Of a DNA stretch of 64,000 nucleotides, positions 1 through 64,000 are shown one piece after another; the first letter of the stretch is position 1; each line of letters begins with the position of its first letter. This DNA is from a virus. A model generated the notes under the pieces. That model was given only the letters and a program-made list of their open reading frames with translations, was not told where the DNA came from and did no database searches. Location of the stretch: positions 1-64,000 of the IMG/VR virus record IMGVR_UViG_3300042545_000821, one strand, 5' to 3'. Both the position numbers and the translations under genes were made by a program.

Positions 1-1734
1 ATCCGCCCAGTATGCTTGGGCTAAAGCTGCCAAGTTAGCCTTCTCAAAAATAGATACAGATTGCTCTGGGCGTACCGGAACCGACTTAATTGGGAAGTAA
101 ACGACTGAAGTGTTGTTTGGATCCGTGACAGAGTCCTCGACTAGGTACTTTGCCTTTGTAAAGAGTTTTAACATTGGGTCAGACTTAGCGAATCTAATTG
201 AGCGTAGGATGTATTGACCACCGATAGGCCAGTGAACTCCAGGAGTTTCTCCTGCCAGGATTGACACAGTGCCGGAAGGCTTAATACTTGTAGTTTTGAT
301 TGACTCTCTGATACATAGCCATTCTGAGTACATCTTGTCCCACTTCTGGACTTCAGCGTAGCCAGTGTCTAACCACTCACGTAACTTAGGCAATCCCTGA
401 GTATCAGCAAAGGCTGCTAATCCAGAGGCTGAACAACCGATACGGCGGTTACGCTGCATGATTGCGTTAGTGTTTGGCCAGTGAGTAGGGATGAGTGTGA
501 CTGTCTTTGCGTAGAGATAGGCAAATTTGAGTGTACGCATATAGTCTTTAATGTCTGTATGGCGGTTGATATAGGTCTCAACGAGAGTACAACATTCGTA
601 AGACTCCAAAGTCTGCTCCGCACATGGGTTGTACCCTGCAGCTCGGTAATCTTTATTATTCTCCGGATCGACCAGACGGCCGTACTTCCTTGAAACATCT
701 AACCAGATAAATCCAGGCTCACCGTTTAGGGCAATAGCCTCTACGAATGGGCTGTAATCCATACCTACGGTTGCCTCTAAAGAGTTATTTGACATCCATC
801 CCCAACCCGGCTTATCTGGGTCATAGGAGTTTCTTTCAGGGAATACTGATGAATTCTTTAAGTCTACAAAGTCTTTATCGTCAGGTTGGCCCAAGGCAAG
901 TTCTGCTGAGCGGCGGACGTTTCCAGATACTACGCATACGCCAATAAGGTTTGCGATATCTACTATGTCCTTTGTACTTATTTTCTCTCCGGCTCGTCCC
1001 TTAAAGAGATTTGTAAGGGCCGTGTGGAGTCTCTCAAGTGGTTCGGATCCAGCTGCGGTTCCGCCGAACGTTTTGATTGGCGTACCTGCTGGACGGATCT
1101 CTTTGTAATCAAATACTGGAGTCTTCGAATCTGGTCGTAAGTAGGCATTGATGACAAGGGAGACTGACTCAACCCACCCTTCTCTGGTATCTGGGACGAC
1201 ATATGCTTGCTCACCTTCTGGCTTATAAATTGTGAATTCTTTATTGACACCCTTGGTATCAAACCCTACCCCGACACCTAGCATTGACGCTTCCATCAAA
1301 AATGTAAACGGTGTGGATGGGTCGTTCTTGCTCATATCTGAGGTGCTTACAAAAGCACAGTTCTGTAGAGCGGCTGAGTTCTTGCCTTCCATTACGAAAG
1401 GAGTTCCCATCATCCAAAGTCCTCGGCCTGGCGGAGTCCACTTAAGATTGAACATACGGTCAAAAGCTTCTTGAGCTGAAGCCTGGGCTTGCTGACCATT
1501 CCAGGGAAGTCGATTAGTTTTACAGTGATCCTTCTGAATAGAATACATGCCCTCGATTACTCGCTGGCAAACATCTACCCAAGTTTCTTTAGTGCCATCC
1601 TCTTTTAATCGTGAGTAAGTTCTCATAAAAGTAATTTCGCCTACCGAGTTTCCTCCGGCATCTGTGTACCCCCAAGGTACTTTCTTATCCTTATACGAGG
1701 CGACAAAATCTTCACTTAAATGAAACGAAAACAC
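1..1734 (-). CDS. Adenosylcobalamin-dependent (class II) ribonucleotide reductase, 3' part missing
   Basis: Reduces ribonucleotides to deoxyribonucleotides for phage DNA synthesis using a B12-derived radical. About 578 codons are present and the C-terminus lies beyond the left edge. Translation gives the monomeric class II pattern: an N-terminal LQNCAF cysteine (residue 126), then NPCAEQ with the thiyl-radical Cys371 and Glu373, and Cys382 eleven residues later, the same spacing as Cys408 and Cys419 of the Lactobacillus enzyme. The C-terminal Cys pair that receives electrons is not in the window. I chose the GTG at 1734 because GGAG lies five bases before it; the frame is open for ten more codons upstream and a TTG at 1749 is possible. 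A palindrome (1757-1780) sits just upstream. A thioredoxin at 9138-9401 is a plausible electron donor. Confidence 0.93.
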   Translation of the reverse strand, partial: MFSFHLSEDFVASYKDKKVPWGYTDAGGNSVGEITFMRTYSRLKEDGTKETWVDVCQRVIEGMYSIQKDHCKTNRLPWNGQQAQASAQEAFDRMFNLKWTPPGRGLWMMGTPFVMEGKNSAALQNCAFVSTSDMSKNDPSTPFTFLMEASMLGVGVGFDTKGVNKEFTIYKPEGEQAYVVPDTREGWVESVSLVINAYLRPDSKTPVFDYKEIRPAGTPIKTFGGTAAGSEPLERLHTALTNLFKGRAGEKISTKDIVDIANLIGVCVVSGNVRRSAELALGQPDDKDFVDLKNSSVFPERNSYDPDKPGWGWMSNNSLEATVGMDYSPFVEAIALNGEPGFIWLDVSRKYGRLVDPENNKDYRAAGYNPCAEQTLESYECCTLVETYINRHTDIKDYMRTLKFAYLYAKTVTLIPTHWPNTNAIMQRNRRIGCSASGLAAFADTQGLPKLREWLDTGYAEVQKWDKMYSEWLCIRESIKTTSIKPSGTVSILAGETPGVHWPIGGQYILRSIRFAKSDPMLKLFTKAKYLVEDSVTDPNNTSVVYFPIKSVPVRPEQSVSIFEKANLAALAQAYWAD

Positions 1735-1756
1735 ACAGACTCCAATCAAAGGGTAA

Positions 1757-1780
1757 TAGCACTGTTATCAGATAACAGCG
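1757..1780. promoter_or_regulatory. Palindromic operator-like site upstream of the reductase gene
   Basis: CTGTTATC-A-GATAACAG (1762-1778) is a perfect two-fold palindrome around one central base, extended by an outer GC/GC pair. It lies between the stop of the TGT-like gene (1785) and the reductase start (1734). The single-base centre suits a dimeric DNA-binding protein better than an RNA hairpin, and no T-run follows on the minus strand. Sixteen bases of it recur at 2429-2444. Function is inferred. Confidence 0.5.
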
Positions 1781-1784
1781 CAGG

Positions 1785-3278
1785 TTAATTTTCTAGATTA
1801 TCAGAGAGTATTCTAGTGGTATCTTCCTCAGAAAGCCCATCATTTGGTAGCTGTTTTAAGGTACTAGCACGATCTCCGAACAAAGCTGACATTACACCAC
1901 CAGAGGTTTGACGCTCTACAGTCATTCGAACAAACTCTTTATTTTCTTCAAGTTCTTTTAATTGCTTGATGATTTTAAACAATCTGTCTATCTCCTGTCC
2001 GGTATTTGGGTCAGGGTAACCACCATTTAACTCTTCCGCAAATCGTGCAAAAGCGACTCTAGAGCCCTGCATCTCAATAACTGCGTTTAAAAGAGCCTTT
2101 AATTGTTCTTTAGTCTTAACCTCAAGTGGAAGGTTAAAAGCGCAAGCTGCATCAGGTTTCATTGCAGGACAATTTGCGGCAACGAAACATGTGTTACATT
2201 GACGAAGCGAAACACCGCTTGTAGATAAGACTGGCGCTTCTTGTATAACGTCTCTTCCAGAAGAATCTCTTTCAATTATTGATTTTGTACTTACAGAAAA
2301 TACTGGTAAAGTACGCATTTCTTCAGGGGTTCTTCCCCTAATTACGGCAGAATCTTTCCGCACTTCTAGGGGTCTATTATCAGGTTCCGCACCCCCTGTT
2401 TCCGCAGAACCTGGGTCGTCCTTGTACACACTGTTATCAGATAATAGTGGGACCATATTCTTATTTAAAGATGCCTCTAGCTGTAGGTATGACCAAATCG
2501 CTAATTTAGTAACTTCCTTGCTATCGTCTTCCATAATCAAATCAAAATCTAATCCGGCCTTCTCGATGATAGCTTTGTATCTTGGTCGGGCTTGATCTTT
2601 CATCTTCTTTTGATATCTAACCAGGCGAGAGCCGTTCCAGACTATGGTTTCTCCACGCATCATAGGCGAGAGCCAGGATAGGGTGCTAGCGGTGCTCAGA
2701 GGCACCTGTCGCAGATTTGCAGGGTTAGCACAAGCTAATCCGTGGAAGGAAGTGTCAAACTGTGACTTCAATGCTCGTGTGCGTGCTGAGAGCGTTAAAT
2801 CGGTATCTAAAGTTTCTCCAAGGATAGCCACATGCTCGTATCCTTGAGACAGGCTCATTAAGGCTGGATGTCCTAAGGCACTATTCCAAACTGCCATAAA
2901 TCGGTCAGTTCCAAAGTCTTCCCAAAAAGATTTTCGTTGCTCATTGATCCAAGCTGGTCCAAGGGCTCTGGCATCGATTTCTGTAGCCATAAAGATTTTA
3001 TCTTCATTCGTAACTACCCAATCTTGATACTCTCCCGCGTATTCTTCGAGTTCTCCCACAGATAGAGACTCTTTATTAACCTGATATCCGCCCCCATCTA
3101 CGTAGATACGTACATCATCTGGGTACTTTTCAGACAAAAGGTATTCTTTGGTCTTTGGTAGGCCTCGCTTTACCAGGCGCCAATAGTTAATTCCAATGTG
3201 CTTGACTCCAGCATCGATCAAAAGCTTACGGTGTGATGGGACTTCTCCACCTAGAAATACTAGATCCATCATTCCCAC
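1785..3278 (-). CDS. TGT-like TIM-barrel protein with a C-terminal four-Cys motif (DpdA-like candidate)
   Basis: 497 residues. The N-terminal 250 residues look like a tRNA-guanine transglycosylase-type barrel: VDGGGYQV near residue 61 resembles the D-S-G-G-F-Q motif, followed by an EIDA acidic stretch and an FHGLA segment before LSWLSP. Phage members of this superfamily (DpdA) exchange guanine for 7-deazaguanine in DNA. Around residues 370-390 there is C-x2-C-x5-C-x6-C, suitable for zinc or an Fe-S cluster, followed by a helical tail with a GGYPD and LFGD segment that I recognise from other phage proteins but cannot name. No 7-deazaguanine synthesis genes occur in the window, so activity on DNA is uncertain. 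The start overlaps the end of the upstream HAD-like gene by 10 bases. Confidence 0.45.
   Translation of the reverse strand: MGMMDLVFLGGEVPSHRKLLIDAGVKHIGINYWRLVKRGLPKTKEYLLSEKYPDDVRIYVDGGGYQVNKESLSVGELEEYAGEYQDWVVTNEDKIFMATEIDARALGPAWINEQRKSFWEDFGTDRFMAVWNSALGHPALMSLSQGYEHVAILGETLDTDLTLSARTRALKSQFDTSFHGLACANPANLRQVPLSTASTLSWLSPMMRGETIVWNGSRLVRYQKKMKDQARPRYKAIIEKAGLDFDLIMEDDSKEVTKLAIWSYLQLEASLNKNMVPLLSDNSVYKDDPGSAETGGAEPDNRPLEVRKDSAVIRGRTPEEMRTLPVFSVSTKSIIERDSSGRDVIQEAPVLSTSGVSLRQCNTCFVAANCPAMKPDAACAFNLPLEVKTKEQLKALLNAVIEMQGSRVAFARFAEELNGGYPDPNTGQEIDRLFKIIKQLKELEENKEFVRMTVERQTSGGVMSALFGDRASTLKQLPNDGLSEEDTTRILSDNLEN
2426..2450. repeat. Second copy of the TATCAGATAA palindrome, inside a gene
   Basis: CACTGTTATCAGATAA (2429-2444) is identical to 1760-1775, and the dyad continues as TAGTG, so this copy is symmetric at its outer CAC/GTG arms with one interior mismatch. 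It lies inside the TGT-like gene, about 670 bases upstream of the first copy in transcription terms. Two such sites could allow looping or cooperative binding. Chance is not excluded. Confidence 0.4.
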
Positions 3279-3733
3279 CTTCTTAAAGCGCTGTCGGTCA
3301 TCATTTGAATACTCAATTCTCTTTGAGCTTTTACTTCTTCTTTAAGCTCTTCCCACGGGCGAACAGGGCGCTTTCTACGAACAAACGTAGGGGATAAGAA
3401 TAACATAGTAGGTACTCCAGCATTCATGGCTGCTGCAGACCTATCTACATCACAGTCTATAAATAGTTCAACCTCACCTTGAGATCTAGCGTAAGCTAAA
3501 TGGCGCATACGTAAATCTTGCCCCTCAAAAGCTAACCTATTGTCATACAAATCTGCGTAACCTAAGATTAAATTAGCTCTGCACCAATGCTCGGCTTCTT
3601 CAATTGTCCCATCAGTAGCTAGAACAACGCGATAGTGCTCGTTCATTACGCGAAATAGCTTTATTCCAGCGTGTATTGGGTCGCCAGTTTCTGTTCTAAG
3701 TACGCCGTCTAGTGAAATAAGTGCTGTTGCCAT
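3269..3733 (-). CDS. HAD-superfamily-like protein lacking the nucleophile Asp
   Basis: 154 residues. The start ALISLDGVL fits HAD motif I (D-x-D-G), but the first Asp, which is the phosphoenzyme nucleophile, is replaced by Ser. VVLATDGT fits motif II, and FIDCDVD followed by AAAMNAGVPTML fits motif IV and the typical end of the fold. HAD proteins of this size are usually small-molecule phosphatases. Without the nucleophile this one may be binding-only or use an altered mechanism. It lies between the nucleotidyltransferase-like and TGT-like genes, overlapping the latter by 10 bases, so co-expression is likely. A second protein with the same substitution is at 26431-26847. Confidence 0.6.
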   Translation of the reverse strand: MATALISLDGVLRTETGDPIHAGIKLFRVMNEHYRVVLATDGTIEEAEHWCRANLILGYADLYDNRLAFEGQDLRMRHLAYARSQGEVELFIDCDVDRSAAAMNAGVPTMLFLSPTFVRRKRPVRPWEELKEEVKAQRELSIQMMTDSALRRWE

Positions 3734-4651
3734 TTATGGTCTCCGATGTGTAGCGGCTCTCCTAATCAAGGTTTCCGTGTCAGGTAAAACCATTCCGTAG
3801 GTTTCTAATTCTTTTTCTTCTTTTGCGCTGTCTCTGTAATCTTTTATTGCTTTCAACGCGTGTATTGCGCCAGATTGCTTTCCAGCTTGCCAGCGATAAT
3901 TATTAAAGTCTTCGTAGCCAGAACCTATACTGCTAAAGGCAACTTTTCTACCCTCATGAATACTGTTATAGAACGCAACGGCTTGATCTACAACATCCTC
4001 TAAACGTCTTTGAGCGTTTAATCTATACGCTGGATTAGTGGTAGCTTGAACTTCGTTTAAAGCTTGAGCATACCTATTAACTAATTCGAGAGCTGTTTCA
4101 TAATCTTTTTCTGCTTTGTTTTCCCAAGCTCTTGGGTCAGGTTTAGATCTAGGATTACGGTTAGGCTCTACTGTCCAAGAGTCTGAGGTTAAGTTATACG
4201 CGGCATATGGGTTGATGTCTCGTATATCAGACTGAGGATTGACATAGTACGTGAGTTCATACCCTTCCCAATTTCTGGTGTTAGGCATTAAATCAGTATT
4301 AAAGTCTTTATTAAACATATGAGCGATCTCATCGTTAGACAAGCCTAGATAGTCATTGTTGTATTTTCTAAAGGTTGTGTAATCAACGCCCACTAAACAA
4401 TCTAAATCTGCAGGGTCTCGTGTTGCAGACCACTGATAAGATACGCCGGATCCAGCTAACCAGACCGTAGTCCAAGACTCTGCATTCATGTATCGCACTT
4501 TTAGGTGCTCGTAAAGAAGTCTCTGTATTCCATTACGCACCCAAGGACGAAGATGAGTACCTATAAATAATCTAGGGTCAAGCTCTGTTTCAGGCTTGCT
4601 GAAGTAGGAGGTATCGCTAGGGGATAGGCTTACTTCTGAAAATCTCTCCAT
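3734..4651 (-). CDS. Nucleotidyltransferase-fold protein
   Basis: 305 residues. LAGSGVSYQW followed after a short spacer by PADLDCLVGVDY (residues about 65-92) matches the Pol-beta-type nucleotidyltransferase signature G-S ... D-h-D-h, with DLD as the metal-binding pair. The family adds nucleotides to RNA, small molecules or proteins; nothing in the sequence fixes the substrate. The C-terminal half is mostly charged helix with a conserved-looking GSGYEDFNNYRWQ segment. The stop abuts the start of the HAD-like gene, and these two together with the TGT-like gene form a likely nucleotide or nucleic-acid modification group. The start ATG at 4651 is the first available one. Confidence 0.6.
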   Translation of the reverse strand: MERFSEVSLSPSDTSYFSKPETELDPRLFIGTHLRPWVRNGIQRLLYEHLKVRYMNAESWTTVWLAGSGVSYQWSATRDPADLDCLVGVDYTTFRKYNNDYLGLSNDEIAHMFNKDFNTDLMPNTRNWEGYELTYYVNPQSDIRDINPYAAYNLTSDSWTVEPNRNPRSKPDPRAWENKAEKDYETALELVNRYAQALNEVQATTNPAYRLNAQRRLEDVVDQAVAFYNSIHEGRKVAFSSIGSGYEDFNNYRWQAGKQSGAIHALKAIKDYRDSAKEEKELETYGMVLPDTETLIRRAATHRRP

Positions 4652-4663
4652 AGGTACTATTCT

Positions 4664-4819
4664 TCATCCTCGATAGGTGTATGTCTCAGTTAACTCTTTA
4701 ACAATGAACTTAGAGAACCCTAAAGTATTAAAAATTAAGGCTCCCTGGTCATTAAGTACAAACCAGATTTGTTTGCTTTCTAGGAATTGTTTCAAAACGC
4801 CCTTTATAAAGGCCTCCAT
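4664..4819 (-). CDS. Small hypothetical protein, 51 aa
   Basis: Translation from ATG 4819 gives a 51-residue protein beginning MEAFIKGVLKQF and ending ETYTYRG, with an amphipathic N-terminal helix and a hydrophobic IWFVLNDQGALIF strand region. It starts three bases after the stop of the upstream gene and fills the only 170-base gap here, which supports it as real. I do not recognise it. Confidence 0.55.
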   Translation of the reverse strand: MEAFIKGVLKQFLESKQIWFVLNDQGALIFNTLGFSKFIVKELTETYTYRG

Positions 4820-4822
4820 GAT

Positions 4823-5065
4823 TTACTCTGTTTCAGCAGAAGCTTTTTGATTTGCTGAAGCTAGCTTTACAAGAGTGTATTCTGCTGCAGACTGAGCGTT
4901 AAGATCCATTAATAACTCAGACGTGTAACGTCGCACTTCTCGCAAAGTTGCAGGTCGTTCTACTCCCATAGAAAATGCTTCTGGGTTAGTTTCTAAATAT
5001 ACATTTCCTTCTAGGTCTATAAGTACTGCAAATCCAATAACAAAAGTCTTTTTTTCTTCAACCAT
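4823..5065 (-). CDS. Hypothetical protein, 80 aa
   Basis: Not recognised. The N-terminal half reads as two or three beta strands (FVIGFAVLIDLEGNVYLET), followed by a helix-rich half with RPATLREVRRYTSELLMDL and an Ala-rich end. It may be a small globular alpha/beta protein. It is closely packed between the 51-aa gene and the two-CxxC protein and is probably co-transcribed with both. Confidence 0.7.
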   Translation of the reverse strand: MVEEKKTFVIGFAVLIDLEGNVYLETNPEAFSMGVERPATLREVRRYTSELLMDLNAQSAAEYTLVKLASANQKASAETE

Positions 5066-5074
5066 TTTTTATTC

Positions 5075-5659
5075 CTATTCGTTGTACATTCCGGTTTTTT
5101 TACGCTGTTGCGTAACTACGTGAGTTTTTACTGGACAAAAGTCACAAAGAAATACGTCGGTACCTGCGGACTGTGCTGGCATAGGAAGTCCTGCTTCCTT
5201 ACGTTCAGCATGAGTCTTAGGAATAAGCCGCTTCTTTGAATCTCTCCAGTCAGGGCATCCACCTTTAGGGCGGAGATGATCCGAATAACACTTCATAGCA
5301 TCTTCGTAAAAAGTAGCTTTAGTAGTGTAGTAGTCTGGATCAATATCAGCTAATCCTCCACCTACGCGGTTTCGGATATTTTTTATAATTTCTTTTCTAA
5401 ACTTTTCTTGTGCCCAGAGCTTCACGCCGATACGAGATAGAAAACCTGTGTGAGGTATTCCAGCACTATTATGCTTTTCAACAGCTAGCTCTAAGAAAAT
5501 ATCATCGTCTGAGTTGCCCTCAAAATCAGGCAGCTCTTCGATTGATTTACAGTTATAACAGTAGAGTAGCCTAATCTTAGGCCCTTCATCGCGGACCTCT
5601 ACGTACTCTCCATTTTGATCAGCAGGCAGACCGCCTTGACCTAAAATTGGTACTCCCAT
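5075..5659 (-). CDS. Zinc-ribbon-like hypothetical protein, 194 aa
   Basis: Two CxxC knuckles, CYNC near residue 34 and CDFC near residue 172, plus two further cysteines in the middle (MKCYSD and GGCPDW), suggest a zinc-binding protein. The core KFRKEIIKNIRNR is basic. I do not recognise the family. Neighbours are small proteins of unknown role, several also with paired cysteines. The ATG at 5659 follows AGGAATATT, a usable ribosome site. Confidence 0.7.
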   Translation of the reverse strand: MGVPILGQGGLPADQNGEYVEVRDEGPKIRLLYCYNCKSIEELPDFEGNSDDDIFLELAVEKHNSAGIPHTGFLSRIGVKLWAQEKFRKEIIKNIRNRVGGGLADIDPDYYTTKATFYEDAMKCYSDHLRPKGGCPDWRDSKKRLIPKTHAERKEAGLPMPAQSAGTDVFLCDFCPVKTHVVTQQRKKTGMYNE

Positions 5660-5691
5660 AATATTCCTCTCTATAGGAGGAACATCTTACC

Positions 5692-6156
5692 CTATCCTCC
5701 GGCTTTTCCTTCTTTCCTATCACGATACCTAATGCCCACATTAGTCTTTTTACGTACCGCCTCTAGCTGTGCAGGTGTGTAGTCGGGTAACCTAGTAACT
5801 TTATATGTACGCCCATTTCTAACCTCTTCGGTAACCTCTATACCACTTGGTTTAGGGGTCTTTTTTCTAGCCCCTCTTTTGACAGGCGGCTCAGAATGTT
5901 TGGGATTTAGCTCGTCTGCTTCTTGTTCAGTTATATGGCCGTCCTTTAATGCAACTCTAACGCTAGAAGCGGTAGGAGTTATTCCTGTTGACCTATCTAC
6001 AGGAGATCTTTTTACTTTTATTTTTTTAGGTTGATCAGAAAGCTTTGGGTGTCTTCTTACGAACCCTGGATCTGTGGGCGCAAGGTTAGCATCCATACGT
6101 TCTTGTCTTTTAGGGCCAGCCCCAGGAAAACGATATATTCTACCTGGGCGCTTCAT
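5692..6156 (-). CDS. Basic hypothetical protein, 154 aa
   Basis: Not recognised. Rich in Lys, Arg and Pro (for example PKKIKVKRSP and KRGARKKTPKP), probably largely disordered, with one compact-looking segment SSVRVALKDGHITEQEADEL. The start ATG overlaps the upstream stop as ATGA. It is the first of a run of basic small proteins that continues to about 9 kb. Confidence 0.7.
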   Translation of the reverse strand: MKRPGRIYRFPGAGPKRQERMDANLAPTDPGFVRRHPKLSDQPKKIKVKRSPVDRSTGITPTASSVRVALKDGHITEQEADELNPKHSEPPVKRGARKKTPKPSGIEVTEEVRNGRTYKVTRLPDYTPAQLEAVRKKTNVGIRYRDRKEGKAGG

Positions 6157-6944
6157 TTAACTAATCCGGCGTCTAGCTCTCCTCTACGACCCTTTACTTC
6201 AAAAACTGCGCGATTTACGTACGCAGGAGATTCGCTAATTGATAGCGGGTGTCTAGGTACTGTATCTACTTTAGGATCTGCTTGGCCTAATTTATAATCA
6301 GGACCGTCTGGGTTTTCCCATTGTCCAGGAGCATTTTTAAGTCTATGTGCCATTACGGGGATAGTTGCTGCAACTCTTTCCGGATCCATAGCGTCTACTA
6401 TTGCGTTAACAATACTAACGCCTGGGCGTCCGGTGCCAGAAGAAGATTTAAACCTACTAGGATTTCTTTTAATTCGTTCTGGAGAAGACGCAACAAGTTT
6501 ATTAGGAACTGACTCTTCATAGTCACTATCTTGAACATCAAACATATCGGCTACTTGAGCAGTCATATTAGTGCTTGTAGGCACAGGTAAACCACGCTTT
6601 TTAGCATTTTTAATTGCTGTTTCTTTACAGTCATAGCACATTGGGGCATAGTGAGTGCCTCCGTCATGCGGAATAGAAACTAAGTTTGTACCCTTTTGCT
6701 CACAGTTAGTGCCAAAGCAAGCGTGACGGTCTCTTTGAGCTCCGCCAGTAGCTAATCCCGTACCTTTTGCGGTTTTATTTCCTTTATTGCCACGTTTTCC
6801 ACGCTGTTTAGGGGCAACATAACTTCCACCTTCAAAGCCAACGCCACCTACAGTGGCCATTGTTTCTCTTATTGAGTCTAAAGCTGGTCGACTACCGCCA
6901 GGGGTTTCGGTCATTAACTCCGAAAACTTAGTATCATCTGCCAC
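6153..6944 (-). CDS. Hypothetical protein with a four-Cys zinc knuckle, 263 aa
   Basis: Residues about 75-120 contain ACFGTNCEQ and later MCYDCKE, a C-x4-C ... C-x2-C arrangement that would bind zinc, with two histidines in the loop. It is followed by a basic helix and flanked by long basic, Gly-rich disordered stretches. The start is GTG 6944, sharing one base with the TAG stop of the previous gene. A nucleic-acid-binding role is inferred from charge and zinc ligands only. Confidence 0.7.
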   Translation of the reverse strand: MADDTKFSELMTETPGGSRPALDSIRETMATVGGVGFEGGSYVAPKQRGKRGNKGNKTAKGTGLATGGAQRDRHACFGTNCEQKGTNLVSIPHDGGTHYAPMCYDCKETAIKNAKKRGLPVPTSTNMTAQVADMFDVQDSDYEESVPNKLVASSPERIKRNPSRFKSSSGTGRPGVSIVNAIVDAMDPERVAATIPVMAHRLKNAPGQWENPDGPDYKLGQADPKVDTVPRHPLSISESPAYVNRAVFEVKGRRGELDAGLVK

Positions 6945-7270
6945 TATAAATTTAACCCATCAATACTAGGGTAATTTTTAAAGTCTTTTGTTACACAAGT
7001 GGCGCAGTCCATCCCAAAGTGGGCAATTCTAGATCCACCAGCGGTCGTACCGGGCTCTTGTTGTTTAGGTCCTATGTCTCTTTTAGCATCTTTTGCCATT
7101 AATGATTTTAAGTGCGTGTCAAACCGCGCTGAAACATCAGCAGGCATCTTTTTTTTACTCCCGCGGTTTACTATCGCATCTTTAACCTTAGTTTTTGCAG
7201 CACGAAGGTCTCCCGCAGCTCGAGAGTTTTTAATACGTTTAAGGTCACCCTTTAGCGTTCTTTTTGCCAT
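6944..7270 (-). CDS. Basic hypothetical protein, 108 aa
   Basis: The N-terminal 60 residues are a Lys/Arg-rich helical region (TLKGDLKRIKNSRAAGD, KTKVKDAI). The end carries a single CATC pair after AHFGMD. That HFGMDC segment loosely resembles the cysteine-bearing HACFGTNC part of the next protein, so the two may share a metal site or ancestry. Function unknown. Confidence 0.65.
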   Translation of the reverse strand: MAKRTLKGDLKRIKNSRAAGDLRAAKTKVKDAIVNRGSKKKMPADVSARFDTHLKSLMAKDAKRDIGPKQQEPGTTAGGSRIAHFGMDCATCVTKDFKNYPSIDGLNL

Positions 7271-7273
7271 TAC

Positions 7274-7546
7274 CTAGTCCGTAGGAAGAGTTTGGTTATA
7301 AGTCTTATCTATCATAGGGCGGCGACCTAAAGCAGCTTCTGCCTTAAGTGGGTTTACTTTTGTTGGTGACTCAGAGTCGATGAAGTCATAGTTCCAATAA
7401 GGATTTAAGCCACGACGGTTTGCAAGCATGATTTCGTCACCTGTGCCAGGAGCAACAGTTGTGTTAGGACGAACTTTGCGGTACTTGCCGTCTGTTGCGC
7501 CCTCGTCCATAGACTTATTAAGTGAGCGTGATTCGTTAGTAGCCAT
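7274..7546 (-). CDS. Hypothetical protein, 90 aa
   Basis: Not recognised. Polar and probably extended, with a GLNPYWNYDF aromatic patch in the middle. I chose ATG 7546, which overlaps the upstream stop as TAATG and has GGGTGAA before it, over an ATG at 7561 that has no ribosome site and would add five residues. Possibly a minor virion component; that is a guess from its company. Confidence 0.65.
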   Translation of the reverse strand: MATNESRSLNKSMDEGATDGKYRKVRPNTTVAPGTGDEIMLANRRGLNPYWNYDFIDSESPTKVNPLKAEAALGRRPMIDKTYNQTLPTD

Positions 7547-7899
7547 TATTTTTTCACCCATTCAGTTGCTGAACGAACTCCACTATTGTAAGTAGGATCT
7601 GTTTTTTGTTTCTCAATGGTCTTGTCTAATTTCTTTGCTGCGGTACGTAGAGCTGTTCCTCTATCTACCCTTTCGCCAGATCCAGAGCGACCTGAATAGC
7701 CATAGTCAGCCTCATACTTAACGTCTTCACGGTCGTAATGATTTTGACGTCTTTCGTCATCAGTAGGCTTTGGCCCTGCATCACGAAGTGCGCCTGACTT
7801 TGCCATGGCTTGTATTGCAGCAATAGTGTCCGCACTTCCTTTTTTATCTTTACCAAACTTAAAAGGTTTTCTTTTACCGTCGCGACGTGGTGGTCTCAT
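7546..7899 (-). CDS. Basic hypothetical protein, 117 aa
   Basis: Begins with a strongly basic stretch (RPPRRDGKRKPFKFGKDKKG), then a DERRQNHYDREDVKYEADYGYSG polar region and a Lys-rich helix. No family recognised. Coupled by TAATG to the next gene. The hydrophobic frames seen on the opposite strand here are a by-product of Lys codons. Confidence 0.65.
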   Translation of the reverse strand: MRPPRRDGKRKPFKFGKDKKGSADTIAAIQAMAKSGALRDAGPKPTDDERRQNHYDREDVKYEADYGYSGRSGSGERVDRGTALRTAAKKLDKTIEKQKTDPTYNSGVRSATEWVKK

Positions 7900-7901
7900 T
7901 T

Positions 7902-8273
7902 TTATTCATCCATCTTTCTCTTTTTAATAGGTGCATTTTTGCCCCAACCTTTGGACTTCTCAACACGAGGCTTTACTTTTTGACCTGCTTTTCTTTTTGC
8001 ATCAACATAGTGGTCACGAGTCTTAGGTCCGCCACCCATACCACGTTGGCGCTCAACGAACTCTTTGCTATCTTCAACAACTACTTTTCTAGGAAGAACT
8101 TTTCGTGCCTCGTTAATGGTTCCTTTAACCTTGTCCTTAACTTTTTCTAACTTTGGGTGTGCTTCACGCTTTTTTGCGTCTTTTGCTGCAGCTGCCTTTT
8201 TACGCGCAGCTTGCTCGCGCTTTGGTACGCCAGAAAGATAATCAGTACCTTTGTATGCGTCTTTTTTTGCCAT
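7902..8273 (-). CDS. Lys/Arg-rich hypothetical protein, 123 aa
   Basis: About a third of residues are Lys or Arg, with Ala-rich helical runs (EQAARKKAAAAKDAKKREA) and a basic end KNAPIKKRKMDE. It resembles histone-like or DNA-condensing proteins in composition, but composition alone cannot assign a role. It follows the stop of the upstream gene directly (TAAATGG). Confidence 0.65.
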   Translation of the reverse strand: MAKKDAYKGTDYLSGVPKREQAARKKAAAAKDAKKREAHPKLEKVKDKVKGTINEARKVLPRKVVVEDSKEFVERQRGMGGGPKTRDHYVDAKRKAGQKVKPRVEKSKGWGKNAPIKKRKMDE

Positions 8274-8627
8274 TTATTTATTTCCTTTTCTTTTTGGCTT
8301 CGTATTTGCGGAGCTTTTTTTCTTATTCTTAACTGCTTCTTTTGCCTTAGCTTTTTGCATTTCGTGATCTTTTAAACTTTTTTCCTTTAAAGGGACAACC
8401 TTCATTTTGTTATTGACTTTAGGGCCTTTGGGATTATCCGGATTAGCCCCCGCACCAGCATAAGCTTTTTTAGGCTTTTCTTTTTCTCTAATAACTCGGC
8501 CAAAGTATTCACCGTCATTTTTATCGGGTTTAATGCCATAACTGCCTTTGCTAGGCGCTTTAGGCAGGCCAACACCAAACTTCTTCTTTGGGCCGTCATC
8601 ATCTGCTGAGGCTACTGCTGTTTTCAT
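8274..8627 (-). CDS. Lys-rich hypothetical protein, 117 aa
   Basis: Extremely Lys-rich, especially the C-terminal half (KAKAKEAVKNKKKSS), with a short Gly/Pro-rich segment around DNDGEYFGR-like acidic residues near the N-terminus (KNDGEYFGRVI). No family recognised. Probably disordered and nucleic-acid binding; inferred from charge. Confidence 0.65.
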   Translation of the reverse strand: MKTAVASADDDGPKKKFGVGLPKAPSKGSYGIKPDKNDGEYFGRVIREKEKPKKAYAGAGANPDNPKGPKVNNKMKVVPLKEKSLKDHEMQKAKAKEAVKNKKKSSANTKPKRKGNK

Positions 8628-8647
8628 GGTTCTATTTTTCCCTATTC

Positions 8648-8968
8648 TTATTGATCTGGCGCCTTAAACTTTTTGCGAACTTTGGCAATTCTGGGCCTTA
8701 TGACCTTTTTGCTTCGAGCTACAAATTTCTCACTATGTCGGTATTTAGATATAGCTGCGGGAGAACCAGGATTAATACCCATAGATTGTTTAGATACCCA
8801 AGGGGCTCGACGGGCTTGTTTTGACCAGCCGCTGCTCATAGACCCAGTGGTTGCACCGCCGGGAGCTAATCTAGCCTTTGCTTTTGGTGTTTGAGAAGCT
8901 TTGCTACCGCCTATTGCTCTAGGAGGTGCTTTAGGTTTAGGGGGTTTAGGAGCACTACCTTTCGCCAC
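8648..8968 (-). CDS. Basic Pro/Ala-rich hypothetical protein, 106 aa
   Basis: I place the start at GTG 8968 because GGGAGG lies eight bases upstream; a GTG at 8977 is too close to that site. The protein is a Lys-Pro-Ala chain (PKPPKPKAPP) with a C-terminal basic region RSKKVIRPRIAKVRKKFK. The start overlaps the end of the previous gene by 14 bases. Function unknown. Confidence 0.6.
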   Translation of the reverse strand: MAKGSAPKPPKPKAPPRAIGGSKASQTPKAKARLAPGGATTGSMSSGWSKQARRAPWVSKQSMGINPGSPAAISKYRHSEKFVARSKKVIRPRIAKVRKKFKAPDQ

Positions 8969-9137
8969 GAGATCCACCTCCCATTGCAGACTTAGCGTGT
9001 TTTTTATACATAAGATTTCGGCACTCTACACATAGCCCAGTATCCCCAGAGTAAAGAACCTCGAGGGGAGTCATTAGCTCATCGCATTTTGGACAGAACT
9101 TTGACCCAGAGTATACAGACTTAGTAGCGTATTCCAT
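8955..9137 (-). CDS. Small zinc-ribbon protein, 60 aa
   Basis: FCPKCDE near residue 14 and LCVECRN near residue 35 form a CxxC...CxxC zinc ribbon, followed by a basic helix (LMYKKHAK) and a Gly/Arg tail. Such single-domain ribbons bind nucleic acid or protein partners. It directly follows the thioredoxin gene's upstream neighbour in the same operon, with its ATG one base from the preceding stop. Confidence 0.75.
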   Translation of the reverse strand: MEYATKSVYSGSKFCPKCDELMTPLEVLYSGDTGLCVECRNLMYKKHAKSAMGGGSRGER

Positions 9138-9401
9138 TTAAACCTTCTGTCCAGCAAAGATCTCATCAATCTTTTCTACATCAAAGGCGCCGTCTATGCG
9201 GTTAACCATGTTGCCTCCGTTAAAAAAGATAAATGTAGGTACTGCCCCAACTCGGTTTATTTCTGCCGCGTCCTTATCTTCGTCAAAGTCAATCTTTACA
9301 TACTCAACTGTTGGGTTAGCTGTTAGATATTCCTCTATAAGAGGCTTCATCTGCTTGCAGTAGGTGCACCATTCAGCTGTAAAATGCCATAACTCTTTCA
9401 T
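9138..9401 (-). CDS. Thioredoxin-like protein
   Basis: 87 residues with the complete thioredoxin core: FTAEWCTYC (redox Cys12 and Cys15, an active site variant of WCGPC), the VKIDFDED strand, and the cis-proline loop AVPTFIFF. It would reduce disulfides in the cytoplasm; the obvious partner is the class II ribonucleotide reductase at the left edge. The start is ATG 9401, which forms TGATG with the upstream stop; a GTG three bases earlier is possible. The Thr-Tyr pair between the cysteines suggests glutaredoxin-like or specialised redox behaviour, which is inference. Confidence 0.9.
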   Translation of the reverse strand: MKELWHFTAEWCTYCKQMKPLIEEYLTANPTVEYVKIDFDEDKDAAEINRVGAVPTFIFFNGGNMVNRIDGAFDVEKIDEIFAGQKV

Positions 9402-9769
9402 CACCAGAATCCTTGGTCTTGTGCGTTACGCAGGGTTCCTTGGTAGCCTGCTTGGGATGCAGTAAAGTCTACCCTAGTTGGCTGGAAGGTTTCATCCACA
9501 TTCATAACGTCGCGTATACCAAGAACTCGGGTACGATACCCAAATCTAGGTGGGAGCATCTGTATAGTAGGTATAGTTGGTCGTACCAAACGCTGTAAAG
9601 CGTGGCCCGGCATAGTTACAGAGTTTAGCGCTTGCGAAATAAGCTGCTCTTGCTTATTAGCAAAAGGGCCCATATAGTCATAACGAATACCAAGATCTTC
9701 TTCTTCATTGCGAGTTCCTACAATTTGTCGAGGTTTAGTATGGTCATAGATGGAGTCTTGTGAGTTCAC
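9401..9769 (-). CDS. Hypothetical protein, 122 aa
   Basis: Not recognised. The start is GTG 9769, overlapping the upstream stop as GTGA. Composition is that of a globular or virion protein, with aromatic and Pro-rich segments (GIRYDYMGPF, PTIPTIQMLPPRFGYRTR). Possibly structural, since the protein at 10028-10573 has similar style and lies in the same operon. Confidence 0.65.
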   Translation of the reverse strand: MNSQDSIYDHTKPRQIVGTRNEEEDLGIRYDYMGPFANKQEQLISQALNSVTMPGHALQRLVRPTIPTIQMLPPRFGYRTRVLGIRDVMNVDETFQPTRVDFTASQAGYQGTLRNAQDQGFW

Positions 9770-10026
9770 TTAACTTGACCGCCTTCAAAATTAGCAGTGT
9801 CATTTTTTCGTGAACGAGGGGGTTTTCTAGGTGCAAGAGGTATTCCCTGACTTAACTTACCAAGCACGCTTTCAATCTCTGATTGAGAATATCTTTTGTG
9901 GCCTCCCGGGCTTACGCCTACACCTTTTAAATTTACAGCATGACGACGTACAGTCTTTGGGCTAACACGCCATTTTTTTGCAACTTCTCGTGTAGTGTAA
10001 AAGGGCTCGTCGTTTTCTAGTGCCAT
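9766..10026 (-). CDS. MerR/excisionase-type helix-turn-helix protein
   Basis: 86 residues from ATG 10026, which lies one base after the upstream stop and is preceded by GGA; a longer start at 10068 would overlap the neighbour. Residues 9-45, FYTTREVAKKWRVSPKTVRRHAVNLKG, form a helix-turn-helix followed by a basic wing (GHKRYSQSEI), the layout of excisionase and MerR-family DNA binders. The C-terminus is basic and unstructured. No integrase is in the window, so a role as transcriptional regulator is more likely than excision. Confidence 0.8.
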   Translation of the reverse strand: MALENDEPFYTTREVAKKWRVSPKTVRRHAVNLKGVGVSPGGHKRYSQSEIESVLGKLSQGIPLAPRKPPRSRKNDTANFEGGQVK

Positions 10027-10027
10027 A

Positions 10028-10573
10028 TTAATTCCAATGTGGTCGTAAGTGAGAGAACTGCTGAGCAAGTCTAGGATTAAACTCTGCAGGCACGTTTGCT
10101 GAGATATTAGCTTTACCGTCGTTTACCAATTTAGGGGCCGGAGCTAGGTTCTGATTTGGGGTGTATCGAGGAATGGTCATAGTAATTGCGCCGTCATTTT
10201 CAGCCATAGAGTAAAGATTTTGTTTTACTCTACGATCTGGGCGTAAATCTTCTGGCCACATATATTGACCTGGATCAATGCGCTCGCCTTTGTGTACTCC
10301 ACGTTGGTAAGCGCGTTGATTTGTTCTGTTCTTTAAAGAATCTAATACTGTATCTGATACAGCGTAAGGTTTGCCTTTATCATCACGGCGTGAACGTATA
10401 GTTCCTAGATAGCCGTCTGGGTATTCCGCTTGTGGAACACGACCAATACCTAAGCGCTGGTAGTCAAGGTCGCTTCGTGGTACCACTGGGGTACCATTTC
10501 CACCAGTGGTGGTGTAAGCGCCTTGATAACCATTAGCACCAAGGTATTGCCAGTTTTGATGTGATTGAGGCAT
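10028..10573 (-). CDS. Hypothetical protein, possibly virion-associated, 181 aa
   Basis: Not recognised. Rich in Gly, Asn, Tyr and Arg, with the central ERIDPGQYMWPEDLRPDRRVKQ-like region probably helical and long loops on both sides. No membrane segment, cysteines or catalytic motif. Its neighbours are an HTH regulator and membrane proteins, which gives no firm clue. Confidence 0.6.
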   Translation of the reverse strand: MPQSHQNWQYLGANGYQGAYTTTGGNGTPVVPRSDLDYQRLGIGRVPQAEYPDGYLGTIRSRRDDKGKPYAVSDTVLDSLKNRTNQRAYQRGVHKGERIDPGQYMWPEDLRPDRRVKQNLYSMAENDGAITMTIPRYTPNQNLAPAPKLVNDGKANISANVPAEFNPRLAQQFSHLRPHWN

Positions 10574-10591
10574 GCCTTAAGTTTACTTCTT

Positions 10592-10870
10592 CTACTTAGC
10601 TTTGGCTTTCTTAGCGGCCTTCTTATTTGAGTTTGCCAAAACAGCAGCTAATTGCTTCTCAACCTCAGGCAAAGCGAGCTTTACAAGACCAAATGCTGGG
10701 TCCTTTGGGTTTACGGCGCGAATTGCTACTGGCAGGATTGCTGCTAGTCCGGCTGCGATGAGTCCCTTTGGGTCAGTGTTTCCAGTGCTCCATAGAGCTA
10801 CGGCTGCTGCAAGAAATGAGCGCCCATATGATGCGAGCATTGCTATGATTTTTGGATCTAGCTTCTTCAT
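10592..10870 (-). CDS. Small membrane protein, holin candidate
   Basis: 92 residues. Two hydrophobic segments, about residues 13-28 (SYGRSFLAAAVALWS) and 37-54 (GLIAAGLAAILPVAIRAV), separated by a short polar turn, and a Lys/Ala-rich cytoplasmic tail (KKAAKKAKAK). This is the layout of many phage holins. The neighbour at 10873-11115 has one membrane segment plus a coiled coil, and holin-type genes are often paired this way. No endolysin gene is adjacent, so the lysis role is inferred only from topology. Confidence 0.6.
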   Translation of the reverse strand: MKKLDPKIIAMLASYGRSFLAAAVALWSTGNTDPKGLIAAGLAAILPVAIRAVNPKDPAFGLVKLALPEVEKQLAAVLANSNKKAAKKAKAK

Positions 10871-10872
10871 GA

Positions 10873-11115
10873 TTATTCCTTATCTACTTTCTTTACTAAT
10901 ATAGTAAAGAGATCATCTAACCTTTTTGATTGAGCTTCTTGACTTTTTTCTAGACGATTAACTGCGTCCTTAACTGAACTGCCCCCGTTTGGTTTTAATT
11001 CTGAGAAGTAATCAACAACAAGTCTTTTTACCATTCTAGTAACCCTCAACTCTAATATTCCAAGAATTGTAAAGGTTCCAATAACTGCGGTAAAAGCGAA
11101 CTCAACATTAGACAT
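10873..11115 (-). CDS. Membrane-anchored coiled-coil protein
   Basis: 80 residues. An N-terminal membrane segment at about residues 6-23 (FAFTAVIGTFTILGILEL) is followed by a basic juxtamembrane part and a C-terminal helix with heptad-like spacing (VKDAVNRLEKSQEAQSKRLDDLFTIL). Its stop is two bases from the next gene's start. It may be a second holin, an antiholin or an anchoring protein of a lysis cassette. Confidence 0.65.
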   Translation of the reverse strand: MSNVEFAFTAVIGTFTILGILELRVTRMVKRLVVDYFSELKPNGGSSVKDAVNRLEKSQEAQSKRLDDLFTILVKKVDKE

Positions 11116-11141
11116 TAAGTTATCCTAAAAGTAAGGGGCAG

Positions 11142-11167
11142 GTGTACTGGCCTATCATGCAGTACAC
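11142..11167 (-). other. Intergenic hairpin
   Basis: GTGTACTG (11142-11149) and CAGTACAC (11160-11167) pair perfectly around a ten-base loop in the 74-base gap between the metallophosphoesterase and the membrane protein genes. No T-run follows on the minus strand, so it is not a standard terminator. It could be an RNA processing or stability element, or a dyad operator for a protein. Confidence 0.4.
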
Positions 11168-11189
11168 GTGGTCAGTACGTCACGCTAAA

Positions 11190-12353
11190 CTAGGTAAGAA
11201 CTATTAATTCTCTTCTAGGATCTACGCCGTCTCCTACAACCATAGACACTATTCCTGGAGCGCTTTCTAGCCCAGACTTATCTCTAAACCAAGCAGATCC
11301 GTTATCCATTGCAGGGTTTTGTACAAATAATCTAGGGCCAACGCTTTGGGCGTGGTAATGGTGGTAGTGCCCAACGTTTAGTATGTCAGCCTGCGCTACA
11401 GCACATCGACCCATAGCTTGACCTCCCCACCATTTAATCATGTCACGAGCTTGATGGCCATGAGCCATGCCGTACATGACCCCACTTAAATTCACAGCTA
11501 TAGTCATGTCATCTGCTGCAGGATATCTAAACTCTACGCGATCTCGCAAAAAATCGTTTTCTTTACAAATATCTTCAACTTGAGAGACTACTTCAATCTG
11601 CCAAGAGTCTTCTGGCCTACCTAATAAAAATCTTTGAACTTCATCATGGTTCCCAGGAACAACCGGAATAATAAGCTTTGGTGATAGAGGAGCTAATGCC
11701 TTGACTTGAGCTAGTAACATTCTACGACCAACGCGTACCTGCTCTGATACGCCAATATCGTGTCGACCCATTACTTTACCTTTTTGACTTGTCATTCCTT
11801 CAATACAGTCACCGAGTTGTGGTAATGCAATTTGACCAATGGAATACTTTTTTGCTAAATACTTGTGATGATCTACTGCAGAATTAAAAGATTTTAATAC
11901 TCTATCTATAATTGATGGGGTGTCGTCTTTTCCATATTGAGTGTCGCCTATGCTGTATACAGCTGTTAAATCTCCTGAAGCAGATACAACTTTACTTGGC
12001 GACCACTTAGTTATTCCCATTAACAATTGTTCTAAATCATAATCAGGTCTGGTATTTACTCTCGAAGGAACTACATTGACTCTAAATGACTCTAACCAAT
12101 CACCGTTAAACGTTTGCCAACGTGATCTACGATGAGAAACTACTACCCACTCTGCTGGGTCTAGTTTTGCCTCTATTAATATTTCTTCTGCGCCGGGAGT
12201 ATTACCATCTGGTCTTGGAGTTGAAATAACAAAGCCACCCTCTGTACCTATTTCAGAACGTGGTCGCCACGCTTCTGGAATATTTTTGTTGGCTTTATCT
12301 GAACCTTGATTACCAGCTTGAATTATTGAATCATAATCATCTGCTAAAGACAT
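11190..12353 (-). CDS. Calcineurin-type metallophosphoesterase
   Basis: 387 residues. The metal-binding motifs occur in family order: SIGDTQYG (D-x-Q, taking the place of the usual D-x-H), LGDCIEG (GD), VPGNHDE (GNH[DE]), MAHGHQ (H) and GHYHHYH (GHxH). Proteins of this family hydrolyse phosphodiesters or phosphomonoesters and are common in actinophages, where the substrate is mostly unknown. The N-terminal 110 residues form a separate domain with WVVVSHRRSRWQTFNGDWLESFRV. ATG 12353 is chosen because AAGGAG lies seven bases upstream; a TTG at 12359 is too close to that site. The start overlaps the end of the upstream small gene. Confidence 0.85.
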   Translation of the reverse strand: MSLADDYDSIIQAGNQGSDKANKNIPEAWRPRSEIGTEGGFVISTPRPDGNTPGAEEILIEAKLDPAEWVVVSHRRSRWQTFNGDWLESFRVNVVPSRVNTRPDYDLEQLLMGITKWSPSKVVSASGDLTAVYSIGDTQYGKDDTPSIIDRVLKSFNSAVDHHKYLAKKYSIGQIALPQLGDCIEGMTSQKGKVMGRHDIGVSEQVRVGRRMLLAQVKALAPLSPKLIIPVVPGNHDEVQRFLLGRPEDSWQIEVVSQVEDICKENDFLRDRVEFRYPAADDMTIAVNLSGVMYGMAHGHQARDMIKWWGGQAMGRCAVAQADILNVGHYHHYHAQSVGPRLFVQNPAMDNGSAWFRDKSGLESAPGIVSMVVGDGVDPRRELIVLT

Positions 12354-12577
12354 ACACAATCTCCTTGTCGGTGGTCACGAACAGCGGTTTTGCCAAACGT
12401 GCCGCCAGCACGACGGAGCAATAAAAATAAATCTTTTGTACTTAGGTCGTCATCTTCTATGGCGAGGTCTAATGCTTTTTTATCTTCTTCAGAAAGGGTA
12501 GCTGCCCATTGCCCTACAATACAGGCTTTTGAAATGCCTATTGTTTTTACTTCTGCGTAAAGATCTTGCAACGACAT
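12344..12577 (-). CDS. Small actinophage DNA-binding-like protein
   Basis: 77 residues from ATG 12577, which has GGAGG five bases upstream (a TTG at 12589 overlaps that site and is rejected). The sequence CIVGQWAATLSEEDKKAL, then STKDLFLLLRRAGGTFGKTAVRDHRQGDCVCL, follows a pattern I know from many actinophage small proteins: a C-x-V-G-x-W start, helices, then an R-H-x-x-G-x-C-x-C end. These are usually annotated as helix-turn-helix proteins. The role is unknown. Overlaps the metallophosphoesterase gene by 10 bases. Confidence 0.7.
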   Translation of the reverse strand: MSLQDLYAEVKTIGISKACIVGQWAATLSEEDKKALDLAIEDDDLSTKDLFLLLRRAGGTFGKTAVRDHRQGDCVCL

Positions 12578-12608
12578 ATCTTCCTCCAAATTTAGTCCAA
12601 TTGCAGTA

Positions 12609-12639
12609 CTAGGCCCTAGAGGAGTCCTCTAAGACCTAG
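12609..12639 (-). terminator. Intergenic stem-loop, possible weak terminator
   Basis: CTAGGCCCTAGAGGA pairs with TCCTCTAAGACCTAG with two mismatches, giving a long stem with a very tight turn in the 67-base gap. It ends the transcript of the gene at 12657-13025. On the minus strand no U-run follows, so termination would need a factor. It contains CTAGGCC, also found in two other intergenic gaps. Confidence 0.4.
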
Positions 12640-12656
12640 CACTAGCATACAACGAA

Positions 12657-13025
12657 TTAGTAAGAAGTGCTAGCTCCATCGCTGAAGTTAGGATTAGTAC
12701 GCATTGTTGCAGATTTAAAGATTCGACCATTAGCTTGAGTAAAGCCCGCCTCAGGAGAGGTTTGCTTCATGTAGTTAGAGCTAATCCGGTACTGAGCTCC
12801 CTGACGGTCTGAGTTAGACGCTGGTACGTTACTACGAATACCCATAGGCTGTGCGTACGGGTCGCCAGCTGCTGTGTTCTTCTTTTTAATAAGTGTGCCA
12901 GCTTGTGGTGACGCGGATGGAGAAGTAAACTTAACTCCATCTTTGTTCATAGGCTTACGTGGTGCGCCAGTCTTTGCCATTCCGGCTAAAGATTCCTCTG
13001 GGCTAGGATTTGATGATTTGGCCAT
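12657..13025 (-). CDS. Hypothetical protein, 122 aa
   Basis: Not recognised. Begins MAKSSNPSPEESLAGMAKTGAPRK-like and is rich in Ser, Ala, Asn, Gln and Lys throughout, so it is probably disordered. Its style resembles the small basic proteins at 6-9 kb. It is the last gene before the 12.6 kb hairpin. Confidence 0.65.
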   Translation of the reverse strand: MAKSSNPSPEESLAGMAKTGAPRKPMNKDGVKFTSPSASPQAGTLIKKKNTAAGDPYAQPMGIRSNVPASNSDRQGAQYRISSNYMKQTSPEAGFTQANGRIFKSATMRTNPNFSDGASTSY

Positions 13026-13062
13026 ATCTACTTCCTTTAAGGTTGAGTTGAGATCTCAGAAA

Positions 13063-13344
13063 CTAGTTTACGCTAATTGTAAAAACTATGGCGCTAATCT
13101 GCCCGTCTCTTGAATCTACCGTAGTAAATCCTGGGCGGCAAGTTAGGTCAAGTCCTCTAGGAGCAACGTAACCCCTAGCAATAGCCATTGCTTTAACAGC
13201 TTGGTTTACTGCAGAAGCCCCAACAGCACGTAATTTTACGGTTGGGTTTTCATACAGGGCGTGGGCTATAGCTGACCCCACAGATTGAGCATTAGACCCT
13301 GCGCTTACACGCAAGAACTTTTCTTCTTCGTTTTGGTCTGTCAC
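13063..13344 (-). CDS. SpoVS-like protein (Alba-type fold)
   Basis: 93 residues that match Stage V sporulation protein S over nearly the full length: LRVSAGSNAQSVGSAIAHAL, then VKLRAVGASAVNQAVKAMAIA and RGYVAP, then LTCRPGFTTV. SpoVS of sporulating Firmicutes affects spore coat and septation, and the fold is related to Alba nucleic-acid-binding proteins; homologues occur in non-sporulating bacteria and phages. Here a DNA- or RNA-binding or host-regulatory role is inferred. It lies beside the RuvC-like resolvase gene with a 49-base gap. Confidence 0.9.
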   Translation of the reverse strand: MTDQNEEEKFLRVSAGSNAQSVGSAIAHALYENPTVKLRAVGASAVNQAVKAMAIARGYVAPRGLDLTCRPGFTTVDSRDGQISAIVFTISVN

Positions 13345-13393
13345 AAGTAGTGTTCCTTTGGTATCGATTAGTAATCGCCCTCAGGAATAAGTA

Positions 13394-13993
13394 TTAAGGC
13401 TTTTCTCTATATTTGGGGTCTAAAACGTTTTTTATTATCTGCTTTTCATAGGCCAGATCAGCTTCCCCCGCCGCTAGTCTAGCTAGGGAATAAGAGTCTG
13501 CAGCGTTGTCATCCATGAACTCAACCCCCCACTTCTTGTATACATTGAGGAGAATCTGGTTTTTTTGTACTCCGGTTCCTTTACCGGTTACATACTTCTT
13601 AAGAACTGATGGAGGAATTATTAAAGGGTATTTAGCGTCGTCTACATTATAGAACCAGCACTTCAACTCTAACTTGACCATACCGCCAAGTTCTCCCGCC
13701 ATATGGGCCATCTGAGCTCCGTAGGAGTATCCCTCCATGGCCGCACCCTTTACATTAATAACCCGATCTCCCAGGAAATCACCAACGAAAGCCTGTATTG
13801 AGGATAGGCGTTCTACGCCACGCCCCTGTCCCTGGAACACCTCGGTGTAATAAGCTCCGTCTTTTGAATAAGCGGTTATAGCGAATCCACTATATGACTG
13901 ATCTATACCTATGTACTTATCGCACGGATGGTCTAATGGTAATCCACCGTCAATTATCTTAGGATTCTGTTTTGGCACGACGCTCGCGCTCAT
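13394..13993 (-). CDS. RuvC-like Holliday junction resolvase
   Basis: 199 residues with an RNase H fold signature: YIGIDQSYSGFAIT (catalytic Asp31), a later AMEGYSYG strand (Glu), and MDDNAADSYSLARLA (acidic pair plus helix), the same order as RuvC and phage resolvases. It would cut branched recombination intermediates, or debranch DNA before packaging. The neighbourhood (RecA, Cas4-like and Hjc-like nucleases) supports this. The ATG at 13993 overlaps the previous gene by 35 bases and has no clear ribosome site; a GTG at 13978 is an alternative. Confidence 0.8.
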   Translation of the reverse strand: MSASVVPKQNPKIIDGGLPLDHPCDKYIGIDQSYSGFAITAYSKDGAYYTEVFQGQGRGVERLSSIQAFVGDFLGDRVINVKGAAMEGYSYGAQMAHMAGELGGMVKLELKCWFYNVDDAKYPLIIPPSVLKKYVTGKGTGVQKNQILLNVYKKWGVEFMDDNAADSYSLARLAAGEADLAYEKQIIKNVLDPKYREKP

Positions 13994-14258
13994 CTATAAC
14001 CATCTGCACTGTGCCAAAGTATCCGGCACCATCTACAAGGTTATCTCGCTTAGGTAAATAAGATTCCCTAGCTAACTTTACTCCGACCATACAGAGTCCG
14101 ACTTGTTCAGGGGTGACTTCTCGCCCCAGTACAACAGACCAGATAGCAGCAATGCGGCTGAAATTATCCAAAGGGTGGTCGTAGCTAGAGTTACGATCAC
14201 TAGTGATGAGGCGTTGGGCTTCTTCAAGGATAGTCTCATGGGGTGAATTTTCTAGCAC
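13959..14258 (-). CDS. DUF6378-like protein
   Basis: 99 residues. ILEEAQRLITSDRNSSYDHPLDNFSRIAAIW and later GLCMVGVKLARESYLPKRDNLVDGAGYF match a phage family I know as DUF6378, often beside recombination or nucleotide genes; its function is not established, although a helical MazG-like layout has been suggested. I place the start at GTG 14258 after GGAGGAGGG, so that the protein begins just before the conserved ILEEA. An ATG at 14333 would add 25 residues and overlap the neighbour by 98 bases. Confidence 0.7.
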   Translation of the reverse strand: MLENSPHETILEEAQRLITSDRNSSYDHPLDNFSRIAAIWSVVLGREVTPEQVGLCMVGVKLARESYLPKRDNLVDGAGYFGTVQMVIDERERRAKTES

Positions 14259-14718
14259 GAGATCTAAACCCTCCTCCATCTGAAGTGCGTCGTGTAAGTT
14301 CTCTTGATACAACTTGCGAATCTCTTTCAACATTTTCCGCCCTCGTTTCTAGTAACTTTCTAAATGCGTACTTAATATCTAAATCATGTTTAAGCTCTTC
14401 AACTTCTGGGCTAATAGTAATAGTTGCTTTAGCAACAGCAACCCTGTCATTTTTTCCGCCTTGCCAATTATCTATCATGCACCTAGCTTCAACAGAGTCT
14501 ACCGCCCTCTCAGCCTCTCGCTCATTTATTACTGCTATTGCCCTAGCTCCAGATAAATGATCATTCCATTGAGTAAACTGAACAAAGAGATCCATAAGAC
14601 CTTCGTCATCTAACTCTGTTATATCCCTAGGTAAATTTGGTATTTCAAAATCTGGCTTTGCTGAAAGTGTTATGCCTAATTCAGATAACGACTCTAATAC
14701 TTTTCTACTGATGCTCAT
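14236..14718 (-). CDS. Hypothetical recombination-operon protein, 160 aa
   Basis: Not recognised. All-helical with a probable coiled coil (EVEELKHDLDIKYAFRKLLETRAENVERDSQVVSREL-like region, residues about 105-145) and a basic C-terminal tail rich in Arg and Ser. Its ATG overlaps the stop of the nuclease gene as ATGA. Position between nuclease and resolvase suggests an accessory role in recombination, similar in style to mediator proteins; this is inference. Confidence 0.6.
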   Translation of the reverse strand: MSISRKVLESLSELGITLSAKPDFEIPNLPRDITELDDEGLMDLFVQFTQWNDHLSGARAIAVINEREAERAVDSVEARCMIDNWQGGKNDRVAVAKATITISPEVEELKHDLDIKYAFRKLLETRAENVERDSQVVSRELTRRTSDGGGFRSRARKFTP

Positions 14719-15590
14719 TTATCCCCCTTAAATGGCTCACAACGTTTGCAGCCCTTTGTTGCGTCAATACTACACACAGGCGGCCTATTATTGTCTACCG
14801 CCCACACTACGTCAAGTGCGTTGTCAAAGATCTCTTTTACGAACTCAGGGTTGTAGGCAACAGAAAACTCTTTATAGTCTTGGTTTGACTTTAACTCGTA
14901 GATAAAAACTATTTCTTCTGGCGCAGACTCTAGAGTGCCCTCTTCAACCATAAGGTGGGCTAGGTGTAGGTATACCTGTCCTTGGAGTATATGTGATCTA
15001 AATGGTTGCCTAATATTTTTCCAAGCAGCGTCTAGATCAGCACCGCCGTTAAATAGGGCTGGCATCTCCATACGAATTGTTCCAGGACCTACTGACTTAA
15101 TCTCTATTAGAAAGTCTTCCCCGAGTCCCTTTACCCAACCATCAGAATGGCCTGAGATTCTGTGCTTTGGGCTAGATAAAGGGACTTCTCGATACTCATA
15201 AATACTTGTGCCAAGGTTAACCTCGTCAGAGACACCCCAGACATACTTATTGTCTGTATCGCAATACCATTTGCCATAAAGGACGCCCATATCGTTTAAC
15301 CAGCCCTGCCACTTGGCGTGAACAGAATGGCCAACACTAAATATAGAACTAAGTCTGAGAGTAGGCTTCTCTCTAACCTCAACATAATTTCCATTTAATG
15401 CGTGATAGGCTGCAAGAGCGCACCACTCAGGTTTAATTATGTCAGAGGGGTGGAGCACGTCCTGCGAACGCTCATCAAAAGGTTGAGCAAGCATATGACG
15501 TTCCATATACCCCAATAAACGAGTCTCTCGCTTATTAGCATCTAAGAAAGCTTTAAGCTTCTTACTAGAGACTGTTTGAGATTTTGCCAC
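14715..15590 (-). CDS. RecB/Cas4-like PD-(D/E)XK nuclease with Fe-S cysteines
   Basis: 291 residues. The nuclease core shows HAKWQGW (His of the family's motif), GHSDGWVKG (Asp), FLIEIKSVGPG (E-x-K) and LQGQVYLHLA (the Q-x-x-x-Y motif). One cysteine before the core (EWCALAAY) and three after it (PVCSIDATKGCKRCEP, C-x7-C-x2-C) match the four Fe-S ligands of Cas4 and AddB-type exonucleases. It probably resects or degrades DNA ends in recombination-dependent replication. There is no CRISPR in the window, so a Cas4 role in spacer acquisition is not supported. Confidence 0.85.
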   Translation of the reverse strand: MAKSQTVSSKKLKAFLDANKRETRLLGYMERHMLAQPFDERSQDVLHPSDIIKPEWCALAAYHALNGNYVEVREKPTLRLSSIFSVGHSVHAKWQGWLNDMGVLYGKWYCDTDNKYVWGVSDEVNLGTSIYEYREVPLSSPKHRISGHSDGWVKGLGEDFLIEIKSVGPGTIRMEMPALFNGGADLDAAWKNIRQPFRSHILQGQVYLHLAHLMVEEGTLESAPEEIVFIYELKSNQDYKEFSVAYNPEFVKEIFDNALDVVWAVDNNRPPVCSIDATKGCKRCEPFKGDK

Positions 15591-15905
15591 TTATTTTTCC
15601 TTTTCTAACCATTCATCCAGGGTAAGGCCTTGTTTTTCATACTTACGTTTCATAGCATTACGTTCTCTGTGGGACATGCCCCCAAAAATTCCATGAAGTT
15701 CGTCGTTATTTACAGCTTCACTTAAACATTGCTTGCGAACAGGGCAGGCAGACTTACCGTCTTTGCCCCAACATATCGCCTTAGCTTTGTCTGCAATTGG
15801 CTTGTATAGTGCTTTGTCTCTTGGTGGAAAAAAGATTTCAGTGTCTTCGCCACGACACTTTGCATCATATCTCCAAGCCCAGGGAGGGTTTTCCCTGTTA
15901 TCCAA
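15591..15905 (-). CDS. WhiB-family Fe-S regulator with altered Cys spacing
   Basis: 104 residues. WhiB proteins are actinobacterial [4Fe-4S] transcription factors that contact the sigma factor. The four ligands are Cys17, Cys45, Cys54 and Cys60, and GIFGGMSHRER is the G-[VI]-W-G-G turn. The usual C-x2-C-x5-C becomes C-x8-C-x5-C by a six-residue insertion. The start is TTG 15905, with GGAG five bases upstream and directly after the previous stop. A second WhiB is at 24977-25231. Phage WhiB proteins can dampen host WhiB regulators, for example to block septation; that role here is inferred. Confidence 0.88.
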   Translation of the reverse strand: MDNRENPPWAWRYDAKCRGEDTEIFFPPRDKALYKPIADKAKAICWGKDGKSACPVRKQCLSEAVNNDELHGIFGGMSHRERNAMKRKYEKQGLTLDEWLEKEK

Positions 15906-16223
15906 TTATTCTCCTTGTAGTGAGTTTCGAAGTTCAAAAAAATCCTCCTCTCCAAGTATTACGTAGTTCTCCCCGTCAAGGTGTATACCAAGAATAGGTA
16001 TACGTCCATCAAGAATAGCCTCCGTAGTAATCTTTTTAAGAACATCTGATTTAACCGTGACCTGCTTTTTACCAGTCCACTTGTGCTCAATCAATAGTTC
16101 TTTGTTTCTCACGTCACCTTTTCTAGACCAAAAAGCTCCAGAAGCAGCGGACACAGATCCACCAATTACTTTTGCAAGCCTATTCTCATGCTTGCGCGAC
16201 TGCTTTTGACCTTCAGTCTTCAT
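15906..16223 (-). CDS. Hjc-like / PD-(D/E)XK endonuclease
   Basis: 105 residues with the archaeal-resolvase-like layout: RKHENRLAK (Glu13), GAFWSRKGDV (Asp37) and LLIEHKWT (Glu46, Lys48), then strands ending in HLDGENYVILGEEDF. Proteins of this type cleave branched DNA as dimers. The gene overlaps the recA-like gene by 11 bases, and together they form a strand exchange and resolution pair. The phage also has a RuvC-fold resolvase at 13.4-14.0 kb. Confidence 0.75.
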   Translation of the reverse strand: MKTEGQKQSRKHENRLAKVIGGSVSAASGAFWSRKGDVRNKELLIEHKWTGKKQVTVKSDVLKKITTEAILDGRIPILGIHLDGENYVILGEEDFFELRNSLQGE

Positions 16224-17265
16224 TGCCGACCATTACAACCGGTTGAGATTTTAAAGTATCAAGAACAGCCCTGCTTAGCTCTTCACTAAGATCTATCTCT
16301 TCACGAAGCGAATCAATCATAGCTTGAGCTCCTTGCCACTTTCGATCACCGTAGTACATCCACCCTCCACGACGATCAATAATCCCGTTAAGGATTCCTA
16401 AAGCAACAATTTCCTTGCCCCTATCATACTCCCCTCCAGGGATAGCTCCCCCACCTGAGAAGTAAAAATCCAGGTAGGCGGTCTGTTGAGGTGGGAAAGT
16501 CTTATTCTTAATAGTTCTTACTCGAATAGTTTGGCCTACTCGTTTCTTTTCTTGGCCGGTACCTACTTCTAGCCACTCATCGCGCTTTACTTCACAACGA
16601 ATGCTGTATGCGTAGTCCTTACCCAGCCCTCCAGGGGTAGTGCGTGGATCTCCATGCATAACCCCAATCTTCATACGGTACTGATTAATCATTAATCCGA
16701 GTACTGGTCGTTCTTCTTCGATGAGGTCTCGTCTGGTAGCTGACGCCACTTTTCTAAAGAACTTATTGGTAATAAGTGCGCCACGACCCACAGTGAATTC
16801 TTCCATAGTCTTTTCATCTTCTGCACTAGGAACCAAGGCAGGTAGAGAATCGATAACGACCATGTCCACAGATTTACTTTCCATAAATTTAATAACCGCT
16901 TCAAAAGCATCCTCCATACTGTTAGTTTCTACTAATAAAACTCGTTCGTTGTCTACCCCGCACATCTCAGCATATTGAGAATCAAAAGCTTCTGCAGCAA
17001 TCCATACGGTAGTAAATTCTGGGTTTAGTTTTTGATTTGCAGCAATAGTTTTAAGTGCAAGAGCAGTCTTGCCATGTGAAGCCTCACCAACTACCTCCAC
17101 CCAATGGTTCATAGGCCAACCCCCACCTAGTACTACATCAAGGGTTAAAGACCCGGTAGTAATTCGCTTAGGTAGTTGAACTTTACTTGCTAGCACTACA
17201 GTACTGTCTCCGTGCTTTTTGTTAATTAAAGCCGCAATTTTTAAAACATCTGAATTTAGTGCCAT
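16213..17265 (-). CDS. RecA-type recombinase
   Basis: 350 residues. RITTGSLTLDVVLGGGWP leads into the Walker A loop GEASHGKT (residues about 60-67), VWIAAEAFDSQYAEMCGVD (catalytic Glu strand), DMVVIDSLPALVP (Walker B) and the L1/L2 region with MINQYR. It is closer in length to bacterial RecA than to short Sak4-type ATPases but has diverged. It would form filaments on single-stranded DNA and drive strand exchange for replication and repair. The C-terminus is short and acidic. Confidence 0.9.
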   Translation of the reverse strand: MALNSDVLKIAALINKKHGDSTVVLASKVQLPKRITTGSLTLDVVLGGGWPMNHWVEVVGEASHGKTALALKTIAANQKLNPEFTTVWIAAEAFDSQYAEMCGVDNERVLLVETNSMEDAFEAVIKFMESKSVDMVVIDSLPALVPSAEDEKTMEEFTVGRGALITNKFFRKVASATRRDLIEEERPVLGLMINQYRMKIGVMHGDPRTTPGGLGKDYAYSIRCEVKRDEWLEVGTGQEKKRVGQTIRVRTIKNKTFPPQQTAYLDFYFSGGGAIPGGEYDRGKEIVALGILNGIIDRRGGWMYYGDRKWQGAQAMIDSLREEIDLSEELSRAVLDTLKSQPVVMVGNED

Positions 17266-17654
17266 TATTGAATCCTATCTACTATGACGTTTGGTTTAAA
17301 GCCTGATCCTTGATTAGGTTGTTTAGCTGGTATTGCTGCACCGCCGCTAGAACTAGTAGAGATTACTCCACTTCCAGCCTGTACCAAAGGATACCCACAA
17401 TCATAGCAACGCATCAAATTGGTTCCTGGAGGCGACATATAATTTCCTGAGTTACACCCCGGACAACGGTTGCTTTGACGAGAACTTTGAGCTTTACTCA
17501 TAGTTTGGTCGTTAGTTTGATCGTACGTAACTTGTACATTTGGGTTTCCAGGTTGATGAGTATAGGGCAGGTTAACGGGGGGACTAGTTCGTGGAGTAGC
17601 GCTAGTGTTAGGTTGGGTGCTTAATTTCTTAGACCACCAATCGTTATTCGTCAT
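17265..17654 (-). CDS. Zinc-ribbon protein, 129 aa
   Basis: A central ribbon, NRCPGCNSGNYM then MRCYDCGYPL (CxxC...CxxC, residues about 63-88), is flanked by long Pro, Ser, Gln and Thr-rich disordered arms. The family was not identified. The stop overlaps the recA-like start by one base, so it may be an accessory of recombination or replication, for example a protein adaptor; this is inference. Confidence 0.7.
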   Translation of the reverse strand: MTNNDWWSKKLSTQPNTSATPRTSPPVNLPYTHQPGNPNVQVTYDQTNDQTMSKAQSSRQSNRCPGCNSGNYMSPPGTNLMRCYDCGYPLVQAGSGVISTSSSGGAAIPAKQPNQGSGFKPNVIVDRIQ

Positions 17655-18087
17655 TGTTTGATACCACCTTTGTTTCTAGTAAGCCGAGATTCATTAAAGT
17701 TGAAATGCAAGATACTGAAGATGACATAGAGACTAATTTAAATAACCTAGTTAATTCTTCTAACGCCTCTTCGCTACCTGGGACAGAACTATTAACAAGA
17801 TCTGCCTCTATAGAGTATGCTGCACAAGCAATTTGTGCGGCTATGTCAGCATGAGAGTCTATAAAAGGAAGTAGTGCGGAGAACTGTGAGATTCGTTCTT
17901 CACTTGCCCGTATTTCCATCTCTGAGACTTCATCAGATATTGGTTCTAGCCCCATCATTGTTGAGATCTTATCTGCAGAGTCAAAGATTGAATCATAAAT
18001 TACCTGGCGTATAAGTATTGGCATAGATACGTTAACTACATGATCTACGATGTCATACTTTTCTTTACGTCTTTTAAATGGCCACAT
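17644..18087 (-). CDS. Hypothetical helical protein, 147 aa
   Basis: Not recognised. Begins with a basic MWPFKRRKEKYD and continues as helices with several Ile and Met-rich hydrophobic faces, plus two cysteines in AAQIACAAY and SCISTLM. No membrane segment. It lies directly after the polymerase gene (zero-base gap) and overlaps the zinc-ribbon gene. Confidence 0.6.
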   Translation of the reverse strand: MWPFKRRKEKYDIVDHVVNVSMPILIRQVIYDSIFDSADKISTMMGLEPISDEVSEMEIRASEERISQFSALLPFIDSHADIAAQIACAAYSIEADLVNSSVPGSEEALEELTRLFKLVSMSSSVSCISTLMNLGLLETKVVSNNDE

Positions 18088-20067
18088 CTATTTTGCCTCT
18101 CCCCAACGAGACACTATCTTAACATCTGCCAGCATAGGTATGCTGAGAGCGCGTATCTCTTCCATAGCTAAGCGGATCTGCTCCGCAGTCTCCTCAGCTA
18201 AGTAATCCGGGGTAACGGTAACAAGCTCATCATGAACAGTCAAAATTAAACTTGCTTCATCAGGAATCATTGCGCTAGCTCGCACCATAGCTACTTTAAT
18301 TAGATCAGCTGCGGATCCCTGAATAACAGTGTTAAAGGCCTGTCGTTCAGCTCTAGAGCGTTTCCACTGCTCTTTTGCACGAAGGTCAGGTAAGTAGCGT
18401 CTACGCTTAAGCAGAGTGCTTACAAAAGGTATGGGAGCTCTTCTCCGACTATCAGCAATAACCTGTCGCTTATAACGGTTTACGGCGGGAAACTTTGCAG
18501 AGAAAGAATCTAATAACTCACGTGCTTCGGTAAGGCTACACCCAATTTCTGTAGCAATCTTATCTGGCCCAACACCGTAAGCTAAAGAAAGAACTAATAC
18601 TTTTCCTGCTTTACGATCTACGCCCATAGTGTTTCCAATAGTGGTGTAAATATCTTCTTTATTTTGATACGCTTGTATCATAGTACGATCATGACTAAAA
18701 GACGCTATGATTCTAGGTTCTATTTGACTGTAATCAGCAACAATTAATTTATGTCCTTCTGGAGCAACAAAAAGGTTACGAATTGCTTTACCATTAGCAG
18801 TATGCGGAGCCGGCACATTCTGCAAATTCGGATTGCGACTCGAGAATCGGCCGGTCTCCGCGCCATATTGCACAAAGTCTGTATGAATACGCCCACGGTA
18901 TAGAAGGCTTTCTTTTGCTACAAGCTTTTCTTTGCCTAACAAAGTTCTTGCTACGTCACCACCAAGGTACGGCACTACATATGTAGTAAGAAGTTTATTC
19001 AATTCAGAATACTTAAGTAAGCTACCTACTAGGGCATCTTTCTCTCTAAACATATCTATAGCAGGCTCGGCTACTGAGTAGTCATTTACTGTAGGGGTTA
19101 AGCCGCTTTCTATTCTCTTTTGTCCTGCCGGGGTTGTTACCTTAGGCTTTAAGCCTCTACCCCCATCTTTTTTAGGCGTAAAAAGTAATTGCTGCCGCTC
19201 TGGCACAGAGTTAATATTAAAAGCTCTGCCAGCTAAACCAAAGATAGATGCTTTTGTTTTCTCTAACTGCTCGTCTAGATCATCTTTTAAAAGCGCTAGT
19301 TGCTCTACATCTACATCTGCTCCGTGCAGTTCCATGTCGCAGATAACCTTTAGAACATCCATCTCTAGGCTAAATATTCCCCATAGACCATCTGCTTTTA
19401 GGCGCTCTTCATACCGCTTGTAGAGTTTCCAAGTCCACTCAGCGTCTAATCCAGCGTAGGTAGCCACCTCATCAAAGGAGTGGTCTTCAATCTTTTTACC
19501 TACGCCCTTGACCATATCAAAATCAAATTCTCTTTTTAAACAATCATCTAACCCAAGATCAGTCCTGTCTTGGCTGTTTATTACAAAGGCTGCGTTTAGC
19601 GTACAAAAGAAAGTAGGCTCTGGTCTTCCTCCCATGTACTTAGCCACACTTTGTAGATCAAACTTTAGGTTATGCCCAACCTTTACCTTATCGCTCTTAA
19701 GTAAAGGCTTAAGAGCCTTAAATACCTCTCCTCGAGTTAATTGCTCAGGAGGCTCAGAAAATATTTTTGTAGCTTTTCGTCCGTCTTTACTGTAATCGTA
19801 GTCTGGGCGTAGCTCTAATCCTTGCTCCATACGAGCTAAGGCGGAGGGTAAGAGTGGGTAATCGGTACGAATGTATTGACCATTTGGATGGCCCATAGGA
19901 ATAACATCTACTCGATCGTTGGTTGCAAGAGCAATCCAAACCACATCGTTCTGTCTTGGATCTCCTCTGTGAGGGCCCATTGTTTCTACGTCGTATACAA
20001 ATGCATCAACTTTTTCGTACGCACTTACGACTTCATCTAGTTGTTCTTTAGTTAATACAATTCTCAT
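18088..20067 (-). CDS. polA: Family A DNA polymerase with 3'-5' exonuclease
   Basis: 659 residues, the phage replicative polymerase. The exonuclease domain has YDVETMG (Asp26, Glu28), VGHNLKFDLQS and YAGLDAEWT, so proofreading looks intact. No 5'-3' exonuclease domain is present. The polymerase domain has YGAETGRFSS, motif A DYSQIEPRI, motif B with the O-helix RKAGKVLVLSLAYG and motif C VHDEL. In the O-helix Arg485 and Lys489 are present, and the position equivalent to E. coli Pol I Phe762 is Leu493 (codon 18589-18591), a variant common in environmental phages. AAGGAG lies just before the ATG, and a large hairpin sits in the leader. Confidence 0.95.
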   Translation of the reverse strand: MRIVLTKEQLDEVVSAYEKVDAFVYDVETMGPHRGDPRQNDVVWIALATNDRVDVIPMGHPNGQYIRTDYPLLPSALARMEQGLELRPDYDYSKDGRKATKIFSEPPEQLTRGEVFKALKPLLKSDKVKVGHNLKFDLQSVAKYMGGRPEPTFFCTLNAAFVINSQDRTDLGLDDCLKREFDFDMVKGVGKKIEDHSFDEVATYAGLDAEWTWKLYKRYEERLKADGLWGIFSLEMDVLKVICDMELHGADVDVEQLALLKDDLDEQLEKTKASIFGLAGRAFNINSVPERQQLLFTPKKDGGRGLKPKVTTPAGQKRIESGLTPTVNDYSVAEPAIDMFREKDALVGSLLKYSELNKLLTTYVVPYLGGDVARTLLGKEKLVAKESLLYRGRIHTDFVQYGAETGRFSSRNPNLQNVPAPHTANGKAIRNLFVAPEGHKLIVADYSQIEPRIIASFSHDRTMIQAYQNKEDIYTTIGNTMGVDRKAGKVLVLSLAYGVGPDKIATEIGCSLTEARELLDSFSAKFPAVNRYKRQVIADSRRRAPIPFVSTLLKRRRYLPDLRAKEQWKRSRAERQAFNTVIQGSAADLIKVAMVRASAMIPDEASLILTVHDELVTVTPDYLAEETAEQIRLAMEEIRALSIPMLADVKIVSRWGEAK

Positions 20068-20084
20068 TATTGCTCCTTGTTAAA

Positions 20085-20153
20085 GCTAAGGGGCCTAGAA
20101 GAAGGGAGGGTTTGCTCGGAAAGGCATTAACGAGCAAATCTAGGCCCCTTAGC
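20085..20153 (-). promoter_or_regulatory. Long bulged stem-loop in the polymerase leader
   Basis: GCTAAGGGGCCTAGA (20085-20099) pairs perfectly with 20139-20153, and TTTGCTCG (20111-20118) pairs perfectly with CGAGCAAA (20131-20138). The result is a 23-bp interrupted stem with an 11-base bulge on one side and a 12-base loop. It fills the only gap between the SSB-like gene and the polymerase gene, ending 17 bases before the polymerase ATG. There is no U-run, so it looks like a leader structure, processing site or protein target rather than a simple terminator. Confidence 0.65.
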
Positions 20154-20165
20154 ATGGTTGAGAGA

Positions 20166-20915
20166 TTACTGACCTTGAATAATTTCTTTAGCGATTTCTT
20201 CAAGCTCCGCTGTCGTAGACATGCGAAGTGCATCAGGTCCAAGTGGCTTCATTTTTGAAGTCAATTCAGACGCAACTGCAGGATCGATCTCCCAATCTTC
20301 AACAAGATCACGCTCTTTTACGGGCATGATTGAATATGAAGTTTTGGTTCCTTGACCGGACTTACTTACCGCCCAGTAAATATCTGGACGATCTAGTGGA
20401 CCAGTCTTTTTGTCAGAGTTTAGTTTCTCTAACTGACCGCACAAACGAATACCACAAGTCATCATTTGAATTTGTGGTTCTTCATCTGAAAGGTTTACAA
20501 CTGTGAAAGCAAACTTGCGTTCAGGCTTGTTGCCAACACGGGATAGTGGATCGTTTTCCCAGCCAATGAAAGACTTCTTGCCTGGACGTTGAACCCAGTG
20601 CTGCAAAAAGCTCATAGGCTCAGCAGATAGGAACTTGATTAGTTGTACATCTTCATCAAACTTAAAATCAGCAGTATATGATTTATTTGCTTCAGACGCT
20701 GCACGCTTTGCAGCAGCCCATCCAGTTTGAATTACAGAAGAGCGATCAGGTACTTCATTCTCTGAGTCTTCTTCGAAGAGTTCTACAGAAGTATCTACTT
20801 CTGCAGTTGGGATATCGTTAACATAAGAGTCAACATTTGGGGCATCTTTTTTAATACGTAGTGCATTTGTTTGAACTGACATTTGAGTGTTAGTTCCTTT
20901 CTTAGCCATAGCCAT
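20166..20915 (-). CDS. Probable single-stranded DNA-binding protein
   Basis: About 249 residues. I cannot name the family with certainty. The middle part FKFDEDVQLIKFL, FLQHWVQRPGKKSFIGW, and FAFTVVNLSDEEPQIQMM reads as an OB-like beta sheet with the aromatic and basic residues typical of phage SSB proteins, and the acidic stretches near both ends fit the acidic tails of that class. It lies immediately upstream of the polymerase in the operon. The start is uncertain: ATG 20915, ATG 20909, TTG 20927 or ATG 20882 are possible, and none has a strong ribosome site. Confidence 0.55.
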   Translation of the reverse strand: MAMAKKGTNTQMSVQTNALRIKKDAPNVDSYVNDIPTAEVDTSVELFEEDSENEVPDRSSVIQTGWAAAKRAASEANKSYTADFKFDEDVQLIKFLSAEPMSFLQHWVQRPGKKSFIGWENDPLSRVGNKPERKFAFTVVNLSDEEPQIQMMTCGIRLCGQLEKLNSDKKTGPLDRPDIYWAVSKSGQGTKTSYSIMPVKERDLVEDWEIDPAVASELTSKMKPLGPDALRMSTTAELEEIAKEIIQGQ

Positions 20916-20923
20916 AGGTAGAG

Positions 20924-21394
20924 TCAAGAAACGGTTGTTTCTTGAGTGTGAATCCTAGTCCAATTCTCCAATAATTCAATTGGTAGATCTGGCCAACGAT
21001 TCCAATCAATCCGTGGAGAATCTAAAAGATTCCTGGATTGAAAACTGTGTAGTGCAGACTCTATCATAGCCCGGCTGTACATACGAGAACCAGGCAACTT
21101 CTTTCCGTCTACAACTATTGATTTAAGTCTATAAGGCGCTCTCGGTATATAGCCTTTTCTTTCCCATAACCGAACAGTAACTACTGGTCGTCCTAGTGCA
21201 AGACATAAAGATCCTACACTAAACAACTCAACAGTTTTTCCTCCAGGCAAAGCTTTTACTTTACCCTGAGATTCCCACCCCTCTTTTACTTCCCTCTTTT
21301 TTGGTTCAGGAAACGCTACAGATTTACGTTTACGTTTAGATCCAGGATAGTACTGGTCTATGTCTTTAAACATTGAATCAATAGCATCAGACAT
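20924..21394 (-). CDS. MerR-type helix-turn-helix protein
   Basis: 156 residues. ELFSVGSLCLALGRPVVTVRLWERKGYIPRAPYRL (residues about 55-90) is a MerR-type helix-turn-helix with the VRLWERKGYIP signature. A wing-like DGKKLPGSRMYSRAMI and an aromatic C-terminus (WNRWPDLPIELLENW) follow. It may regulate replication genes or recognise an origin. It overlaps the SSB-like gene region by a few bases. Confidence 0.75.
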   Translation of the reverse strand: MSDAIDSMFKDIDQYYPGSKRKRKSVAFPEPKKREVKEGWESQGKVKALPGGKTVELFSVGSLCLALGRPVVTVRLWERKGYIPRAPYRLKSIVVDGKKLPGSRMYSRAMIESALHSFQSRNLLDSPRIDWNRWPDLPIELLENWTRIHTQETTVS

Positions 21395-21396
21395 GA

Positions 21397-21840
21397 TTAG
21401 CCCTTAGAAGGAATAAAAGCCCAAGTGATCTTTTTTGGAAACATCGCATCTACTTCTGCCTCAGTTAACTTACCTTCGTAAAGACAAGACATAATCTCAT
21501 CCTCGTCAACTGTGGGAACAGAGCGGATGCAACGATCTGCAAGACCGCGCTTTGTTAAAGTTAAAATTGCAGTGTCCATATCTAAAGACTGAGACACTCT
21601 ACGTTGACGTTGCATAGAAACATAGCCGTCAACTTCTTCTGGAAGAGTTACCCAAACATGACCTTTATCGTCAACTTCGCCGTGCTCTTCTACATAGTCG
21701 TTTAATTCAGCTTTAATCTCATTTTGCTTTTTAGTAAACTCGTCTACTCTTTTTTTATAAGAAATAAACTCTCGAAACTTTGCAACCAAAGGATTTACAT
21801 TGACCTCAGGCTTGCGTGTTGGTTCAGCAATTTTTGCCAT
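21397..21840 (-). CDS. Hypothetical protein, 147 aa
   Basis: Not recognised. The N-terminal half is a basic coiled coil (KFREFISYKKRVDEFTKKQNEIKAEL), followed by a beta segment GHVWVTLPEEVDGYVSMQRQRR and a helical end with the C-x4-C pair CIRSV...CLYEG. I have seen similar proteins beside phage polymerase genes but cannot name a function. Confidence 0.65.
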   Translation of the reverse strand: MAKIAEPTRKPEVNVNPLVAKFREFISYKKRVDEFTKKQNEIKAELNDYVEEHGEVDDKGHVWVTLPEEVDGYVSMQRQRRVSQSLDMDTAILTLTKRGLADRCIRSVPTVDEDEIMSCLYEGKLTEAEVDAMFPKKITWAFIPSKG

Positions 21841-21876
21841 TTACTTACCCTCCTTGATAGGTGTTTGTACCCTACA

Positions 21877-22029
21877 TTACATTTTTTCTTCTTGCAAGTA
21901 GGCTTTTAATGCCTGGATTATGACATCGGTCACAGTCCTGTTTTCTGAGGCTGCCTTGGCCTTTACCGCAGACCAAAGGTCCTCAGTAACTCTTATGGTA
22001 CGGGTAGGCGTCTTTGGTGAATTTGGCAC
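21877..22029 (-). CDS. Ribbon-helix-helix (CopG/Arc-type) regulator, 50 aa
   Basis: GTG 22029 has AGGAGAA six bases upstream and opens a 50-residue frame ending at 21877. The protein has a beta strand TRTIRVTEDLW, then helix SAVKAKAASENRTV, then helix TDVIIQALKAYLQEE, the complete ribbon-helix-helix fold with the conserved R-x-x-V-T-D-V turn. It would bind DNA as a dimer and could repress the helicase or downstream replication genes. It is short and GTG-initiated, so gene finders may miss it. Confidence 0.85.
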   Translation of the reverse strand: MPNSPKTPTRTIRVTEDLWSAVKAKAASENRTVTDVIIQALKAYLQEEKM

Positions 22030-22038
22030 GGTCTTCTC

Positions 22039-23625
22039 CTAAACTATAGCGGACTGTAAAAATGCCCTCAAACTTCCAGCGTTAAGGTTTACCCCACCAC
22101 GGTCGTTTATGCCCTCACCATCCACAACAGCATTAGCTACAGCGCTCTTTTGCTCTAGAAGGGCGTGTTGCCGTTCTTCGATAGAACCTTGCATCAGGAT
22201 GTCCTGAATAACTATGCTCTTCCAGGTGCTTGAGGCACGCATTATTCTACCGTTTCTTTGTACTGCTAACCCCGCATTCCAGGGTAAATCATAATTTATT
22301 AAAAGATTGGCTTGGGGTAGGTCTACACCGTATCCTCCGGCGTCAGAGCTAACTAGTACTCTAACATCAGGATCTGTTTGAAAACTAATCTTTGACTCTT
22401 CTTTTTCTTTAGCGTTCATTTGCCCTGTGTATGGGGTACTGCCCCACTCCGTTAAAGAGTCCCTAATTATGTCTACCATTTTTACATAGCTGGTAAATAT
22501 AACAACTTTATTACCAGGATAGGCAGACAAAAAGTCATCAACATACTCTTTTAACACAGCAAGCTTTGGTGCTTTTTTAATTGAATCTAATAGCCCTGAA
22601 TCTTTTAATTCTGCTGCGTATTTAGATCCTTCGCCACGCATAGGATTGTACATATCAGCAGAGTGTCGAACTAAATCTGGGTGGTCGCACAACATTCGTA
22701 ATGAAGTTAACTTTGACATTATCCTACCCCTTAGTTCGTCCATAGGCCCGCCTTGATCGCTTTGATGGCCATAGTGGGCAAAGATGTCAAAGGATCCGCC
22801 AAAAGAGTTTAAAGCGTCATCTAGGTCTGTTAATAGCTCAGTAACTATGGCGTTGTAAAGGTTCCTAGTAGCTGCGTCAAAGAGTACAAATATTGGCTCA
22901 GCCATAAGTGACTCAGGTAAAAATGGGGCTACATCAGGGTCAGATTGACGTTTTCGTACACATGCCTTGCTTAAAGTCTTATGTAGTACTGGCAAATTAC
23001 GGTAACGATCTACTCCCCCAAATTGATTACGAACTATAAAAGTTGAATCAAAAAGATCAAATCTTCCCAAAACTTTAGGGTCTACAAACTGCATTATTGA
23101 GTAAAGCTCTTCAGGTTTACCGTTTTCTATTGGAGTACCGGTTAAAGCAAATTTATAGGGGCTTTCTAATTTTTTTACGTATTTAGATCTTTTGGATCTG
23201 AAACTTTTAATTGCGGTAGCTTCGTCAATGACAATGAATCCTGTTGGGAGTTTCTCAATGTACTCCCAGTCGTTAACAACTTGCTCATAGTTAACAATGA
23301 CATAATTGACGAGCGAATGCCCCCAGTCGATGGCTTCAGCATACTGCGCTGCTCGTTGCTTCGGTGTTCCATCCACGACCAGAGTTGTAGAAGATCCATC
23401 AGTAAATTTCTCAATCTGTGAGGCCCATTGATATTTAAGGGAAGAGAGACAAATTATAAGGCCTGGCTCGGTAATCTTACCCTCATCCATCAAGTTTTCT
23501 AATGCCGCTATAGTCAAAACGGTCTTACCCAACCCAAGGTCGTAGGCAACAAGCATCTTTTTTCTAACCATCATTCGCTCTACAGCCACAGGTTGATAAG
23601 GCAAAAGAGTACCCTTAAAGGTCAT
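22039..23625 (-). CDS. SNF2-family DEAD-like helicase/translocase
   Basis: 528 residues, a superfamily 2 ATPase. PYQPVAVERMM (Q-like motif), DLGLGKT (Walker A, residues 29-35), IVIDEATAIK (DEAx), FALTGTPIENG (motif III, typical of SNF2), then a second RecA-like domain with VVIFTSYVKMVDII, SSDAGGYGVDL and QRNGRIMR (motifs V and VI, with Arg). It would translocate on double-stranded DNA or remodel replication or transcription complexes. It lies directly upstream of the RHH gene, with the primase and a membrane protein before it. Confidence 0.92.
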   Translation of the reverse strand: MTFKGTLLPYQPVAVERMMVRKKMLVAYDLGLGKTVLTIAALENLMDEGKITEPGLIICLSSLKYQWASQIEKFTDGSSTTLVVDGTPKQRAAQYAEAIDWGHSLVNYVIVNYEQVVNDWEYIEKLPTGFIVIDEATAIKSFRSKRSKYVKKLESPYKFALTGTPIENGKPEELYSIMQFVDPKVLGRFDLFDSTFIVRNQFGGVDRYRNLPVLHKTLSKACVRKRQSDPDVAPFLPESLMAEPIFVLFDAATRNLYNAIVTELLTDLDDALNSFGGSFDIFAHYGHQSDQGGPMDELRGRIMSKLTSLRMLCDHPDLVRHSADMYNPMRGEGSKYAAELKDSGLLDSIKKAPKLAVLKEYVDDFLSAYPGNKVVIFTSYVKMVDIIRDSLTEWGSTPYTGQMNAKEKEESKISFQTDPDVRVLVSSDAGGYGVDLPQANLLINYDLPWNAGLAVQRNGRIMRASSTWKSIVIQDILMQGSIEERQHALLEQKSAVANAVVDGEGINDRGGVNLNAGSLRAFLQSAIV

Positions 23626-23834
23626 GCGTCACGTCTCCAATGAACAAAAGACTTAATATACACAATTGCGTAGGCTATTGCTGAAAAGATAAAACCGTAC
23701 TGTTCGGTGATTAAAGCGTAGGCAATCCAAAGTATCTCGTTAAAACACAGGACTATCCAACCCCAAATAGTTTTACGGCCTACAAAATAAATCCCAGTAA
23801 CGCCGATAGCAGCTAAAACCCAAGACCACATCAT
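23622..23834 (-). CDS. Small membrane protein, 70 aa
   Basis: Three hydrophobic stretches: WVLAAIGVTGIYFV, WGWIVLCFNEILWIAYAL and FIFSAIAYAIVYI, with polar turns and a C-terminal HWRRDA. Its repeated WxxxxxxE and aromatic pattern recalls small vitamin-transporter-like or SWEET-like modules, but at this size no function can be given. Its ATG overlaps the primase stop as ATGA, so expression is coupled. Confidence 0.7.
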   Translation of the reverse strand: MMWSWVLAAIGVTGIYFVGRKTIWGWIVLCFNEILWIAYALITEQYGFIFSAIAYAIVYIKSFVHWRRDA

Positions 23835-24772
23835 ATAGCCGCCTCCCCAAGTACGCAGTGTCGAGCATTGTCAATCCCCCAGTGTATCTGATCTAAGGAC
23901 ATATCACCAATGTCCTTTACTTGAAAGTCACCATAGTTAAAAAACCAGCACTCTAACCCGCCCTTTCTAAAAGCAGAGAGTAATTGACTACTGGCTTTTT
24001 TACCTGGCCCATCGTTATCCATCGCTATCACCAAGGTTTTTGCCCTACGCATAATGTCTATTTGATCATCGCTTACTATGGCCCCATAAGTAGCCACACC
24101 GCCTTGTATGCCCACAGAGCTTAACTTCACCGCATCCAGGGGAGACTCTACGACAATCATTTGATCGCCATCCCAACAGTCTAGACCAAATAAAGTCTTT
24201 GACTTTGGGACACCTGGAGGACGGTTAAAGAATCTTCTTGAAAGCTGACCCTTTTCTTGCCAGCCAAGCAGTTTGTTGTGGTCAAGCGTCCTTATAGGTA
24301 GGATCCAAGAAGAATCGTTTGCTTGCCAGCGGACCCCATACTTATTGCAAGCATCAATGCTTATACCCCGCTCATTAGCTGCCCATATCGGCACGTCTCC
24401 AAAGACAGCTAGTCGAGCTTCGCTCATTGGTACGAGCTTAGGCAAATGGATGTAGGTTTTCCTAGCCTCATCTAACTGCCGGGATATAAAATCAATATCT
24501 AACTCTACGTCTGTTCTAAGCCATGACTTAGCTTTATCGAGATCCCCGTACTCAAGAAGATCTGATATTAGAGTTAGTAAGTTACCTTTGTAACCACAGG
24601 AAAAACAATTGTGTGCACCAGTTACTGCGTTTATAGACCATGACGGATTGTTATCTTTCTTTCCAGTCCGATACTCATGCATAGGGCACATAGCACCAAG
24701 CTCACGGTTTCTAGGGATTGAAACTATGCTCAGGCGTAATAATGTGCGCTCTACTTCTCCGTCACGAAACAT
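23831..24772 (-). CDS. DNA primase (zinc finger plus TOPRIM)
   Basis: 313 residues. The zinc-binding module has Cys29, His32, Cys56 and Cys59 (CPMH ... CFSC), as in DnaG. The TOPRIM core has MIVVESPLDAVKL (Glu) and LVIAMDNDGPG (D-x-D), the metal-binding residues. The RNA polymerase domain is short compared with DnaG, which is about 580 residues, and no C-terminal helicase-binding domain is visible. It would make primers for the family A polymerase, working with the DnaB-like helicase just upstream. The ATG overlaps the upstream stop as TAATG. Confidence 0.92.
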   Translation of the reverse strand: MFRDGEVERTLLRLSIVSIPRNRELGAMCPMHEYRTGKKDNNPSWSINAVTGAHNCFSCGYKGNLLTLISDLLEYGDLDKAKSWLRTDVELDIDFISRQLDEARKTYIHLPKLVPMSEARLAVFGDVPIWAANERGISIDACNKYGVRWQANDSSWILPIRTLDHNKLLGWQEKGQLSRRFFNRPPGVPKSKTLFGLDCWDGDQMIVVESPLDAVKLSSVGIQGGVATYGAIVSDDQIDIMRRAKTLVIAMDNDGPGKKASSQLLSAFRKGGLECWFFNYGDFQVKDIGDMSLDQIHWGIDNARHCVLGEAAI

Positions 24773-25056
24773 TAGGGCTTATCCACTAAAGTAGGGGCTA
24801 AGGCGTACGTCCCACACAAAGCGCACTCCATCTGAATAAGGTAAGAAGAAATTTCGTAATCCTCAAAAGAAACCTTTACGTTCCATAAGTTTGATTCACA
24901 GTGTGGACAATCATGATGGATTTCTTCTGCATGATCCATAGTGCCCGTGTAATCAGGTTTTAACTCACGAATTGATTTAGGAGACGCGTGCACGTCGTCT
25001 TCTATTAATGCGGACTCTACTTCTATCTCGTGGCGTTGTGGCGCCCCATATCCCAT
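24772..25056 (-). CDS. Zinc-ribbon protein overlapping WhiB, 94 aa
   Basis: The C-terminal half carries DCPHCESNLW and MECALCGTYAL, a CxxC...CxxC ribbon. The frame is open far upstream, but that part is only a shadow of the WhiB gene, so I take ATG 25056 as the first sensible start; no strong ribosome site supports it, and ATG 24939 is an alternative. The chosen start overlaps the WhiB gene by 80 bases in another frame. The function is unknown. Confidence 0.5.
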   Translation of the reverse strand: MGYGAPQRHEIEVESALIEDDVHASPKSIRELKPDYTGTMDHAEEIHHDCPHCESNLWNVKVSFEDYEISSYLIQMECALCGTYALAPTLVDKP

Positions 25057-25231
25057 CAAGATCCGGTTGAGATACCGCGTAATCGGCGCAAGGAACGACA
25101 AGAGGGCACTTGTTACAGATATCTTTAGCCAGTCTAATCTGAGTGTGGCTATTGTAGTCCTGCGGAAAAAAAAGTTCCGGATCTTCCTTAGCACATAGTT
25201 GACGGCCATCATACGGATACTCCTGAGCCAT
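24977..25231 (-). CDS. WhiB-family Fe-S regulator
   Basis: 84 residues from ATG 25231, a typical WhiB length. The four cluster ligands are Cys13, Cys39, Cys42 and Cys48 with canonical C-x2-C-x5-C spacing. DLDGIWGATTPRDR is the G-[VI]-W-G turn, and the C-terminal RVRINRRRRARV is the basic DNA-contact tail. WhiB proteins occur only in actinobacteria and their phages, so this gene is strong host evidence. It overlaps the DnaB-like gene by 23 bases. A longer in-frame start at 25357 would lie inside that gene and is unlikely. Confidence 0.93.
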   Translation of the reverse strand: MAQEYPYDGRQLCAKEDPELFFPQDYNSHTQIRLAKDICNKCPLVVPCADYAVSQPDLDGIWGATTPRDRSRVRINRRRRARVS

Positions 25232-26441
25232 ATTCTTCGAACCTTCCTTCTTCCCAGTCCCAAAGTAGCTCCACTTCTGCAGGGCCACAGTTACGGCTTG
25301 CAACGATCCGCAACAATCTTGAACTATCATCGTTTTCATCTTGTCTCTGTAAAGCAAAGATCACATCCGAATCTTGGTAAAAAGATGAGGAGTAACCAAT
25401 AGCATCTGCGGTAACTTGACCTCTACGCATTTTATGGGTCAATACCTGAGTAGTCATAACAATAGGTTTTTTATGCTTCTGAGCTAGTCGTTTCATAGAC
25501 CTTGTTATATTAGTCAAAGCCATAGGGGTGTTTGCCTCTCCGGTAACCTCGTCAATCATTAAGTAAACTCCGTCAACAAAGATGATATCAGGTTGAAGCT
25601 TTTCAATCTTTAACGATAGTCCGGTTATGGTTGCTGCGGTCACGGAGTCAGTCAAATAAAAGTTATGCATCCCATCCATATGATCTAAAGTTTTTTGGTA
25701 CCTAGCTTCTTCCAAAGGAGTTAGGGCACCTCGTATTAAACGACCATGCGATATATGGGCACGCATAGAGTCGTGTCTACGCTGCTGCTCCATATTGCTC
25801 ATCTCAAAAGATTGATACAAAGGTACAAACCCATCTTCGTGAGTATTTACCGCCATCTGCAAAGACAGCACTGACTTACCAGTTTTAGGTGGGGCAATTA
25901 CTGTGACTAGTTGACCTGGCTGTAATCCCGCTGTAGCCACATCCATTACTTGAAAACCAGTAGCAATTCCTAGTAACCCATTTGGTCGAGTCTTAATGTT
26001 TAAGTACTCGTCGTATCGAGTCTGTGTATTTTTAGTTAAATCTATGTCGCTAGTTTGAGAAGCACCTTCGTCAGAAAGTTTAGCTACACCTGATCCCATT
26101 AACGTTATGGCAGAATCATGATCTCCGGCAGCTACTGCATCTGCAGCAAGTTGAACTACTTCAATAGTTTTTTGACGTTTGCGATATTCAACTAACTGAT
26201 CTAGCAAATATGAAATTGAATCGTCAACAGCTAAAAGGCGGTAAGTAGGAAAGTTATCTTTTACTGTTGTGGCTGTAGGAACTTCGCTGTATTTAGTCCA
26301 GTGCTGTCGTATAAATTTCCACACGGCACGGTTCTCGTCAACGTAAAACCACTCGTCTTGTAATCCGCGCTCTAATAATTCGGATATATCTCTATCGCGT
26401 ACAGCTTTAGAGATTAATCTAATCTCGTTGTCAGCTGCCAC
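25209..26441 (-). CDS. DnaB-like replicative helicase
   Basis: About 410 residues from GTG 26441, which is preceded at the right distance by GGGGAGGA; an ATG at 26462 would overlap the neighbour more. The N-terminal helical part is followed by a RecA-like core with VTVIAPPKTGKSVLS (Walker A), LYQSFEMSN (catalytic Glu), DIIFVDGVYLM (Walker B) and a VMTTQVLTHKMRRG loop in place of the usual DNA-binding and arginine motifs. It would unwind DNA at the fork with the primase and polymerase. Loader and initiator genes lie just upstream in the operon. Confidence 0.9.
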   Translation of the reverse strand: MAADNEIRLISKAVRDRDISELLERGLQDEWFYVDENRAVWKFIRQHWTKYSEVPTATTVKDNFPTYRLLAVDDSISYLLDQLVEYRKRQKTIEVVQLAADAVAAGDHDSAITLMGSGVAKLSDEGASQTSDIDLTKNTQTRYDEYLNIKTRPNGLLGIATGFQVMDVATAGLQPGQLVTVIAPPKTGKSVLSLQMAVNTHEDGFVPLYQSFEMSNMEQQRRHDSMRAHISHGRLIRGALTPLEEARYQKTLDHMDGMHNFYLTDSVTAATITGLSLKIEKLQPDIIFVDGVYLMIDEVTGEANTPMALTNITRSMKRLAQKHKKPIVMTTQVLTHKMRRGQVTADAIGYSSSFYQDSDVIFALQRQDENDDSSRLLRIVASRNCGPAEVELLWDWEEGRFEEYGSGVSV

Positions 26442-26847
26442 TGTTAATCCTCCCCATATCAATAAACTTTCCGCCGTATCTTAAACCGCGTTCAGGTATA
26501 TCCACAACTCCTACCAACTCTGGTCGATAGGGCAGTTCGCTTACTAGATCTGAGATTGTTTGATAGGCAGTGCAGTAGTTAAACGGATTTGTGCCCATAT
26601 TATCTAAATCCTCTAGTATTTCTTTCATCTCTTTTTTTGTATAACCAAATCCGGCTATCTCCATAGAGTAACCAAACTTCTCCGCAAAATTCCAAAACAA
26701 TGATAAAGACTGACGGTTGTAGGTAACTTCTTCTTTAAAAACAGGAATACCTAAAACTTTTTTCATTGCAGGTTTGCGATCTAGTATGCAATCAAGAGTC
26801 ACTACAACTCTCATTGGAACTTTGTTTGAGATATCCCCCCCTTTCAT
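26431..26847 (-). CDS. HAD-like protein lacking the first motif I Asp
   Basis: 138 residues. MRVVVTLDCILDRKPAM resembles HAD motif I (hhhDxDG) but with Thr-Leu-Asp in place of D-x-D, so the nucleophile is missing. Later YCTAYQTISDLVSELPYRPELVGVVDIPERGLRYGG resembles the end of phage HAD-like proteins. The same substitution occurs at 3269-3733, so the two may share a non-catalytic role. Sequence support is modest. It overlaps the DnaB-like gene and begins after the SWIM gene stop. Confidence 0.45.
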   Translation of the reverse strand: MKGGDISNKVPMRVVVTLDCILDRKPAMKKVLGIPVFKEEVTYNRQSLSLFWNFAEKFGYSMEIAGFGYTKKEMKEILEDLDNMGTNPFNYCTAYQTISDLVSELPYRPELVGVVDIPERGLRYGGKFIDMGRINSGS

Positions 26848-26849
26848 TA

Positions 26850-27110
26850 CTACCCTACTTTTACTTGACCATAGCGAAGTACCAAATCACGAAACTTATC
26901 CGGAGATTTAGTGGAATCTGCTACCTCAGATTTAGAGGCGTATCTTTTTATCTCTTTCTCTACAAGGGGCTCAACTTGTGTAGTGTGCTTGCACTTAGCT
27001 CGTAAACTAAATCCAGTACAACTACAGCGCATTTTTCCTTCATTATTTATTTGAACTTCGCTAACACCTGTTGATAGCGATATAAAAAACTGAACTGTTC
27101 TCCAAGTCAT
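26850..27110 (-). CDS. SWIM-type zinc finger protein, 86 aa
   Basis: Cys29, Cys31, Cys40 and His42 (RCSCTGF ... AKCKHTT) form the C-x-C-x(n)-C-x-H SWIM motif, found in proteins that bind DNA or act with recombination and chromatin factors. The rest is a short beta part before it and a charged helix after it. Its ATG overlaps the DnaC-like stop as ATGA, placing it firmly in the replication operon. A DNA-binding accessory role is inferred. Confidence 0.8.
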   Translation of the reverse strand: MTWRTVQFFISLSTGVSEVQINNEGKMRCSCTGFSLRAKCKHTTQVEPLVEKEIKRYASKSEVADSTKSPDKFRDLVLRYGQVKVG

Positions 27111-27814
27111 AATGCTCTCCGATCTCCTTCTGTTGACTCTACAACGATTGGCATAAATGCTTCTTTAACAAAACTACCCATAGGTTGTCCGTAGGTATCT
27201 CCCCAGTCCTTAATAGGCACGTTAGTCGTTACTATAGTCGGAAGGCCGGCATTAAAGCGAGCCCGCAATAAGGCGTCAAAAGTATTTTCGGCCCAACCTG
27301 ACGCGGTCCGATACTCCTTACCAAGGTCGTCTAAAACTAAAACTTTAATGTTTAGATGTTCTGGCGCATCCCCATAGATCCCATCCATAAGGTTTTGAAT
27401 TTCACTTTCGCCGTCATCTTCCCAATTTCGCTTTTGAAGCCGTAGAAGCTTGGGATAATCCGTAAAGTACACCGGACGGAGGGGAAGCCTTTCCGGCGTG
27501 CCTATAACGTCCCGTGGAATAGTTCTTAAAAGCTCCTGGAGGACCGTAGAGGCGAGAGTAGTCTTTCCGTGACCAGGTTTACCCACCAGAAGTAAACCTA
27601 GGCCGCAGGTAGACGTTCCACGAGCTTTTATAACATTTCCTAACCTGACCGAATTAAGCCAAGCTTCTACGGAATCTAATACGGGCCCTTGACCCTGGAT
27701 GTGAGCATATGGGCGAAGATCAGACATCTCTAGCCCAATGCTTTTCATTGGAAGACCAGCTGCGTTTATCTGAGCACGCACACTTGGCGCAAGATCTTTT
27801 AAGTTATAGCTCAT
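27107..27814 (-). CDS. DnaC/IstB-type AAA+ helicase loader
   Basis: 235 residues. GLLLVGKPGHGKTTLAS is Walker A (residues about 72-88), VLVLDDLGKEY is Walker B with the loader-type D-D-L-G-K-E signature, and TIVTTNVPIKDW is sensor 1. The C-terminus GDRRAL carries the arginines used in ATP sensing. It would place the DnaB-like helicase on DNA with help from the initiator next door, whose stop overlaps this start as ATGA. Confidence 0.9.
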   Translation of the reverse strand: MSYNLKDLAPSVRAQINAAGLPMKSIGLEMSDLRPYAHIQGQGPVLDSVEAWLNSVRLGNVIKARGTSTCGLGLLLVGKPGHGKTTLASTVLQELLRTIPRDVIGTPERLPLRPVYFTDYPKLLRLQKRNWEDDGESEIQNLMDGIYGDAPEHLNIKVLVLDDLGKEYRTASGWAENTFDALLRARFNAGLPTIVTTNVPIKDWGDTYGQPMGSFVKEAFMPIVVESTEGDRRAL

Positions 27815-28698
27815 TTGCCCTCCAACAGTTTTAACATACGTTCTTGATTAGCAAGAGCATCTTCGTCCACAAAATCAGTTTCTGCAACTCGAGAAGTAAT
27901 TCCGTGGATAGTCGGGTAGAAGGCAATAAACCTGCGCCATATCGGTTGACCTATGCCGGCATCATTCAAAAGCCTAGGATCGGCAAAGAACACACGGATT
28001 GCTTTTAGAATTGAAAGATTTGTTGCATCAGACTCTGAGATAGTTTTATTAATCCACTTTGCTAACTGCTCGCCGTTAATCTGACCTGGAATGCCGGAAG
28101 CTTTTTCACGGACTAGGTCGTAAAACTCTGAGACAAGATCTTTTGAGTTCCAGCTTTCTTCTGGGCGCTCATACCTACGCATGCTTGCTGGTACAGCCTC
28201 AAACTTAGTTTTCTTGTATTTGGCATTACGCATTGCCTTCTTGTCTTCAATCTTGCCAACAGCCCCTGGAGCCTCGTCAATATCAGATCTCTTCTTTGGT
28301 AAATTCTCATCTAGGTTTGGCCAGCCCATTTCGATTCCTTCCTTCGGTTTCAGCGCAGCTGAAGTATTAGAAGTACGTAGTACTTCTAATACATTTAGAC
28401 TAGTAGTTATATCATTAGTATTAAGTAAGCTATATAGAGCGCCTGGATTACCGACGCCTGATAATCCGTCGTCGGTGAACTTTAAAGTAGTGCGCCATTG
28501 ACCCCCAACTTGTGCTTTTACGGCTTTTATGTAGCCCGCATCTTTGAGTTCTTTCATGGCAGAACGGATCGCGTCCCGACCTTCAGGGACTGCTGTAGAT
28601 ATTTCATCGGCAGATAAAACTCTGCCAGTCTCTATGTAAAACGCATAGAGCCCGCGAGCGCGTAGTGATAGATATGGATTAGAATATGGTGATTGCAT
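27811..28698 (-). CDS. Replication initiator-like winged-helix protein
   Basis: 295 residues. Residues 8-75 (LSLRARGLYAFYIETGRVLSADEIS, DAIRSAMKELKDAGYI and a beta wing) form a winged helix-turn-helix as in phage O or DnaD-type initiators. The middle is basic and disordered, and the C-terminal part (LAKWINKTI, LSILKAIRVFFADPRLL) is helical. With a DnaC-like loader directly downstream, the arrangement matches lambda O/P or DnaD/DnaI. An origin is often found inside or near such a gene, but I saw no iteron array. Confidence 0.75.
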   Translation of the reverse strand: MQSPYSNPYLSLRARGLYAFYIETGRVLSADEISTAVPEGRDAIRSAMKELKDAGYIKAVKAQVGGQWRTTLKFTDDGLSGVGNPGALYSLLNTNDITTSLNVLEVLRTSNTSAALKPKEGIEMGWPNLDENLPKKRSDIDEAPGAVGKIEDKKAMRNAKYKKTKFEAVPASMRRYERPEESWNSKDLVSEFYDLVREKASGIPGQINGEQLAKWINKTISESDATNLSILKAIRVFFADPRLLNDAGIGQPIWRRFIAFYPTIHGITSRVAETDFVDEDALANQERMLKLLEGK

Positions 28699-28721
28699 GT
28701 AGATCCCCCTCTACAAAAATC

Positions 28722-28997
28722 TTATATCCGATCTACCCTCTTTGGCAAACCGCGCATTTCACGGACTGATGATCCCGTGAAAACCTGCTCTACCAGTAAG
28801 GACATAGTTAGACCTAAGAACGTTGAGGCAAAGCAATAAATCAAAAGGGGTAGCCCCGAAACACCTAAGATTATGGAAGAAGGTACGGCTATGGCTGAAG
28901 CTAGTAAGCCACGCCACTTTCCGATAGATATTATAAGTCCTTCAACTGCTGTTAAAACACAGGCAGTTGCTAGTGCAGCTATAACAACATTTGTCAT
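28722..28997 (-). CDS. Small membrane protein, 91 aa
   Basis: Three membrane segments: VVIAALATACVLTAVEGLII, LLASAIAVPSSIILGV and LLIYCFASTFLGLTMSLLV, then a cytoplasmic tail ending RGLPKRVDRI. Size and topology fit a holin, but it lies at the junction of tail and replication genes, next to nothing lytic. I take ATG 28997; a TTG at 29033 would overlap the upstream gene. Confidence 0.65.
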   Translation of the reverse strand: MTNVVIAALATACVLTAVEGLIISIGKWRGLLASAIAVPSSIILGVSGLPLLIYCFASTFLGLTMSLLVEQVFTGSSVREMRGLPKRVDRI

Positions 28998-29007
28998 AGG
29001 CCAGAGG

Positions 29008-32000
29008 CTACTCTCTAAAAACAACCCTGTCAATATGGAAGGCTTGACCTATAGCAGCTGTGGCGGTAGTGGCGCAAGTTACCCTTAGTACGGCATAAGA
29101 AGCTCCAGCAGTGTCTTCTGCGGCAACATTAGTTGCTATATAAGCCCAACGAGTTGTATCAGTTACTGTGGCTACGGCAGTTTTAGTAATTATTAATACG
29201 TCAAATTCATCATAAAATTTTACGCTTAGGGTGTAGACGCCGGCGGAGTTAGAGTTTTCTGGTTTTACGGCAATTGATGCGTAGTAGCCACGTAAACCTA
29301 ATAAAGGAATCTGCGCTGTGGTAATACCAAACGTACTTGCGGCAGTTGCTGTTACTTTACAGAACGCTGTTCCGTGTGTGCAGTTTCCCTCAAATAAAAT
29401 GCCGCGAGTTACTGTTCTTGATAGGTTAGCTGAGACTCCAGACCAAGACCCTAAATTTTTTTCAAATGATGCTGAAGGAATCAAGGAAGTTTCAAGATCT
29501 GGGTATGGAATAGTTGTTTTTCCTGCTTCTATGCACCAGCTACTTCCTTGTGGAAGAACTTTTGGTAACGTATAGAACAACCTAGTATACTTTTCGTAGT
29601 AATTAGACCAATAATTACTCTTTCCTCCGTGCTGACTTTCTTCTCTAGAAAGATACATATTTTTAGTTATGTCCCCAGTATTTGGACGAGTTACTACCCC
29701 AGAACCTGCAGGGTCTACAAACTTTGATGGTACTCTTCCTAGTTCTGCTTGAACCCCATCTATATAAAATACGGCAGCAGAGCTAGATCCTGTAGATAAA
29801 GATATAGTTAACGTAAAAGTAGTTTCTCCAACAGCTGCAATTCTAGTAACATGGATTCTTGTCCAATAATCTTTATTAGCTTCTTCTACTTCAAATGTAT
29901 TTGTTGTTTGCCCATTTGTAGAAATTGAGTACGTGCCAGCTTTATTTCTTACATATGCTGACACAACTATGTCTTCCCCACCAACAGCTGCGTTTGGAAG
30001 TGTAATTATTGTAGATATAGATCCTCCACCAGCTTTGCTTACTTTTCCTTGTTTAGATCCGTATAAGGCTGGAGATATTTCACTTACAGACGTAAAGGTA
30101 GTCCCTGCTTCAGCAGTCCAACCTGTAGTATCTTCTAAAGAAGGATTAGATACAAAATTAACTACATTTTTAATTTCCCAGTGACAATCTGCTGGCACGT
30201 AAAAAGTAGAGGTATTTGGGTTTGTTGGGGTAGGTGCCCCATTTCCTTGAAAAAATGAATCAACCGAAGGTGTTTGCTGCAACAAAGCCGCATCAAAATA
30301 AAACACATCATTAGCTGTCGCGGCTTCTGTATACACAGATACTTTTGCTAAAGGTGTCCCGGAGTCTTTAGTTTGTACTGGTGCTACTGACGTAACTGAC
30401 AGTCTTTGAGCGGTAGAAGTAAGCGTTACCGTTTCAGAATCAACATAATAAGGGGTTATAGGGTAATACTGACCATTTACATCACTAAGAATAGTAACTT
30501 GATCATAATCTGATTGTTGTGAGGAGTACTCAATTCTTGCTTTTACTGCGCGAGTAGCGCCACTAGCATAAATACTAAAAGTGTAATTTGCTCCAGGAAC
30601 AACAGGTACCCAATCAGAAACAAAAGCTGCCGTGCCAGTAGAGGTAGCCTTTACTTTTGCAACCGCAGAACCAAAAATTTTTGATGCAGATGGGGGATTA
30701 AAGTCTTGGGATATTGTAGCGTTTAGTGCTAACCAGTTAGCAGTACTATTATCAAATCCAGGGTTAGGAAGAATATTTTCTTTTTCTCCAGCAATTGTTA
30801 CTATGACTTTTCTAGCGTCTTGATATTCAAGACTATACTCAGTTTCAGCAACTTGAAACATATCAAATAAAAGATCGGTGCTGGCAGGAACGCCCTGTAA
30901 AAGTATTTCTACGCCCGCGTATACCGCATTTTCTGGCGGAAGTTCATTTGAAGGAGTTTTACAAGAAAAATAAGCCCAAGAGTTAGTTATTTCTGTAACC
31001 TGTCCTGAAAGAGTAGTCGCACTAATTCTAACCCCATCTTTATCAAAATAAACAAACTGTCCTAATAAATTTGGGTACGTAGCAGTAGCAGACGTTCTTG
31101 CAGCTTTAGACCTAACCCAACCAGTAAAGGTATATGCTTTTCCTGCCTTAATAGGTATGCCATAAGATTTTGCAGATATGGCGGTGTTCCACCCTACTAA
31201 AGCAATTGCTTGTTTATCAGACGTTCCCGTAGAGCCCCTGCTTAATTTCATAAATCCAACAGTTCTTGGCGGATAAATATTGTCATAAAAATTTCCGGTA
31301 GGCGGAGTTATCTCTACCCCTATATCAGCTAAAGATGTGGAGTATTTTTGCTGTGTTAATGTCCACCCAACGTGAAACGTAGAGGAGCTATACCCGGACC
31401 CAGTTGAGGGCTGAATAACATTTGTCCAACGGCCAATAGACTCTTCAAAAGAAGAGTCGTTGTAATCTAACATTAAATTGTGGCCAGTTCTTATACTAGT
31501 ATCCCAATGAGTTAAGGCTGTTGTGTATGTAGATATTCCTTTAGAAGTTCCCTTAGAAGCATTAATTATATTTCCAGCTTTGTAGAGAGATCTATGGTAG
31601 GTATCTCCCAAAGTAGGTTCATATTCAAACCCTAAATCTTGAATTTTATTACGCAATAGGGCTGTAGATATTTTTTTAAAATTTGAGCTTTTTTCTAAAA
31701 TCTGCGCTTCGGCACGAAGTCGATCGTAGGCAAAAGAATAAGCAGATAGAGTTTTGTATAGCTCATTAGTTGACTCTGTTTCTCCAACTGAGTCTCCTTC
31801 ACCATAAATATTGTTAAGCCATACTCTAGGTATCCACTTACTGACTTTATTTATAGTGTCTGTATTAATTACAGCTAAAGCTTTTGTGTCTCCACAGTTT
31901 ATCCACTTAGTTCCGTTAAATATCCAAAATGAATACGTAATTTCAGAGTTTTGCTCTAAAGTTTGCACGTCTATTTTAGATAGGCGATAAGAGCTTATTA

Positions 32001-32238
32001 CATCTTCATCTACAGAAATTCCGTCATACGGAGTTAGTGGTGCCCCAGAAAAAGATTTAATTAGTTTCCAGTGCGTTGGGGGAGGGTCCAGGGGATCGGT
32101 AATTACAGATCCCCAAGTTAAGGATATAGCCTGATACTCATACGACCAGGCAGTAAGGCCAACGTTATAAAAAACACGGTTGTTTTCTATTTCGCCGTAT
32201 TTAGGGGACCCATATTGCGTAAACGAATATTTAGCCAT
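29008..32238 (-). CDS. Large distal tail protein with carbohydrate-binding-like modules
   Basis: 1076 residues. The first 250 residues resemble a tail-protein-I-like baseplate piece (AYDRLRAEAQILEKSSNFKKI). The rest carries at least four modules of the CBM4/9 or galactose-binding type, each starting with a FE..x..W-like motif (SSFEESIGRW, NPGFDNSTANW, NPSLEDTTGW, SASFEKNLGSW) and ending with a F-x-D strand (LFDMFQVAE, FYFDAALLQ, FYIDGVQAE, FHIDRVVF). It would sit at the baseplate periphery and bind cell-surface glycans. It is the last gene of the tail operon. Assigning a single named function is not possible. Confidence 0.75.
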   Translation of the reverse strand: MAKYSFTQYGSPKYGEIENNRVFYNVGLTAWSYEYQAISLTWGSVITDPLDPPPTHWKLIKSFSGAPLTPYDGISVDEDVISSYRLSKIDVQTLEQNSEITYSFWIFNGTKWINCGDTKALAVINTDTINKVSKWIPRVWLNNIYGEGDSVGETESTNELYKTLSAYSFAYDRLRAEAQILEKSSNFKKISTALLRNKIQDLGFEYEPTLGDTYHRSLYKAGNIINASKGTSKGISTYTTALTHWDTSIRTGHNLMLDYNDSSFEESIGRWTNVIQPSTGSGYSSSTFHVGWTLTQQKYSTSLADIGVEITPPTGNFYDNIYPPRTVGFMKLSRGSTGTSDKQAIALVGWNTAISAKSYGIPIKAGKAYTFTGWVRSKAARTSATATYPNLLGQFVYFDKDGVRISATTLSGQVTEITNSWAYFSCKTPSNELPPENAVYAGVEILLQGVPASTDLLFDMFQVAETEYSLEYQDARKVIVTIAGEKENILPNPGFDNSTANWLALNATISQDFNPPSASKIFGSAVAKVKATSTGTAAFVSDWVPVVPGANYTFSIYASGATRAVKARIEYSSQQSDYDQVTILSDVNGQYYPITPYYVDSETVTLTSTAQRLSVTSVAPVQTKDSGTPLAKVSVYTEAATANDVFYFDAALLQQTPSVDSFFQGNGAPTPTNPNTSTFYVPADCHWEIKNVVNFVSNPSLEDTTGWTAEAGTTFTSVSEISPALYGSKQGKVSKAGGGSISTIITLPNAAVGGEDIVVSAYVRNKAGTYSISTNGQTTNTFEVEEANKDYWTRIHVTRIAAVGETTFTLTISLSTGSSSAAVFYIDGVQAELGRVPSKFVDPAGSGVVTRPNTGDITKNMYLSREESQHGGKSNYWSNYYEKYTRLFYTLPKVLPQGSSWCIEAGKTTIPYPDLETSLIPSASFEKNLGSWSGVSANLSRTVTRGILFEGNCTHGTAFCKVTATAASTFGITTAQIPLLGLRGYYASIAVKPENSNSAGVYTLSVKFYDEFDVLIITKTAVATVTDTTRWAYIATNVAAEDTAGASYAVLRVTCATTATAAIGQAFHIDRVVFRE

Positions 32239-32246
32239 CTATTAGG

Positions 32247-32786
32247 TTACATCCCAGCTAGTAGAAAAGGGTCAAATCTAACTGCCTGTGCTTGCTCAAG
32301 AGCCGATGTAGCTGTAGTATTTAGGTCTGTGTATTCTGAGCTTCCTACATATAGCACGTTTGCAGTACCAACTTTAGGAATTCCTAAGCTGTTTAAATTA
32401 AATCCTAGAGCGTCGTTAGATGCCCTGCCTTCAAATAAATTAGCAGTTCCCGCAGTAGTTTTTACAACTAAAGCTACAGTTCCAGAAGGAGGTTGAATAG
32501 AATCTCCAACTTTTTTTACGTAGGGGCTTGATGCACCAGTGCCGCTAACTAACCCCGCCTCAATATTATTTAAACGCTCGTCTATAGAGACCCAAGATGT
32601 GGTAGCTGAAGTAAATGTGCCGCCAAAAGAAGAAGTAAGAATATTAGTGCTTGGGTTTCCTGTAAGAGCTATTGATATTCCTCTAACTTCATTTTGAAGT
32701 GCGTTTATGTGGTCCGCAAGGACAGTGTCAACTAAGTCAACCTTGTTTGTAAAAGGCCTAATATTTACTGGAAAAAATTGAGACAC
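32247..32786 (-). CDS. Virion structural protein, 179 aa
   Basis: Start GTG 32786. The N-terminus FPVNIRPFTNKVDLVDTVLA followed by HINALQNEVRGIS is a motif I know from many phage fibre or baseplate-attached proteins. The centre is Ser/Thr/Gly-rich and the end EQAQAVRFDPFLLAG closes a small domain. It is probably a baseplate-to-fibre linker. The gene lies between gpJ-like and the distal glycan-binding gene. Confidence 0.65.
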   Translation of the reverse strand: MSQFFPVNIRPFTNKVDLVDTVLADHINALQNEVRGISIALTGNPSTNILTSSFGGTFTSATTSWVSIDERLNNIEAGLVSGTGASSPYVKKVGDSIQPPSGTVALVVKTTAGTANLFEGRASNDALGFNLNSLGIPKVGTANVLYVGSSEYTDLNTTATSALEQAQAVRFDPFLLAGM

Positions 32787-32804
32787 TACTTTACCTACCT
32801 ATCC

Positions 32805-34370
32805 TTAGAGCAATCCGCCGTCTGGCGTAATTATTAATGCTGTTGGCAGCAGATAAGGGATCTGATTTGCTGCAAGGGTTATTGTAGCTACACCAGAGCC
32901 ATTATCTGTGTTTAACTTAGTTAAAGTTATTGATTCTACGCCTGCAATTCCAGCTGCTTTTGATATAACAGAGGACAGGGCAATAGTTCTTCCAAAAGTA
33001 TTACTTTCGTAAGAAAATAGGCCTCCGGCGTTTAAAAAAGCCTTGGCAATATCTAGTTTTACAGTGTTTCGTTTAAAAGCGGCCCCAACAACTACGTTCA
33101 TAGATACGTATACGGGCACATATGTAGGTTGAACAATAGTTAATGTTGTTCCTACAGGAATTTTATCAGATAAGTATTTTTGAACATTGCTTTGAAGAGT
33201 AGTCCAAGTAGAGGTTGGTGATCCTCCCGCAATTCCGGGAGTATTAGTTCCATCATTTTGAGTCTGTATGTACAAAGTTACTGAGCTGTAAATAGAAGAT
33301 ATTGCTTTAGCTCTACCAATTTGTGGAGTTTGATTTGCTAAAAATTCGTAGTCTTCTAGGGTTACTGCACGTCTGCGGGCAGAAATTGCTGATTTAATCT
33401 TTGTACGTAGTTGATCTGAACTATCCGCATCTGCTCCGCCAATAGCTGAAGCATCATTTGTTACAGACAGATAAGAGACTGCTTCGGGATCTATATTTCC
33501 GGGAATAAAAGTAACTTCAGTGATAGCACTAGATATCACATTTCCTGCGGCACCAAGACTTGTTTTATACGAGGCACTTATAAGTTGTCCTGTAGGGGGA
33601 ACTGCGCCATTAACCCCATCTCCAAATATAACTGTTAAACTTCCATCTGCATTTTGAGAAGTTGTAAACACTAGGGCTGTTGGGCCGTACTCAGAAAGAG
33701 TGTCAACATAAGACCACGCAGCAAATGCAGCTCCTTGCCCTACATACACAATAAGTGAGCTATCTACAAGGCCAAAGTCAGGAATTATTATTTCTTGGCT
33801 TGACTCACCTGTAGACGACCCAAGACTTGCTGGTAATGGCTTGTTATTAACTGGATTAATTAAGTCGGGACGATCAGTATTTACTGTCTTACCTTCTTTT
33901 GCGGTAAGAGTAATTGTTGCTGAGGCAGCTAGCTGTGTCGCAGACTGAGTAGTTTCAAAGTAAACTTCTGTATACGGGCCATATGTTAATGGGGCCATTA
34001 TTTGAGTTCCAATAGGAATGTCTATTGGGGCAGCGCTAGTATTTGTAAAAAGCACGTTTACTGTAGCTGGAGTAGGTCCAGAAGGTTTGTATCCGTACAA
34101 AGCTGCAAAATTTAAAAGAGTTTCCCGTTTTACGGCAGTTTCTACTGATGACTCATTAGCTACTCGGTCTAGATAGTAAGACATTATGTCTCCCATATAG
34201 GCAAATGCTTCTACAAGAACGGAGCCTAAATCGGAAGGGTCTGCGGTATCCCAAGCTTTACCTGTTCTTGAACTAATTAAGTTTATAAGATCAGTCTTAA
34301 GGGCCGCAAAATCTCTAGAAGTGTAGTCAATCTGGGCCATATTATTTAAATTTGAACTGTCGTATGCCAT
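32805..34370 (-). CDS. Baseplate wedge J-like protein (T4 gp6 / P2 gpJ family)
   Basis: 521 residues. The N-terminus IDYTSRDFAALKTDLINLI and DPSDLGSVLVEAFAYMGDIMSYYLDRVANE is the classic baseplate J-like start. The ETLLNFAALYGYKPSG region follows, with an IFGDGVNGAVPPTGQ loop, a GADADSSDQLRTKIKSAISARRRAVTLEDYEFLA motif in the middle and a C-terminal domain. It builds the wedges of the contractile tail's baseplate, next to the gp25-like protein whose gene is just upstream. Confidence 0.93.
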   Translation of the reverse strand: MAYDSSNLNNMAQIDYTSRDFAALKTDLINLISSRTGKAWDTADPSDLGSVLVEAFAYMGDIMSYYLDRVANESSVETAVKRETLLNFAALYGYKPSGPTPATVNVLFTNTSAAPIDIPIGTQIMAPLTYGPYTEVYFETTQSATQLAASATITLTAKEGKTVNTDRPDLINPVNNKPLPASLGSSTGESSQEIIIPDFGLVDSSLIVYVGQGAAFAAWSYVDTLSEYGPTALVFTTSQNADGSLTVIFGDGVNGAVPPTGQLISASYKTSLGAAGNVISSAITEVTFIPGNIDPEAVSYLSVTNDASAIGGADADSSDQLRTKIKSAISARRRAVTLEDYEFLANQTPQIGRAKAISSIYSSVTLYIQTQNDGTNTPGIAGGSPTSTWTTLQSNVQKYLSDKIPVGTTLTIVQPTYVPVYVSMNVVVGAAFKRNTVKLDIAKAFLNAGGLFSYESNTFGRTIALSSVISKAAGIAGVESITLTKLNTDNGSGVATITLAANQIPYLLPTALIITPDGGLL

Positions 34371-34371
34371 A

Positions 34372-34767
34372 TTACCTAACCGCCGTTACTGTTCCATCAG
34401 AACTGAATAGTGCACTACTTACATCTAAGGTCTTTATTGTACTGTCTGGAAGCATTACAGTAATAGTTACCTGAGCTTGCCCGCCATATTCTGGAAGTAG
34501 AGTTGAGATGCTCTGTATCTTAATTTCTGGCAACCAGACTCTTACCGCGGTGCTTACCGCCTGCTTTATAGAGGTGTCTAAAACATTTTCGTTTTCAAAT
34601 AATGCTTGCATAAGGTTTGTGCCATAGGATGTAAGCATTGGTCGTTGTCCTACATTTGTCGATAGTAGAGTTAATAGGCGGTCTAACCAAATTTTACTAG
34701 CTCGTTCTGTAATTTCTACAGCCCCATCTGGGGATAAAGTATAGGGGTAGTTTATAGCGCTGCTCAT
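34372..34767 (-). CDS. gp25/GPW-type baseplate wedge protein
   Basis: 131 residues from ATG 34767, which forms ATGA with the spike gene stop and has AGGAG upstream; an ATG at 34782 is less likely. The layout IKIWLDRLLTLLSTNVGQRPM-like, GTNLMQALFENENV, LDTSIKQAVSTAVRVWLPEI and a final beta strand set match the gp25 lysozyme-related family. It joins the tail tube's hub and the wedge in contractile tails. Confidence 0.92.
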   Translation of the reverse strand: MSSAINYPYTLSPDGAVEITERASKIWLDRLLTLLSTNVGQRPMLTSYGTNLMQALFENENVLDTSIKQAVSTAVRVWLPEIKIQSISTLLPEYGGQAQVTITVMLPDSTIKTLDVSSALFSSDGTVTAVR

Positions 34768-35387
34768 TGCACTCCTATCCATACTGGGTACTCAGGGTCT
34801 CCCGCAACAAACATAACCCATACTAGTTGTCCAACTTTAGGGATAAGTCGATGCGGGGTGTGTTCCGCCACTCTAACTGGGGCTGAAGATCTATTAGTGC
34901 CAAAACCAGCCGCTATAGGGTCTATATCTAATCCCTTAGGCGTTAAGTCTTGTTCTTGAGCATCATTCCATCGTTGAGTAGTATTTTCTATTGTATCGTG
35001 CTTATGGGTCAATTGATGGGTTGTATCAGGAGTTTTTCCAGCATGATTGTTTGTATGGGAAAAAGTAACGGTCACGCTGTGAGCATGGGCCGGGTCTCCT
35101 TCAGTAGAGGTAGTAAATGTAGCGCTATGGTTTCCGTGGCCTAACAACAGGGCCGCCACTTCAGAAGCTAAATGAGGAAGGTGGTCGGGGTGATTTGCCA
35201 TATTTGTTATTGGCTGGCAAGACCGAGCCCAGCCAGAAATTTCTTGACCAGTAGACTGCTGTATCTTTACTTTAATTCTATTCTTTCTTAAAGGATCTTC
35301 TATGTCTACTACTTTAGCCTCATATATACCAAAAAACCTAAATCGACCTGTAGGATCCATTCCATAGTCTTGATCATTTATAATCAT
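34764..35387 (-). CDS. gpV/gp5-type baseplate spike protein
   Basis: 207 residues. The N-terminal OB-fold (YEAKVVDIEDPLRKNRIKVKIQQ, GWARSCQP) and a closing KVGQLVWVMFVAGDPEYPVWIG are typical of P2 gpV or T4 gp5 spike proteins. The His/Thr-rich middle (HSATFTTS, HAHSVTVTFSHTNNHAGKTPDTTHQLTHKH) may form a metal-stabilised spike. It pierces the outer envelope at contraction. It starts with TAATG coupling to the upstream hub gene. Confidence 0.88.
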   Translation of the reverse strand: MIINDQDYGMDPTGRFRFFGIYEAKVVDIEDPLRKNRIKVKIQQSTGQEISGWARSCQPITNMANHPDHLPHLASEVAALLLGHGNHSATFTTSTEGDPAHAHSVTVTFSHTNNHAGKTPDTTHQLTHKHDTIENTTQRWNDAQEQDLTPKGLDIDPIAAGFGTNRSSAPVRVAEHTPHRLIPKVGQLVWVMFVAGDPEYPVWIGVQ

Positions 35388-35986
35388 TAACTAACCCTCT
35401 CATTCGCAGCCCAAGTAACTGGGCGTTTAATAATAGAAAAATCTGGAACAACATCTTGACCCAGATCATTATAGGGCTTAACGACTACAGAACTTGGAGG
35501 CGTGACTCCGTAGTTAGGCTCTAAAGTAGAGTTATTTATTGCAAAAGAATAGTCTTGGAGCGTAGATAAAGCCGGTGTTATAGCTTGTCCCGAAAGTTCT
35601 CCAGATATGTCCCTTTTTGAGAAGGCTTTATAAGCGTCTGGATTAGTTTGACCTAAAATATCTGTGCCGACCTCCAGCTTCATCATATATTTTGCTGGAA
35701 TTCCACCAAATATGTGTTTAACTGAAAGAACTGTCCAATACCCATCCATTCCGTCTGGCAAGCCATCTAAGTAAATAGGCTCATAAGGTTTAACTAGGCA
35801 GTCCCCAATTAAATTTACTTTTGCTCTATATGCATATCTTTGAGCGTCAGCAAAGTCATTAGCAATATATTTACTTTCAGTAAGGGTAGTGGCTACCTCA
35901 AAAACATTATGCTTAGTAAAAGCTGCTTTAGAAGATCCGCTATTACTTTTGTTTACCTTAGAGAATCTAGAGTTTTTAGAGGTCAT
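35387..35986 (-). CDS. Second part of the baseplate hub (C-terminal-type domain)
   Basis: 199 residues from ATG 35986, which overlaps the upstream stop as ATGA and has GGGAGG seven bases before it. The sequence YIANDFADAQRYAYRAKVNLIGDCLVKPYEPIYLDGLPDGMDGYWTVLSVKHIFG resembles the C-terminal region of gpD/gp27-type hub proteins. The preceding gene has the N-terminal part, so the hub seems to be split into two coupled polypeptides. Alternatively it is a separate tail protein; the layout supports the first reading. Confidence 0.6.
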   Translation of the reverse strand: MTSKNSRFSKVNKSNSGSSKAAFTKHNVFEVATTLTESKYIANDFADAQRYAYRAKVNLIGDCLVKPYEPIYLDGLPDGMDGYWTVLSVKHIFGGIPAKYMMKLEVGTDILGQTNPDAYKAFSKRDISGELSGQAITPALSTLQDYSFAINNSTLEPNYGVTPPSSVVVKPYNDLGQDVVPDFSIIKRPVTWAANERVS

Positions 35987-36849
35987 TGAAGGGCCTCCCA
36001 AGCTTTAAAGTCTGCAGAAGTTTCTTCTACTACAACAATTCCTTTATCTTCAAATTGAAAGTCTTTAAGCGCATGCTTTGTTTCAATAATTGTGCCTGTT
36101 TTTTCATTATACCCAGTTATAATTCTGTCTACTCTTGAACCCAGTTCTGGAGACTCATCTGAAACTATTGGATCAAAAGAAATAATGCTACCCATTGCTC
36201 TTTCAAGACGAGTAACAGACCCGCCAAGCTCTTTGTCTACATAGTTAAAGTAAGGTGCTTGATCTTTTTTATTAGCATAAATTTTATTTTTAGAAACAAA
36301 TATAATTGTTGTGCCCTCAACTCTTAGCGCAAATCCAGTCTGTTTAGCTAAGCGGCGTAATAATTGCCAGTCACTTTGTCCAGCTTGAACTATAGTTTTT
36401 CTCACTCGAGGGTGCCTTTGAGTAACAGCTTTCATCCCATATTTAGAGGCAACTTTTTTAACAACTTGGTCTGCGGTAACATTTTTATAAATTTTTTGGT
36501 CTGTATTTTTTAATAGGTATGACGCAGATACGCATAAAATATTTGTATTTTGAGCGTCTGATTCATTTATAGGCTCAACAGAGTACACATACCCATAAAA
36601 GTTTTGTTTTATATTATTTGTACTATAGGTAAATTGAATTGGGTCACCTGAAGATACGACCGTACCGTCAGAGTAAGGCTTGCCTTTAAAATGCAGCATA
36701 AGGCGATCATGCTGATCCCTATCTTGATACAACTCTGCGCCTATTAATATAAGCTTAAATTCAGGTGCTTTAGGAAAAGAAACTTTGTACGAATTGTACT
36801 CAGCGCTAGATTCCCAAGGAAAAAATTTTCTAGGGCCATTACTTAGCAT
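35983..36849 (-). CDS. gpD/gp27-type baseplate hub, N-terminal part
   Basis: 288 residues. FKLILIGAELYQDRDQHDRLMLHFKGKPYSDGTVVSSGDPIQFTYS and GYVYSVEPI then SYLLKNTDQKIYKNVTADQVVKKVASKYGMK match the VgrG/gpD-type hub: two barrel domains linked by an ankle-like loop. It forms the trimer that carries the spike. The start overlaps the LysM protein's end by 11 bases. The C-terminus seems short and continues functionally in the next gene. Confidence 0.85.
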   Translation of the reverse strand: MLSNGPRKFFPWESSAEYNSYKVSFPKAPEFKLILIGAELYQDRDQHDRLMLHFKGKPYSDGTVVSSGDPIQFTYSTNNIKQNFYGYVYSVEPINESDAQNTNILCVSASYLLKNTDQKIYKNVTADQVVKKVASKYGMKAVTQRHPRVRKTIVQAGQSDWQLLRRLAKQTGFALRVEGTTIIFVSKNKIYANKKDQAPYFNYVDKELGGSVTRLERAMGSIISFDPIVSDESPELGSRVDRIITGYNEKTGTIIETKHALKDFQFEDKGIVVVEETSADFKAWEALQ

Positions 36850-37120
36850 ATGGCATCCTTATTACTGTACCGGGTTCTATGGAAAAAGGGTCAGAAATTA
36901 GTTGATTAATCTCTAAAATTTGCCACCAATATTTAGAGTGACCTATGAAGTTTTTAGCAAGCTCTCCTAACGAGTCTCCGTCTTTCCATACGTAGTCAAC
37001 ATACTTATAGGTAACGTCGTCTGGAAAATTTCTAAATACGGCAATAGTGTATTCTTTTGTGTACTTATGTTTAACCTGGGCAAGAGGTCCATCGTAATAC
37101 CTAGATACTCTATCAATCAT
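36839..37120 (-). CDS. LysM-domain tail protein (gp53-like)
   Basis: 93 residues. The C-terminal half YVWKDGDSLGELAKNFIGHSKYWWQILEINQLISDPFSIEPGTVIRMPY is a LysM domain with the phage variant of the WxIAxxN motif. In contractile-tail phages a small LysM protein lies between tape measure and hub and anchors the hub or baseplate (T4 gp53-like). The ATG overlaps the upstream stop as ATGA. Confidence 0.85.
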   Translation of the reverse strand: MIDRVSRYYDGPLAQVKHKYTKEYTIAVFRNFPDDVTYKYVDYVWKDGDSLGELAKNFIGHSKYWWQILEINQLISDPFSIEPGTVIRMPYAK

Positions 37121-38922
37121 GGCGTTGTCGTCCCTGTGCTTGCAGTTTTACTTGCGTTTGGATCAACTTCAGGTATTGCAGCATCTTCTTTGTTTTTAGC
37201 CTTTAAGAACTCATCAACAGCCGCACCTGATGGGTATCTCAAGAAACTAATGCTGACTACTGAAAGCATCGGCACCATTTTGTCGGTAAAGACAACGTGG
37301 TCTACTGATATGTTTTGTAAAGAGCCATAATATCGCATATTATCGTGAAGAACAAACCAAAGAGGTACGCCGGTTATGTAACCTTTATCTGCAGACTCTC
37401 CATCATAGGTAAGCAAAGAGTTACCCTTCATATCTCTATTTCCATTAACAGATCTATATAAAAACTCAAGGTCGTACTCAGTACCGCGCAGTAAAATGCC
37501 CTCAACTTCTTCTTTAGATAGCTGTCTAGGGTAGTTTCTTGAGTGTAATGTTGGCGCTGCTTTTAGTGGCATTAACTCAGTCATATCGGCAATTCTATTT
37601 AAATACAAAGTAAAATTGACGGCAATATTTCCAGCAATAAGGTTTGCGGGGTCTTGAGTAGATAAGGTCCAGTCAATAGAGGTATTCATAGGAATGCTAT
37701 AGTTAATGCTTTGAGGGTTGTACATAAATTTAAAGCCAAAAATAGGTACTTTACCCTTTGTTTGAGTGGCTACGTTTAAAGATTCTGCAGCTCCTTGGCT
37801 TTGAAAAATACGGCCAAGGTTATTTCTACTATCTACAAATTGACTAAATACCGAGTTTGCTTTAAAGGTATCAATAACAATGCTTTTATTTTCACGCATG
37901 GCAGTTTCGTAATCAGCGACACGTATTCCATGGGATATACCCCTAGACACATAATGTGCAGGTGGGTTGTACGTAATACTATCTGTGCTGGGTATAGTTA
38001 ATCCACCCTCTGGTGGTTCAGGGGTAGGGGCTACTGGCTCTTCACAGTTTGCAGAATTAGCTTTAAGAAGCAATTGTTTAGCGTATTTCTCACTAGGTTG
38101 TTTTACAGGTGAGCCAACTAATGTTCCGGCCGTGTCAAATCTGTATAAAATCCAACTACTAGCTGTTCCCGCTGGGTAACCCGCAACCTGCGTAAATAGT
38201 ATTTTTAAAGCTAACCATTGTTTTTTACACGCATCGTAAACTATGTTATATTGATAATCTGGCACATTAGGTTTTTCAGAGTAGTCATAGTACGAAGTTC
38301 TAGTTCCTGCTAGAGGGGGGCTTGGGACTGCCCACGTAGTTCCAGGAAACATAGCATCAATAATTAATTTAAAAGGTTTAGTTGGCTTAGTTGCTGCGAC
38401 AGTAAAGTTAACAGCTGGTACTTTTCCTTTACGGTCATAATTAACGGCATCAGCGGGCAGCGGCGTAGATGATCCAACCTTAACACTTATTACTGGCTTA
38501 GCAGTAGTCTGTACGTCAGAAGTAACATTAAACCAAAATACTGTGCCAGAACCTCCACCTACGTTTCGTTCTGGTTCTTGTTTTATTCCAGTTATTTTTC
38601 CCTTAAAATTTGCGTTGGCAGTTGCAGTTACGTTAACGCCACCTTCTTCGTTATCGCCAAGAAAATTAATAGCCAATTGGTTGCCTTGTTGGGGAGTTCT
38701 TTTATAGACCCTAATTCTATATTGAACAGTATTTCGTGTGTTTACCTGTTTTCCATCAGAAGGTATTAAAACCCACTCATTACTATAATAAAAGTCAACT
38801 GTTTCTCGGCCACCAGATGCCGTTGAGTTTGAGCCTGCTGCAGAAACAGAGTAGGTTATAGGACTTATATCTGAGTACTCATACGCTTGAACTGTGTAAT
38901 AAAAGTCAGCTGCTGAAGTCAT
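37117..38922 (-). CDS. Large baseplate or tail-tip protein, 601 aa
   Basis: The N-terminal 300 residues are a set of beta-sandwich stretches (VDFYYSNEWVLIPSDG, WFNVTSDVQTTAKPVISVKV). A Pro-rich linker (EEPVAPTPEPPEGG) leads to a C-terminal domain with FGFKFMYNPQSINYSIPMNTSIDW and LWFVLHDNMRYYGSLQNISVDH, which resembles the phage tail protein found beside LysM proteins. It is probably a tail-completion or baseplate component. The start overlaps the tape measure stop as TAATG. The exact family was not identified. Confidence 0.7.
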   Translation of the reverse strand: MTSAADFYYTVQAYEYSDISPITYSVSAAGSNSTASGGRETVDFYYSNEWVLIPSDGKQVNTRNTVQYRIRVYKRTPQQGNQLAINFLGDNEEGGVNVTATANANFKGKITGIKQEPERNVGGGSGTVFWFNVTSDVQTTAKPVISVKVGSSTPLPADAVNYDRKGKVPAVNFTVAATKPTKPFKLIIDAMFPGTTWAVPSPPLAGTRTSYYDYSEKPNVPDYQYNIVYDACKKQWLALKILFTQVAGYPAGTASSWILYRFDTAGTLVGSPVKQPSEKYAKQLLLKANSANCEEPVAPTPEPPEGGLTIPSTDSITYNPPAHYVSRGISHGIRVADYETAMRENKSIVIDTFKANSVFSQFVDSRNNLGRIFQSQGAAESLNVATQTKGKVPIFGFKFMYNPQSINYSIPMNTSIDWTLSTQDPANLIAGNIAVNFTLYLNRIADMTELMPLKAAPTLHSRNYPRQLSKEEVEGILLRGTEYDLEFLYRSVNGNRDMKGNSLLTYDGESADKGYITGVPLWFVLHDNMRYYGSLQNISVDHVVFTDKMVPMLSVVSISFLRYPSGAAVDEFLKAKNKEDAAIPEVDPNASKTASTGTTTP

Positions 38923-41900
38923 TAGTATGTCCCTATTCCATTTAAGCGTAGTTCGTCTTCTAGCACTTTTTTAAATTTCCTAACCATAGCCTCAGCTTCA
39001 GCATTACTTGCTTGGGCTATTTGAACATGCATTGTTACGTTTATGTCTTGCTTTGAGGCTGTAGAGAAGCTAGACGTACTACGTGAGCTGTTAACAGCTT
39101 GTGCGCCAGTGGTTGCCCCAAGAGACATAGACTGCGCAGATCCAATATTCTCAGACCCACCAATACCATTGTCTGCCCCACCAATACCTGCAGCTTTCTG
39201 TGTTGTTGCGGCATCATCTAAGAACTTAGTAAACGTGCCGCTAGTAAAGGTTGTCCAACCTTTCCAATGCTTTCCTTGGTTACTTTTTTCATAGCCAGCG
39301 GCAATATTATACTCTGCATTTTTTAATCTACTGCCGTCACGATAAGGGTCGTTATAAGCTTTCCAATCTTTTAAAGATCTAATTTGGAAAGCACCGTAGC
39401 TAGGGCCCCATTTTTTAGACACTAAATGCTTATCACCAACCGCGTCTGCCCTACCACCAGACTCAGCCAAAGCAACAGCAAAAGCAGTTTGAAGTGCCGC
39501 CCCTCGGAAACCTTGTGCATGAAGCATTCTCATTAACCCTTTGCGGCTTCCCCCGGTCATGCCGGCGCTATCTCCTGAAACTGGGTTCTCTTCTGAGTTA
39601 AAGATTGCTGTTCCTCGTTTTTTACCTAAACCTACTTTACCGCCGCCCTTATCTAGGTAACTATTAACGTCGTCCCAACCTACCGGACTTCCAGAACTTA
39701 TTTTGCTTTTTACTAAGGCGCCTAGCTCAGCGGAGTTTAGGTCAGATATTGAATTAAATGTAAAAGGCCTTCCGCTTCCCGATACATCTGAGTAAGGTAG
39801 CTCTTTATTAAATACCCTATTAATTACGCGCTTACCTATGTTAATTCCGCTAGTAACCATATTTTTAATAAATTGAAATGCTTTGCCAAAGAATGATCTA
39901 GGGTCTTTTCTTCCTTGAGCACCTACACCACCATGGTCTCTAACCTCAAAGTGAAGGTGGGGACCAGTTGAGGTTCCTGCTCCTGAAGAGCCTTTAGCTC
40001 CACCAGACTTTGCAACTTCTTGCCCGCTAGTAACTTTGTCGCCTTTTTTAACAAGAATTTTACTAAGGTGAGCGTACATAGTTGACTTGCCGCCAGCATG
40101 TTTAATAATTAAATATCGTCCGTATTGACGGTGCATTCCTGTTTCAGAAACTGTTCCATCACCTGCAGCAGCAATAGATGTTCCTACAGGTACGCCGTAG
40201 TCAATACCTGAGTGGTTTGAACTAATTCCTGGGTTTCTTTTAGCTGCATCCGGTCTAGGACCATAAGGAGAAGTTACTTTTGTTCCAGGAGGAACAGGCA
40301 TTTGTAGAATATTTCCTTTTGGTTTTACAGCAGTTGACGCAACGCTCCCACTTGTTGGCATTTCTGGGCCACCCATTCCGTGAGAACAGCCCATTGATCC
40401 GTGGGAACAACCTCCGTCCCCACCTCCCATGCCTCCGTCTTTAACGCCACCAGTTGCTAAGTTTCCAACTCCACCTGCAGCCATTCCTGCAAATGCTCCC
40501 GGAACTCCACCAGCAGCTAATCCCGTAAGTCCGCCTTGACCAATATCAAATGCCATGTTGCCAAGCCATTTAGCCCAACCAGGTAACTTATTACCTTTTT
40601 TATTTAACCACTGCTGTGCTTTTTCCAGTCCCGTGTAGATACCTGCAGCTAATCCAACACGCCCAAACTTTGCTGCTTTAGATCCTTTGGCAAGAATGCC
40701 AGTAGCTTTAAATTTACCTTTACCGGTAAGCATACTCATTAGACCTGCTCCAAGCCCTGTTGCCCCAGCAGCACCCGCAGCACCCGCACCACCACCACCA
40801 GCTGCAGCTGCAGCAGCGCCTGGCCCAATAATTCCAACACGTTTTGCTAAATTAGCGGCTAATAACATTTGACCTATGTTGGCTGCGCCGCCGGCTGCCA
40901 TACCACCAAGATTAGATAGTGTTGCGCCAGTATTACCCGCCCCAGGAAAAGTTTGAAGGGCTCCTTTAAAAGTCATAAGTGCTTGAGTGACTGAGGGAAG
41001 AGCTTCAGCAAGAGAGCTAAATCCATCATTTACAGAGGCAGTAGTTCTAAGGGCTACGTTATAGCCGCCTACTAAACCAGATTCTGTAGCTTGTAACTTT
41101 CTAGCTTCGCTACTATTGTATCTAAACTGTGATCTAATAGGGCTGTCTTTAGCTACACCCATTAAATCTAATGCTTTATTTGAATTGTTTAGGTCGCCTT
41201 TTTTTAATCCCCCACCTTTTGACGCACGAGCAACAATTCCTGCTTGCAATATTCCTAGAAGATTAGGATCTCCACCAGCAACAGCCATAAGAGATTGATA
41301 TCCCTTACTGTTTGGGTTATAGACCATCTGCGCTTGTTCTGCGGTTATTTTCCTACCGCCATATAAAAAGTTATAGGTATCATTAATAACTTGATTCATT
41401 GGTCTTTGATTGCCTTTTGAATCACGAGTTCTTACGCCCATACGTAAGAAACTCATGCCATTCATACCAGCAATAGCGCCAGCTACTTGCTCGTTTGAGC
41501 CTCCGCTTATAGCGCTAAGTCCACCAACTTGACTCATAACGTTTTTAGAGCTTAAACTATTCGCTAAATATCCGCCTTGATACGCAAGAGCTGTGGCAGC
41601 CATAGTAGGGCCCATAGCGCTTGTAGCACCGTTTCCTACTTGTTTATTTGCAAGACCAAGAGCTTTACGTGTAGACATCCCACTTCTACCCGCGTAAGTA
41701 TCCAACGCCATTCTCTGGGTAACAGCTGCCATAGTATCTGGGGCCATTGAGTACGCCAGACCACCAACAGCAGCTGTTGCTAAAGCAGCGCCGCCAACAA
41801 TTTTTTCGGTGCGAGTAAAGCTGCCTAGGCCAAGTTTTTGACTTCCATCATATTTTCCACCAGTAGCGGCAGACATAGCTTTAGCGGCTTTTTCAAAATT

Positions 41901-42035
41901 TTTGGCAAATTTTTCAGACATGTCAACTAACGTCTTCATATCTTTTATAAAGCCTTTACCGGCTTTATCCATCTTACTTGTGGTGCCCGCAGCCTTTTTT
42001 TCGTCGTCAGGGGTCACCAGGTTTTGACCTGCCAT
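38922..42035 (-). CDS. Tape measure protein with M23 peptidase and transglycosylase domains
   Basis: 1037 residues. Long helical, Gly/Ala-rich stretches (residues 100-560) fit a tail length ruler. An M23/LytM endopeptidase follows at about residues 600-720: VTSPYGPRPD, NHSGIDYG (zinc ligands His and Asp) and STGPHLHFEV (H-x-H). A lysozyme-like transglycosylase domain lies at about 850-970, with AVALAESGG (catalytic Glu) and SYGAFQIRS. The two domains would open the peptidoglycan as the tail tube is injected. A His/Met/Cys-rich patch (GGCSHGSMGCSHGMGG) lies between ruler and peptidase and could bind metal. Confidence 0.93.
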   Translation of the reverse strand: MAGQNLVTPDDEKKAAGTTSKMDKAGKGFIKDMKTLVDMSEKFAKNFEKAAKAMSAATGGKYDGSQKLGLGSFTRTEKIVGGAALATAAVGGLAYSMAPDTMAAVTQRMALDTYAGRSGMSTRKALGLANKQVGNGATSAMGPTMAATALAYQGGYLANSLSSKNVMSQVGGLSAISGGSNEQVAGAIAGMNGMSFLRMGVRTRDSKGNQRPMNQVINDTYNFLYGGRKITAEQAQMVYNPNSKGYQSLMAVAGGDPNLLGILQAGIVARASKGGGLKKGDLNNSNKALDLMGVAKDSPIRSQFRYNSSEARKLQATESGLVGGYNVALRTTASVNDGFSSLAEALPSVTQALMTFKGALQTFPGAGNTGATLSNLGGMAAGGAANIGQMLLAANLAKRVGIIGPGAAAAAAGGGGAGAAGAAGATGLGAGLMSMLTGKGKFKATGILAKGSKAAKFGRVGLAAGIYTGLEKAQQWLNKKGNKLPGWAKWLGNMAFDIGQGGLTGLAAGGVPGAFAGMAAGGVGNLATGGVKDGGMGGGDGGCSHGSMGCSHGMGGPEMPTSGSVASTAVKPKGNILQMPVPPGTKVTSPYGPRPDAAKRNPGISSNHSGIDYGVPVGTSIAAAGDGTVSETGMHRQYGRYLIIKHAGGKSTMYAHLSKILVKKGDKVTSGQEVAKSGGAKGSSGAGTSTGPHLHFEVRDHGGVGAQGRKDPRSFFGKAFQFIKNMVTSGINIGKRVINRVFNKELPYSDVSGSGRPFTFNSISDLNSAELGALVKSKISSGSPVGWDDVNSYLDKGGGKVGLGKKRGTAIFNSEENPVSGDSAGMTGGSRKGLMRMLHAQGFRGAALQTAFAVALAESGGRADAVGDKHLVSKKWGPSYGAFQIRSLKDWKAYNDPYRDGSRLKNAEYNIAAGYEKSNQGKHWKGWTTFTSGTFTKFLDDAATTQKAAGIGGADNGIGGSENIGSAQSMSLGATTGAQAVNSSRSTSSFSTASKQDINVTMHVQIAQASNAEAEAMVRKFKKVLEDELRLNGIGTY

Positions 42036-42037
42036 AT

Positions 42038-42193
42038 TTATCTCACCGCCTTAGGTTTCATTGCAGCTTTACTTAACCAAACCATTCTTTCTCTAAAAGA
42101 GAGGGAACGAATATCTGTTAACGTCCATCCTGGATAGTGCTGGGATATAAGATCGTAGCTATCTAGTAGTACGTCGTAACTTGATTCATTCTC
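42038..42193 (-). CDS. Frameshifted C-terminal extension of the tail assembly chaperone
   Basis: A 51-codon frame, without a good start of its own, runs from the slip site to a stop three bases before the tape measure ATG. It encodes SSYDVLLDSYDLISQHYPGWTLTDIRSLSFRERMVWLSKAAM, a style typical of the second part of tail assembly chaperones. It is in the +1 frame relative to the upstream gene and only reachable in a 21-base window between a TAG in its own frame and the upstream stop. The lambda G/GT principle is well known for genes just before the tape measure. Confidence 0.75.
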   Translation of the reverse strand, partial: ENESSYDVLLDSYDLISQHYPGWTLTDIRSLSFRERMVWLSKAAMKPKAVR

Positions 42194-43001
42194 GAAACAA
42201 ATCCGCTAACGTTAGCGGTAGCGACACCTCCTGCTCGCAACTTGAGCATGTTTTTTTAATCTCGCTTAGTTGTGGGCCAGGGTTGCGATTAGTTATTTCT
42301 TCAAGCAATGTTCGTCGATCTTTAATGCTTAAATCACGGATCTGTTGTACGCTCATTACTGGAACCCCATTAATAGAAGCTATGCAGCCTTTGAGCAAGA
42401 TAGTATCTAACTCAGCTGAGTTCTTATTAGTAGCGTTAACTAGTGCTTTTTGGGTTATTCCTGTAGGGAGGTTTAAGACTATTGTTCCAACCTTACAAGT
42501 AACTGTAAACTCTCGGTCTTCTTCATTTAACTTTTTAATTTCAACATCTTTTTCAAGGTCAATTTCAAAAGTCTTTGCTTCGCCACAACTAGGGCACATT
42601 GGGCCAACTTTTACGTCTGGGCCAAATGTAGCAATTCGAATAGCTAACAAAATCATTTCTCGATCTCCCGCAAGAAGAGAGTCTAAAGTCTCTTTGTCAG
42701 CAGGCTTATCGCCAATTTTTACTGTTGCTTTTTCTAGAATAGCTAGGAGCCCTTTACCAGCATCTGTAATTCTGGCAAGTTGTTCCTCGTCTGCTCCAGT
42801 TAATTCTCTAATCTCTACCGTGGTAGTTAGACCATCAAAAGGGTCAAATAATCCACCTGGTAGTTCTACCTGAGTATCAGGAGGTGATGGGATTTCTGTT
42901 TTTGACGCAGCTACCACCACCTCCTGCTCAGATAAAGCCTGGTTTACAAGCTTATTAGCAAGGGTTGGGTCGGATGATGCACTGATAGTTTCTGTAGACA
43001 T
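42186..43001 (-). CDS. Tail assembly chaperone, zero-frame product
   Basis: 271 residues. It lies between tail tube and tape measure, the standard position of the tail chaperone. GPMCPSCGEAKTF and later KTCSSCEQEVSLP are two CxxC pairs that may form a zinc site. The middle is helical (ELTGADEEQLARI, REMILLAIRIATF). It resembles T4 gp26-related or gpG-like chaperones of contractile-tail phages. A share of ribosomes likely shifts at the UUU CGA site near its end (42192-42197) to make a version 50 residues longer. Confidence 0.75.
   Translation of the reverse strand: MSTETISASSDPTLANKLVNQALSEQEVVVAASKTEIPSPPDTQVELPGGLFDPFDGLTTTVEIRELTGADEEQLARITDAGKGLLAILEKATVKIGDKPADKETLDSLLAGDREMILLAIRIATFGPDVKVGPMCPSCGEAKTFEIDLEKDVEIKKLNEEDREFTVTCKVGTIVLNLPTGITQKALVNATNKNSAELDTILLKGCIASINGVPVMSVQQIRDLSIKDRRTLLEEITNRNPGPQLSEIKKTCSSCEQEVSLPLTLADLFRE
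42191..42197 (-). promoter_or_regulatory. Putative +1 ribosomal frameshift site
   Basis: The last zero-frame codons are TTT CGA GAA TGA. A Phe-tRNA on TTT (42197-42195) can slip one base forward to TTC without loss of pairing. The next zero-frame codon is the often slowly read Arg codon CGA, and a stop follows shortly; both favour a +1 shift. The +1 frame then reads GAG AAT GAA and stays open for 51 codons. Confidence 0.65.
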
Positions 43002-43022
43002 ATAGTTTTCCTATTCCTTTAA

Positions 43023-43658
43023 TTAAGAACCAAAGGTTCCGTTTGCGTTGAATTTCTTAGCTGAACCGCTTTCTGTGTAGTTTGACGCAAAAGTAACGTC
43101 AAACCCTTCATGAACTAGAGTCATTTCTTCAACCATAAGAGTTGAAGATCCTGCGTCTAGGTTGCTGTATCCAAGAGAGGTAATCCATGCATTGTGTACA
43201 CGAAAACGCATAGAAGCATGCTGATCGTATGCTGTTGCTGCTGCTGCAGTACTAGCAGATCCAGCGTATGCTGCTGGGTTTGGATGGCTCAATACTGCGA
43301 TATCAATATCGCAACGGAAGTTAGCACCAATGCCGCTTGTAGCATTTGGTGTTAGTACTGAAAATAGACGGCGCATCCACTTAGCGTGAGCATCATTTCC
43401 CAACATTACGCCCTTTGAAAGGCTAATTGGTCCAAATGAGCTTTGGCCAGGGATCTGGTGCACGTTTGTGTTGTAGCCGCCTTCGCGGTATGCGATTGAC
43501 TCTGTTGTAACGCTTAGGCCGGAGAGTGAAACAAACCCCATTTTTCCAAATGAAGTCCCCCACTTACCGTCAGCGCTTTCTGGCAGAAACTCAACCACAA
43601 ACTTAAAATTACGTACTGGATCTGTTGCCAGAGTACTTAAGGGGTTAGTATAACTCAT
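43023..43658 (-). CDS. Tail tube protein (gp19-like)
   Basis: 211 residues. NPLSTLATDPVRNFKFVVEF begins the tube fold, GFVSLSGLSVTTESIAYREGG is the typical loop-strand motif, and DAGSSTLMVEEMTLVHEGFDV closes the domain; this is the T4 gp19 type family. It forms the inner tube of the contractile tail. It lies directly after the sheath gene, as in nearly all myophages. Confidence 0.93.
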   Translation of the reverse strand: MSYTNPLSTLATDPVRNFKFVVEFLPESADGKWGTSFGKMGFVSLSGLSVTTESIAYREGGYNTNVHQIPGQSSFGPISLSKGVMLGNDAHAKWMRRLFSVLTPNATSGIGANFRCDIDIAVLSHPNPAAYAGSASTAAAATAYDQHASMRFRVHNAWITSLGYSNLDAGSSTLMVEEMTLVHEGFDVTFASNYTESGSAKKFNANGTFGS

Positions 43659-43672
43659 TTCTTTTTATCTCC

Positions 43673-45238
43673 TTACGCCGTAGCGTTTCCTGTTAGCTGA
43701 CCAAGTTTGATGACAATAAACTCTGCTGGGTACTCTAGGGCTACGCCAATTTCAATATTAACGCGACCTGAAGTAAGGTCAGAGGCACTGTTTGTTGATG
43801 CATCGCATCGTACATAGAAAGCCTTATCTGGGCTTGACCCACGAAGTCCACCCTGTTGCCAGTATGAACGTAGGAAAGAGCCAAGAGTTACACGAAGCTG
43901 AGACCATAGACGTTCGTCATTGTTCTCAAAAATCGCAAATGAGCTTCTATCTGTCATTTCTTTCTTGATGTATATGAGGGAGCGACGTACGTTAATGTAG
44001 CGGTCTCCCGGGGTGTTATTCATTGTACGTCCGCCCATTACAACAATTCCGGCACCAGGTACTTGACGGATTACGTTAATTGGACGTGATGAGACGTTCA
44101 AAGCGTCTAGTTGAGCATTAGTCAATTGACGTTCTGCAGATACTGCAAGAGCTACGCGGTTTGTATAACCAGCTGGGGTCTTGAATACTCCACGAGAAGC
44201 GTCAGTTGCTAAATACTGGCCTACCATCGCTGCACCAGGTGCTTGATTGCGAGTTGCAGTAGATGAGGCACGAAGTGTGTCTGGAATTGCTACCCATGGG
44301 TAGTAGACCGCGGCACATCCACCATCAGATGCGGCAATAAATGCTGCAGTTACGTCGTTTGCGTATGTTTGAGCCTCAGTTGGGTTAAGGCCTGCTGGGG
44401 TATCTACAACTGCAAACGCATCTCCACGACCTTCGCAGTAAGCTACAAGATCTGACTGAATGTTAATAGAGAGTGTTCGCTCAGTAGTAGTTCCTGCAGT
44501 ATTGTACAGGTAGGCAGCTTCTGGTACGTTAAATATCAGAGGATTTTCAATTGGATCAAATGTCTCAAGAGCTGTAGAGTACTCAGTTCTTGTTGGTGCA
44601 GATCCGTTAAGGCCTGATATAAGAGTTTTTACTCCGTCAACCTTAGGCATATCGTCCGGAGATACAGAAGCTGAGTTTAGATCAGAAACTATAATAACGC
44701 TAGACTGTGAGTTAATTACTGATACGACATAACGTGGGTCAGTAGTAACCATGCTTAAATCTGTATACTGCTCAAGAATATTAGAGGTTGCGTTTCCACC
44801 AATAGTTGGAGCCCCATATACTACAAGAGAGAACCGATTTACCGATCCCGCAGCTTTTATTTCTACAGATATAGAATTTCCCCAAGTACCAGCGTTTGCA
44901 GCTTTTACTAGAAGGGTGTTTAGGGGGGTAGCCGCACGATCAGTCAAGGTTACTTGAGCTTGTGCAGCACCTGTTCCTACTACACGCTTTACGTATAGTT
45001 GACGGCCGCCATTAGCAAAAAAGTTATAGGCAGCCCAAGTTGTTGAATAGGCGTCTTCTAAAGCTCCAAAAGTCTTGGTAAAATCTGTCCAAGAATTTAG
45101 AAGAACAGGGTTAACTGAAGGTCCTTTTGATAATGGACCCACAAATGCTCCAATAGCGTTTCCGCTATCTGCAAGAGTTACTGCCTGTGGAAGTTCAACT
45201 TCCTGAATGAAAACGCCAGGTCTACTGTATGTAGCCAT
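43673..45238 (-). CDS. Contractile tail sheath protein
   Basis: 521 residues. YSRPGVFIQEVELPQAVTLADSGNAIGAFVGPLSKGP is the hallmark sheath N-terminus. NSWTDFTKTFGALEDAYSTTWAAYNFFANGGRQLYVKRVVG is the second conserved block, and the C-terminal block includes RSLIYIKKEMTDRSSFAIFENND and GRVNIEIGVALEYPAEFIVIKLGQ. It polymerises around the tube and contracts at infection. This gene establishes myovirus morphology. Confidence 0.96.
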   Translation of the reverse strand: MATYSRPGVFIQEVELPQAVTLADSGNAIGAFVGPLSKGPSVNPVLLNSWTDFTKTFGALEDAYSTTWAAYNFFANGGRQLYVKRVVGTGAAQAQVTLTDRAATPLNTLLVKAANAGTWGNSISVEIKAAGSVNRFSLVVYGAPTIGGNATSNILEQYTDLSMVTTDPRYVVSVINSQSSVIIVSDLNSASVSPDDMPKVDGVKTLISGLNGSAPTRTEYSTALETFDPIENPLIFNVPEAAYLYNTAGTTTERTLSINIQSDLVAYCEGRGDAFAVVDTPAGLNPTEAQTYANDVTAAFIAASDGGCAAVYYPWVAIPDTLRASSTATRNQAPGAAMVGQYLATDASRGVFKTPAGYTNRVALAVSAERQLTNAQLDALNVSSRPINVIRQVPGAGIVVMGGRTMNNTPGDRYINVRRSLIYIKKEMTDRSSFAIFENNDERLWSQLRVTLGSFLRSYWQQGGLRGSSPDKAFYVRCDASTNSASDLTSGRVNIEIGVALEYPAEFIVIKLGQLTGNATA

Positions 45239-45286
45239 TCGGTTTTACTCCTTAATATGTTAGGTTGTTTACTGTGGGTTCCGAGT

Positions 45287-45886
45287 TTATTGACTGATTG
45301 GTGTGAAATCTGTAAATTGCTCTTGTAGTGTGATGTTTGGTGGTGTTAGCACTTCGTATAGCTGTACAAGCTGAGCTGGGAGGAACTCCGAGCTAACCTG
45401 GACGTTGTAGATATTTTTAAACAAGCGCTTGTCTTGTTCAGTCGTATCTCGTTTTACAAACCCCATCATATCTATCCTGCGTACAGTGCCATCTTCAGGA
45501 ATTACTAGGAGTCCAAATCTTAACGGTAATCTCGTTGGAGCAAATAAAGCATTTATAATTTGTCGATCATGTCTAGGTTGACGAGCATATGTAGTTATTT
45601 GATAGTCTAAATTTACTGGTATTGGGTACCAGGTTGCGTAATCTACGTTTGCACTACCACCTTCAGGAGTATACGGCAAATCTATGTAACCTCTATGAGC
45701 CCTGTCTAGCGACTCAGCAATTCCTACAAGATCGATTGTAATATATGGGTAGCTCTGCTGACGGATTTCATTATCTGGTTGTCCAAACCACACCCCTACA
45801 GGGCGAGTTGCGTTACCAGAGTCAGAAACAGTAATGCCGCTTATTAAAGTTTTTAACGCCTTATCTTCATTAATAATATAGGGCAT
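45287..45886 (-). CDS. Tail completion / terminator protein candidate
   Basis: 199 residues. Beta-rich with Tyr/Asp-rich strands (YPYITIDLVGIAESLDRAHR, WYPIPVNLDYQITTYARQPRHDRQIINALF). In contractile-tail phages a protein of this size between neck and sheath genes terminates the tail tube. Its position next to the sheath supports this; the sequence itself is not a clear family match. Coupled to the upstream gene by TAATG. Confidence 0.65.
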   Translation of the reverse strand: MPYIINEDKALKTLISGITVSDSGNATRPVGVWFGQPDNEIRQQSYPYITIDLVGIAESLDRAHRGYIDLPYTPEGGSANVDYATWYPIPVNLDYQITTYARQPRHDRQIINALFAPTRLPLRFGLLVIPEDGTVRRIDMMGFVKRDTTEQDKRLFKNIYNVQVSSEFLPAQLVQLYEVLTPPNITLQEQFTDFTPISQ

Positions 45887-46212
45887 TACATTATCCCCGC
45901 TTCCATAAGTTTATCGAACCACTCGTCGCCAAGATCTGGTTCCATTCCACGAATGAAGTCTCTAATAACTGGATTTGGGGGAGTAGAGTCAGTACCGTAT
46001 TCAAGGTCAATTACCTGACCATCTATAGCTTTAGGGTACTTTACAGACCACTTGCCATCGGCTCTATCATTAGAAACAGATAGTTGCATGACAACGGCAA
46101 TAGGCCATCCAGCCTGTTGTGCATATTGTCTAAGGTTAGCGGTTAATACTACTGCTTCTTTAACTGCTGCTTTTGCGTAAGAATCTAAGAGGACTTTAGT
46201 TACTGAGTTCAC
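45886..46212 (-). CDS. Neck / head-tail connector candidate, 108 aa
   Basis: Start GTG 46212, overlapping the upstream stop as GTGA. Residues 1-35 are helical (KVLLDSYAKAAVKEAVVLTANLRQYAQ); the rest has strands with KWSVKYPKAIDGQVIDLEYGT and an acidic tail. Size and position match HK97 gp10-like or tail completion neck proteins. Not certain. Confidence 0.6.
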   Translation of the reverse strand: MNSVTKVLLDSYAKAAVKEAVVLTANLRQYAQQAGWPIAVVMQLSVSNDRADGKWSVKYPKAIDGQVIDLEYGTDSTPPNPVIRDFIRGMEPDLGDEWFDKLMEAGIM

Positions 46213-46370
46213 TTCTTCTTAACCGCCGCAGTCAATACATACCCCGCAACAAATCCAGCTAAGAATCTCTTCTTACCCTTTTTGTCGTCAAAAGCTGTAA
46301 GGCCGCGAACGAACTCTACTCGGTCTGCATCAGACTGAGCTTGGTATAGCCGTTTGGCTAGAAGTATCAT
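46209..46370 (-). CDS. Small membrane-associated protein, 53 aa
   Basis: ATG 46370 has GGAGGA six bases upstream. The product begins MILLAKRLYQAQSDADRVEF, continues KKGKKRFLAGFVAGYVLTAAVKKK and ends at 46209, overlapping the next start. The C-terminal hydrophobic stretch FLAGFVAGYVLTAAV flanked by lysines is long enough for one membrane pass. It is the first gene after the terminator at 46.45 kb, hence the first gene of the tail transcript. Confidence 0.7.
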   Translation of the reverse strand: MILLAKRLYQAQSDADRVEFVRGLTAFDDKKGKKRFLAGFVAGYVLTAAVKKK

Positions 46371-46445
46371 AGTAAATCCTCCAATAGAAGGCGCAGGTTA
46401 AGCAGCAGGGTTCCGGGTTTCCCCGGCGTCACTTCAAAGGATAAA

Positions 46446-46469
46446 TGAAAAAGGCCCCTTTCGGGGCCT
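46446..46469 (-). terminator. Strong intrinsic terminator
   Basis: AGGCCCC-TTTC-GGGGCCT (46452-46469) is a seven-bp GC-rich stem with a four-base loop, GAAA on the minus strand. On the minus strand it is followed by TTTTT and further T-rich sequence. It ends the transcript of the small genes at 46.5-47.1 kb and separates it from the tail operon. The plus strand also carries a T-run shortly after the stem, so it may work both ways. A second small stem, CCGGG-GAAA-CCCGG on the minus strand, lies just downstream. Confidence 0.85.
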
Positions 46470-46500
46470 AAGTCATTATTTTTTTTAATAATTTTGGGGT

Positions 46501-46644
46501 TTACATGCCCTTTTTTCTGACCATATTGGACTTCTTAGCCTTACTTTTAGAGTCCTTCTTTTTGTCATATTTTTTATTTGCGGCTTCTATAGTCTTTTGG
46601 CCATGCTTATTCTTAGGCATTCCGCAGCCACAAGTAGAGCACAT
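46501..46644 (-). CDS. Tiny Cys/Lys-rich protein, 47 aa
   Basis: Starts MCSTCGCGMPKNKHG and continues as a Lys-rich chain (KKYDKKKDSKSKAKK). CSTCGC resembles a zinc or metal-binding knuckle. The ATG forms TAATG with the stop of the upstream gene, and the last codon is just before the terminator. Function unknown; probably binds nucleic acid or metal. Confidence 0.6.
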   Translation of the reverse strand: MCSTCGCGMPKNKHGQKTIEAANKKYDKKKDSKSKAKKSNMVRKKGM

Positions 46645-46805
46645 TACTTCTTCTTCTTTCGTAGGGCGGCAAAGTCAGATCCCTCTAGCTTGCCATCTTT
46701 GTCCGCGTCAAGCTTCTTCTGCTTAGGGGACATCTTCTTTGCAGACTTCTTTGCAGTCTTTTTGCACTTACCTTTACAGCCTGGCTTTCCGCATACTTTA
46801 CACAT
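46644..46805 (-). CDS. Tiny Cys-rich, EF-hand-like protein, 53 aa
   Basis: The N-terminus MCKVCGKPGCKGKCKK has four cysteines spaced for a metal site. Residues 33-45, DADKDGKLEGSDF, match a single EF-hand calcium-binding loop (D-x-D-x-D-G-x-L-x-x-x-D/E-F). The rest is Lys-rich. TAATG overlap on both sides. A calcium- or metal-dependent virion or cell-wall role is possible but unproven. Confidence 0.6.
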   Translation of the reverse strand: MCKVCGKPGCKGKCKKTAKKSAKKMSPKQKKLDADKDGKLEGSDFAALRKKKK

Positions 46806-46939
46806 TATTTCTTACCTTTCTTAGGTTTAGCGACTTTGTCTTTTCCTTTACCTTCAGGCACACAGTTTGGCACCTTCTTACCGTTTTGATTCTTCATACC
46901 AACCTGTACGTATCCGTCCCAGCAAGGATTCTTAGCCAT
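46805..46939 (-). CDS. Tiny protein with a WDGYVQVGMK motif, 44 aa
   Basis: MAKNPCWDGYVQVGMKNQNG then KKVPNCVPEGKG. The C-W-x-G-Y-x-Q-V-G-x-K ... V-P-N-C-V-P pattern is one I know from the ends of phage head proteins, usually as a C-terminal tag; here it stands alone as a gene with a Lys-rich end. TAATG overlaps on both sides suggest coupled translation. The function is unknown. Confidence 0.6.
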   Translation of the reverse strand: MAKNPCWDGYVQVGMKNQNGKKVPNCVPEGKGKDKVAKPKKGKK

Positions 46940-47148
46940 TATTTACCTTTCTTATGGGGGTTCTTCTTATGCCAGTCTTTGGTGGCCTTAACGCCTTCCT
47001 TGACTGTCTTAGCCCCAGCTTTCTTAGTTAGATTAATCTTATCGTACTTTCCAGCCTTAGCGCTAGCTTCGTGGTCAACAATAATGTCGCCTTTTTTATT
47101 CTTCTTTATTGTGTGGCCTGCGCCACCTACTTTAATCTTAGATGGCAT
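46939..47148 (-). CDS. Basic hypothetical protein, 69 aa
   Basis: ATG 47148 has GGAG six bases upstream and overlaps the previous gene's end by 11 bases; an earlier start at 47178 has no support. Sequence MPSKIKVGGAGHTIKKNKKGDIIVDHE is followed by Lys-rich repeats (KINLTKKAGAKTVKEGVKATKDWHKKN). First of four genes linked by TAATG. Confidence 0.65.
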   Translation of the reverse strand: MPSKIKVGGAGHTIKKNKKGDIIVDHEASAKAGKYDKINLTKKAGAKTVKEGVKATKDWHKKNPHKKGK

Positions 47149-47713
47149 CTCTAGCTCCAAACGCGGTGTAGTTGGCATATTTCTGGAATTGAGGGTCGTT
47201 GATCATTTCTTCAGAGTTTACCTGATTACAATCAATACTAAAAATGGTGTAGTCATCTACGATAATTCCTTTAGCAAATACCTGCTTAGGGGTAAATACC
47301 TGATTACGGAATACAATTCTATCTCTTAAATAAGAGTCCGGGTTTGTAGGGAGGTGCTTTAATTTAGGAATAATTTGAGAGCCCGGCCCAGATAAACTTG
47401 AGCCGTCAATAATGTCCATATTAAGAGTTACCCTTAAAACGTCAGTATTGTAGAAACCTCTATCTCCTTGGACAGTTACTCCCTGGAATAGGGAGGCATT
47501 GACTACGGGGACGCTGTTTGGCCCGTCCCATCTACGCCCACCGCTATTACTTCCTACGTCATATATGGGATCTACTACGCTCGTAGAGCTGTTGTAAAAC
47601 CACCACTCAATGCTGTATCCGACCGTACGCACTACTTCTTTTGAGGTAGCAGAGATAATGGAGCCACGCTCATGTTCTACGTTAAAACGGCCTACCACTC
47701 TCTCCCCGCGCAT
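47138..47713 (-). CDS. Virion protein, neck or fibre related, 191 aa
   Basis: Beta-rich with many Asn, Ser and Gly; VGRFNVEHERGSIISATS, IEWWFYNSSTSVVDPIYDVG and a DRIVFRNQVFTPKQVFAKGIIVDDYTIFSID block. I do not recognise the family. Because it lies just upstream of the neck and tail genes, a head-tail connector or closure role is plausible. Coupled to the upstream gene by TAATG. Confidence 0.55.
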   Translation of the reverse strand: MRGERVVGRFNVEHERGSIISATSKEVVRTVGYSIEWWFYNSSTSVVDPIYDVGSNSGGRRWDGPNSVPVVNASLFQGVTVQGDRGFYNTDVLRVTLNMDIIDGSSLSGPGSQIIPKLKHLPTNPDSYLRDRIVFRNQVFTPKQVFAKGIIVDDYTIFSIDCNQVNSEEMINDPQFQKYANYTAFGARDAI

Positions 47714-47922
47714 TAGTCCTCCTGAGGAGCGGTAAAAGTACCGGTCTCTGGATTATAGGTGCTGCTAATAAATACCCCATTCTCTATATCGGTTACGTCA
47801 ACCATTAGAGGCTCGCTTAAAAATATAGCAGCTAGACGGTCATCTGTGTGGATGATGTCTACTACCTCATTGTCGATAATAAATGCAACTTTATTTGGGG
47901 GCAGATTAGGTGCAGTAGTCAT
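47713..47922 (-). CDS. Small structural-like protein, 69 aa
   Basis: Start ATG 47922 forms TAATG with the zinc-ribbon gene stop. The product KVAFIIDNEVVDIIHTDDRLAAIFLSEPLMVDVT, ending GVFISSTYNPETGTFTAPQ, is one compact domain. Its final G-x-x-x-x-x-x-Y-x-x-x-T-x-T-F-T-A segment resembles the WDGxxFTxP ends in the 59039-59470 protein, so the two may be related adaptors of fibres. Confidence 0.6.
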   Translation of the reverse strand: MTTAPNLPPNKVAFIIDNEVVDIIHTDDRLAAIFLSEPLMVDVTDIENGVFISSTYNPETGTFTAPQED

Positions 47923-48164
47923 TAGATCTCTTTCTTGTACGATATTTGTATGGCTTCCCACTTATGAAGTGGACAAGAAGCATTAGGTAGCTTTGTTTTT
48001 AATTTCATTATGCATCCACACTCTTTGCATTGCGAAGTAGACTTGATGAACCTATCACATCCGCGGCATATATCTAGACGTGTTTCAGCTATATCTGTTT
48101 CTACTCGGCCTATGTTTTTATTGAAAAGGTCCCATGGCCTAGCAGGTCTTGTATTTTCAGTCAT
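47922..48164 (-). CDS. DUF6171-like zinc-ribbon protein
   Basis: 80 residues. RLDICRGCDRFIKSTSQCKECGCIMKLKTKLPNASCPLHKW carries five to six cysteines in the pattern C-x2-C ... C-x2-C-G-C-x-M ... C-P-x-x-K-W. The same pattern occurs at 58790-59035, where the spacing is nearly identical. The family is typical of aquatic phages, among them cyanophages. The role is unknown; zinc binding is clear. GGAGAG precedes the ATG. Confidence 0.75.
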   Translation of the reverse strand: MTENTRPARPWDLFNKNIGRVETDIAETRLDICRGCDRFIKSTSQCKECGCIMKLKTKLPNASCPLHKWEAIQISYKKEI

Positions 48165-48172
48165 TGCTCTCC

Positions 48173-49918
48173 TTAAATTGTTCCTAAGAAATTATCAAGT
48201 GTTGATCCTTGAGACCCTGATGATGGGGCCTTAATTATACCTACTGAAGTTCCTTTTGTAGGACTGGTAGGCGTAATAACTATATTTGAGCCTAGCTGAC
48301 TTGTCAATCCCGCAGAGGCGTAGGCTTTAGCGGTAATCTGGTTTCCAACAGTAGATACTATCAAAGATCCTACACTTGTGTAGCCAGAGTTTGTGTTGGT
48401 AGCTAAGCGGGTAGCAGATTGAGAAACCACGTTTCCAGACACCGAGCTAACAATAACAAGGTCTGTGTGGTAAGTAGTATCTCCACCAGAGTAAGATACG
48501 CCTGAACAGCAACCAGATGGTGTACATCCTGCCCCTGAACAAGTAGCCTGTCCTCCAGAGCAAGAGCTGCTAGTCCCTATTTGATTTTGGTTTAATCCTC
48601 CACACGCACCGCCGGTATAACAGTTAAACCCTGTGCAAGAAGCAGACCCTGTGCAGCTACTAGTCTGTTGCGTAGTTCCGCAATAGTATGTTGTTGGGGT
48701 GGTTGTAACTTGCGTATGACAATTATAATAATTAACAGATTCTTGGCGCGTACTTTGATTCCAGTTTCCAATACATTTTCCAGAGGTAACTGTTGAAGTT
48801 TCGCAGTTTTCCCAACAAAAAATAGTTTGAGTGCTGCAGTTGCCAACGCAGCTTGTGGTAACACTATCACTAGTTCTACAGCAAACAAAAGCCGCGTTTT
48901 GAATACACTGGCTGCTAGTTGAGTTAGGTACTACTACGCTACCTGGAGAACAACCATCTCCGCCATATTGTGGGTTTTCTGCGGGGTAGTAAGAAAATCC
49001 GCTACCCGCACTAGTTACTGATCCAGAACATTGTGTACCACATGCAGGAATACTATAAGTAGTGTATTGCACACTTCCTGAGCACTGTGTTCCGCATTGA
49101 GGTATGACATAGCTAGTTGTAGTGCTCGTAGTTTGCTCGCGCAATGTGCCGGGGCAACAATTAGACGAAGGGGTGCCTGTCCAACCTAAATAAGTGTTTG
49201 TATAGTCACAAAAAGAGTTGTCTACAGACGAGGTAGAAGTATACGCAAATGTAGCCCCGCAACCTGAAGCGCATTGGCTAAGAAGAACACCATTTTGAAA
49301 GTTACTGCAGTTTGAGGTTCCTGGTACGGAAGTAACCGGAGAACAGCATCCTGAAGGAAGGCACCCGGTACCGCCACCAGCGCAAGGACTAGAACTTCCA
49401 TAACTTTGACTTCCAGTACAAGCAGACCCAACTTGAGTTGTATTCCAAGTAGAGTAGTAATAACTAAAAGATTGAGTGGTTGTGCAACTTCCTACAATAG
49501 CTGACGTAGACTGAGTATATTGAGGGTATGTGGCCCACCAAGACCCGGAGTCTGTTATCCAAAAAACAGCACCGGTTCCACCTGAAACATCTGCACTTAC
49601 AGAAACATCCGTGCTACCTAAATTAGCTGAAGCGATCGGGTAAGAGCTTGCTGCATCATCTGATATTGCTGAGTTGGACCCACTAATACGCCAGTTTCCA
49701 CGAAGTGCTGTCCATACTTGTCCGCTGTCCGCGGTGCCTAGGCCAGTAGCAGTTGACGCCCTATTAAATGCGTCTTGAACTTTAGAGGCAAACCATTGTC
49801 TCCACACTCCGTTAATTTTAATGAATGCCGAAGTAACCGTTTTCCATTGACCGTTTACTTTTACTGAAAGACCAGATGCGGTCCTCCAGGCACCATTAAC
49901 CTTGGAATTACCTGGCAT
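48173..49918 (-). CDS. Virion surface protein with a 36-Cys insertion
   Basis: 581 residues. Three VNGxW-like repeats start the protein (KVNGAW, KVNGQW, KINGVW). Residues about 45-135 form the first half of a jelly-roll or LamG-like domain (AFNRASTATGLG, AVFWITDSGSWWATYPQY), and residues 475-581 the second half (TDLVIVSSVSGNVV, ITAKAYASAGLTSQLG, SPTKGTSVGII). Between them lies a stretch of about 327 residues with 36 cysteines, many Ser/Thr/Gly, and duplicated units such as CGTQCSGSV and GCxPSGCCS. I infer a surface-exposed, disulfide-rich loop on a fibre or decoration protein. The small genes on either side are virion-like. Confidence 0.75.
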   Translation of the reverse strand: MPGNSKVNGAWRTASGLSVKVNGQWKTVTSAFIKINGVWRQWFASKVQDAFNRASTATGLGTADSGQVWTALRGNWRISGSNSAISDDAASSYPIASANLGSTDVSVSADVSGGTGAVFWITDSGSWWATYPQYTQSTSAIVGSCTTTQSFSYYYSTWNTTQVGSACTGSQSYGSSSPCAGGGTGCLPSGCCSPVTSVPGTSNCSNFQNGVLLSQCASGCGATFAYTSTSSVDNSFCDYTNTYLGWTGTPSSNCCPGTLREQTTSTTTSYVIPQCGTQCSGSVQYTTYSIPACGTQCSGSVTSAGSGFSYYPAENPQYGGDGCSPGSVVVPNSTSSQCIQNAAFVCCRTSDSVTTSCVGNCSTQTIFCWENCETSTVTSGKCIGNWNQSTRQESVNYYNCHTQVTTTPTTYYCGTTQQTSSCTGSASCTGFNCYTGGACGGLNQNQIGTSSSCSGGQATCSGAGCTPSGCCSGVSYSGGDTTYHTDLVIVSSVSGNVVSQSATRLATNTNSGYTSVGSLIVSTVGNQITAKAYASAGLTSQLGSNIVITPTSPTKGTSVGIIKAPSSGSQGSTLDNFLGTI

Positions 49919-50154
49919 TATACGTACTGCACCCAGATATCTCCATCAATGCCTTGACCTGAAGTCGGAGCATTTGCAGATGAATGAATGTTTCTAACTA
50001 CTGCCAAAGAAGTAGATGCGGTAGTAACTGCTCCGTTTACAACGTTAACGGCCCCAATAGCTGCAGGAGTAATGCCTAAACTAGCTGGGTTTAATTGTGG
50101 GCTACCAAATGCTTCCCATTGTCCTGTAGATACGTCATAGCGCTTAATAGCCAT
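49918..50154 (-). CDS. Virion protein, small fibre-associated, 78 aa
   Basis: MAIKRYDVSTGQWEAFGSPQ and then PASLGITPAAIGAVN form a motif frequent at the start of phage fibre proteins, and the end GIDGDIWVQYV repeats at residue 36-41 of the next protein as SPIDGDIWVDSD. So it is probably a fibre base or linker. Coupled by TAATG to its neighbours. Confidence 0.65.
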   Translation of the reverse strand: MAIKRYDVSTGQWEAFGSPQLNPASLGITPAAIGAVNVVNGAVTTASTSLAVVRNIHSSANAPTSGQGIDGDIWVQYV

Positions 50155-50723
50155 TAGTTAACTCCATACACTAGTGCTGTACCACCAGAAAACGTTCCAG
50201 TGGATAAAGAGATTGTCATTTTTGTTAGGGCAGTAATTTGAGTGTATGCTTTTGTATCATCTAGCAAGGTTACTGCGTTAGAGTTATTGGTGTATACGCC
50301 CTTTAAATATCCCCAAGAAAAGCTTGCAGGATCTTGGGTATCAACAATATCTACTGTCCAATGGTTTGTCGTTACCGCTGGCTTAACGTTTGGAATAGTA
50401 AATAAAGCGGATCCGGTACTGTAGTTAGTAACGTCATCATTAAGAGTTATACTTACTGTTGCATTAACAGACGGCTGTACTCCTCGGAATACTACGTACA
50501 CATCTTTGTACACAGTTAGGATAGATAAGTCAACAAAAGCCCCAGTCAAACTGACGCTAGAAATTAAGTTTTTACCCGCATTGTTAAACGGGTCAGAGTC
50601 AACCCAAATATCTCCGTCTATAGGAGACGCTGGAGTATTAGGGCCTACGAATATTCGTTTACCTTTACGATCATCAGTAAATTGCAATGGGCCAAGGTGC
50701 TGGCCGTTATTTTGTACCGCCAT
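50154..50723 (-). CDS. Virion protein, fibre-like, 189 aa
   Basis: The N-terminus has KGKRIFVGPNTPASPIDGDIWVDSD, a phage fibre attachment signature; the rest is a beta sandwich (DVYVVFRGVQPSVNATVSITLNDDV). It could be a receptor-binding accessory or a fibre tip. The exact family was not recognised. Confidence 0.65.
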   Translation of the reverse strand: MAVQNNGQHLGPLQFTDDRKGKRIFVGPNTPASPIDGDIWVDSDPFNNAGKNLISSVSLTGAFVDLSILTVYKDVYVVFRGVQPSVNATVSITLNDDVTNYSTGSALFTIPNVKPAVTTNHWTVDIVDTQDPASFSWGYLKGVYTNNSNAVTLLDDTKAYTQITALTKMTISLSTGTFSGGTALVYGVN

Positions 50724-51061
50724 TACGCACCAATTTCAGAGCCGAATGCTTGGAAGCTAAGGTTGGCTGTAGAAGCTACGACTGTTATTGAGTCGGTAGT
50801 TGAAAGGGTTACGCCGAGGGTAAAGGTGGTAGTAGTATTACCGGGGATAACTGCATCGTAAGCAAGATACTGCTTATCCGCTAGGGTTGAATTATCTTCA
50901 CGTATAGCTATACGGTAGGTTGCCGAAGATGAGCCTCGGTTGCATATAGCTATAGTTGAGACCACAGCGCTTCCTGTAGATCCCACAGCGTATAGCTGAG
51001 TTCCTCCGGAAACATTAGCTGCAGGCGCAACTTGGCCAAGAATTTTATATATTGTTGCCAA
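50723..51061 (-). CDS. Virion beta-sandwich protein, 112 aa
   Basis: Start TTG 51061 with AAGGAG seven bases before it. The product STIAICNRGSSSATYRIAIREDNSTL and VIPGNTTTTFTLGVTLSTTDSITVVAS is a small immunoglobulin-like sandwich I know from phage virions, often near fibres. A decoration or fibre role is inferred. Confidence 0.7.
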   Translation of the reverse strand: MATIYKILGQVAPAANVSGGTQLYAVGSTGSAVVSTIAICNRGSSSATYRIAIREDNSTLADKQYLAYDAVIPGNTTTTFTLGVTLSTTDSITVVASTANLSFQAFGSEIGA

Positions 51062-51187
51062 GGGATGGCTCCTTTAAGTAGGACGGGTCAGTTGAGCTAA
51101 ATTCTACAGCTTTAAGGCCCATATTGTGCTCTTTATCCTATGGGTGATTGGGGGACCTTCTAGGCCTGTGAGGGGGCTGCTAGATCC
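51062..51187 (-). other. 126-base intergenic gap
   Basis: Separates the oxygenase block from the virion genes at 47-51 kb. It contains GGCTG...CAGCC (a weak stem) and TCTAGGCC, a heptamer also present in the 12.6 and 20.1 kb gaps. A 25-codon frame (51045-51122) overlaps the next start and may be chance. No convincing promoter was seen. Confidence 0.35.
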
Positions 51188-51703
51188 TCAGCCGTTAGGG
51201 CTAAATTTAGTAGATTCATCGCCAAAAACAAAGGTTGTTATTGAGTACCTTTCTCTTTCTAAAACTGGAAATACTTGATGCTTAAGGTGGGCTTTGTGAA
51301 TAACCATGCTTCCTTGCCTTGGGGTAACGCTTAGACCAAGAGTTGGGTATATCAACTCTCCCCCAGTAAAGTCGTCATTTAAATAAATAGCAATACCAAA
51401 AACTATTTTTCTTGGGTCATCGGGGTTTCCGCCATCTTCATGCGGCCACATAAACTCTGAATTTCTTAACCTTCGTAAATCTCTAGAATAGGTTATTGAC
51501 TCTATATTAATAAAAAGTGTTTCAATAGTTTCATACACATTGTTCATTTTAAGCAATGACTCATCACTTATAGATTTAACTGTATTTCCTACGTGCGTAG
51601 TATCCCAATCAATATCTAGTTGAGCCTCAGATACAAGGGTACTTCTCAGCTCTTCATCTAAAAACCCCTCAATTTCGTACACACCTTCTCCGTGCTTTAT
51701 CAT
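51188..51703 (-). CDS. 2OG-Fe(II) oxygenase 1 (prolyl-hydroxylase-like)
   Basis: 171 residues. 2-oxoglutarate-dependent iron oxygenases hydroxylate C-H bonds in proteins or small molecules. The iron ligands are in FMWPHEDGG (H-x-D) and HLKHQVFPV (distal His); RYSITTFVF supplies the Arg that binds 2-oxoglutarate. YLNDDFTGGELIYPTL is the strand typical of the P4Hc group. It is the last of the cluster and is followed by the intergenic gap. Substrate unknown. Confidence 0.88.
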   Translation of the reverse strand: MIKHGEGVYEIEGFLDEELRSTLVSEAQLDIDWDTTHVGNTVKSISDESLLKMNNVYETIETLFINIESITYSRDLRRLRNSEFMWPHEDGGNPDDPRKIVFGIAIYLNDDFTGGELIYPTLGLSVTPRQGSMVIHKAHLKHQVFPVLERERYSITTFVFGDESTKFSPNG

Positions 51704-51705
51704 GA

Positions 51706-52374
51706 TTAGTTATACTTGCTACTGTTGATGTGGCAAATTTCAATTTCATTTATATTAACATGGTTTGGTAACGACCCTACCCAGTAGATAGCTTCTGCTA
51801 AATCCTCTGCAGTTAAGGCGTAGTCTCGTTTTTGCTCTTGGGTATCAATGGTCGCTGGACAAATTTCTGTAATTTTAATGCCAAATTGAGGAAACTCAAG
51901 CCTCATTGTGTCGATTAGGCCGCGCTCACCCCGCTTGGCGTTTGTGTAATTTCCACCGCCACGATAGGGCACCTTGCCTCCAAAAGAAGTAATAAAGACA
52001 ATTGTTGGAGAATCTGACTTTTCCATGCAGGGTACAAATAGTTGGGAAAGGTACATAGGCCCAGATACGTTTATATCGTAGGCGCGTCTAAAGTTATCCA
52101 TGGTTTCATTAATAATACTAGTTGGGTCAGAGCCACCACCAGCATTGTTAACTAAAAGGTCTAGGGTTATGTCTTTGTACTGCTCATAGAAGATCTCTAT
52201 TGCTTTAGAGTCTGTTACGTCTAAGCTATATACCTCAACGTTATCAGATACAAGCTCAGATACTTTGGAAAGATTTCTTGAAACAGCAATAACCTTATAG
52301 CCATTTTCAGATAGGCGTTTAACTGTTGCTAACCCCACACCTTTGCTTGCTCCAGTTACAATAGCTGTTTTCAT
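51706..52374 (-). CDS. Short-chain dehydrogenase/reductase
   Basis: 222 residues. TGASKGVG (cofactor loop, residues 8-15), LVNNAGGG (NNAG), ITSFGGK (catalytic Ser) and YTNAKRGERG (Y-x-x-x-K) form the complete SDR set. SDRs use NAD(P)H to reduce carbonyls or oxidise alcohols. Placed between two oxygenases with tight spacing, it could work on a hydroxylated product, for example a sugar or lipid; this is inference. Confidence 0.92.
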   Translation of the reverse strand: MKTAIVTGASKGVGLATVKRLSENGYKVIAVSRNLSKVSELVSDNVEVYSLDVTDSKAIEIFYEQYKDITLDLLVNNAGGGSDPTSIINETMDNFRRAYDINVSGPMYLSQLFVPCMEKSDSPTIVFITSFGGKVPYRGGGNYTNAKRGERGLIDTMRLEFPQFGIKITEICPATIDTQEQKRDYALTAEDLAEAIYWVGSLPNHVNINEIEICHINSSKYN

Positions 52375-52375
52375 A

Positions 52376-53002
52376 TTAATGAATCCAGTGTTGGGGCACC
52401 ATTATCTTTTCGCCACTCTTCACTAGGTGTGCAGTGTGGTGGTATGGTGGAGATGGTGGGAAAACAATAATGCTTCCAGCTTTTGGTTTGATAGCAAAAG
52501 TATAGCTTTTGTCTTGTGTTGCAATTTCAAAGTCAGGGTTTGGGCTAGCTAGAGTTAGTATTCCTTCTGGGGAAGCAATAGTAAAAGATAGCTCTCCACC
52601 CTCATAGTCGTCATTTAAGTACATAACAAAAGATACTTTAAGACGGCCATCCCCCTCTTGTTGGTCAAAGTGGGCACCCATATATGTGCCTGCCTTATAC
52701 TTTTTAATCGGATACATTGGAAATAGTTTAGGCTCATCTGTGATGCCGTGAGCTGCTGCATAATCTTTTGCTACATCATAAAAAGCTTTTTGTAATGTAG
52801 AGTAGATATAAGTCTTCTGGATATCTGACGGGTCTGCAAAAATACTTTTATCTGTTCCATAGACATACGCTTCCCCACTACACGCCATCCATTCGCCCCA
52901 AGGATTTTCGTTGTCCTGGTCAATTGCATCAACAAGCTTCTTTGGGTCTTCAATTACGTTTGTGTAGTAGTAAACTTTTTCTTCAAGTATTTCTCTGTCC
53001 AT
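52376..53002 (-). CDS. 2OG-Fe(II) oxygenase 2, variant 2OG-binding site
   Basis: 208 residues from ATG 53002, with AAAGGA six bases upstream; longer frames reach into the neighbour. GAHFDQQEG is H-x-D, YHHTAHLV holds the distal His, and YLNDDYEGGELSF is the hallmark strand. The last motif is GEKIMVPQHWIH, where Lys replaces the usual Arg. This enzyme may bind 2-oxoglutarate differently. Active or not cannot be judged from sequence. Confidence 0.85.
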   Translation of the reverse strand: MDREILEEKVYYYTNVIEDPKKLVDAIDQDNENPWGEWMACSGEAYVYGTDKSIFADPSDIQKTYIYSTLQKAFYDVAKDYAAAHGITDEPKLFPMYPIKKYKAGTYMGAHFDQQEGDGRLKVSFVMYLNDDYEGGELSFTIASPEGILTLASPNPDFEIATQDKSYTFAIKPKAGSIIVFPPSPPYHHTAHLVKSGEKIMVPQHWIH

Positions 53003-53012
53003 TTTGCGTCCT

Positions 53013-53672
53013 TTAGTACTTATTCTTTTGATAGTGGTCTTTTTCTTTAATGAATCCCACAAGAACATATCTTATGGGCCCATCCCCTACATGCTTGACT
53101 CCGTGCTCATACTCTTCGTTACCTGGAAAAAATAACATAGTTCCTGGTTTAGGCTTTAACTGGATATCAAGGTTTGGAAAAAATAATTCGCCGTCTGCAT
53201 AGTTATCATTAATATATACAATTGTAGCGTATTTTATAGATGGGTCTGTTTTTTGATCCGTATGCGCTTTTAACTCTACCCCTGGTTGCATCCGCTGAAT
53301 TGTTGCAAAACCACTTAAAATTAATTCCGGGTCGGCTTTGACTACCATTGAGTTTACAACATCATATAGGGGCCTTTGAATCTCATGATGCAAAATATTA
53401 AAGTTTTTATCTTTCCAATTTTGAGTAATTTCAAACTTACCCTCAGCAACTAAGTTTTCTACATCATCTCTGCCAAATTTTTCCATGCAAAACCATTTTA
53501 AGTTTGCGTGGTACTCTACTTCCCAGTCTTCTTGGGGGGTGCTATGTATAATATCCCAAAAAGTATCTATTTGATCTTGTGATAAAAAGTTGTCCACAGA
53601 AAATAGTTCTGAGGTAATGTCTGTAACTACGTACCCGCTATCTATTAGCTGTTGTTTAAAAGACTCAATCAT
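53013..53672 (-). CDS. 2OG-Fe(II) oxygenase 3
   Basis: 219 residues. ATG 53672 has GAGG nine bases upstream; ATG 53681 has no room for a ribosome site. Motifs are LKAHTDQK (H-x-D), EYEHGVKHV (His), RYVLVGFI (Arg) and YINDNYADGELFFPNL. The N-terminal 90 residues are helical and different from its neighbours, so this is a separate family member, not a recent copy. It overlaps the next upstream gene's end by 8 bases. Confidence 0.87.
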   Translation of the reverse strand: MIESFKQQLIDSGYVVTDITSELFSVDNFLSQDQIDTFWDIIHSTPQEDWEVEYHANLKWFCMEKFGRDDVENLVAEGKFEITQNWKDKNFNILHHEIQRPLYDVVNSMVVKADPELILSGFATIQRMQPGVELKAHTDQKTDPSIKYATIVYINDNYADGELFFPNLDIQLKPKPGTMLFFPGNEEYEHGVKHVGDGPIRYVLVGFIKEKDHYQKNKY

Positions 53673-54420
53673 TTGCAACATCCTCTATTTTGTATTTATT
53701 CCCGGCTGCGTCTAGCTTCCAGCCTTGCTTAAGGAGCTCTTGCCACTCTGCTCGTTCAATCTCTTGTTGCGCTCTAGTGGCCTTCATCTCTTCAGCCCAT
53801 GCATCTCGCACCTCTTGTGGGTACGCTGACTCTTCTCGGTCATCCCAGAAAGAACCAATGGTGTATCTGACACCACCTGTAATAAGAGATACTTCGTGCA
53901 TATTGTTAAACCCGCCGTCAAATACAGCGAGCAGCCCAACTTCTGGTTTAATCTCTAGGTTTTGTGCTGGGAACCGTAAAAGTCCACCTTCAAAATCATC
54001 GTTTAAGTATAGAAACCCTGCGTAGCGGCTTCTTGTAAACGCACCTGAGTTTCCTTCAGCATCTGTGTTGTCAGAGTGAATTCTTGCGTATGCTCCTGGC
54101 TCCCACTTCTGTGTGTGGTAACCAATTTTACAGATTGTTTTTGGGTCAAGGTCGTGGACTGAAGCAATTGCTTCAGGCATTGCCTTTTCAATATCTGAAA
54201 ATATAGTTGGGGATAAACCAGCGTCAATAACTTCTTGGTCGTTGTCTTGTGGCAAAACTGAAGAATATGACTCATAAAATGAAATAGGCATCCAAGAAAT
54301 TGCCCCATTGTCTGCCTGAGCATCTAAGGCCTGGATCATCTTTTTGCAGTCTTCTTTGCCTATAAAATTTTTATAAACAACTATATCTTTTGTTATTCTT
54401 GTTTTGTTTTCCAAGTTCAT
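53665..54420 (-). CDS. 2OG-Fe(II) oxygenase 4 with helical C-terminal tail
   Basis: 251 residues. ARIHSDNTD is H-x-D, NNMHEVSLI the distal His, VRYTIGSFW the Arg, and YLNDDFEGGLLRFPAQ the signature strand. A charged helix (VRDAWAEEMKATRAQQEIERAEW) of about 45 residues follows the catalytic domain and is absent from the others; it could bind a partner. The gene is downstream of the peroxidase-like gene. Confidence 0.87.
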   Translation of the reverse strand: MNLENKTRITKDIVVYKNFIGKEDCKKMIQALDAQADNGAISWMPISFYESYSSVLPQDNDQEVIDAGLSPTIFSDIEKAMPEAIASVHDLDPKTICKIGYHTQKWEPGAYARIHSDNTDAEGNSGAFTRSRYAGFLYLNDDFEGGLLRFPAQNLEIKPEVGLLAVFDGGFNNMHEVSLITGGVRYTIGSFWDDREESAYPQEVRDAWAEEMKATRAQQEIERAEWQELLKQGWKLDAAGNKYKIEDVAND

Positions 54421-54436
54421 TGTGCTTTTACTCCGT

Positions 54437-55210
54437 CTAGTTATTTATAAGGGATTTGTCTCCAGCAAGAAGTTTTTCTATCTCCTGTTGAACAAGGGCA
54501 TACTCTTCATCAAACACTTCTGGGGTTCTTCCTTCTCCCATAGCGGCAGGGGTCCCTTTAGCTATTAAATCTTCTTTTAGTGTCTTTTCAATATCATAAT
54601 TTAACACTGTGCACTGAAACCAGTTGGCTACATACCCATCTTTATCAATAAGGTACTTTTCAAAGTTTCCGCCCTGCATTGCGCCGTTACCAAAAGGCTG
54701 ATTTAACCAAGGTGACAAATAACCATCTCTGTCTGGAATGCCGAGTTCTCTTTGTTTTTCAGCAAACACAAGCATTTGCTCGGCTATTTCTTTGTATAGC
54801 TCATGAGTTTCTTTTCGTGGTTGACCTAGGCCGTTTACAGAGCTATCGCCCTTGTGAGGGCTAAGCTCAGTAGCACTCTCATTTGGGTTTGACGACACCA
54901 TCTCTGAGAACTTAAACGTGGTTCCGTAGACTTCTTGACCATACTCTTGTGAATCTAAGCCACAGGTAATGCCTTCAGACCACTTGCCCTTAGTTACTCC
55001 TGGGCCACAATAGTCATTAGTAGGGATAGCAATAACTTGAAAATCATCTCCGCCGTACTTATCTTGAAGCCATTGAAGAACTTCCATTTGATTAGCGTTA
55101 CCACAGCCTACGGTTGTATTAGCCAGTAGGGTGACTTTACCCTTAAATTGACTTAAGAAGTCAGGGGATCCCTCAGCAGAGTTAAGCGGGATGTCGTAAA
55201 TTGATTTCAT
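54437..55210 (-). CDS. Glutathione-peroxidase-like protein
   Basis: 257 residues, longer than the usual 160-200. KGKVTLLANTTVGCGNANQM holds the peroxidatic Cys36 in the position of N-V-A-S-x-C-G. YLIDKDGYVANWFQCTVLNYD is the end of the fold, with the Trp that follows the N-F motif. It may reduce peroxides with thioredoxin or glutathione. An iron oxygenase cluster can produce oxidative by-products, so a protective role is plausible. An insertion of about 80 residues (KFSEMVSSNP to PDRDGYLSPW) is unusual. Confidence 0.75.
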   Translation of the reverse strand: MKSIYDIPLNSAEGSPDFLSQFKGKVTLLANTTVGCGNANQMEVLQWLQDKYGGDDFQVIAIPTNDYCGPGVTKGKWSEGITCGLDSQEYGQEVYGTTFKFSEMVSSNPNESATELSPHKGDSSVNGLGQPRKETHELYKEIAEQMLVFAEKQRELGIPDRDGYLSPWLNQPFGNGAMQGGNFEKYLIDKDGYVANWFQCTVLNYDIEKTLKEDLIAKGTPAAMGEGRTPEVFDEEYALVQQEIEKLLAGDKSLINN

Positions 55211-55231
55211 ATGTTTTATTGTACACCGTCA

Positions 55232-55918
55232 TTACGGCTTTCTATCCCCTGTATGCGCCGTAATTTCCCAAAAGAAGGGGCACGTAAATCTTAGGCCACT
55301 CTTGATCTCAGTAACCCCGTGAATGTAGTTTTTGTCGCCGGGGAAGAAGTAGGCGGCGCCCTTTTTAGGCTTAAACTGCACGCCCTGTAGCGGGAAGTAC
55401 AGCTCCCCGCCCTCATAGTCGTCGTTTAGATAAAACAAACTTGATAGGTCGTAGTTTGGGAAGTCGTTAGGTGTTCCGGCGTCAGGGCCCTCGTGAAGCT
55501 CTTTATCAGCGTGTGGTTTTTGAAACTGCCCAGGAAGCCATTTAACAATAGTTGTACCAGTTGGTATAACCTCTACCTTGTAGAACTCTTCAATAATTGG
55601 TCGTAGTCTTTGAAATAGCCCAGCAATTACTGGAGATATTTTTGGGTCATTTTTATCTAAAGTTGGCTGAGTTGCAACCCTATCTTTCCAATAATCTGAG
55701 TCGTAGGTAACGGTCCCATTCTCATTTGTATGGCTTTGCGTTACATCCCAAATTGTTAAAGACTTAGCGGCTTTCTCTAAAAACTCTATCTCTTCTTGGG
55801 TCATAAAGTTCTCTAGCTCAACAATCATGTCTTTGCTGTCCCCAAACCATCCTGAGGGAGTCATAGATGGCGTTCTTTTTGCTACAGTGTACGAGTCTTT
55901 ATCTTGTTCCATATTCAT
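55232..55918 (-). CDS. 2OG-Fe(II) oxygenase 5
   Basis: 228 residues. QKPHADKELHEGP (H-x-D), YIHGVTEI (His), LRFTCPFFW (Arg) and FYLNDDYEGGELYFPL are the catalytic and structural motifs. The start forms ATGA with the stop of the DUF6065-like gene. The HGVTEIxSGxRxTxPFFW block resembles cyanophage oxygenases of this class. Confidence 0.88.
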   Translation of the reverse strand: MNMEQDKDSYTVAKRTPSMTPSGWFGDSKDMIVELENFMTQEEIEFLEKAAKSLTIWDVTQSHTNENGTVTYDSDYWKDRVATQPTLDKNDPKISPVIAGLFQRLRPIIEEFYKVEVIPTGTTIVKWLPGQFQKPHADKELHEGPDAGTPNDFPNYDLSSLFYLNDDYEGGELYFPLQGVQFKPKKGAAYFFPGDKNYIHGVTEIKSGLRFTCPFFWEITAHTGDRKP

Positions 55919-56631
55919 AGTATATCTCTTTTCGTTTTATCTATTACTCCTAATTTTAATGTTTTTACTTCGTGAGAGCCTTGAGATTCTTTTTTCTCAT
56001 TTACAGCATCTCTATACCAGTCTGTCCATTTTCCAGACGAGTTTATTTCTTGTGCGGCAGATCCATAGGACATGTTTGCATTTAGTCTTTTTCTATCTGG
56101 ATCTTGGTACTCAACAATCTCAATATTTGTCCCATTTAAATTTGACAAAGATATGGGAATAATTGTGGCAACCGGAGTTCCCGCTTTAATAATTACCCGC
56201 TTATTGGCAACCTTTGCCTTAATAGCTAAGGGCAAAGGGTTGTCATAAAAAGAGGTACTAATTAAAGACGACATTGTCTCAAATTCGTCACTAAAGTAAT
56301 TTACTGGGTTAATGGTAAAAATACTAACATCCTGATCTGTTCTAAAAACTAACCCGGTATTTAGGCTTATAGAGGACTGACCCCTTCCAGAGTAGGCCCC
56401 TTCTGGACTAAATACTTGTACACGATCTGGGGTTTGGTCATTTACCCCATCCCAAATAAACTCAATATCTTGTAGACAAGACAGGCTCCAGCCAATCACA
56501 TTTGATTGGGTTACTGGAAAACACCTATAGGCATGGTTCTCTGATGTTGCATCCATCCAATCTCTTTTAATCGACATAGGTTGAATGTCAAACAAAGCTC
56601 CTTGTGTCTTCTCAACTGAGATATTAAACAT
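55915..56631 (-). CDS. DUF6065-like protein
   Basis: 238 residues. RCFPVTQSNVIGWSLSCLQDIEFIWDG, then SISLNTGLVFRTDQDVSIFTINPVNYFSD and FYDNPLPLAIKAKV with IIKAGTPVATIIPI is a beta-rich layout I know as DUF6065 from aquatic phages and bacteria. It is a partner-type gene often found beside 2OG oxygenases. The function is unknown. A second member is at 57297-58064. TAATG coupling with oxygenase 6 upstream. Confidence 0.65.
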   Translation of the reverse strand: MFNISVEKTQGALFDIQPMSIKRDWMDATSENHAYRCFPVTQSNVIGWSLSCLQDIEFIWDGVNDQTPDRVQVFSPEGAYSGRGQSSISLNTGLVFRTDQDVSIFTINPVNYFSDEFETMSSLISTSFYDNPLPLAIKAKVANKRVIIKAGTPVATIIPISLSNLNGTNIEIVEYQDPDRKRLNANMSYGSAAQEINSSGKWTDWYRDAVNEKKESQGSHEVKTLKLGVIDKTKRDIL

Positions 56632-57287
56632 TAATCTGCGTCTGCGCTATACATTTCTGGAGTATGAAACTTTTTGCTGTAATCTAACATTGTAACAATA
56701 GAGTATTTAGTTCCAGAAGTTACCGGTAGCGCTTGATGTGGGTACATAAAATTTGATGGAAAAATAAACAGGTCCCCAGCATCAGGCTTAACCTTTAAGT
56801 TTTGTAGTCTAAAGAAAAGCTCTCCACCCTCATAATCATCGTTTGGATACCCAACTAAAGAGACCGTACAGTTATAGGAAAAGCCATGGTCGTGATGTTC
56901 CATAAAGTGCTGTCCTGGACCATACTTAATGAAGTTAAATGCTTCCCAGTACTTTAGGTTGTTAATGTTATACATCCTTGAGTAGTCTTCAACTGCTGGC
57001 AGCTTTACGTCATAAAGATCTTGCCAAAGTGATTGAAGGTTTTGACTAACCTGGCTTTTATCATTTTCAAGATCAGTTTTCTTAAATTTAAAGTCGTTGC
57101 AATCTCTGTACTCTGGCATAAGCTGCTTATACCCAACATATGCAGGTTGCCAAGCGTACCCAGTAGTATCCCCTTCTGGCTTAAGGTTTGCTTCAATTCG
57201 GCCCATAACATCAATGTCTTTATTGATTACGCCCTTATAGCAAAAAATGCCGCTGCCTAAATCAACTTTTTCTGTCCATGTCTGCAT
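56631..57287 (-). CDS. 2OG-Fe(II) oxygenase 6
   Basis: 218 residues. FMEHHDHGF holds H-x-D, YPHQALPVTSGTKY holds the distal His and a Lys in place of the Arg, and YPNDDYEGGELFFRL is the signature strand. Oxygenase 7 at 58064-58771 shows the same E-H...P-V-S-G-T-K-Y end, so these two are close relatives with a shared change at the 2-oxoglutarate site. Confidence 0.87.
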   Translation of the reverse strand: MQTWTEKVDLGSGIFCYKGVINKDIDVMGRIEANLKPEGDTTGYAWQPAYVGYKQLMPEYRDCNDFKFKKTDLENDKSQVSQNLQSLWQDLYDVKLPAVEDYSRMYNINNLKYWEAFNFIKYGPGQHFMEHHDHGFSYNCTVSLVGYPNDDYEGGELFFRLQNLKVKPDAGDLFIFPSNFMYPHQALPVTSGTKYSIVTMLDYSKKFHTPEMYSADAD

Positions 57288-57296
57288 TACATTCTC

Positions 57297-58064
57297 CTAT
57301 TTGTATTCTCGTCTTGACCAAACACTATTTTGGTATACCCCGCCATCAGGCTGGCGATAAAACTGCATGTTATTAACTAGTTTATCATACATAGTAGATT
57401 GATCTGGGATCTCTATTTTATGTTCCCAGTTTTCTCTTTTAAACGGAAGAACCTGCATATACGGGGTTCCTTCCGGTAAGGTGCCTTCCCAGCCTTCTGG
57501 AAGAAAAAATGGAAAAGTTCCAAGTAAGTGAAGTTTATCTGAGTCCACAACGCCAGTAGTATTTAAAAATGGTAAGTCAAACCTATTCATTGGTGTCATA
57601 AACAGTGCACTATACCCTTCTGGAAGCTCTAATCCCCAAGGAGAACTCCAGGCAAAGTGGGTTTGATAATATCCTTTTGGGTGTTCAAACTGTGGCATTG
57701 GGGGCCTTTGTGTACAAAAATCTTGGTACTTAGGGTTATCAATTTTTACATCTATGACTCCCTGATCATTTTTATAAAAAACTAGGTCGCATGGTGTTTT
57801 AAAAATGTACCCGGTTGTAAAGGCATCCATAATAGCGGGGCACGCTTTCCATGTCGGAATCTTTCCATAATCATCAGTTGTGCCCTCTTTAGGAAACGGA
57901 CAAACTTCTTTTGGCGCTTTGTAGTATTCCCCGTTTGGCATCTTTGCAAATCTGTCTGCATCTTTATACCAGGCAGGAATTTGTGTTTGTGTTGGTACGG
58001 GAACAGAGATATGCTTTTTATCTATCCACGGCCTAAATGATCTAAATATGGCTACTAAAGACAT
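57297..58064 (-). CDS. DUF6065-like protein 2
   Basis: 255 residues. CPAIMDAFTTGYIFKTPCDLVFY, then SSPWGLELPEGYSALFMTPMNR and GTFPFFLPEGWEGTLPEGTPYMQVLPFKRE closely fit the DUF6065 layout: a beta-rich core with Pro/Gly turns. It is sandwiched between oxygenases 6 and 7 with TAATG coupling. Sequence identity to the other copy is low, so they are old paralogues or independent acquisitions. Confidence 0.7.
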   Translation of the reverse strand: MSLVAIFRSFRPWIDKKHISVPVPTQTQIPAWYKDADRFAKMPNGEYYKAPKEVCPFPKEGTTDDYGKIPTWKACPAIMDAFTTGYIFKTPCDLVFYKNDQGVIDVKIDNPKYQDFCTQRPPMPQFEHPKGYYQTHFAWSSPWGLELPEGYSALFMTPMNRFDLPFLNTTGVVDSDKLHLLGTFPFFLPEGWEGTLPEGTPYMQVLPFKRENWEHKIEIPDQSTMYDKLVNNMQFYRQPDGGVYQNSVWSRREYK

Positions 58065-58771
58065 TACTTGTGCCCCAATTCATTGATATCTGTCATAACA
58101 ACCACGCAATATTTTGTCCCTGAAACCATTGGCAGGGATGCATGCTCATAGATATAGTTTGATGGGAACACCGCGATGTCCCCTACTTTTGGTTTATAAA
58201 CTAGATTATCAAGTCTTGGGAACTTAAGGTCTCCACCCTCATAATCATCGTTAATATAAATAACCGCAGATACTGTGCAGTTGTATGCAGGGCCGTGGTC
58301 TGCGTGAATGTTGAAGTGAGTCCCTGCCCCCTCATACTTTACAAAGTTAAAAGCTTCGTAATATACGACGTTAATGCCCCAATACCTAGCATAGTCGTCT
58401 ATACAGTACTTAAGCTTTTGGTATATCTCCTCATGCAAGTCTATAAGTTCAGCGTTTGACTCATCTTTTGGCCCAAGGTTTTCCTGCTTATACTTAAAAT
58501 CTACACAGTCTCTTGCCCGCTTAACTGGGACATCAGACTGCGTAACTTGCGCCTCTGACCACTTGTATTTGTTGCCTGGTGATAGGTTGGATTCAAGAGT
58601 GTTAATGTATCTTGCAGCATCTTCACTGGAAAAAGTGTTTTGGTAAACGTGTAGTCCCAAACCTAAATTTTTAACACTTACTTTATCGTCTAGAGCTCTT
58701 TCAGGAACTCTATTTGATGCAGTCTCTGACCTATCTTTTGTAAACCAGATGTTTTCATTTTCATTGTGCAT
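58064..58771 (-). CDS. 2OG-Fe(II) oxygenase 7
   Basis: 235 residues. FNIHADHGPAYNCTV (H-x-D), YEHASLPMVSGTKYCVVV (His and Lys in the Arg place) and YINDDYEGGDLKFPRL. It is the first gene of the oxygenase block in reading order. The N-terminal region EDAARYINTLES and the rest are close in layout to oxygenase 6. Confidence 0.88.
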   Translation of the reverse strand: MHNENENIWFTKDRSETASNRVPERALDDKVSVKNLGLGLHVYQNTFSSEDAARYINTLESNLSPGNKYKWSEAQVTQSDVPVKRARDCVDFKYKQENLGPKDESNAELIDLHEEIYQKLKYCIDDYARYWGINVVYYEAFNFVKYEGAGTHFNIHADHGPAYNCTVSAVIYINDDYEGGDLKFPRLDNLVYKPKVGDIAVFPSNYIYEHASLPMVSGTKYCVVVMTDINELGHK

Positions 58772-58789
58772 TTTTTGCCCTCCTATAAT

Positions 58790-59035
58790 CTAATTAAGTG
58801 GCTGTCTTTTCCATTTTCCAATAGGACACTCTGCATCCGCAAGCGTTGTTTTTAACGGCATAATGCATCCGCATAGCTTACAGCTTTTTGTAACCTTAAT
58901 AAGGTTTTCACAAGACATGCATTCATCAAGTCTTTTTTTAATAATTTCCTGGTCATCAATTCTTTTGCCAGAATCAATTAAGTGCCAAGGCCTTGAGTCT
59001 CCAAGAGCCTCTTTCCATTCACTCCATTTAGACAT
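58790..59035 (-). CDS. DUF6171-like zinc-ribbon protein 2
   Basis: 81 residues. RLDECMSCENLIKVTKSCKLCGCIMPLKTTLADAECPIGKW is the same Cys pattern as at 47922-48164 (C-x2-C ... C-x2-C-G-C-I-M ... C-P-x-x-K-W), including a shared R-P-W before it. This is a paralogue. Both copies sit directly next to a 69-143-residue virion-adaptor-like gene, so they may work with it. Confidence 0.75.
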   Translation of the reverse strand: MSKWSEWKEALGDSRPWHLIDSGKRIDDQEIIKKRLDECMSCENLIKVTKSCKLCGCIMPLKTTLADAECPIGKWKRQPLN

Positions 59036-59038
59036 AGG

Positions 59039-59470
59039 TTACTCTGGAGACGTAAAGGTTGTGCCGTCCCAGATAGAGCCACGATTAACTGTTTGGCCTT
59101 CTGGTACCTTAATGACAATAACTTCTTGAGCAAAAGCAGCGGCGTTCATTAAATCTGTGTGACCACCTTTTGGAGATACCGTAGTTAAGAACACGGTGTT
59201 GTCCACTAGGAAAGAGTATCTTCCCCAATCAGGGGTATCGTTGAACCTTTCAGGTATTTCTCCTCCCGTAAAAGATTCACCGTCCCAAACTGATCCAGGA
59301 TAGACATTTGGGATATCTGTTGTAACCAGTGTTGTTATTGGCAGGCCGCTATTTAGCGCATTATCAATTCGCTGAATTAAAATGTCTGCTTGAGGGCTCT
59401 CAAGGTGTAGCATATTAAAAACTTCGTAAGAGTTTTCAGATACTTTTGTTGCATACGCATACGTACTCAT
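59039..59470 (-). CDS. Fibre-associated or adaptor protein, 143 aa
   Basis: Two copies of a V-x-x-G-S-[VI]-W-D-G-x-x-F-T motif (NVYPGSVWDGESFTGG and NRGSIWDGTTFTSPE). The N-terminus MSTYAYATKVSENSYEVFNM is a small beta part. Similar repeats are found in cyanophage and other aquatic myophage tail-side proteins. A fibre adaptor or assembly factor role is inferred. Its neighbour on one side is the FFP-repeat protein, on the other the zinc-ribbon protein. Confidence 0.6.
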   Translation of the reverse strand: MSTYAYATKVSENSYEVFNMLHLESPQADILIQRIDNALNSGLPITTLVTTDIPNVYPGSVWDGESFTGGEIPERFNDTPDWGRYSFLVDNTVFLTTVSPKGGHTDLMNAAAFAQEVIVIKVPEGQTVNRGSIWDGTTFTSPE

Positions 59471-59511
59471 TAAGTTCTCCTTTTGTAATTACTTAATAAA
59501 TATACCATATC

Positions 59512-60450
59512 TTAGTAAGCGCACTGACAACCGCACCCTGCGCCAAAGTCATACGCACAGAAGTAGCAAGCTGATCCACAGCCACCAAAGGATGGGAAGC
59601 TAGGTGGGAAGAAAGGAGGGAAGAACGGAGGGAAGAACGGGAAGAACGGTGGAAAGAATGGTGGAAAGAACGGGAAGAATGGGAAGAATGGCGGGAAAAA
59701 TGGTGGGAAGAAGGGAAAGAATGGCGGGAAAAATGGTGGGAAGAAAGGAAAGAATGGAAAGAATGGTGGGAAGAAAGGAGGAAAGAATGGGAAAAATGGT
59801 GGAAAGAATGGTGGGAAGAAAGGAAAAAACGGTGGGAAGAATGGCGGGAAGAATGGGGATAACGTAGTAATAGAGCCAGACGCAGCAGAAGCAACACTTG
59901 TTCCATTAGCGTTAGTTGCGGTGACTGTGTATGTCTGTGACGTTCCACCAGTATCAGCGATAGTAATTGGGGAAGTCGCACCTGTTCCAGTAGTGGCATC
60001 GGAGCCTGTTACGGTAAAGCCAGTAATTGCGCTACCACCAGTTGCTGGTGCTGTAAAAGCAATAGAGTTTTGATTAACTCCAGCAGTTGGGGTTGGGGCA
60101 GACATAGTTGCAGGAACTGTTGTTGCGGTAATAGAAGATGATGCTGCAGATGCCTGAGAGGTTCCCGCAGCGTTAGTAGCTGTTACAGTAAATGTGTAGG
60201 CTGTGTCAGACTGAAGTCCAGCTACCGTAATTGGGGAAGATGATCCAGTTCCAGTATATCCGCCAGGCGATGAGGTTACAGTAAACGATGTAGCAGCAGG
60301 GGACAGCGCAGGCAAAGAAAATGTAACTGTAGCTGCGCCATTGTTAAACGCTCTTCCTGTTCCAACATTTGTAGCAGATACGCTTGTTGGAGCTAATGGC
60401 TCTAAAAAGTCATTTGAAGCCTGTGACTTTTTTCCAACTCTTTTACCCAT
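59512..60450 (-). CDS. Fibronectin-III-like adhesin with FFPPFFPPFFP repeats and Cys-rich end
   Basis: 312 residues. After a basic start (MGKRVGKKS) two Ig/FnIII-like domains span residues 18-110 and 115-197 (SFTVTSSPGGYTG, YTFTVTATNAAGTS; GFTVTGSDATTG, YTVTATNANGTS). Residues 200-283 are Phe and Pro only: seven copies of FFPPFFPPFFP and two FFP linkers. The end SFGGCGSACYFC...GCGCQCAY has six cysteines. I infer a virion-surface or cell-surface adhesive protein; nothing like a membrane anchor is seen. CAGGAG precedes the ATG. Prolyl-hydroxylase-like genes lie 0.7-8 kb downstream. Confidence 0.8.
   Translation of the reverse strand: MGKRVGKKSQASNDFLEPLAPTSVSATNVGTGRAFNNGAATVTFSLPALSPAATSFTVTSSPGGYTGTGSSSPITVAGLQSDTAYTFTVTATNAAGTSQASAASSSITATTVPATMSAPTPTAGVNQNSIAFTAPATGGSAITGFTVTGSDATTGTGATSPITIADTGGTSQTYTVTATNANGTSVASAASGSITTLSPFFPPFFPPFFPFFPPFFPPFFPFFPPFFPPFFPFFPFFPPFFPPFFPFFPPFFPPFFPFFPFFPPFFPPFFPFFPPFFPPFFPPSFPSFGGCGSACYFCAYDFGAGCGCQCAY
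59602..59853 (-). repeat. 33-bp tandem coding repeat (FFPPFFPPFFP units)
   Basis: 252 bases encoding 84 residues, with seven 33-base units and two 9-base linkers. The coding strand is almost entirely pyrimidine, so the plus strand is a near-continuous purine run. The units vary at synonymous positions (TTC/TTT, CCA/CCG/CCC/CCT), which shows selection for the protein pattern over exact DNA repetition. Slippage between units could change the length. Confidence 0.95.
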
Positions 60451-60471
60451 TTAATTCTCCTGTATATTTTC

Positions 60472-62121
60472 TTAAGCTGTCAAGTCGCCGAAGACAACCC
60501 AGGTATTTTCTGCTCTTTTGAAAAGGGTGCATGAAGACCATTGGGTTCTCAGTTTTAATCCTGGTGTTGCGTTTACTGTTACTCCAGCAGCTCCAGCGAT
60601 TGTTACCTGCCCTGTAGAAGTTTGAAGAATATCAATTGATGTTCCTACTGGGAAGGCTACTGCCGAGTTTAAAGGTATTGTGAGCGTCATGGCGGATGAT
60701 GAAGCCATTTCAATTAAATCATCTCTTTCAGTCAATGCTGAAAGTGTGTAAGAGGCTGTCTTTTGAATAATAGGGGTACGTGATGGGACGCCTTCAAGGG
60801 CCTGTGTTCCATCTGAAAAGACAATTCCTGCAGCAGGAAGAGTTACAGTGCCAGTAAATGTGGGAGAAGCAAGCGGGGCTTTTAATCCAAGATTAGTTGT
60901 TACTGTTGATGCAAAGTTTGCATCGTCACCAAGTGCTGCTGCAAGCTCGTCAAGTGTGTTTAAAGCTGCTGGTGCTCCTGAAAGCAATGCATTTACTTGT
61001 GATGTTGCGTCTGCAATTGCTTCTGATTTAGCAGTTGCAATTGCTGAAGCCTGCGCTGTTGATACCGGCTTTGCTGAATCTGCTGTGTCGTCAACGTTTC
61101 CAAGACCAACCATAGACTTGGTAATGCCAGAAACGGTTCCTGTAAATGTAGGGCCTGAAAGGTTGGCTTTTAAATCAAGAGCGGTCTGTTGCGCTGTTGA
61201 TACCGGCTTACTTGCGTCTGCTGTGTTATCTACGTTACCTAGCCCTACGTGAGATTTAGTTACGCCTGAGACTGTTCCTGTGAAAGTTGGGTTAGCCAAG
61301 GGTGCATATGTAGAAGCCGCTGTTGCAGAGGCAAGTTTTAAATCAAGTGCTGTTTGTGTTGCTGTGGAAATTGGCTTGTTAGCATCTGTTGTATTATCTA
61401 CACTGCCTAGGCCTACATCTGATTTAACTAGTCCAGATGGAGTGGTAATTGTTTTATTTGTAAGGGTCTGAGTTCCAGTAGTTGTTACAAGAAGGCTAGT
61501 GTCTGTAATTCCATGAACATTTAATGTATCTGCTTCGTGAGTACCCAGTGACGTAGAGACTGCGTTAGAGGCTGCTGTATCAGCGTATGCTTTAGTTGCA
61601 AGTTCTGCTGTATCTGCAATCCCATGTACGGCCGTTGTGTCTGAGCTATGTGTGCTTACAGCCGTGTCTGCGTATGACTTTGTTGCAAGATCGGCGGTAT
61701 CGGCTATTCCATGAACAGAGGTTGTATCTGAGCTATGTGTTCCTATCGCATTTGTTGCATATTCTTGAGTAGCAATTGTTCCTGTTGAATCTGGAAGAGT
61801 TAATGTTCTGTCTGCTGTAGGGTCTGCTACTGCAAAGGTAGTCTCAAAAGCATTTGCAGTTGTGCCCTCAAATACAAGGCTGGCACCAGTGTCAAGAGAT
61901 ACTGTGCCAGTAAAAGTCGGGGAAGCAATTGGTGCGTAAAGGCTGGCTGCAGCTGCTGGAGTTAGGGTGATATAAGGTAGCGAAGCCCAAACTGTAAGTC
62001 CGTCTCCAACTTTAAGTTTCTTAGTGTCAGTCTCTACACCAACTTCACCTTCAAGAAGAATTGGGTTTGAGGCGGTCCACTCAGCCGCAGTTCCCCTGCG
62101 TAGTAGAATATTAACTGCCAT
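60472..62121 (-). CDS. Tail fibre protein with tropism-determinant-type N-terminus
   Basis: 549 residues. The start ILLRRGTAAEWTASNPILLEGEVGVETDTKKLKVGDG is the domain also seen at the N-terminus of phage major tropism determinants and many fibres. The middle has repeats of PTFTGTVS and VGLGNVDNTADASKPVSTAQ (at least three) and T-H-x-S-D-T-x-x-V-H-G-I-A-D-T units. These form trimeric coiled or beta-helical shafts. The C-terminal 120 residues differ and may be the receptor-binding head. No diversity-generating element was seen nearby. Confidence 0.85.
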   Translation of the reverse strand: MAVNILLRRGTAAEWTASNPILLEGEVGVETDTKKLKVGDGLTVWASLPYITLTPAAAASLYAPIASPTFTGTVSLDTGASLVFEGTTANAFETTFAVADPTADRTLTLPDSTGTIATQEYATNAIGTHSSDTTSVHGIADTADLATKSYADTAVSTHSSDTTAVHGIADTAELATKAYADTAASNAVSTSLGTHEADTLNVHGITDTSLLVTTTGTQTLTNKTITTPSGLVKSDVGLGSVDNTTDANKPISTATQTALDLKLASATAASTYAPLANPTFTGTVSGVTKSHVGLGNVDNTADASKPVSTAQQTALDLKANLSGPTFTGTVSGITKSMVGLGNVDDTADSAKPVSTAQASAIATAKSEAIADATSQVNALLSGAPAALNTLDELAAALGDDANFASTVTTNLGLKAPLASPTFTGTVTLPAAGIVFSDGTQALEGVPSRTPIIQKTASYTLSALTERDDLIEMASSSAMTLTIPLNSAVAFPVGTSIDILQTSTGQVTIAGAAGVTVNATPGLKLRTQWSSCTLFKRAENTWVVFGDLTA

Positions 62122-62405
62122 TACGAAACTCCTCCGTCATAAGACCCTGTGTAAGACCCTGCAAATGTGGATGATGAGACTCCGCCGTCTACATTTGGAG
62201 TTCCACCGTAGAAAGAGGCTGGTCTTCCACCATCTACGTTAAGTTGACCAGAGCCACCAGTACCGACAATGTCAATCCAAAGTGTGCCATCGTATATTCT
62301 TAATTTTAATGTTGTAGTATCAAAGTATAAGTCACCCGCCCGTTGGCCAACAGGCTCGCTGCTTTTAGCCAGTACGTTTAGAGGTACTAGTGCTTTTGTA
62401 CTCAT
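62121..62405 (-). CDS. Small fibre-base protein, 94 aa
   Basis: LVPLNVLAKSSEPVGQRAGDLYFDTTTLKLRIYDGTLWIDIV is the common fibre-attachment domain (also at the start of the next protein). The end has NVDGGRPASFYGGTPNVDGG, a Gly-rich tail with a repeated NVDGG. It probably links fibres to the baseplate. The start of the fibre at 60472-62121 overlaps its stop as TAATG. Confidence 0.65.
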   Translation of the reverse strand: MSTKALVPLNVLAKSSEPVGQRAGDLYFDTTTLKLRIYDGTLWIDIVGTGGSGQLNVDGGRPASFYGGTPNVDGGVSSSTFAGSYTGSYDGGVS

Positions 62406-62410
62406 TTATA

Positions 62411-63775
62411 TTATCCGATTACCACTACTCTGTAGGCATTAGATGTCGGTGCGGACGCAAAACCAAGTGTTACAGTGGATGTTGACGCACGTATGTTATC
62501 TACAATAACTTCTTCTCCCGTGGCCACTTCATAAACTTGAACGTGAACGTCTAGTGTTCCTAGGTTGTGAGTTACTGTATACGAGGTAGCTGATGTAGAG
62601 AGTGTTGTTGAATACTTTCTAGCTACTACTGTTGCATCAACAGAGATGGTATTGGTTCCAACAACGATACCGTTGCCGGCACCAATTGCAAAACCGTTAG
62701 CGTCTGTAGCGGCACCAGAGTTAGTAGCAAGCTTGATAGATCCGCCACCCGCAGCTGTCTGCAAACCACCTGTGGAAAGTGGGGCAAATGTGAAGTTAGT
62801 TCCTGTAAGAAGAACGCCGTTAGAGGCTGTGTATGTTCCAGCACCTGAGAACTGTGCAAAAGTAAGGGCAGTAGTTCCTAGTGTAATAGGGTTGTCAGTT
62901 GTTAATACCCAGCCGCTATTTCCGTTTATAGTTCCTTGTTCTACAAATGTAAACATTCCCGAAGTAACGTCTGCATTAGAGTTTGCGTCCAAAGCACGGT
63001 CTGGAGCTCCAGAGGCCTTAACTACGTAAATACCGTTTTCAGAACCATCTGCCTGATGCTTAACAAGAATGCGGTCACCAGTAGCAAGAGTTACTCCATC
63101 AAGAGTATCTCCATTCTCAAGGTCTGTAGCTAAAGTTACTGCGGCAGTAGTTGCTGCACGAACAGAGGCTTTGACATCAAGGCCTTGTGCAACAGAGTCT
63201 ACATAGTTTTTAGTTGCAGCATCCTGTGCGCTTACTGGGTCTGCTACGTTTGTGATTAGCTGGCTGTTCATTGAGAACGAGCTGGTTGGTGCTGTTAAAT
63301 CTGTTACCTTATTTGTAGTAAGGATTACTGTTCCGCTAGCATCGGGGAGAGTGATTGCGCGGTCAGCGGTTGGGTCAGTTGCAGTAAGTGTGGTTTCGTT
63401 ACCGTCTGCTGTAGAGCCTTCAAATACGATTGTGGAGTCTAGCGAAACCGTACCTGTAAAGGTCGGGTTAGCAAGAGGGGCCTTTAGGTCAAGTTGACCT
63501 TGAATACCTGAGGTAACTCCGTCAACGTAGTTAAGCTCTGTGGTAGTAAGCGTTGCTCCGTCAAGAATGTTGATTTCTGCAGCATCTGCAGTTACGCCAT
63601 TGAGTCCAACAGCTTCCCAGATCGTGCCATTATAAACACGCATTTCATTAGAAGCAGTGTTGTAGTAAATCTGACCTGTTACAGGGCTCGCCGGGTCAGT
63701 GGCTAAGTTTTGAATACGGGCATTTTGTAATTCTAATTTGCCTAAATCAATTGGGGTTAAAAATTTACGTGCCAT
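62411..63775 (-). CDS. Tail fibre protein, 454 aa
   Basis: The N-terminus LELQNARIQNLATDPASPVTGQIYYNTASNEMRVYNGTIWEAVG is the fibre-attachment domain. It is followed by LANPTFTGTVSLDSTIVFEGS, a long shaft with DPVSAQDAATKNYVDSVAQGLDVKASVRAA, a pattern in many phage fibres, and a C-terminal beta domain (VTHNLGTLDVHVQVYEVATGEEVIVDNIR). The C-terminal part is related to the 68-residue protein next to it. Confidence 0.85.
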   Translation of the reverse strand: MARKFLTPIDLGKLELQNARIQNLATDPASPVTGQIYYNTASNEMRVYNGTIWEAVGLNGVTADAAEINILDGATLTTTELNYVDGVTSGIQGQLDLKAPLANPTFTGTVSLDSTIVFEGSTADGNETTLTATDPTADRAITLPDASGTVILTTNKVTDLTAPTSSFSMNSQLITNVADPVSAQDAATKNYVDSVAQGLDVKASVRAATTAAVTLATDLENGDTLDGVTLATGDRILVKHQADGSENGIYVVKASGAPDRALDANSNADVTSGMFTFVEQGTINGNSGWVLTTDNPITLGTTALTFAQFSGAGTYTASNGVLLTGTNFTFAPLSTGGLQTAAGGGSIKLATNSGAATDANGFAIGAGNGIVVGTNTISVDATVVARKYSTTLSTSATSYTVTHNLGTLDVHVQVYEVATGEEVIVDNIRASTSTVTLGFASAPTSNAYRVVVIG

Positions 63776-63786
63776 TTACTATCTCC

Positions 63787-63993
63787 TTATGATAGGTAAG
63801 CTTTTCCGCTAAAGCCAGACCTAAACGTTAGCAGTACTGTAGTAGGGGTTGGATAAGAAATCTCTCCTTCAACAACACTACCCCCAGAGTCTACTACGGT
63901 AACATTTGGGTGAAAGGTTAAATTGTGAGAGATGGTCCAAGTATCGGAGGGGGTATTTTGGGCATAAACGAATCCCAGTTGCGGTACGCCCAT
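63787..63993 (-). CDS. Small fibre-tip-like protein, 68 aa
   Basis: WTISHNLTFHPNVTVVDSGGSVVEGEISYPTPTTVLLTFRSGFSGKAYLS resembles the C-terminal H-N-L ... V-x-V-x-x ... domain of the neighbouring fibre. It seems to be a single beta domain expressed alone, possibly a tip or a capping module. It is the first gene in reading order at the right edge; sequence upstream is too short to show a promoter. Confidence 0.65.
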   Translation of the reverse strand: MGVPQLGFVYAQNTPSDTWTISHNLTFHPNVTVVDSGGSVVEGEISYPTPTTVLLTFRSGFSGKAYLS

Positions 63994-64000
63994 ACTAAGG

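What the first reader, a model, noticed from the sequence alone, without database searches (positions are those of the whole stretch)
59602..59853. Seven FFPPFFPPFFP repeats between FnIII-like domains and a six-Cys end
The region consists only of Phe and Pro over 84 residues with synonymous variation between units, so selection keeps the peptide pattern. Such a hydrophobic polyproline-like rod on a secreted or virion protein would be adhesive or would cross an envelope. I know of no described function for it.
Basis: partly seen in the sequence, partly recalled or inferred. Interest (0 to 1): 0.75.

Follow-up and report, generated by a model that had tools for sequence, protein, structure and literature searches.

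The report
Phage proline-phenylalanine rod with dedicated hydroxylases
Many freshwater and marine phages carry a tail-region protein with a long rod made only of phenylalanine and proline, and almost always keep next to it a set of enzymes related to prolyl hydroxylases, so these phages probably chemically modify the rod.

Summary
A 312-aa protein (window 59512-60450, minus strand) has two fibronectin-III domains, an 84-residue array of Phe and Pro only (59602-59853: seven 11-mers FFPPFFPPFFP, two extra FFP, one extra P), and a six-Cys end. It is not an artefact: a second metagenome contig has the same gene with one synonymous change, and 157 complete relatives keep the array in frame.

The surroundings explain more than the array does. 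In 76 of 80 FnIII-array loci a same-strand 2OG-Fe(II) oxygenase gene lies within 4 kb downstream. The mean is 6.3 such genes in 7.5 kb, against 0.06 upstream and 0.058 in random viral DNA. Gene order is conserved. By sequence profile and predicted fold they are nearest to prolyl hydroxylases. A second class with an unrelated PASTA-like N-terminus and [F/Y/H]FPP arrays also has them (29 of 35).

Best reading: the array is a hydroxylated, polyproline-like stalk of a tail fibre-like protein, carrying a swappable tip (Cys-rich, Hint-like or other). Hydroxylation and virion location are inferred, not shown. No published description of FFPP arrays in phages was found. This gives the abundant, unexplained phage 2OG oxygenases a testable substrate.

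The parts
59512..60450 (-). Array protein, 312 aa: N-terminal motif, two FnIII-like domains, F/P array, six-Cys end
   Evidence: ORF; 100% identical protein in L003; relatives
60394..60450 (-). Conserved N-terminal motif (MGKRxGKKSQASNDFLEP), possible virion attachment signal
   Evidence: K3, G6, S9, N13, D14, F15, P18 invariant in 24 aligned relatives; role inferred
59860..60393 (-). Two FnIII/Ig-like domains (approximate limits)
   Evidence: Pfam fn3; AlphaFold pLDDT about 97
59602..59853 (-). F/P array, 84 residues: FFPP and FFP units
   Evidence: all codon variants synonymous
59515..59601 (-). Six-Cys C-terminal end, one of many alternative ends
   Evidence: C-ends differ between close relatives
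58064..58771 (-). Oxygenase A, 2OG-Fe(II), prolyl-hydroxylase-like
   Evidence: PF13640 E=1.9e-10; AlphaFold and Foldseek
56631..57287 (-). Oxygenase B
   Evidence: PF13640 E=2.3e-13; own clade
55232..55918 (-). Oxygenase C
   Evidence: PF13640 E=5.7e-9; own clade
53665..54420 (-). Oxygenase D
   Evidence: PF13640 E=2.3e-7; own clade
53013..53681 (-). Oxygenase E
   Evidence: PF13640 E=5.6e-11; own clade
52376..53068 (-). Oxygenase F
   Evidence: PF13640 E=5.9e-12; own clade
51188..51703 (-). Divergent seventh oxygenase-like gene
   Evidence: Tet_JBP E=4e-4, below curated cut-off; hit by the local oxygenase profiles
55915..56631 (-). DUF6065 gene, conserved companion (U)
   Evidence: PF19541 E=5e-26; conserved position
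57297..58064 (-). DUF6065-related gene, second companion (U)
   Evidence: no Pfam hit of its own; hit by the local profile of the 55915-56631 gene; conserved position
51706..52374 (-). Short-chain dehydrogenase at the end of the cassette (s)
   Evidence: PF00106 E=6e-40

Best explanation
The protein is most likely a tail fibre-like virion protein. Its N-terminal part with two FnIII domains holds it on the virion, the F/P array is an extended polyproline-type stalk of variable length, and the C-terminal end is a swappable tip for host recognition. The downstream enzymes, related to prolyl hydroxylases, hydroxylate the array prolines (and possibly other residues) before assembly. That would make an otherwise insoluble F/P rod soluble and stiff. 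Shown here: anatomy, protein-level conservation of the array, C-end variability, linkage to the oxygenases, and their nearness to prolyl hydroxylases. Inferred: hydroxylation of the array, virion location, stalk shape, and recognition by the tip.
For: 76/80 FnIII-array loci have a same-strand oxygenase within 4 kb downstream; mean 6.35 in 7.5 kb against 0.06 upstream and 0.058 in random viral DNA. Starting from the oxygenases, 38/42 loci with room upstream have an F/P array; of the other four, three have a variant array and one is cut at the contig end beside a Hint-type gene. Conserved gene order and six well supported oxygenase clades. A second class with a different N-terminal domain also has oxygenases downstream (29/35). 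16/16 array-bearing records carry 6 to 13 PF13640 domains. The oxygenase profile is closest to Bacillus prolyl 4-hydroxylase, human prolyl 3-hydroxylase and PHD2, and the predicted fold to PHD2, algal P4H and PBCV-1 vCPH. Iron-binding HxD...H residues invariant in the aligned set. C-ends unrelated in 93 of 111 pairs with 85-95% identical N-termini. AlphaFold gives no compact fold for the array.
Against: No direct evidence of hydroxyproline. AlphaFold confidence in the array is low (53-61), so stalk shape is not shown. PKHD/PiuC-type enzymes, whose substrates may be different, are also among the matches. L228 has its oxygenase cluster well away from the array gene. The oxygenase-first test drew its loci from near relatives of one window enzyme, so the two directions are not fully independent. 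Why six to seven enzymes would be needed is unexplained. For PBCV-1, a cited personal analysis found no hydroxyproline in particles (PMC7019647, ref. 162).
Confidence: 0.6

Rival explanations
1. The oxygenases belong to the tail-fibre module but modify something else (other fibre proteins, host surface or host regulators). The array is an unmodified hydrophobic rod that sticks to the host surface or inserts into the envelope.
For: 2OG oxygenases also occur in phages without F/P arrays, for example next to uvsX in cyanophage Syn19 and in random control loci without proline arrays.
Against: The linkage holds for two unrelated N-terminal domains and in the oxygenase-first direction, and the enzyme family is the one that acts on peptidyl proline.
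Confidence: 0.25
2. The array is mainly a recombination hinge: repeated DNA that lets the phage swap C-terminal tips and change stalk length, with little structural role of its own.
For: C-ends are swapped beyond the array, and arrays gain or lose whole unit blocks in frame between relatives with the same flanks.
Against: All codon variation within the window array is synonymous and the F/P rule holds over 220 distinct arrays, so the peptide itself is selected. Tip swapping may still be a side effect of the repeats.
Confidence: 0.1
3. The array is an assembly or sequencing artefact, or not translated as such.
For: Low-complexity repeats are prone to assembly error.
Against: Second contig with one synonymous difference; 157 complete relatives in frame, followed by intact C-ends; no array in 1.04 Mb of random viral DNA.
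Confidence: 0.01

Closest known systems
PBCV-1 viral prolyl 4-hydroxylase (vCPH, PDB 5c5t) and its proline-rich peptide substrates (Eriksson 1999, cited in PMC9301287 and PMC7019647)
   Same: A virus encoding a prolyl hydroxylase together with proline-rich repeat proteins (the repeats from my own knowledge); the fold is among the best matches of the window enzyme.
   Different: Algal virus, not a tailed phage; other repeat sequences; a single enzyme rather than a conserved cassette of six or more next to the substrate gene (comparison from my own knowledge).
Collagen and collagen prolyl 3-/4-hydroxylases
   Same: Proline-rich extended repeat plus dedicated 2OG prolyl hydroxylases (enzyme similarity).
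   Different: No Gly-X-Y repeat here; Phe-rich; no triple helix is implied.
Phage tail fibres and receptor-binding proteins with repetitive stalks and variable tips
   Same: Position after an Mtd_N fibre gene in the tail region, variable C-end, and a Peptidase_S74 chaperone end in one relative (L242).
   Different: Stalk made of FFP/FFPP units with an adjacent oxygenase cassette; no such stalk was found in the literature searched.
'Fibronectin type III' proteins of uncultured Caudovirales phages in UniProt (A0A6J5MFV5 and others)
   Same: Same family: 60% identity over 261 columns of a structural alignment.
   Different: Named only for the FnIII domain; no description of the array or of the oxygenase link was found.

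Membership tests
2OG-Fe(II) dioxygenases (cassette genes) | Double-stranded beta-helix fold with HxD...H iron ligands | tested here: met
   PF13640 above its cut-off for six genes; His, Asp and His invariant in 16 aligned sequences; AlphaFold and Foldseek for A
Peptidyl-prolyl hydroxylases | Nearest relatives by profile and by fold are prolyl hydroxylases | tested here: met
   PKHD/PiuC enzymes are also matched, so the subfamily is not settled
Peptidyl-prolyl hydroxylases | Hydroxylates proline in a peptide, 2OG- and Fe(II)-dependent | not testable with these tools
   Needs biochemistry
Phage tail fibre / receptor-binding protein | Encoded in the tail-fibre module, with a conserved N-terminal part and variable C-end | tested here: met
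Phage tail fibre / receptor-binding protein | Present in the virion and binds the host | not testable with these tools
   Needs virion proteomics and binding assays
Collagen-like proteins | Gly-X-Y triplet repeats | tested here: not met
   The window array contains only F and P, no glycine
Hint / intein-like domains (C-end of some relatives) | N-terminal Cys, block-B His, C-terminal HN | tested here: inconclusive
   Weak Pfam hits. By reading the sequences, L067, L098 and L436 appear to keep all three; others lack one or more

The most novel reading that the evidence does not exclude
A phage-encoded post-translational system: a cassette of six to seven distinct prolyl-hydroxylase-like enzymes builds a hydroxylated aromatic-proline rod on the tail, with each enzyme specialised for a position in the FFP/FFPP pattern. 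This would be a structural biopolymer class not described before, and would explain at least part of why 2OG oxygenases are so common in aquatic phages.
Probability: 0.4. Interest if true: 0.92.

Novelty: new variant of a known kind. Interest (0 to 1): 0.8.

Why it matters
2OG-Fe(II) oxygenases are common accessory genes of aquatic phages, and recent papers call their role unclear (PMC13184970; PMC9301287 calls viral use of prolyl 4-hydroxylase cryptic) or report wide similarity to the human prolyl hydroxylase EGLN3 without naming a substrate (PMC12774648). Here the genome itself points to one: a proline array encoded beside a multi-enzyme cassette. That makes the question directly testable by co-expression and mass spectrometry. 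It would also add an aromatic-proline rod to the known biological materials.

Tried and rejected
Artefact: rejected. Collagen: rejected, no glycine in the array. Cellular origin: the long pattern has no hit in the GTDB species genomes; the short pattern gives 17, of which four (L195, L199, L206, L207) are clear array proteins, all on MAG contigs, and the rest mostly look like short or out-of-context ORFs. Cultured phages: tblastn with the window protein and with a PASTA-class protein found nothing in 50,697 phage records, but BLAST masks low-complexity sequence, so this is not proof of absence for the array alone. Stable fold for the array: AlphaFold gave none. Literature: 'FFPPFF' occurs in three papers on mushroom cyclic peptides and one unrelated paper; DUF6065 in no held paper. 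The 7- and 11-residue spacing, reminiscent of coiled coils, was considered and dropped, because proline every 3-4 residues does not allow helices. Random control loci that carry an oxygenase have no proline array by the simple scan used.

Full report
What is there. The minus-strand ORF 59512-60450 encodes 312 residues: a conserved N-terminal motif, two FnIII-like domains (Pfam fn3; AlphaFold pLDDT about 97), an array of exactly 84 F and P residues at 59602-59853, and a 29-residue end with six Cys. The array is seven FFPPFFPPFFP 11-mers with two extra FFP and one extra P. Its 23 units have 17 DNA sequences, and every departure from the commonest codon is synonymous. Phe codons in the array are mostly TTC (34 of 46), while 13 other genes of the window use mostly TTT (211 of 246). 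Across 220 distinct arrays TTC is used 6198 times against 652 TTT. This may avoid slippery T runs or suit the tRNA; it was not followed up.

Is it real and widespread. A second metagenome contig (L003) has the same gene with one synonymous change in 939 bases. 157 complete relatives have the array in frame. Arrays are built of 3- and 4-residue units xFP(P), with x mostly F, then Y, H, S, T. Relatives with the same flanks differ by whole blocks of units (L024/L025, L132/L162). GTDB genomes have almost none, so this is a phage feature.

Where it sits. The record is a 100.8-kb virus contig with tail sheath, baseplate J, an M23/SLT-domain protein and fibre genes. Sheath and DNA polymerase are nearest to Streptomyces phages of the BRock type (33% and up to 40% identity), and the upstream fibre to Arthrobacter phages. 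An actinobacterial host is therefore likely but inferred. The array gene follows an Mtd_N-domain fibre gene.

The C-end is swapped. Of 111 pairs of relatives with 85-95% identical N-termini only 18 have similar C-ends. End types among the complete proteins: 57 Cys-rich, 13 Hint-like, 73 short others, 14 longer others. One relative (L242) ends in Peptidase_S74, and Hint-type ends give only weak Pfam hits. This is the pattern expected of a host-recognition tip; the function is inferred.

The linked enzymes. Downstream in the window lie six PF13640 oxygenases and a seventh divergent one, two DUF6065-related genes, a glutathione-peroxidase-like gene and a short-chain dehydrogenase. Across relatives, 76 of 80 FnIII-array genes have a same-strand oxygenase within 4 kb downstream. 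The mean is 6.35 in 7.5 kb downstream (n=46) against 0.06 upstream (n=34). Random viral contigs have 8 oxygenases in 1.04 Mb, 0.058 per 7.5 kb. That control is not matched for habitat or for tail modules; the upstream flank of the same phages is the better internal control. Starting instead from the oxygenases, 38 of 42 loci with room upstream carry an F/P array; of the other four, three have a variant array (L424, L425, L436) and one (L431) is cut at the contig end beside a Hint-type gene. Those loci are near relatives of one window enzyme, so this is not a fully independent test. The order A-U-B-U-C-D-E-F, or a close variant of it, is kept in most of 46 loci, and sampled members of A to F form six well supported clades. 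Sixteen of 16 long array-bearing records have 6 to 13 PF13640 domains. In the window's own record all six lie within about 6 kb, beside the array gene.

A second class. Proteins with a short PASTA-like N-terminus (Pfam PASTA weak, in L231) and arrays of almost pure 4-residue units ([FYHW]FPP), plus a few with Ig-like repeats, also have oxygenases downstream: 29 of 35 within 2 kb. These are mainly one C-like and one A/B-like enzyme. The FnIII class has mixed units (62% 4-residue units) and more enzymes. So the enzymes follow the array, not one particular anchor domain. A link between unit type and enzyme set is suggested but not tested.

What the enzymes are. The profile of 16 cassette oxygenases matches Bacillus prolyl 4-hydroxylase (E=1.6e-13), human prolyl 3-hydroxylase 1, PHD2, collagen and algal P4Hs and lysyl hydroxylase LH3, and also PKHD/PiuC enzymes. 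The AlphaFold model of A (pLDDT 83) is nearest to PHD2, then Chlamydomonas P4H, PBCV-1 vCPH and the Pseudomonas and Bacillus P4Hs. Iron ligands are conserved.

Mechanism. I propose that the array is the substrate: prolines are hydroxylated, giving a soluble, extended polyproline-type stalk (84 residues would be about 26 nm at 3.1 A per residue, by calculation) between the FnIII anchor and the tip. Linkage and enzyme family are shown; the reaction, virion location and stalk shape are inferred. The main rival is that the enzymes act on something else in the tail module or in the host.

Known context. Published work treats phage 2OG oxygenases as unexplained accessory genes (PMC13184970; PMC9301287) or notes their likeness to EGLN3 (PMC12774648). 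PMC7019647 cites an analysis that found no hydroxyproline in PBCV-1 particles, a caution. The close UniProt relatives are named only 'Fibronectin type III', and the text of PMC6802176, a freshwater phage metagenome paper which I recall as their source, does not mention oxygenase, hydroxylase, fibronectin or proline.

Noticed in passing
L443 (Synechococcus phage S-SCSM1, MK867354.2) 2807-11829: Seven 2OG oxygenase genes flank two tail fibre genes; the short tail fibre (6006-7271) contains a long RQPR / FRxP-type repeat. A cultured phage with a possible analogue.
   Followed up: partly
L006, L029, L030, L031, L043, L047, L067, L069, L072, L076, L098, L177, L178, L425, L436: Hint/intein-like domains directly after the F/P array, some apparently with the catalytic Cys, His and Asn, others degenerate; they could release or ligate the array end.
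   Followed up: partly
window 55915-56631 and 57297-58064: DUF6065 family and a related gene, interleaved with the oxygenases at a conserved position; function unknown and no paper found.
   Followed up: partly
window 59602-59853: Reversed Phe codon use in the array (TTC 34 of 46) against other genes of the window (TTT 211 of 246); also seen over 220 arrays.
   Followed up: partly
window 54437-55210: Glutathione-peroxidase-like gene within the oxygenase cassette, present only in some relatives.
   Followed up: no
L364 and L333 (random control loci): Long PTPT/PTPSxTPT proline-threonine repeats in several neighbouring phage ORFs, another proline-rich repeat type in phages.
   Followed up: no
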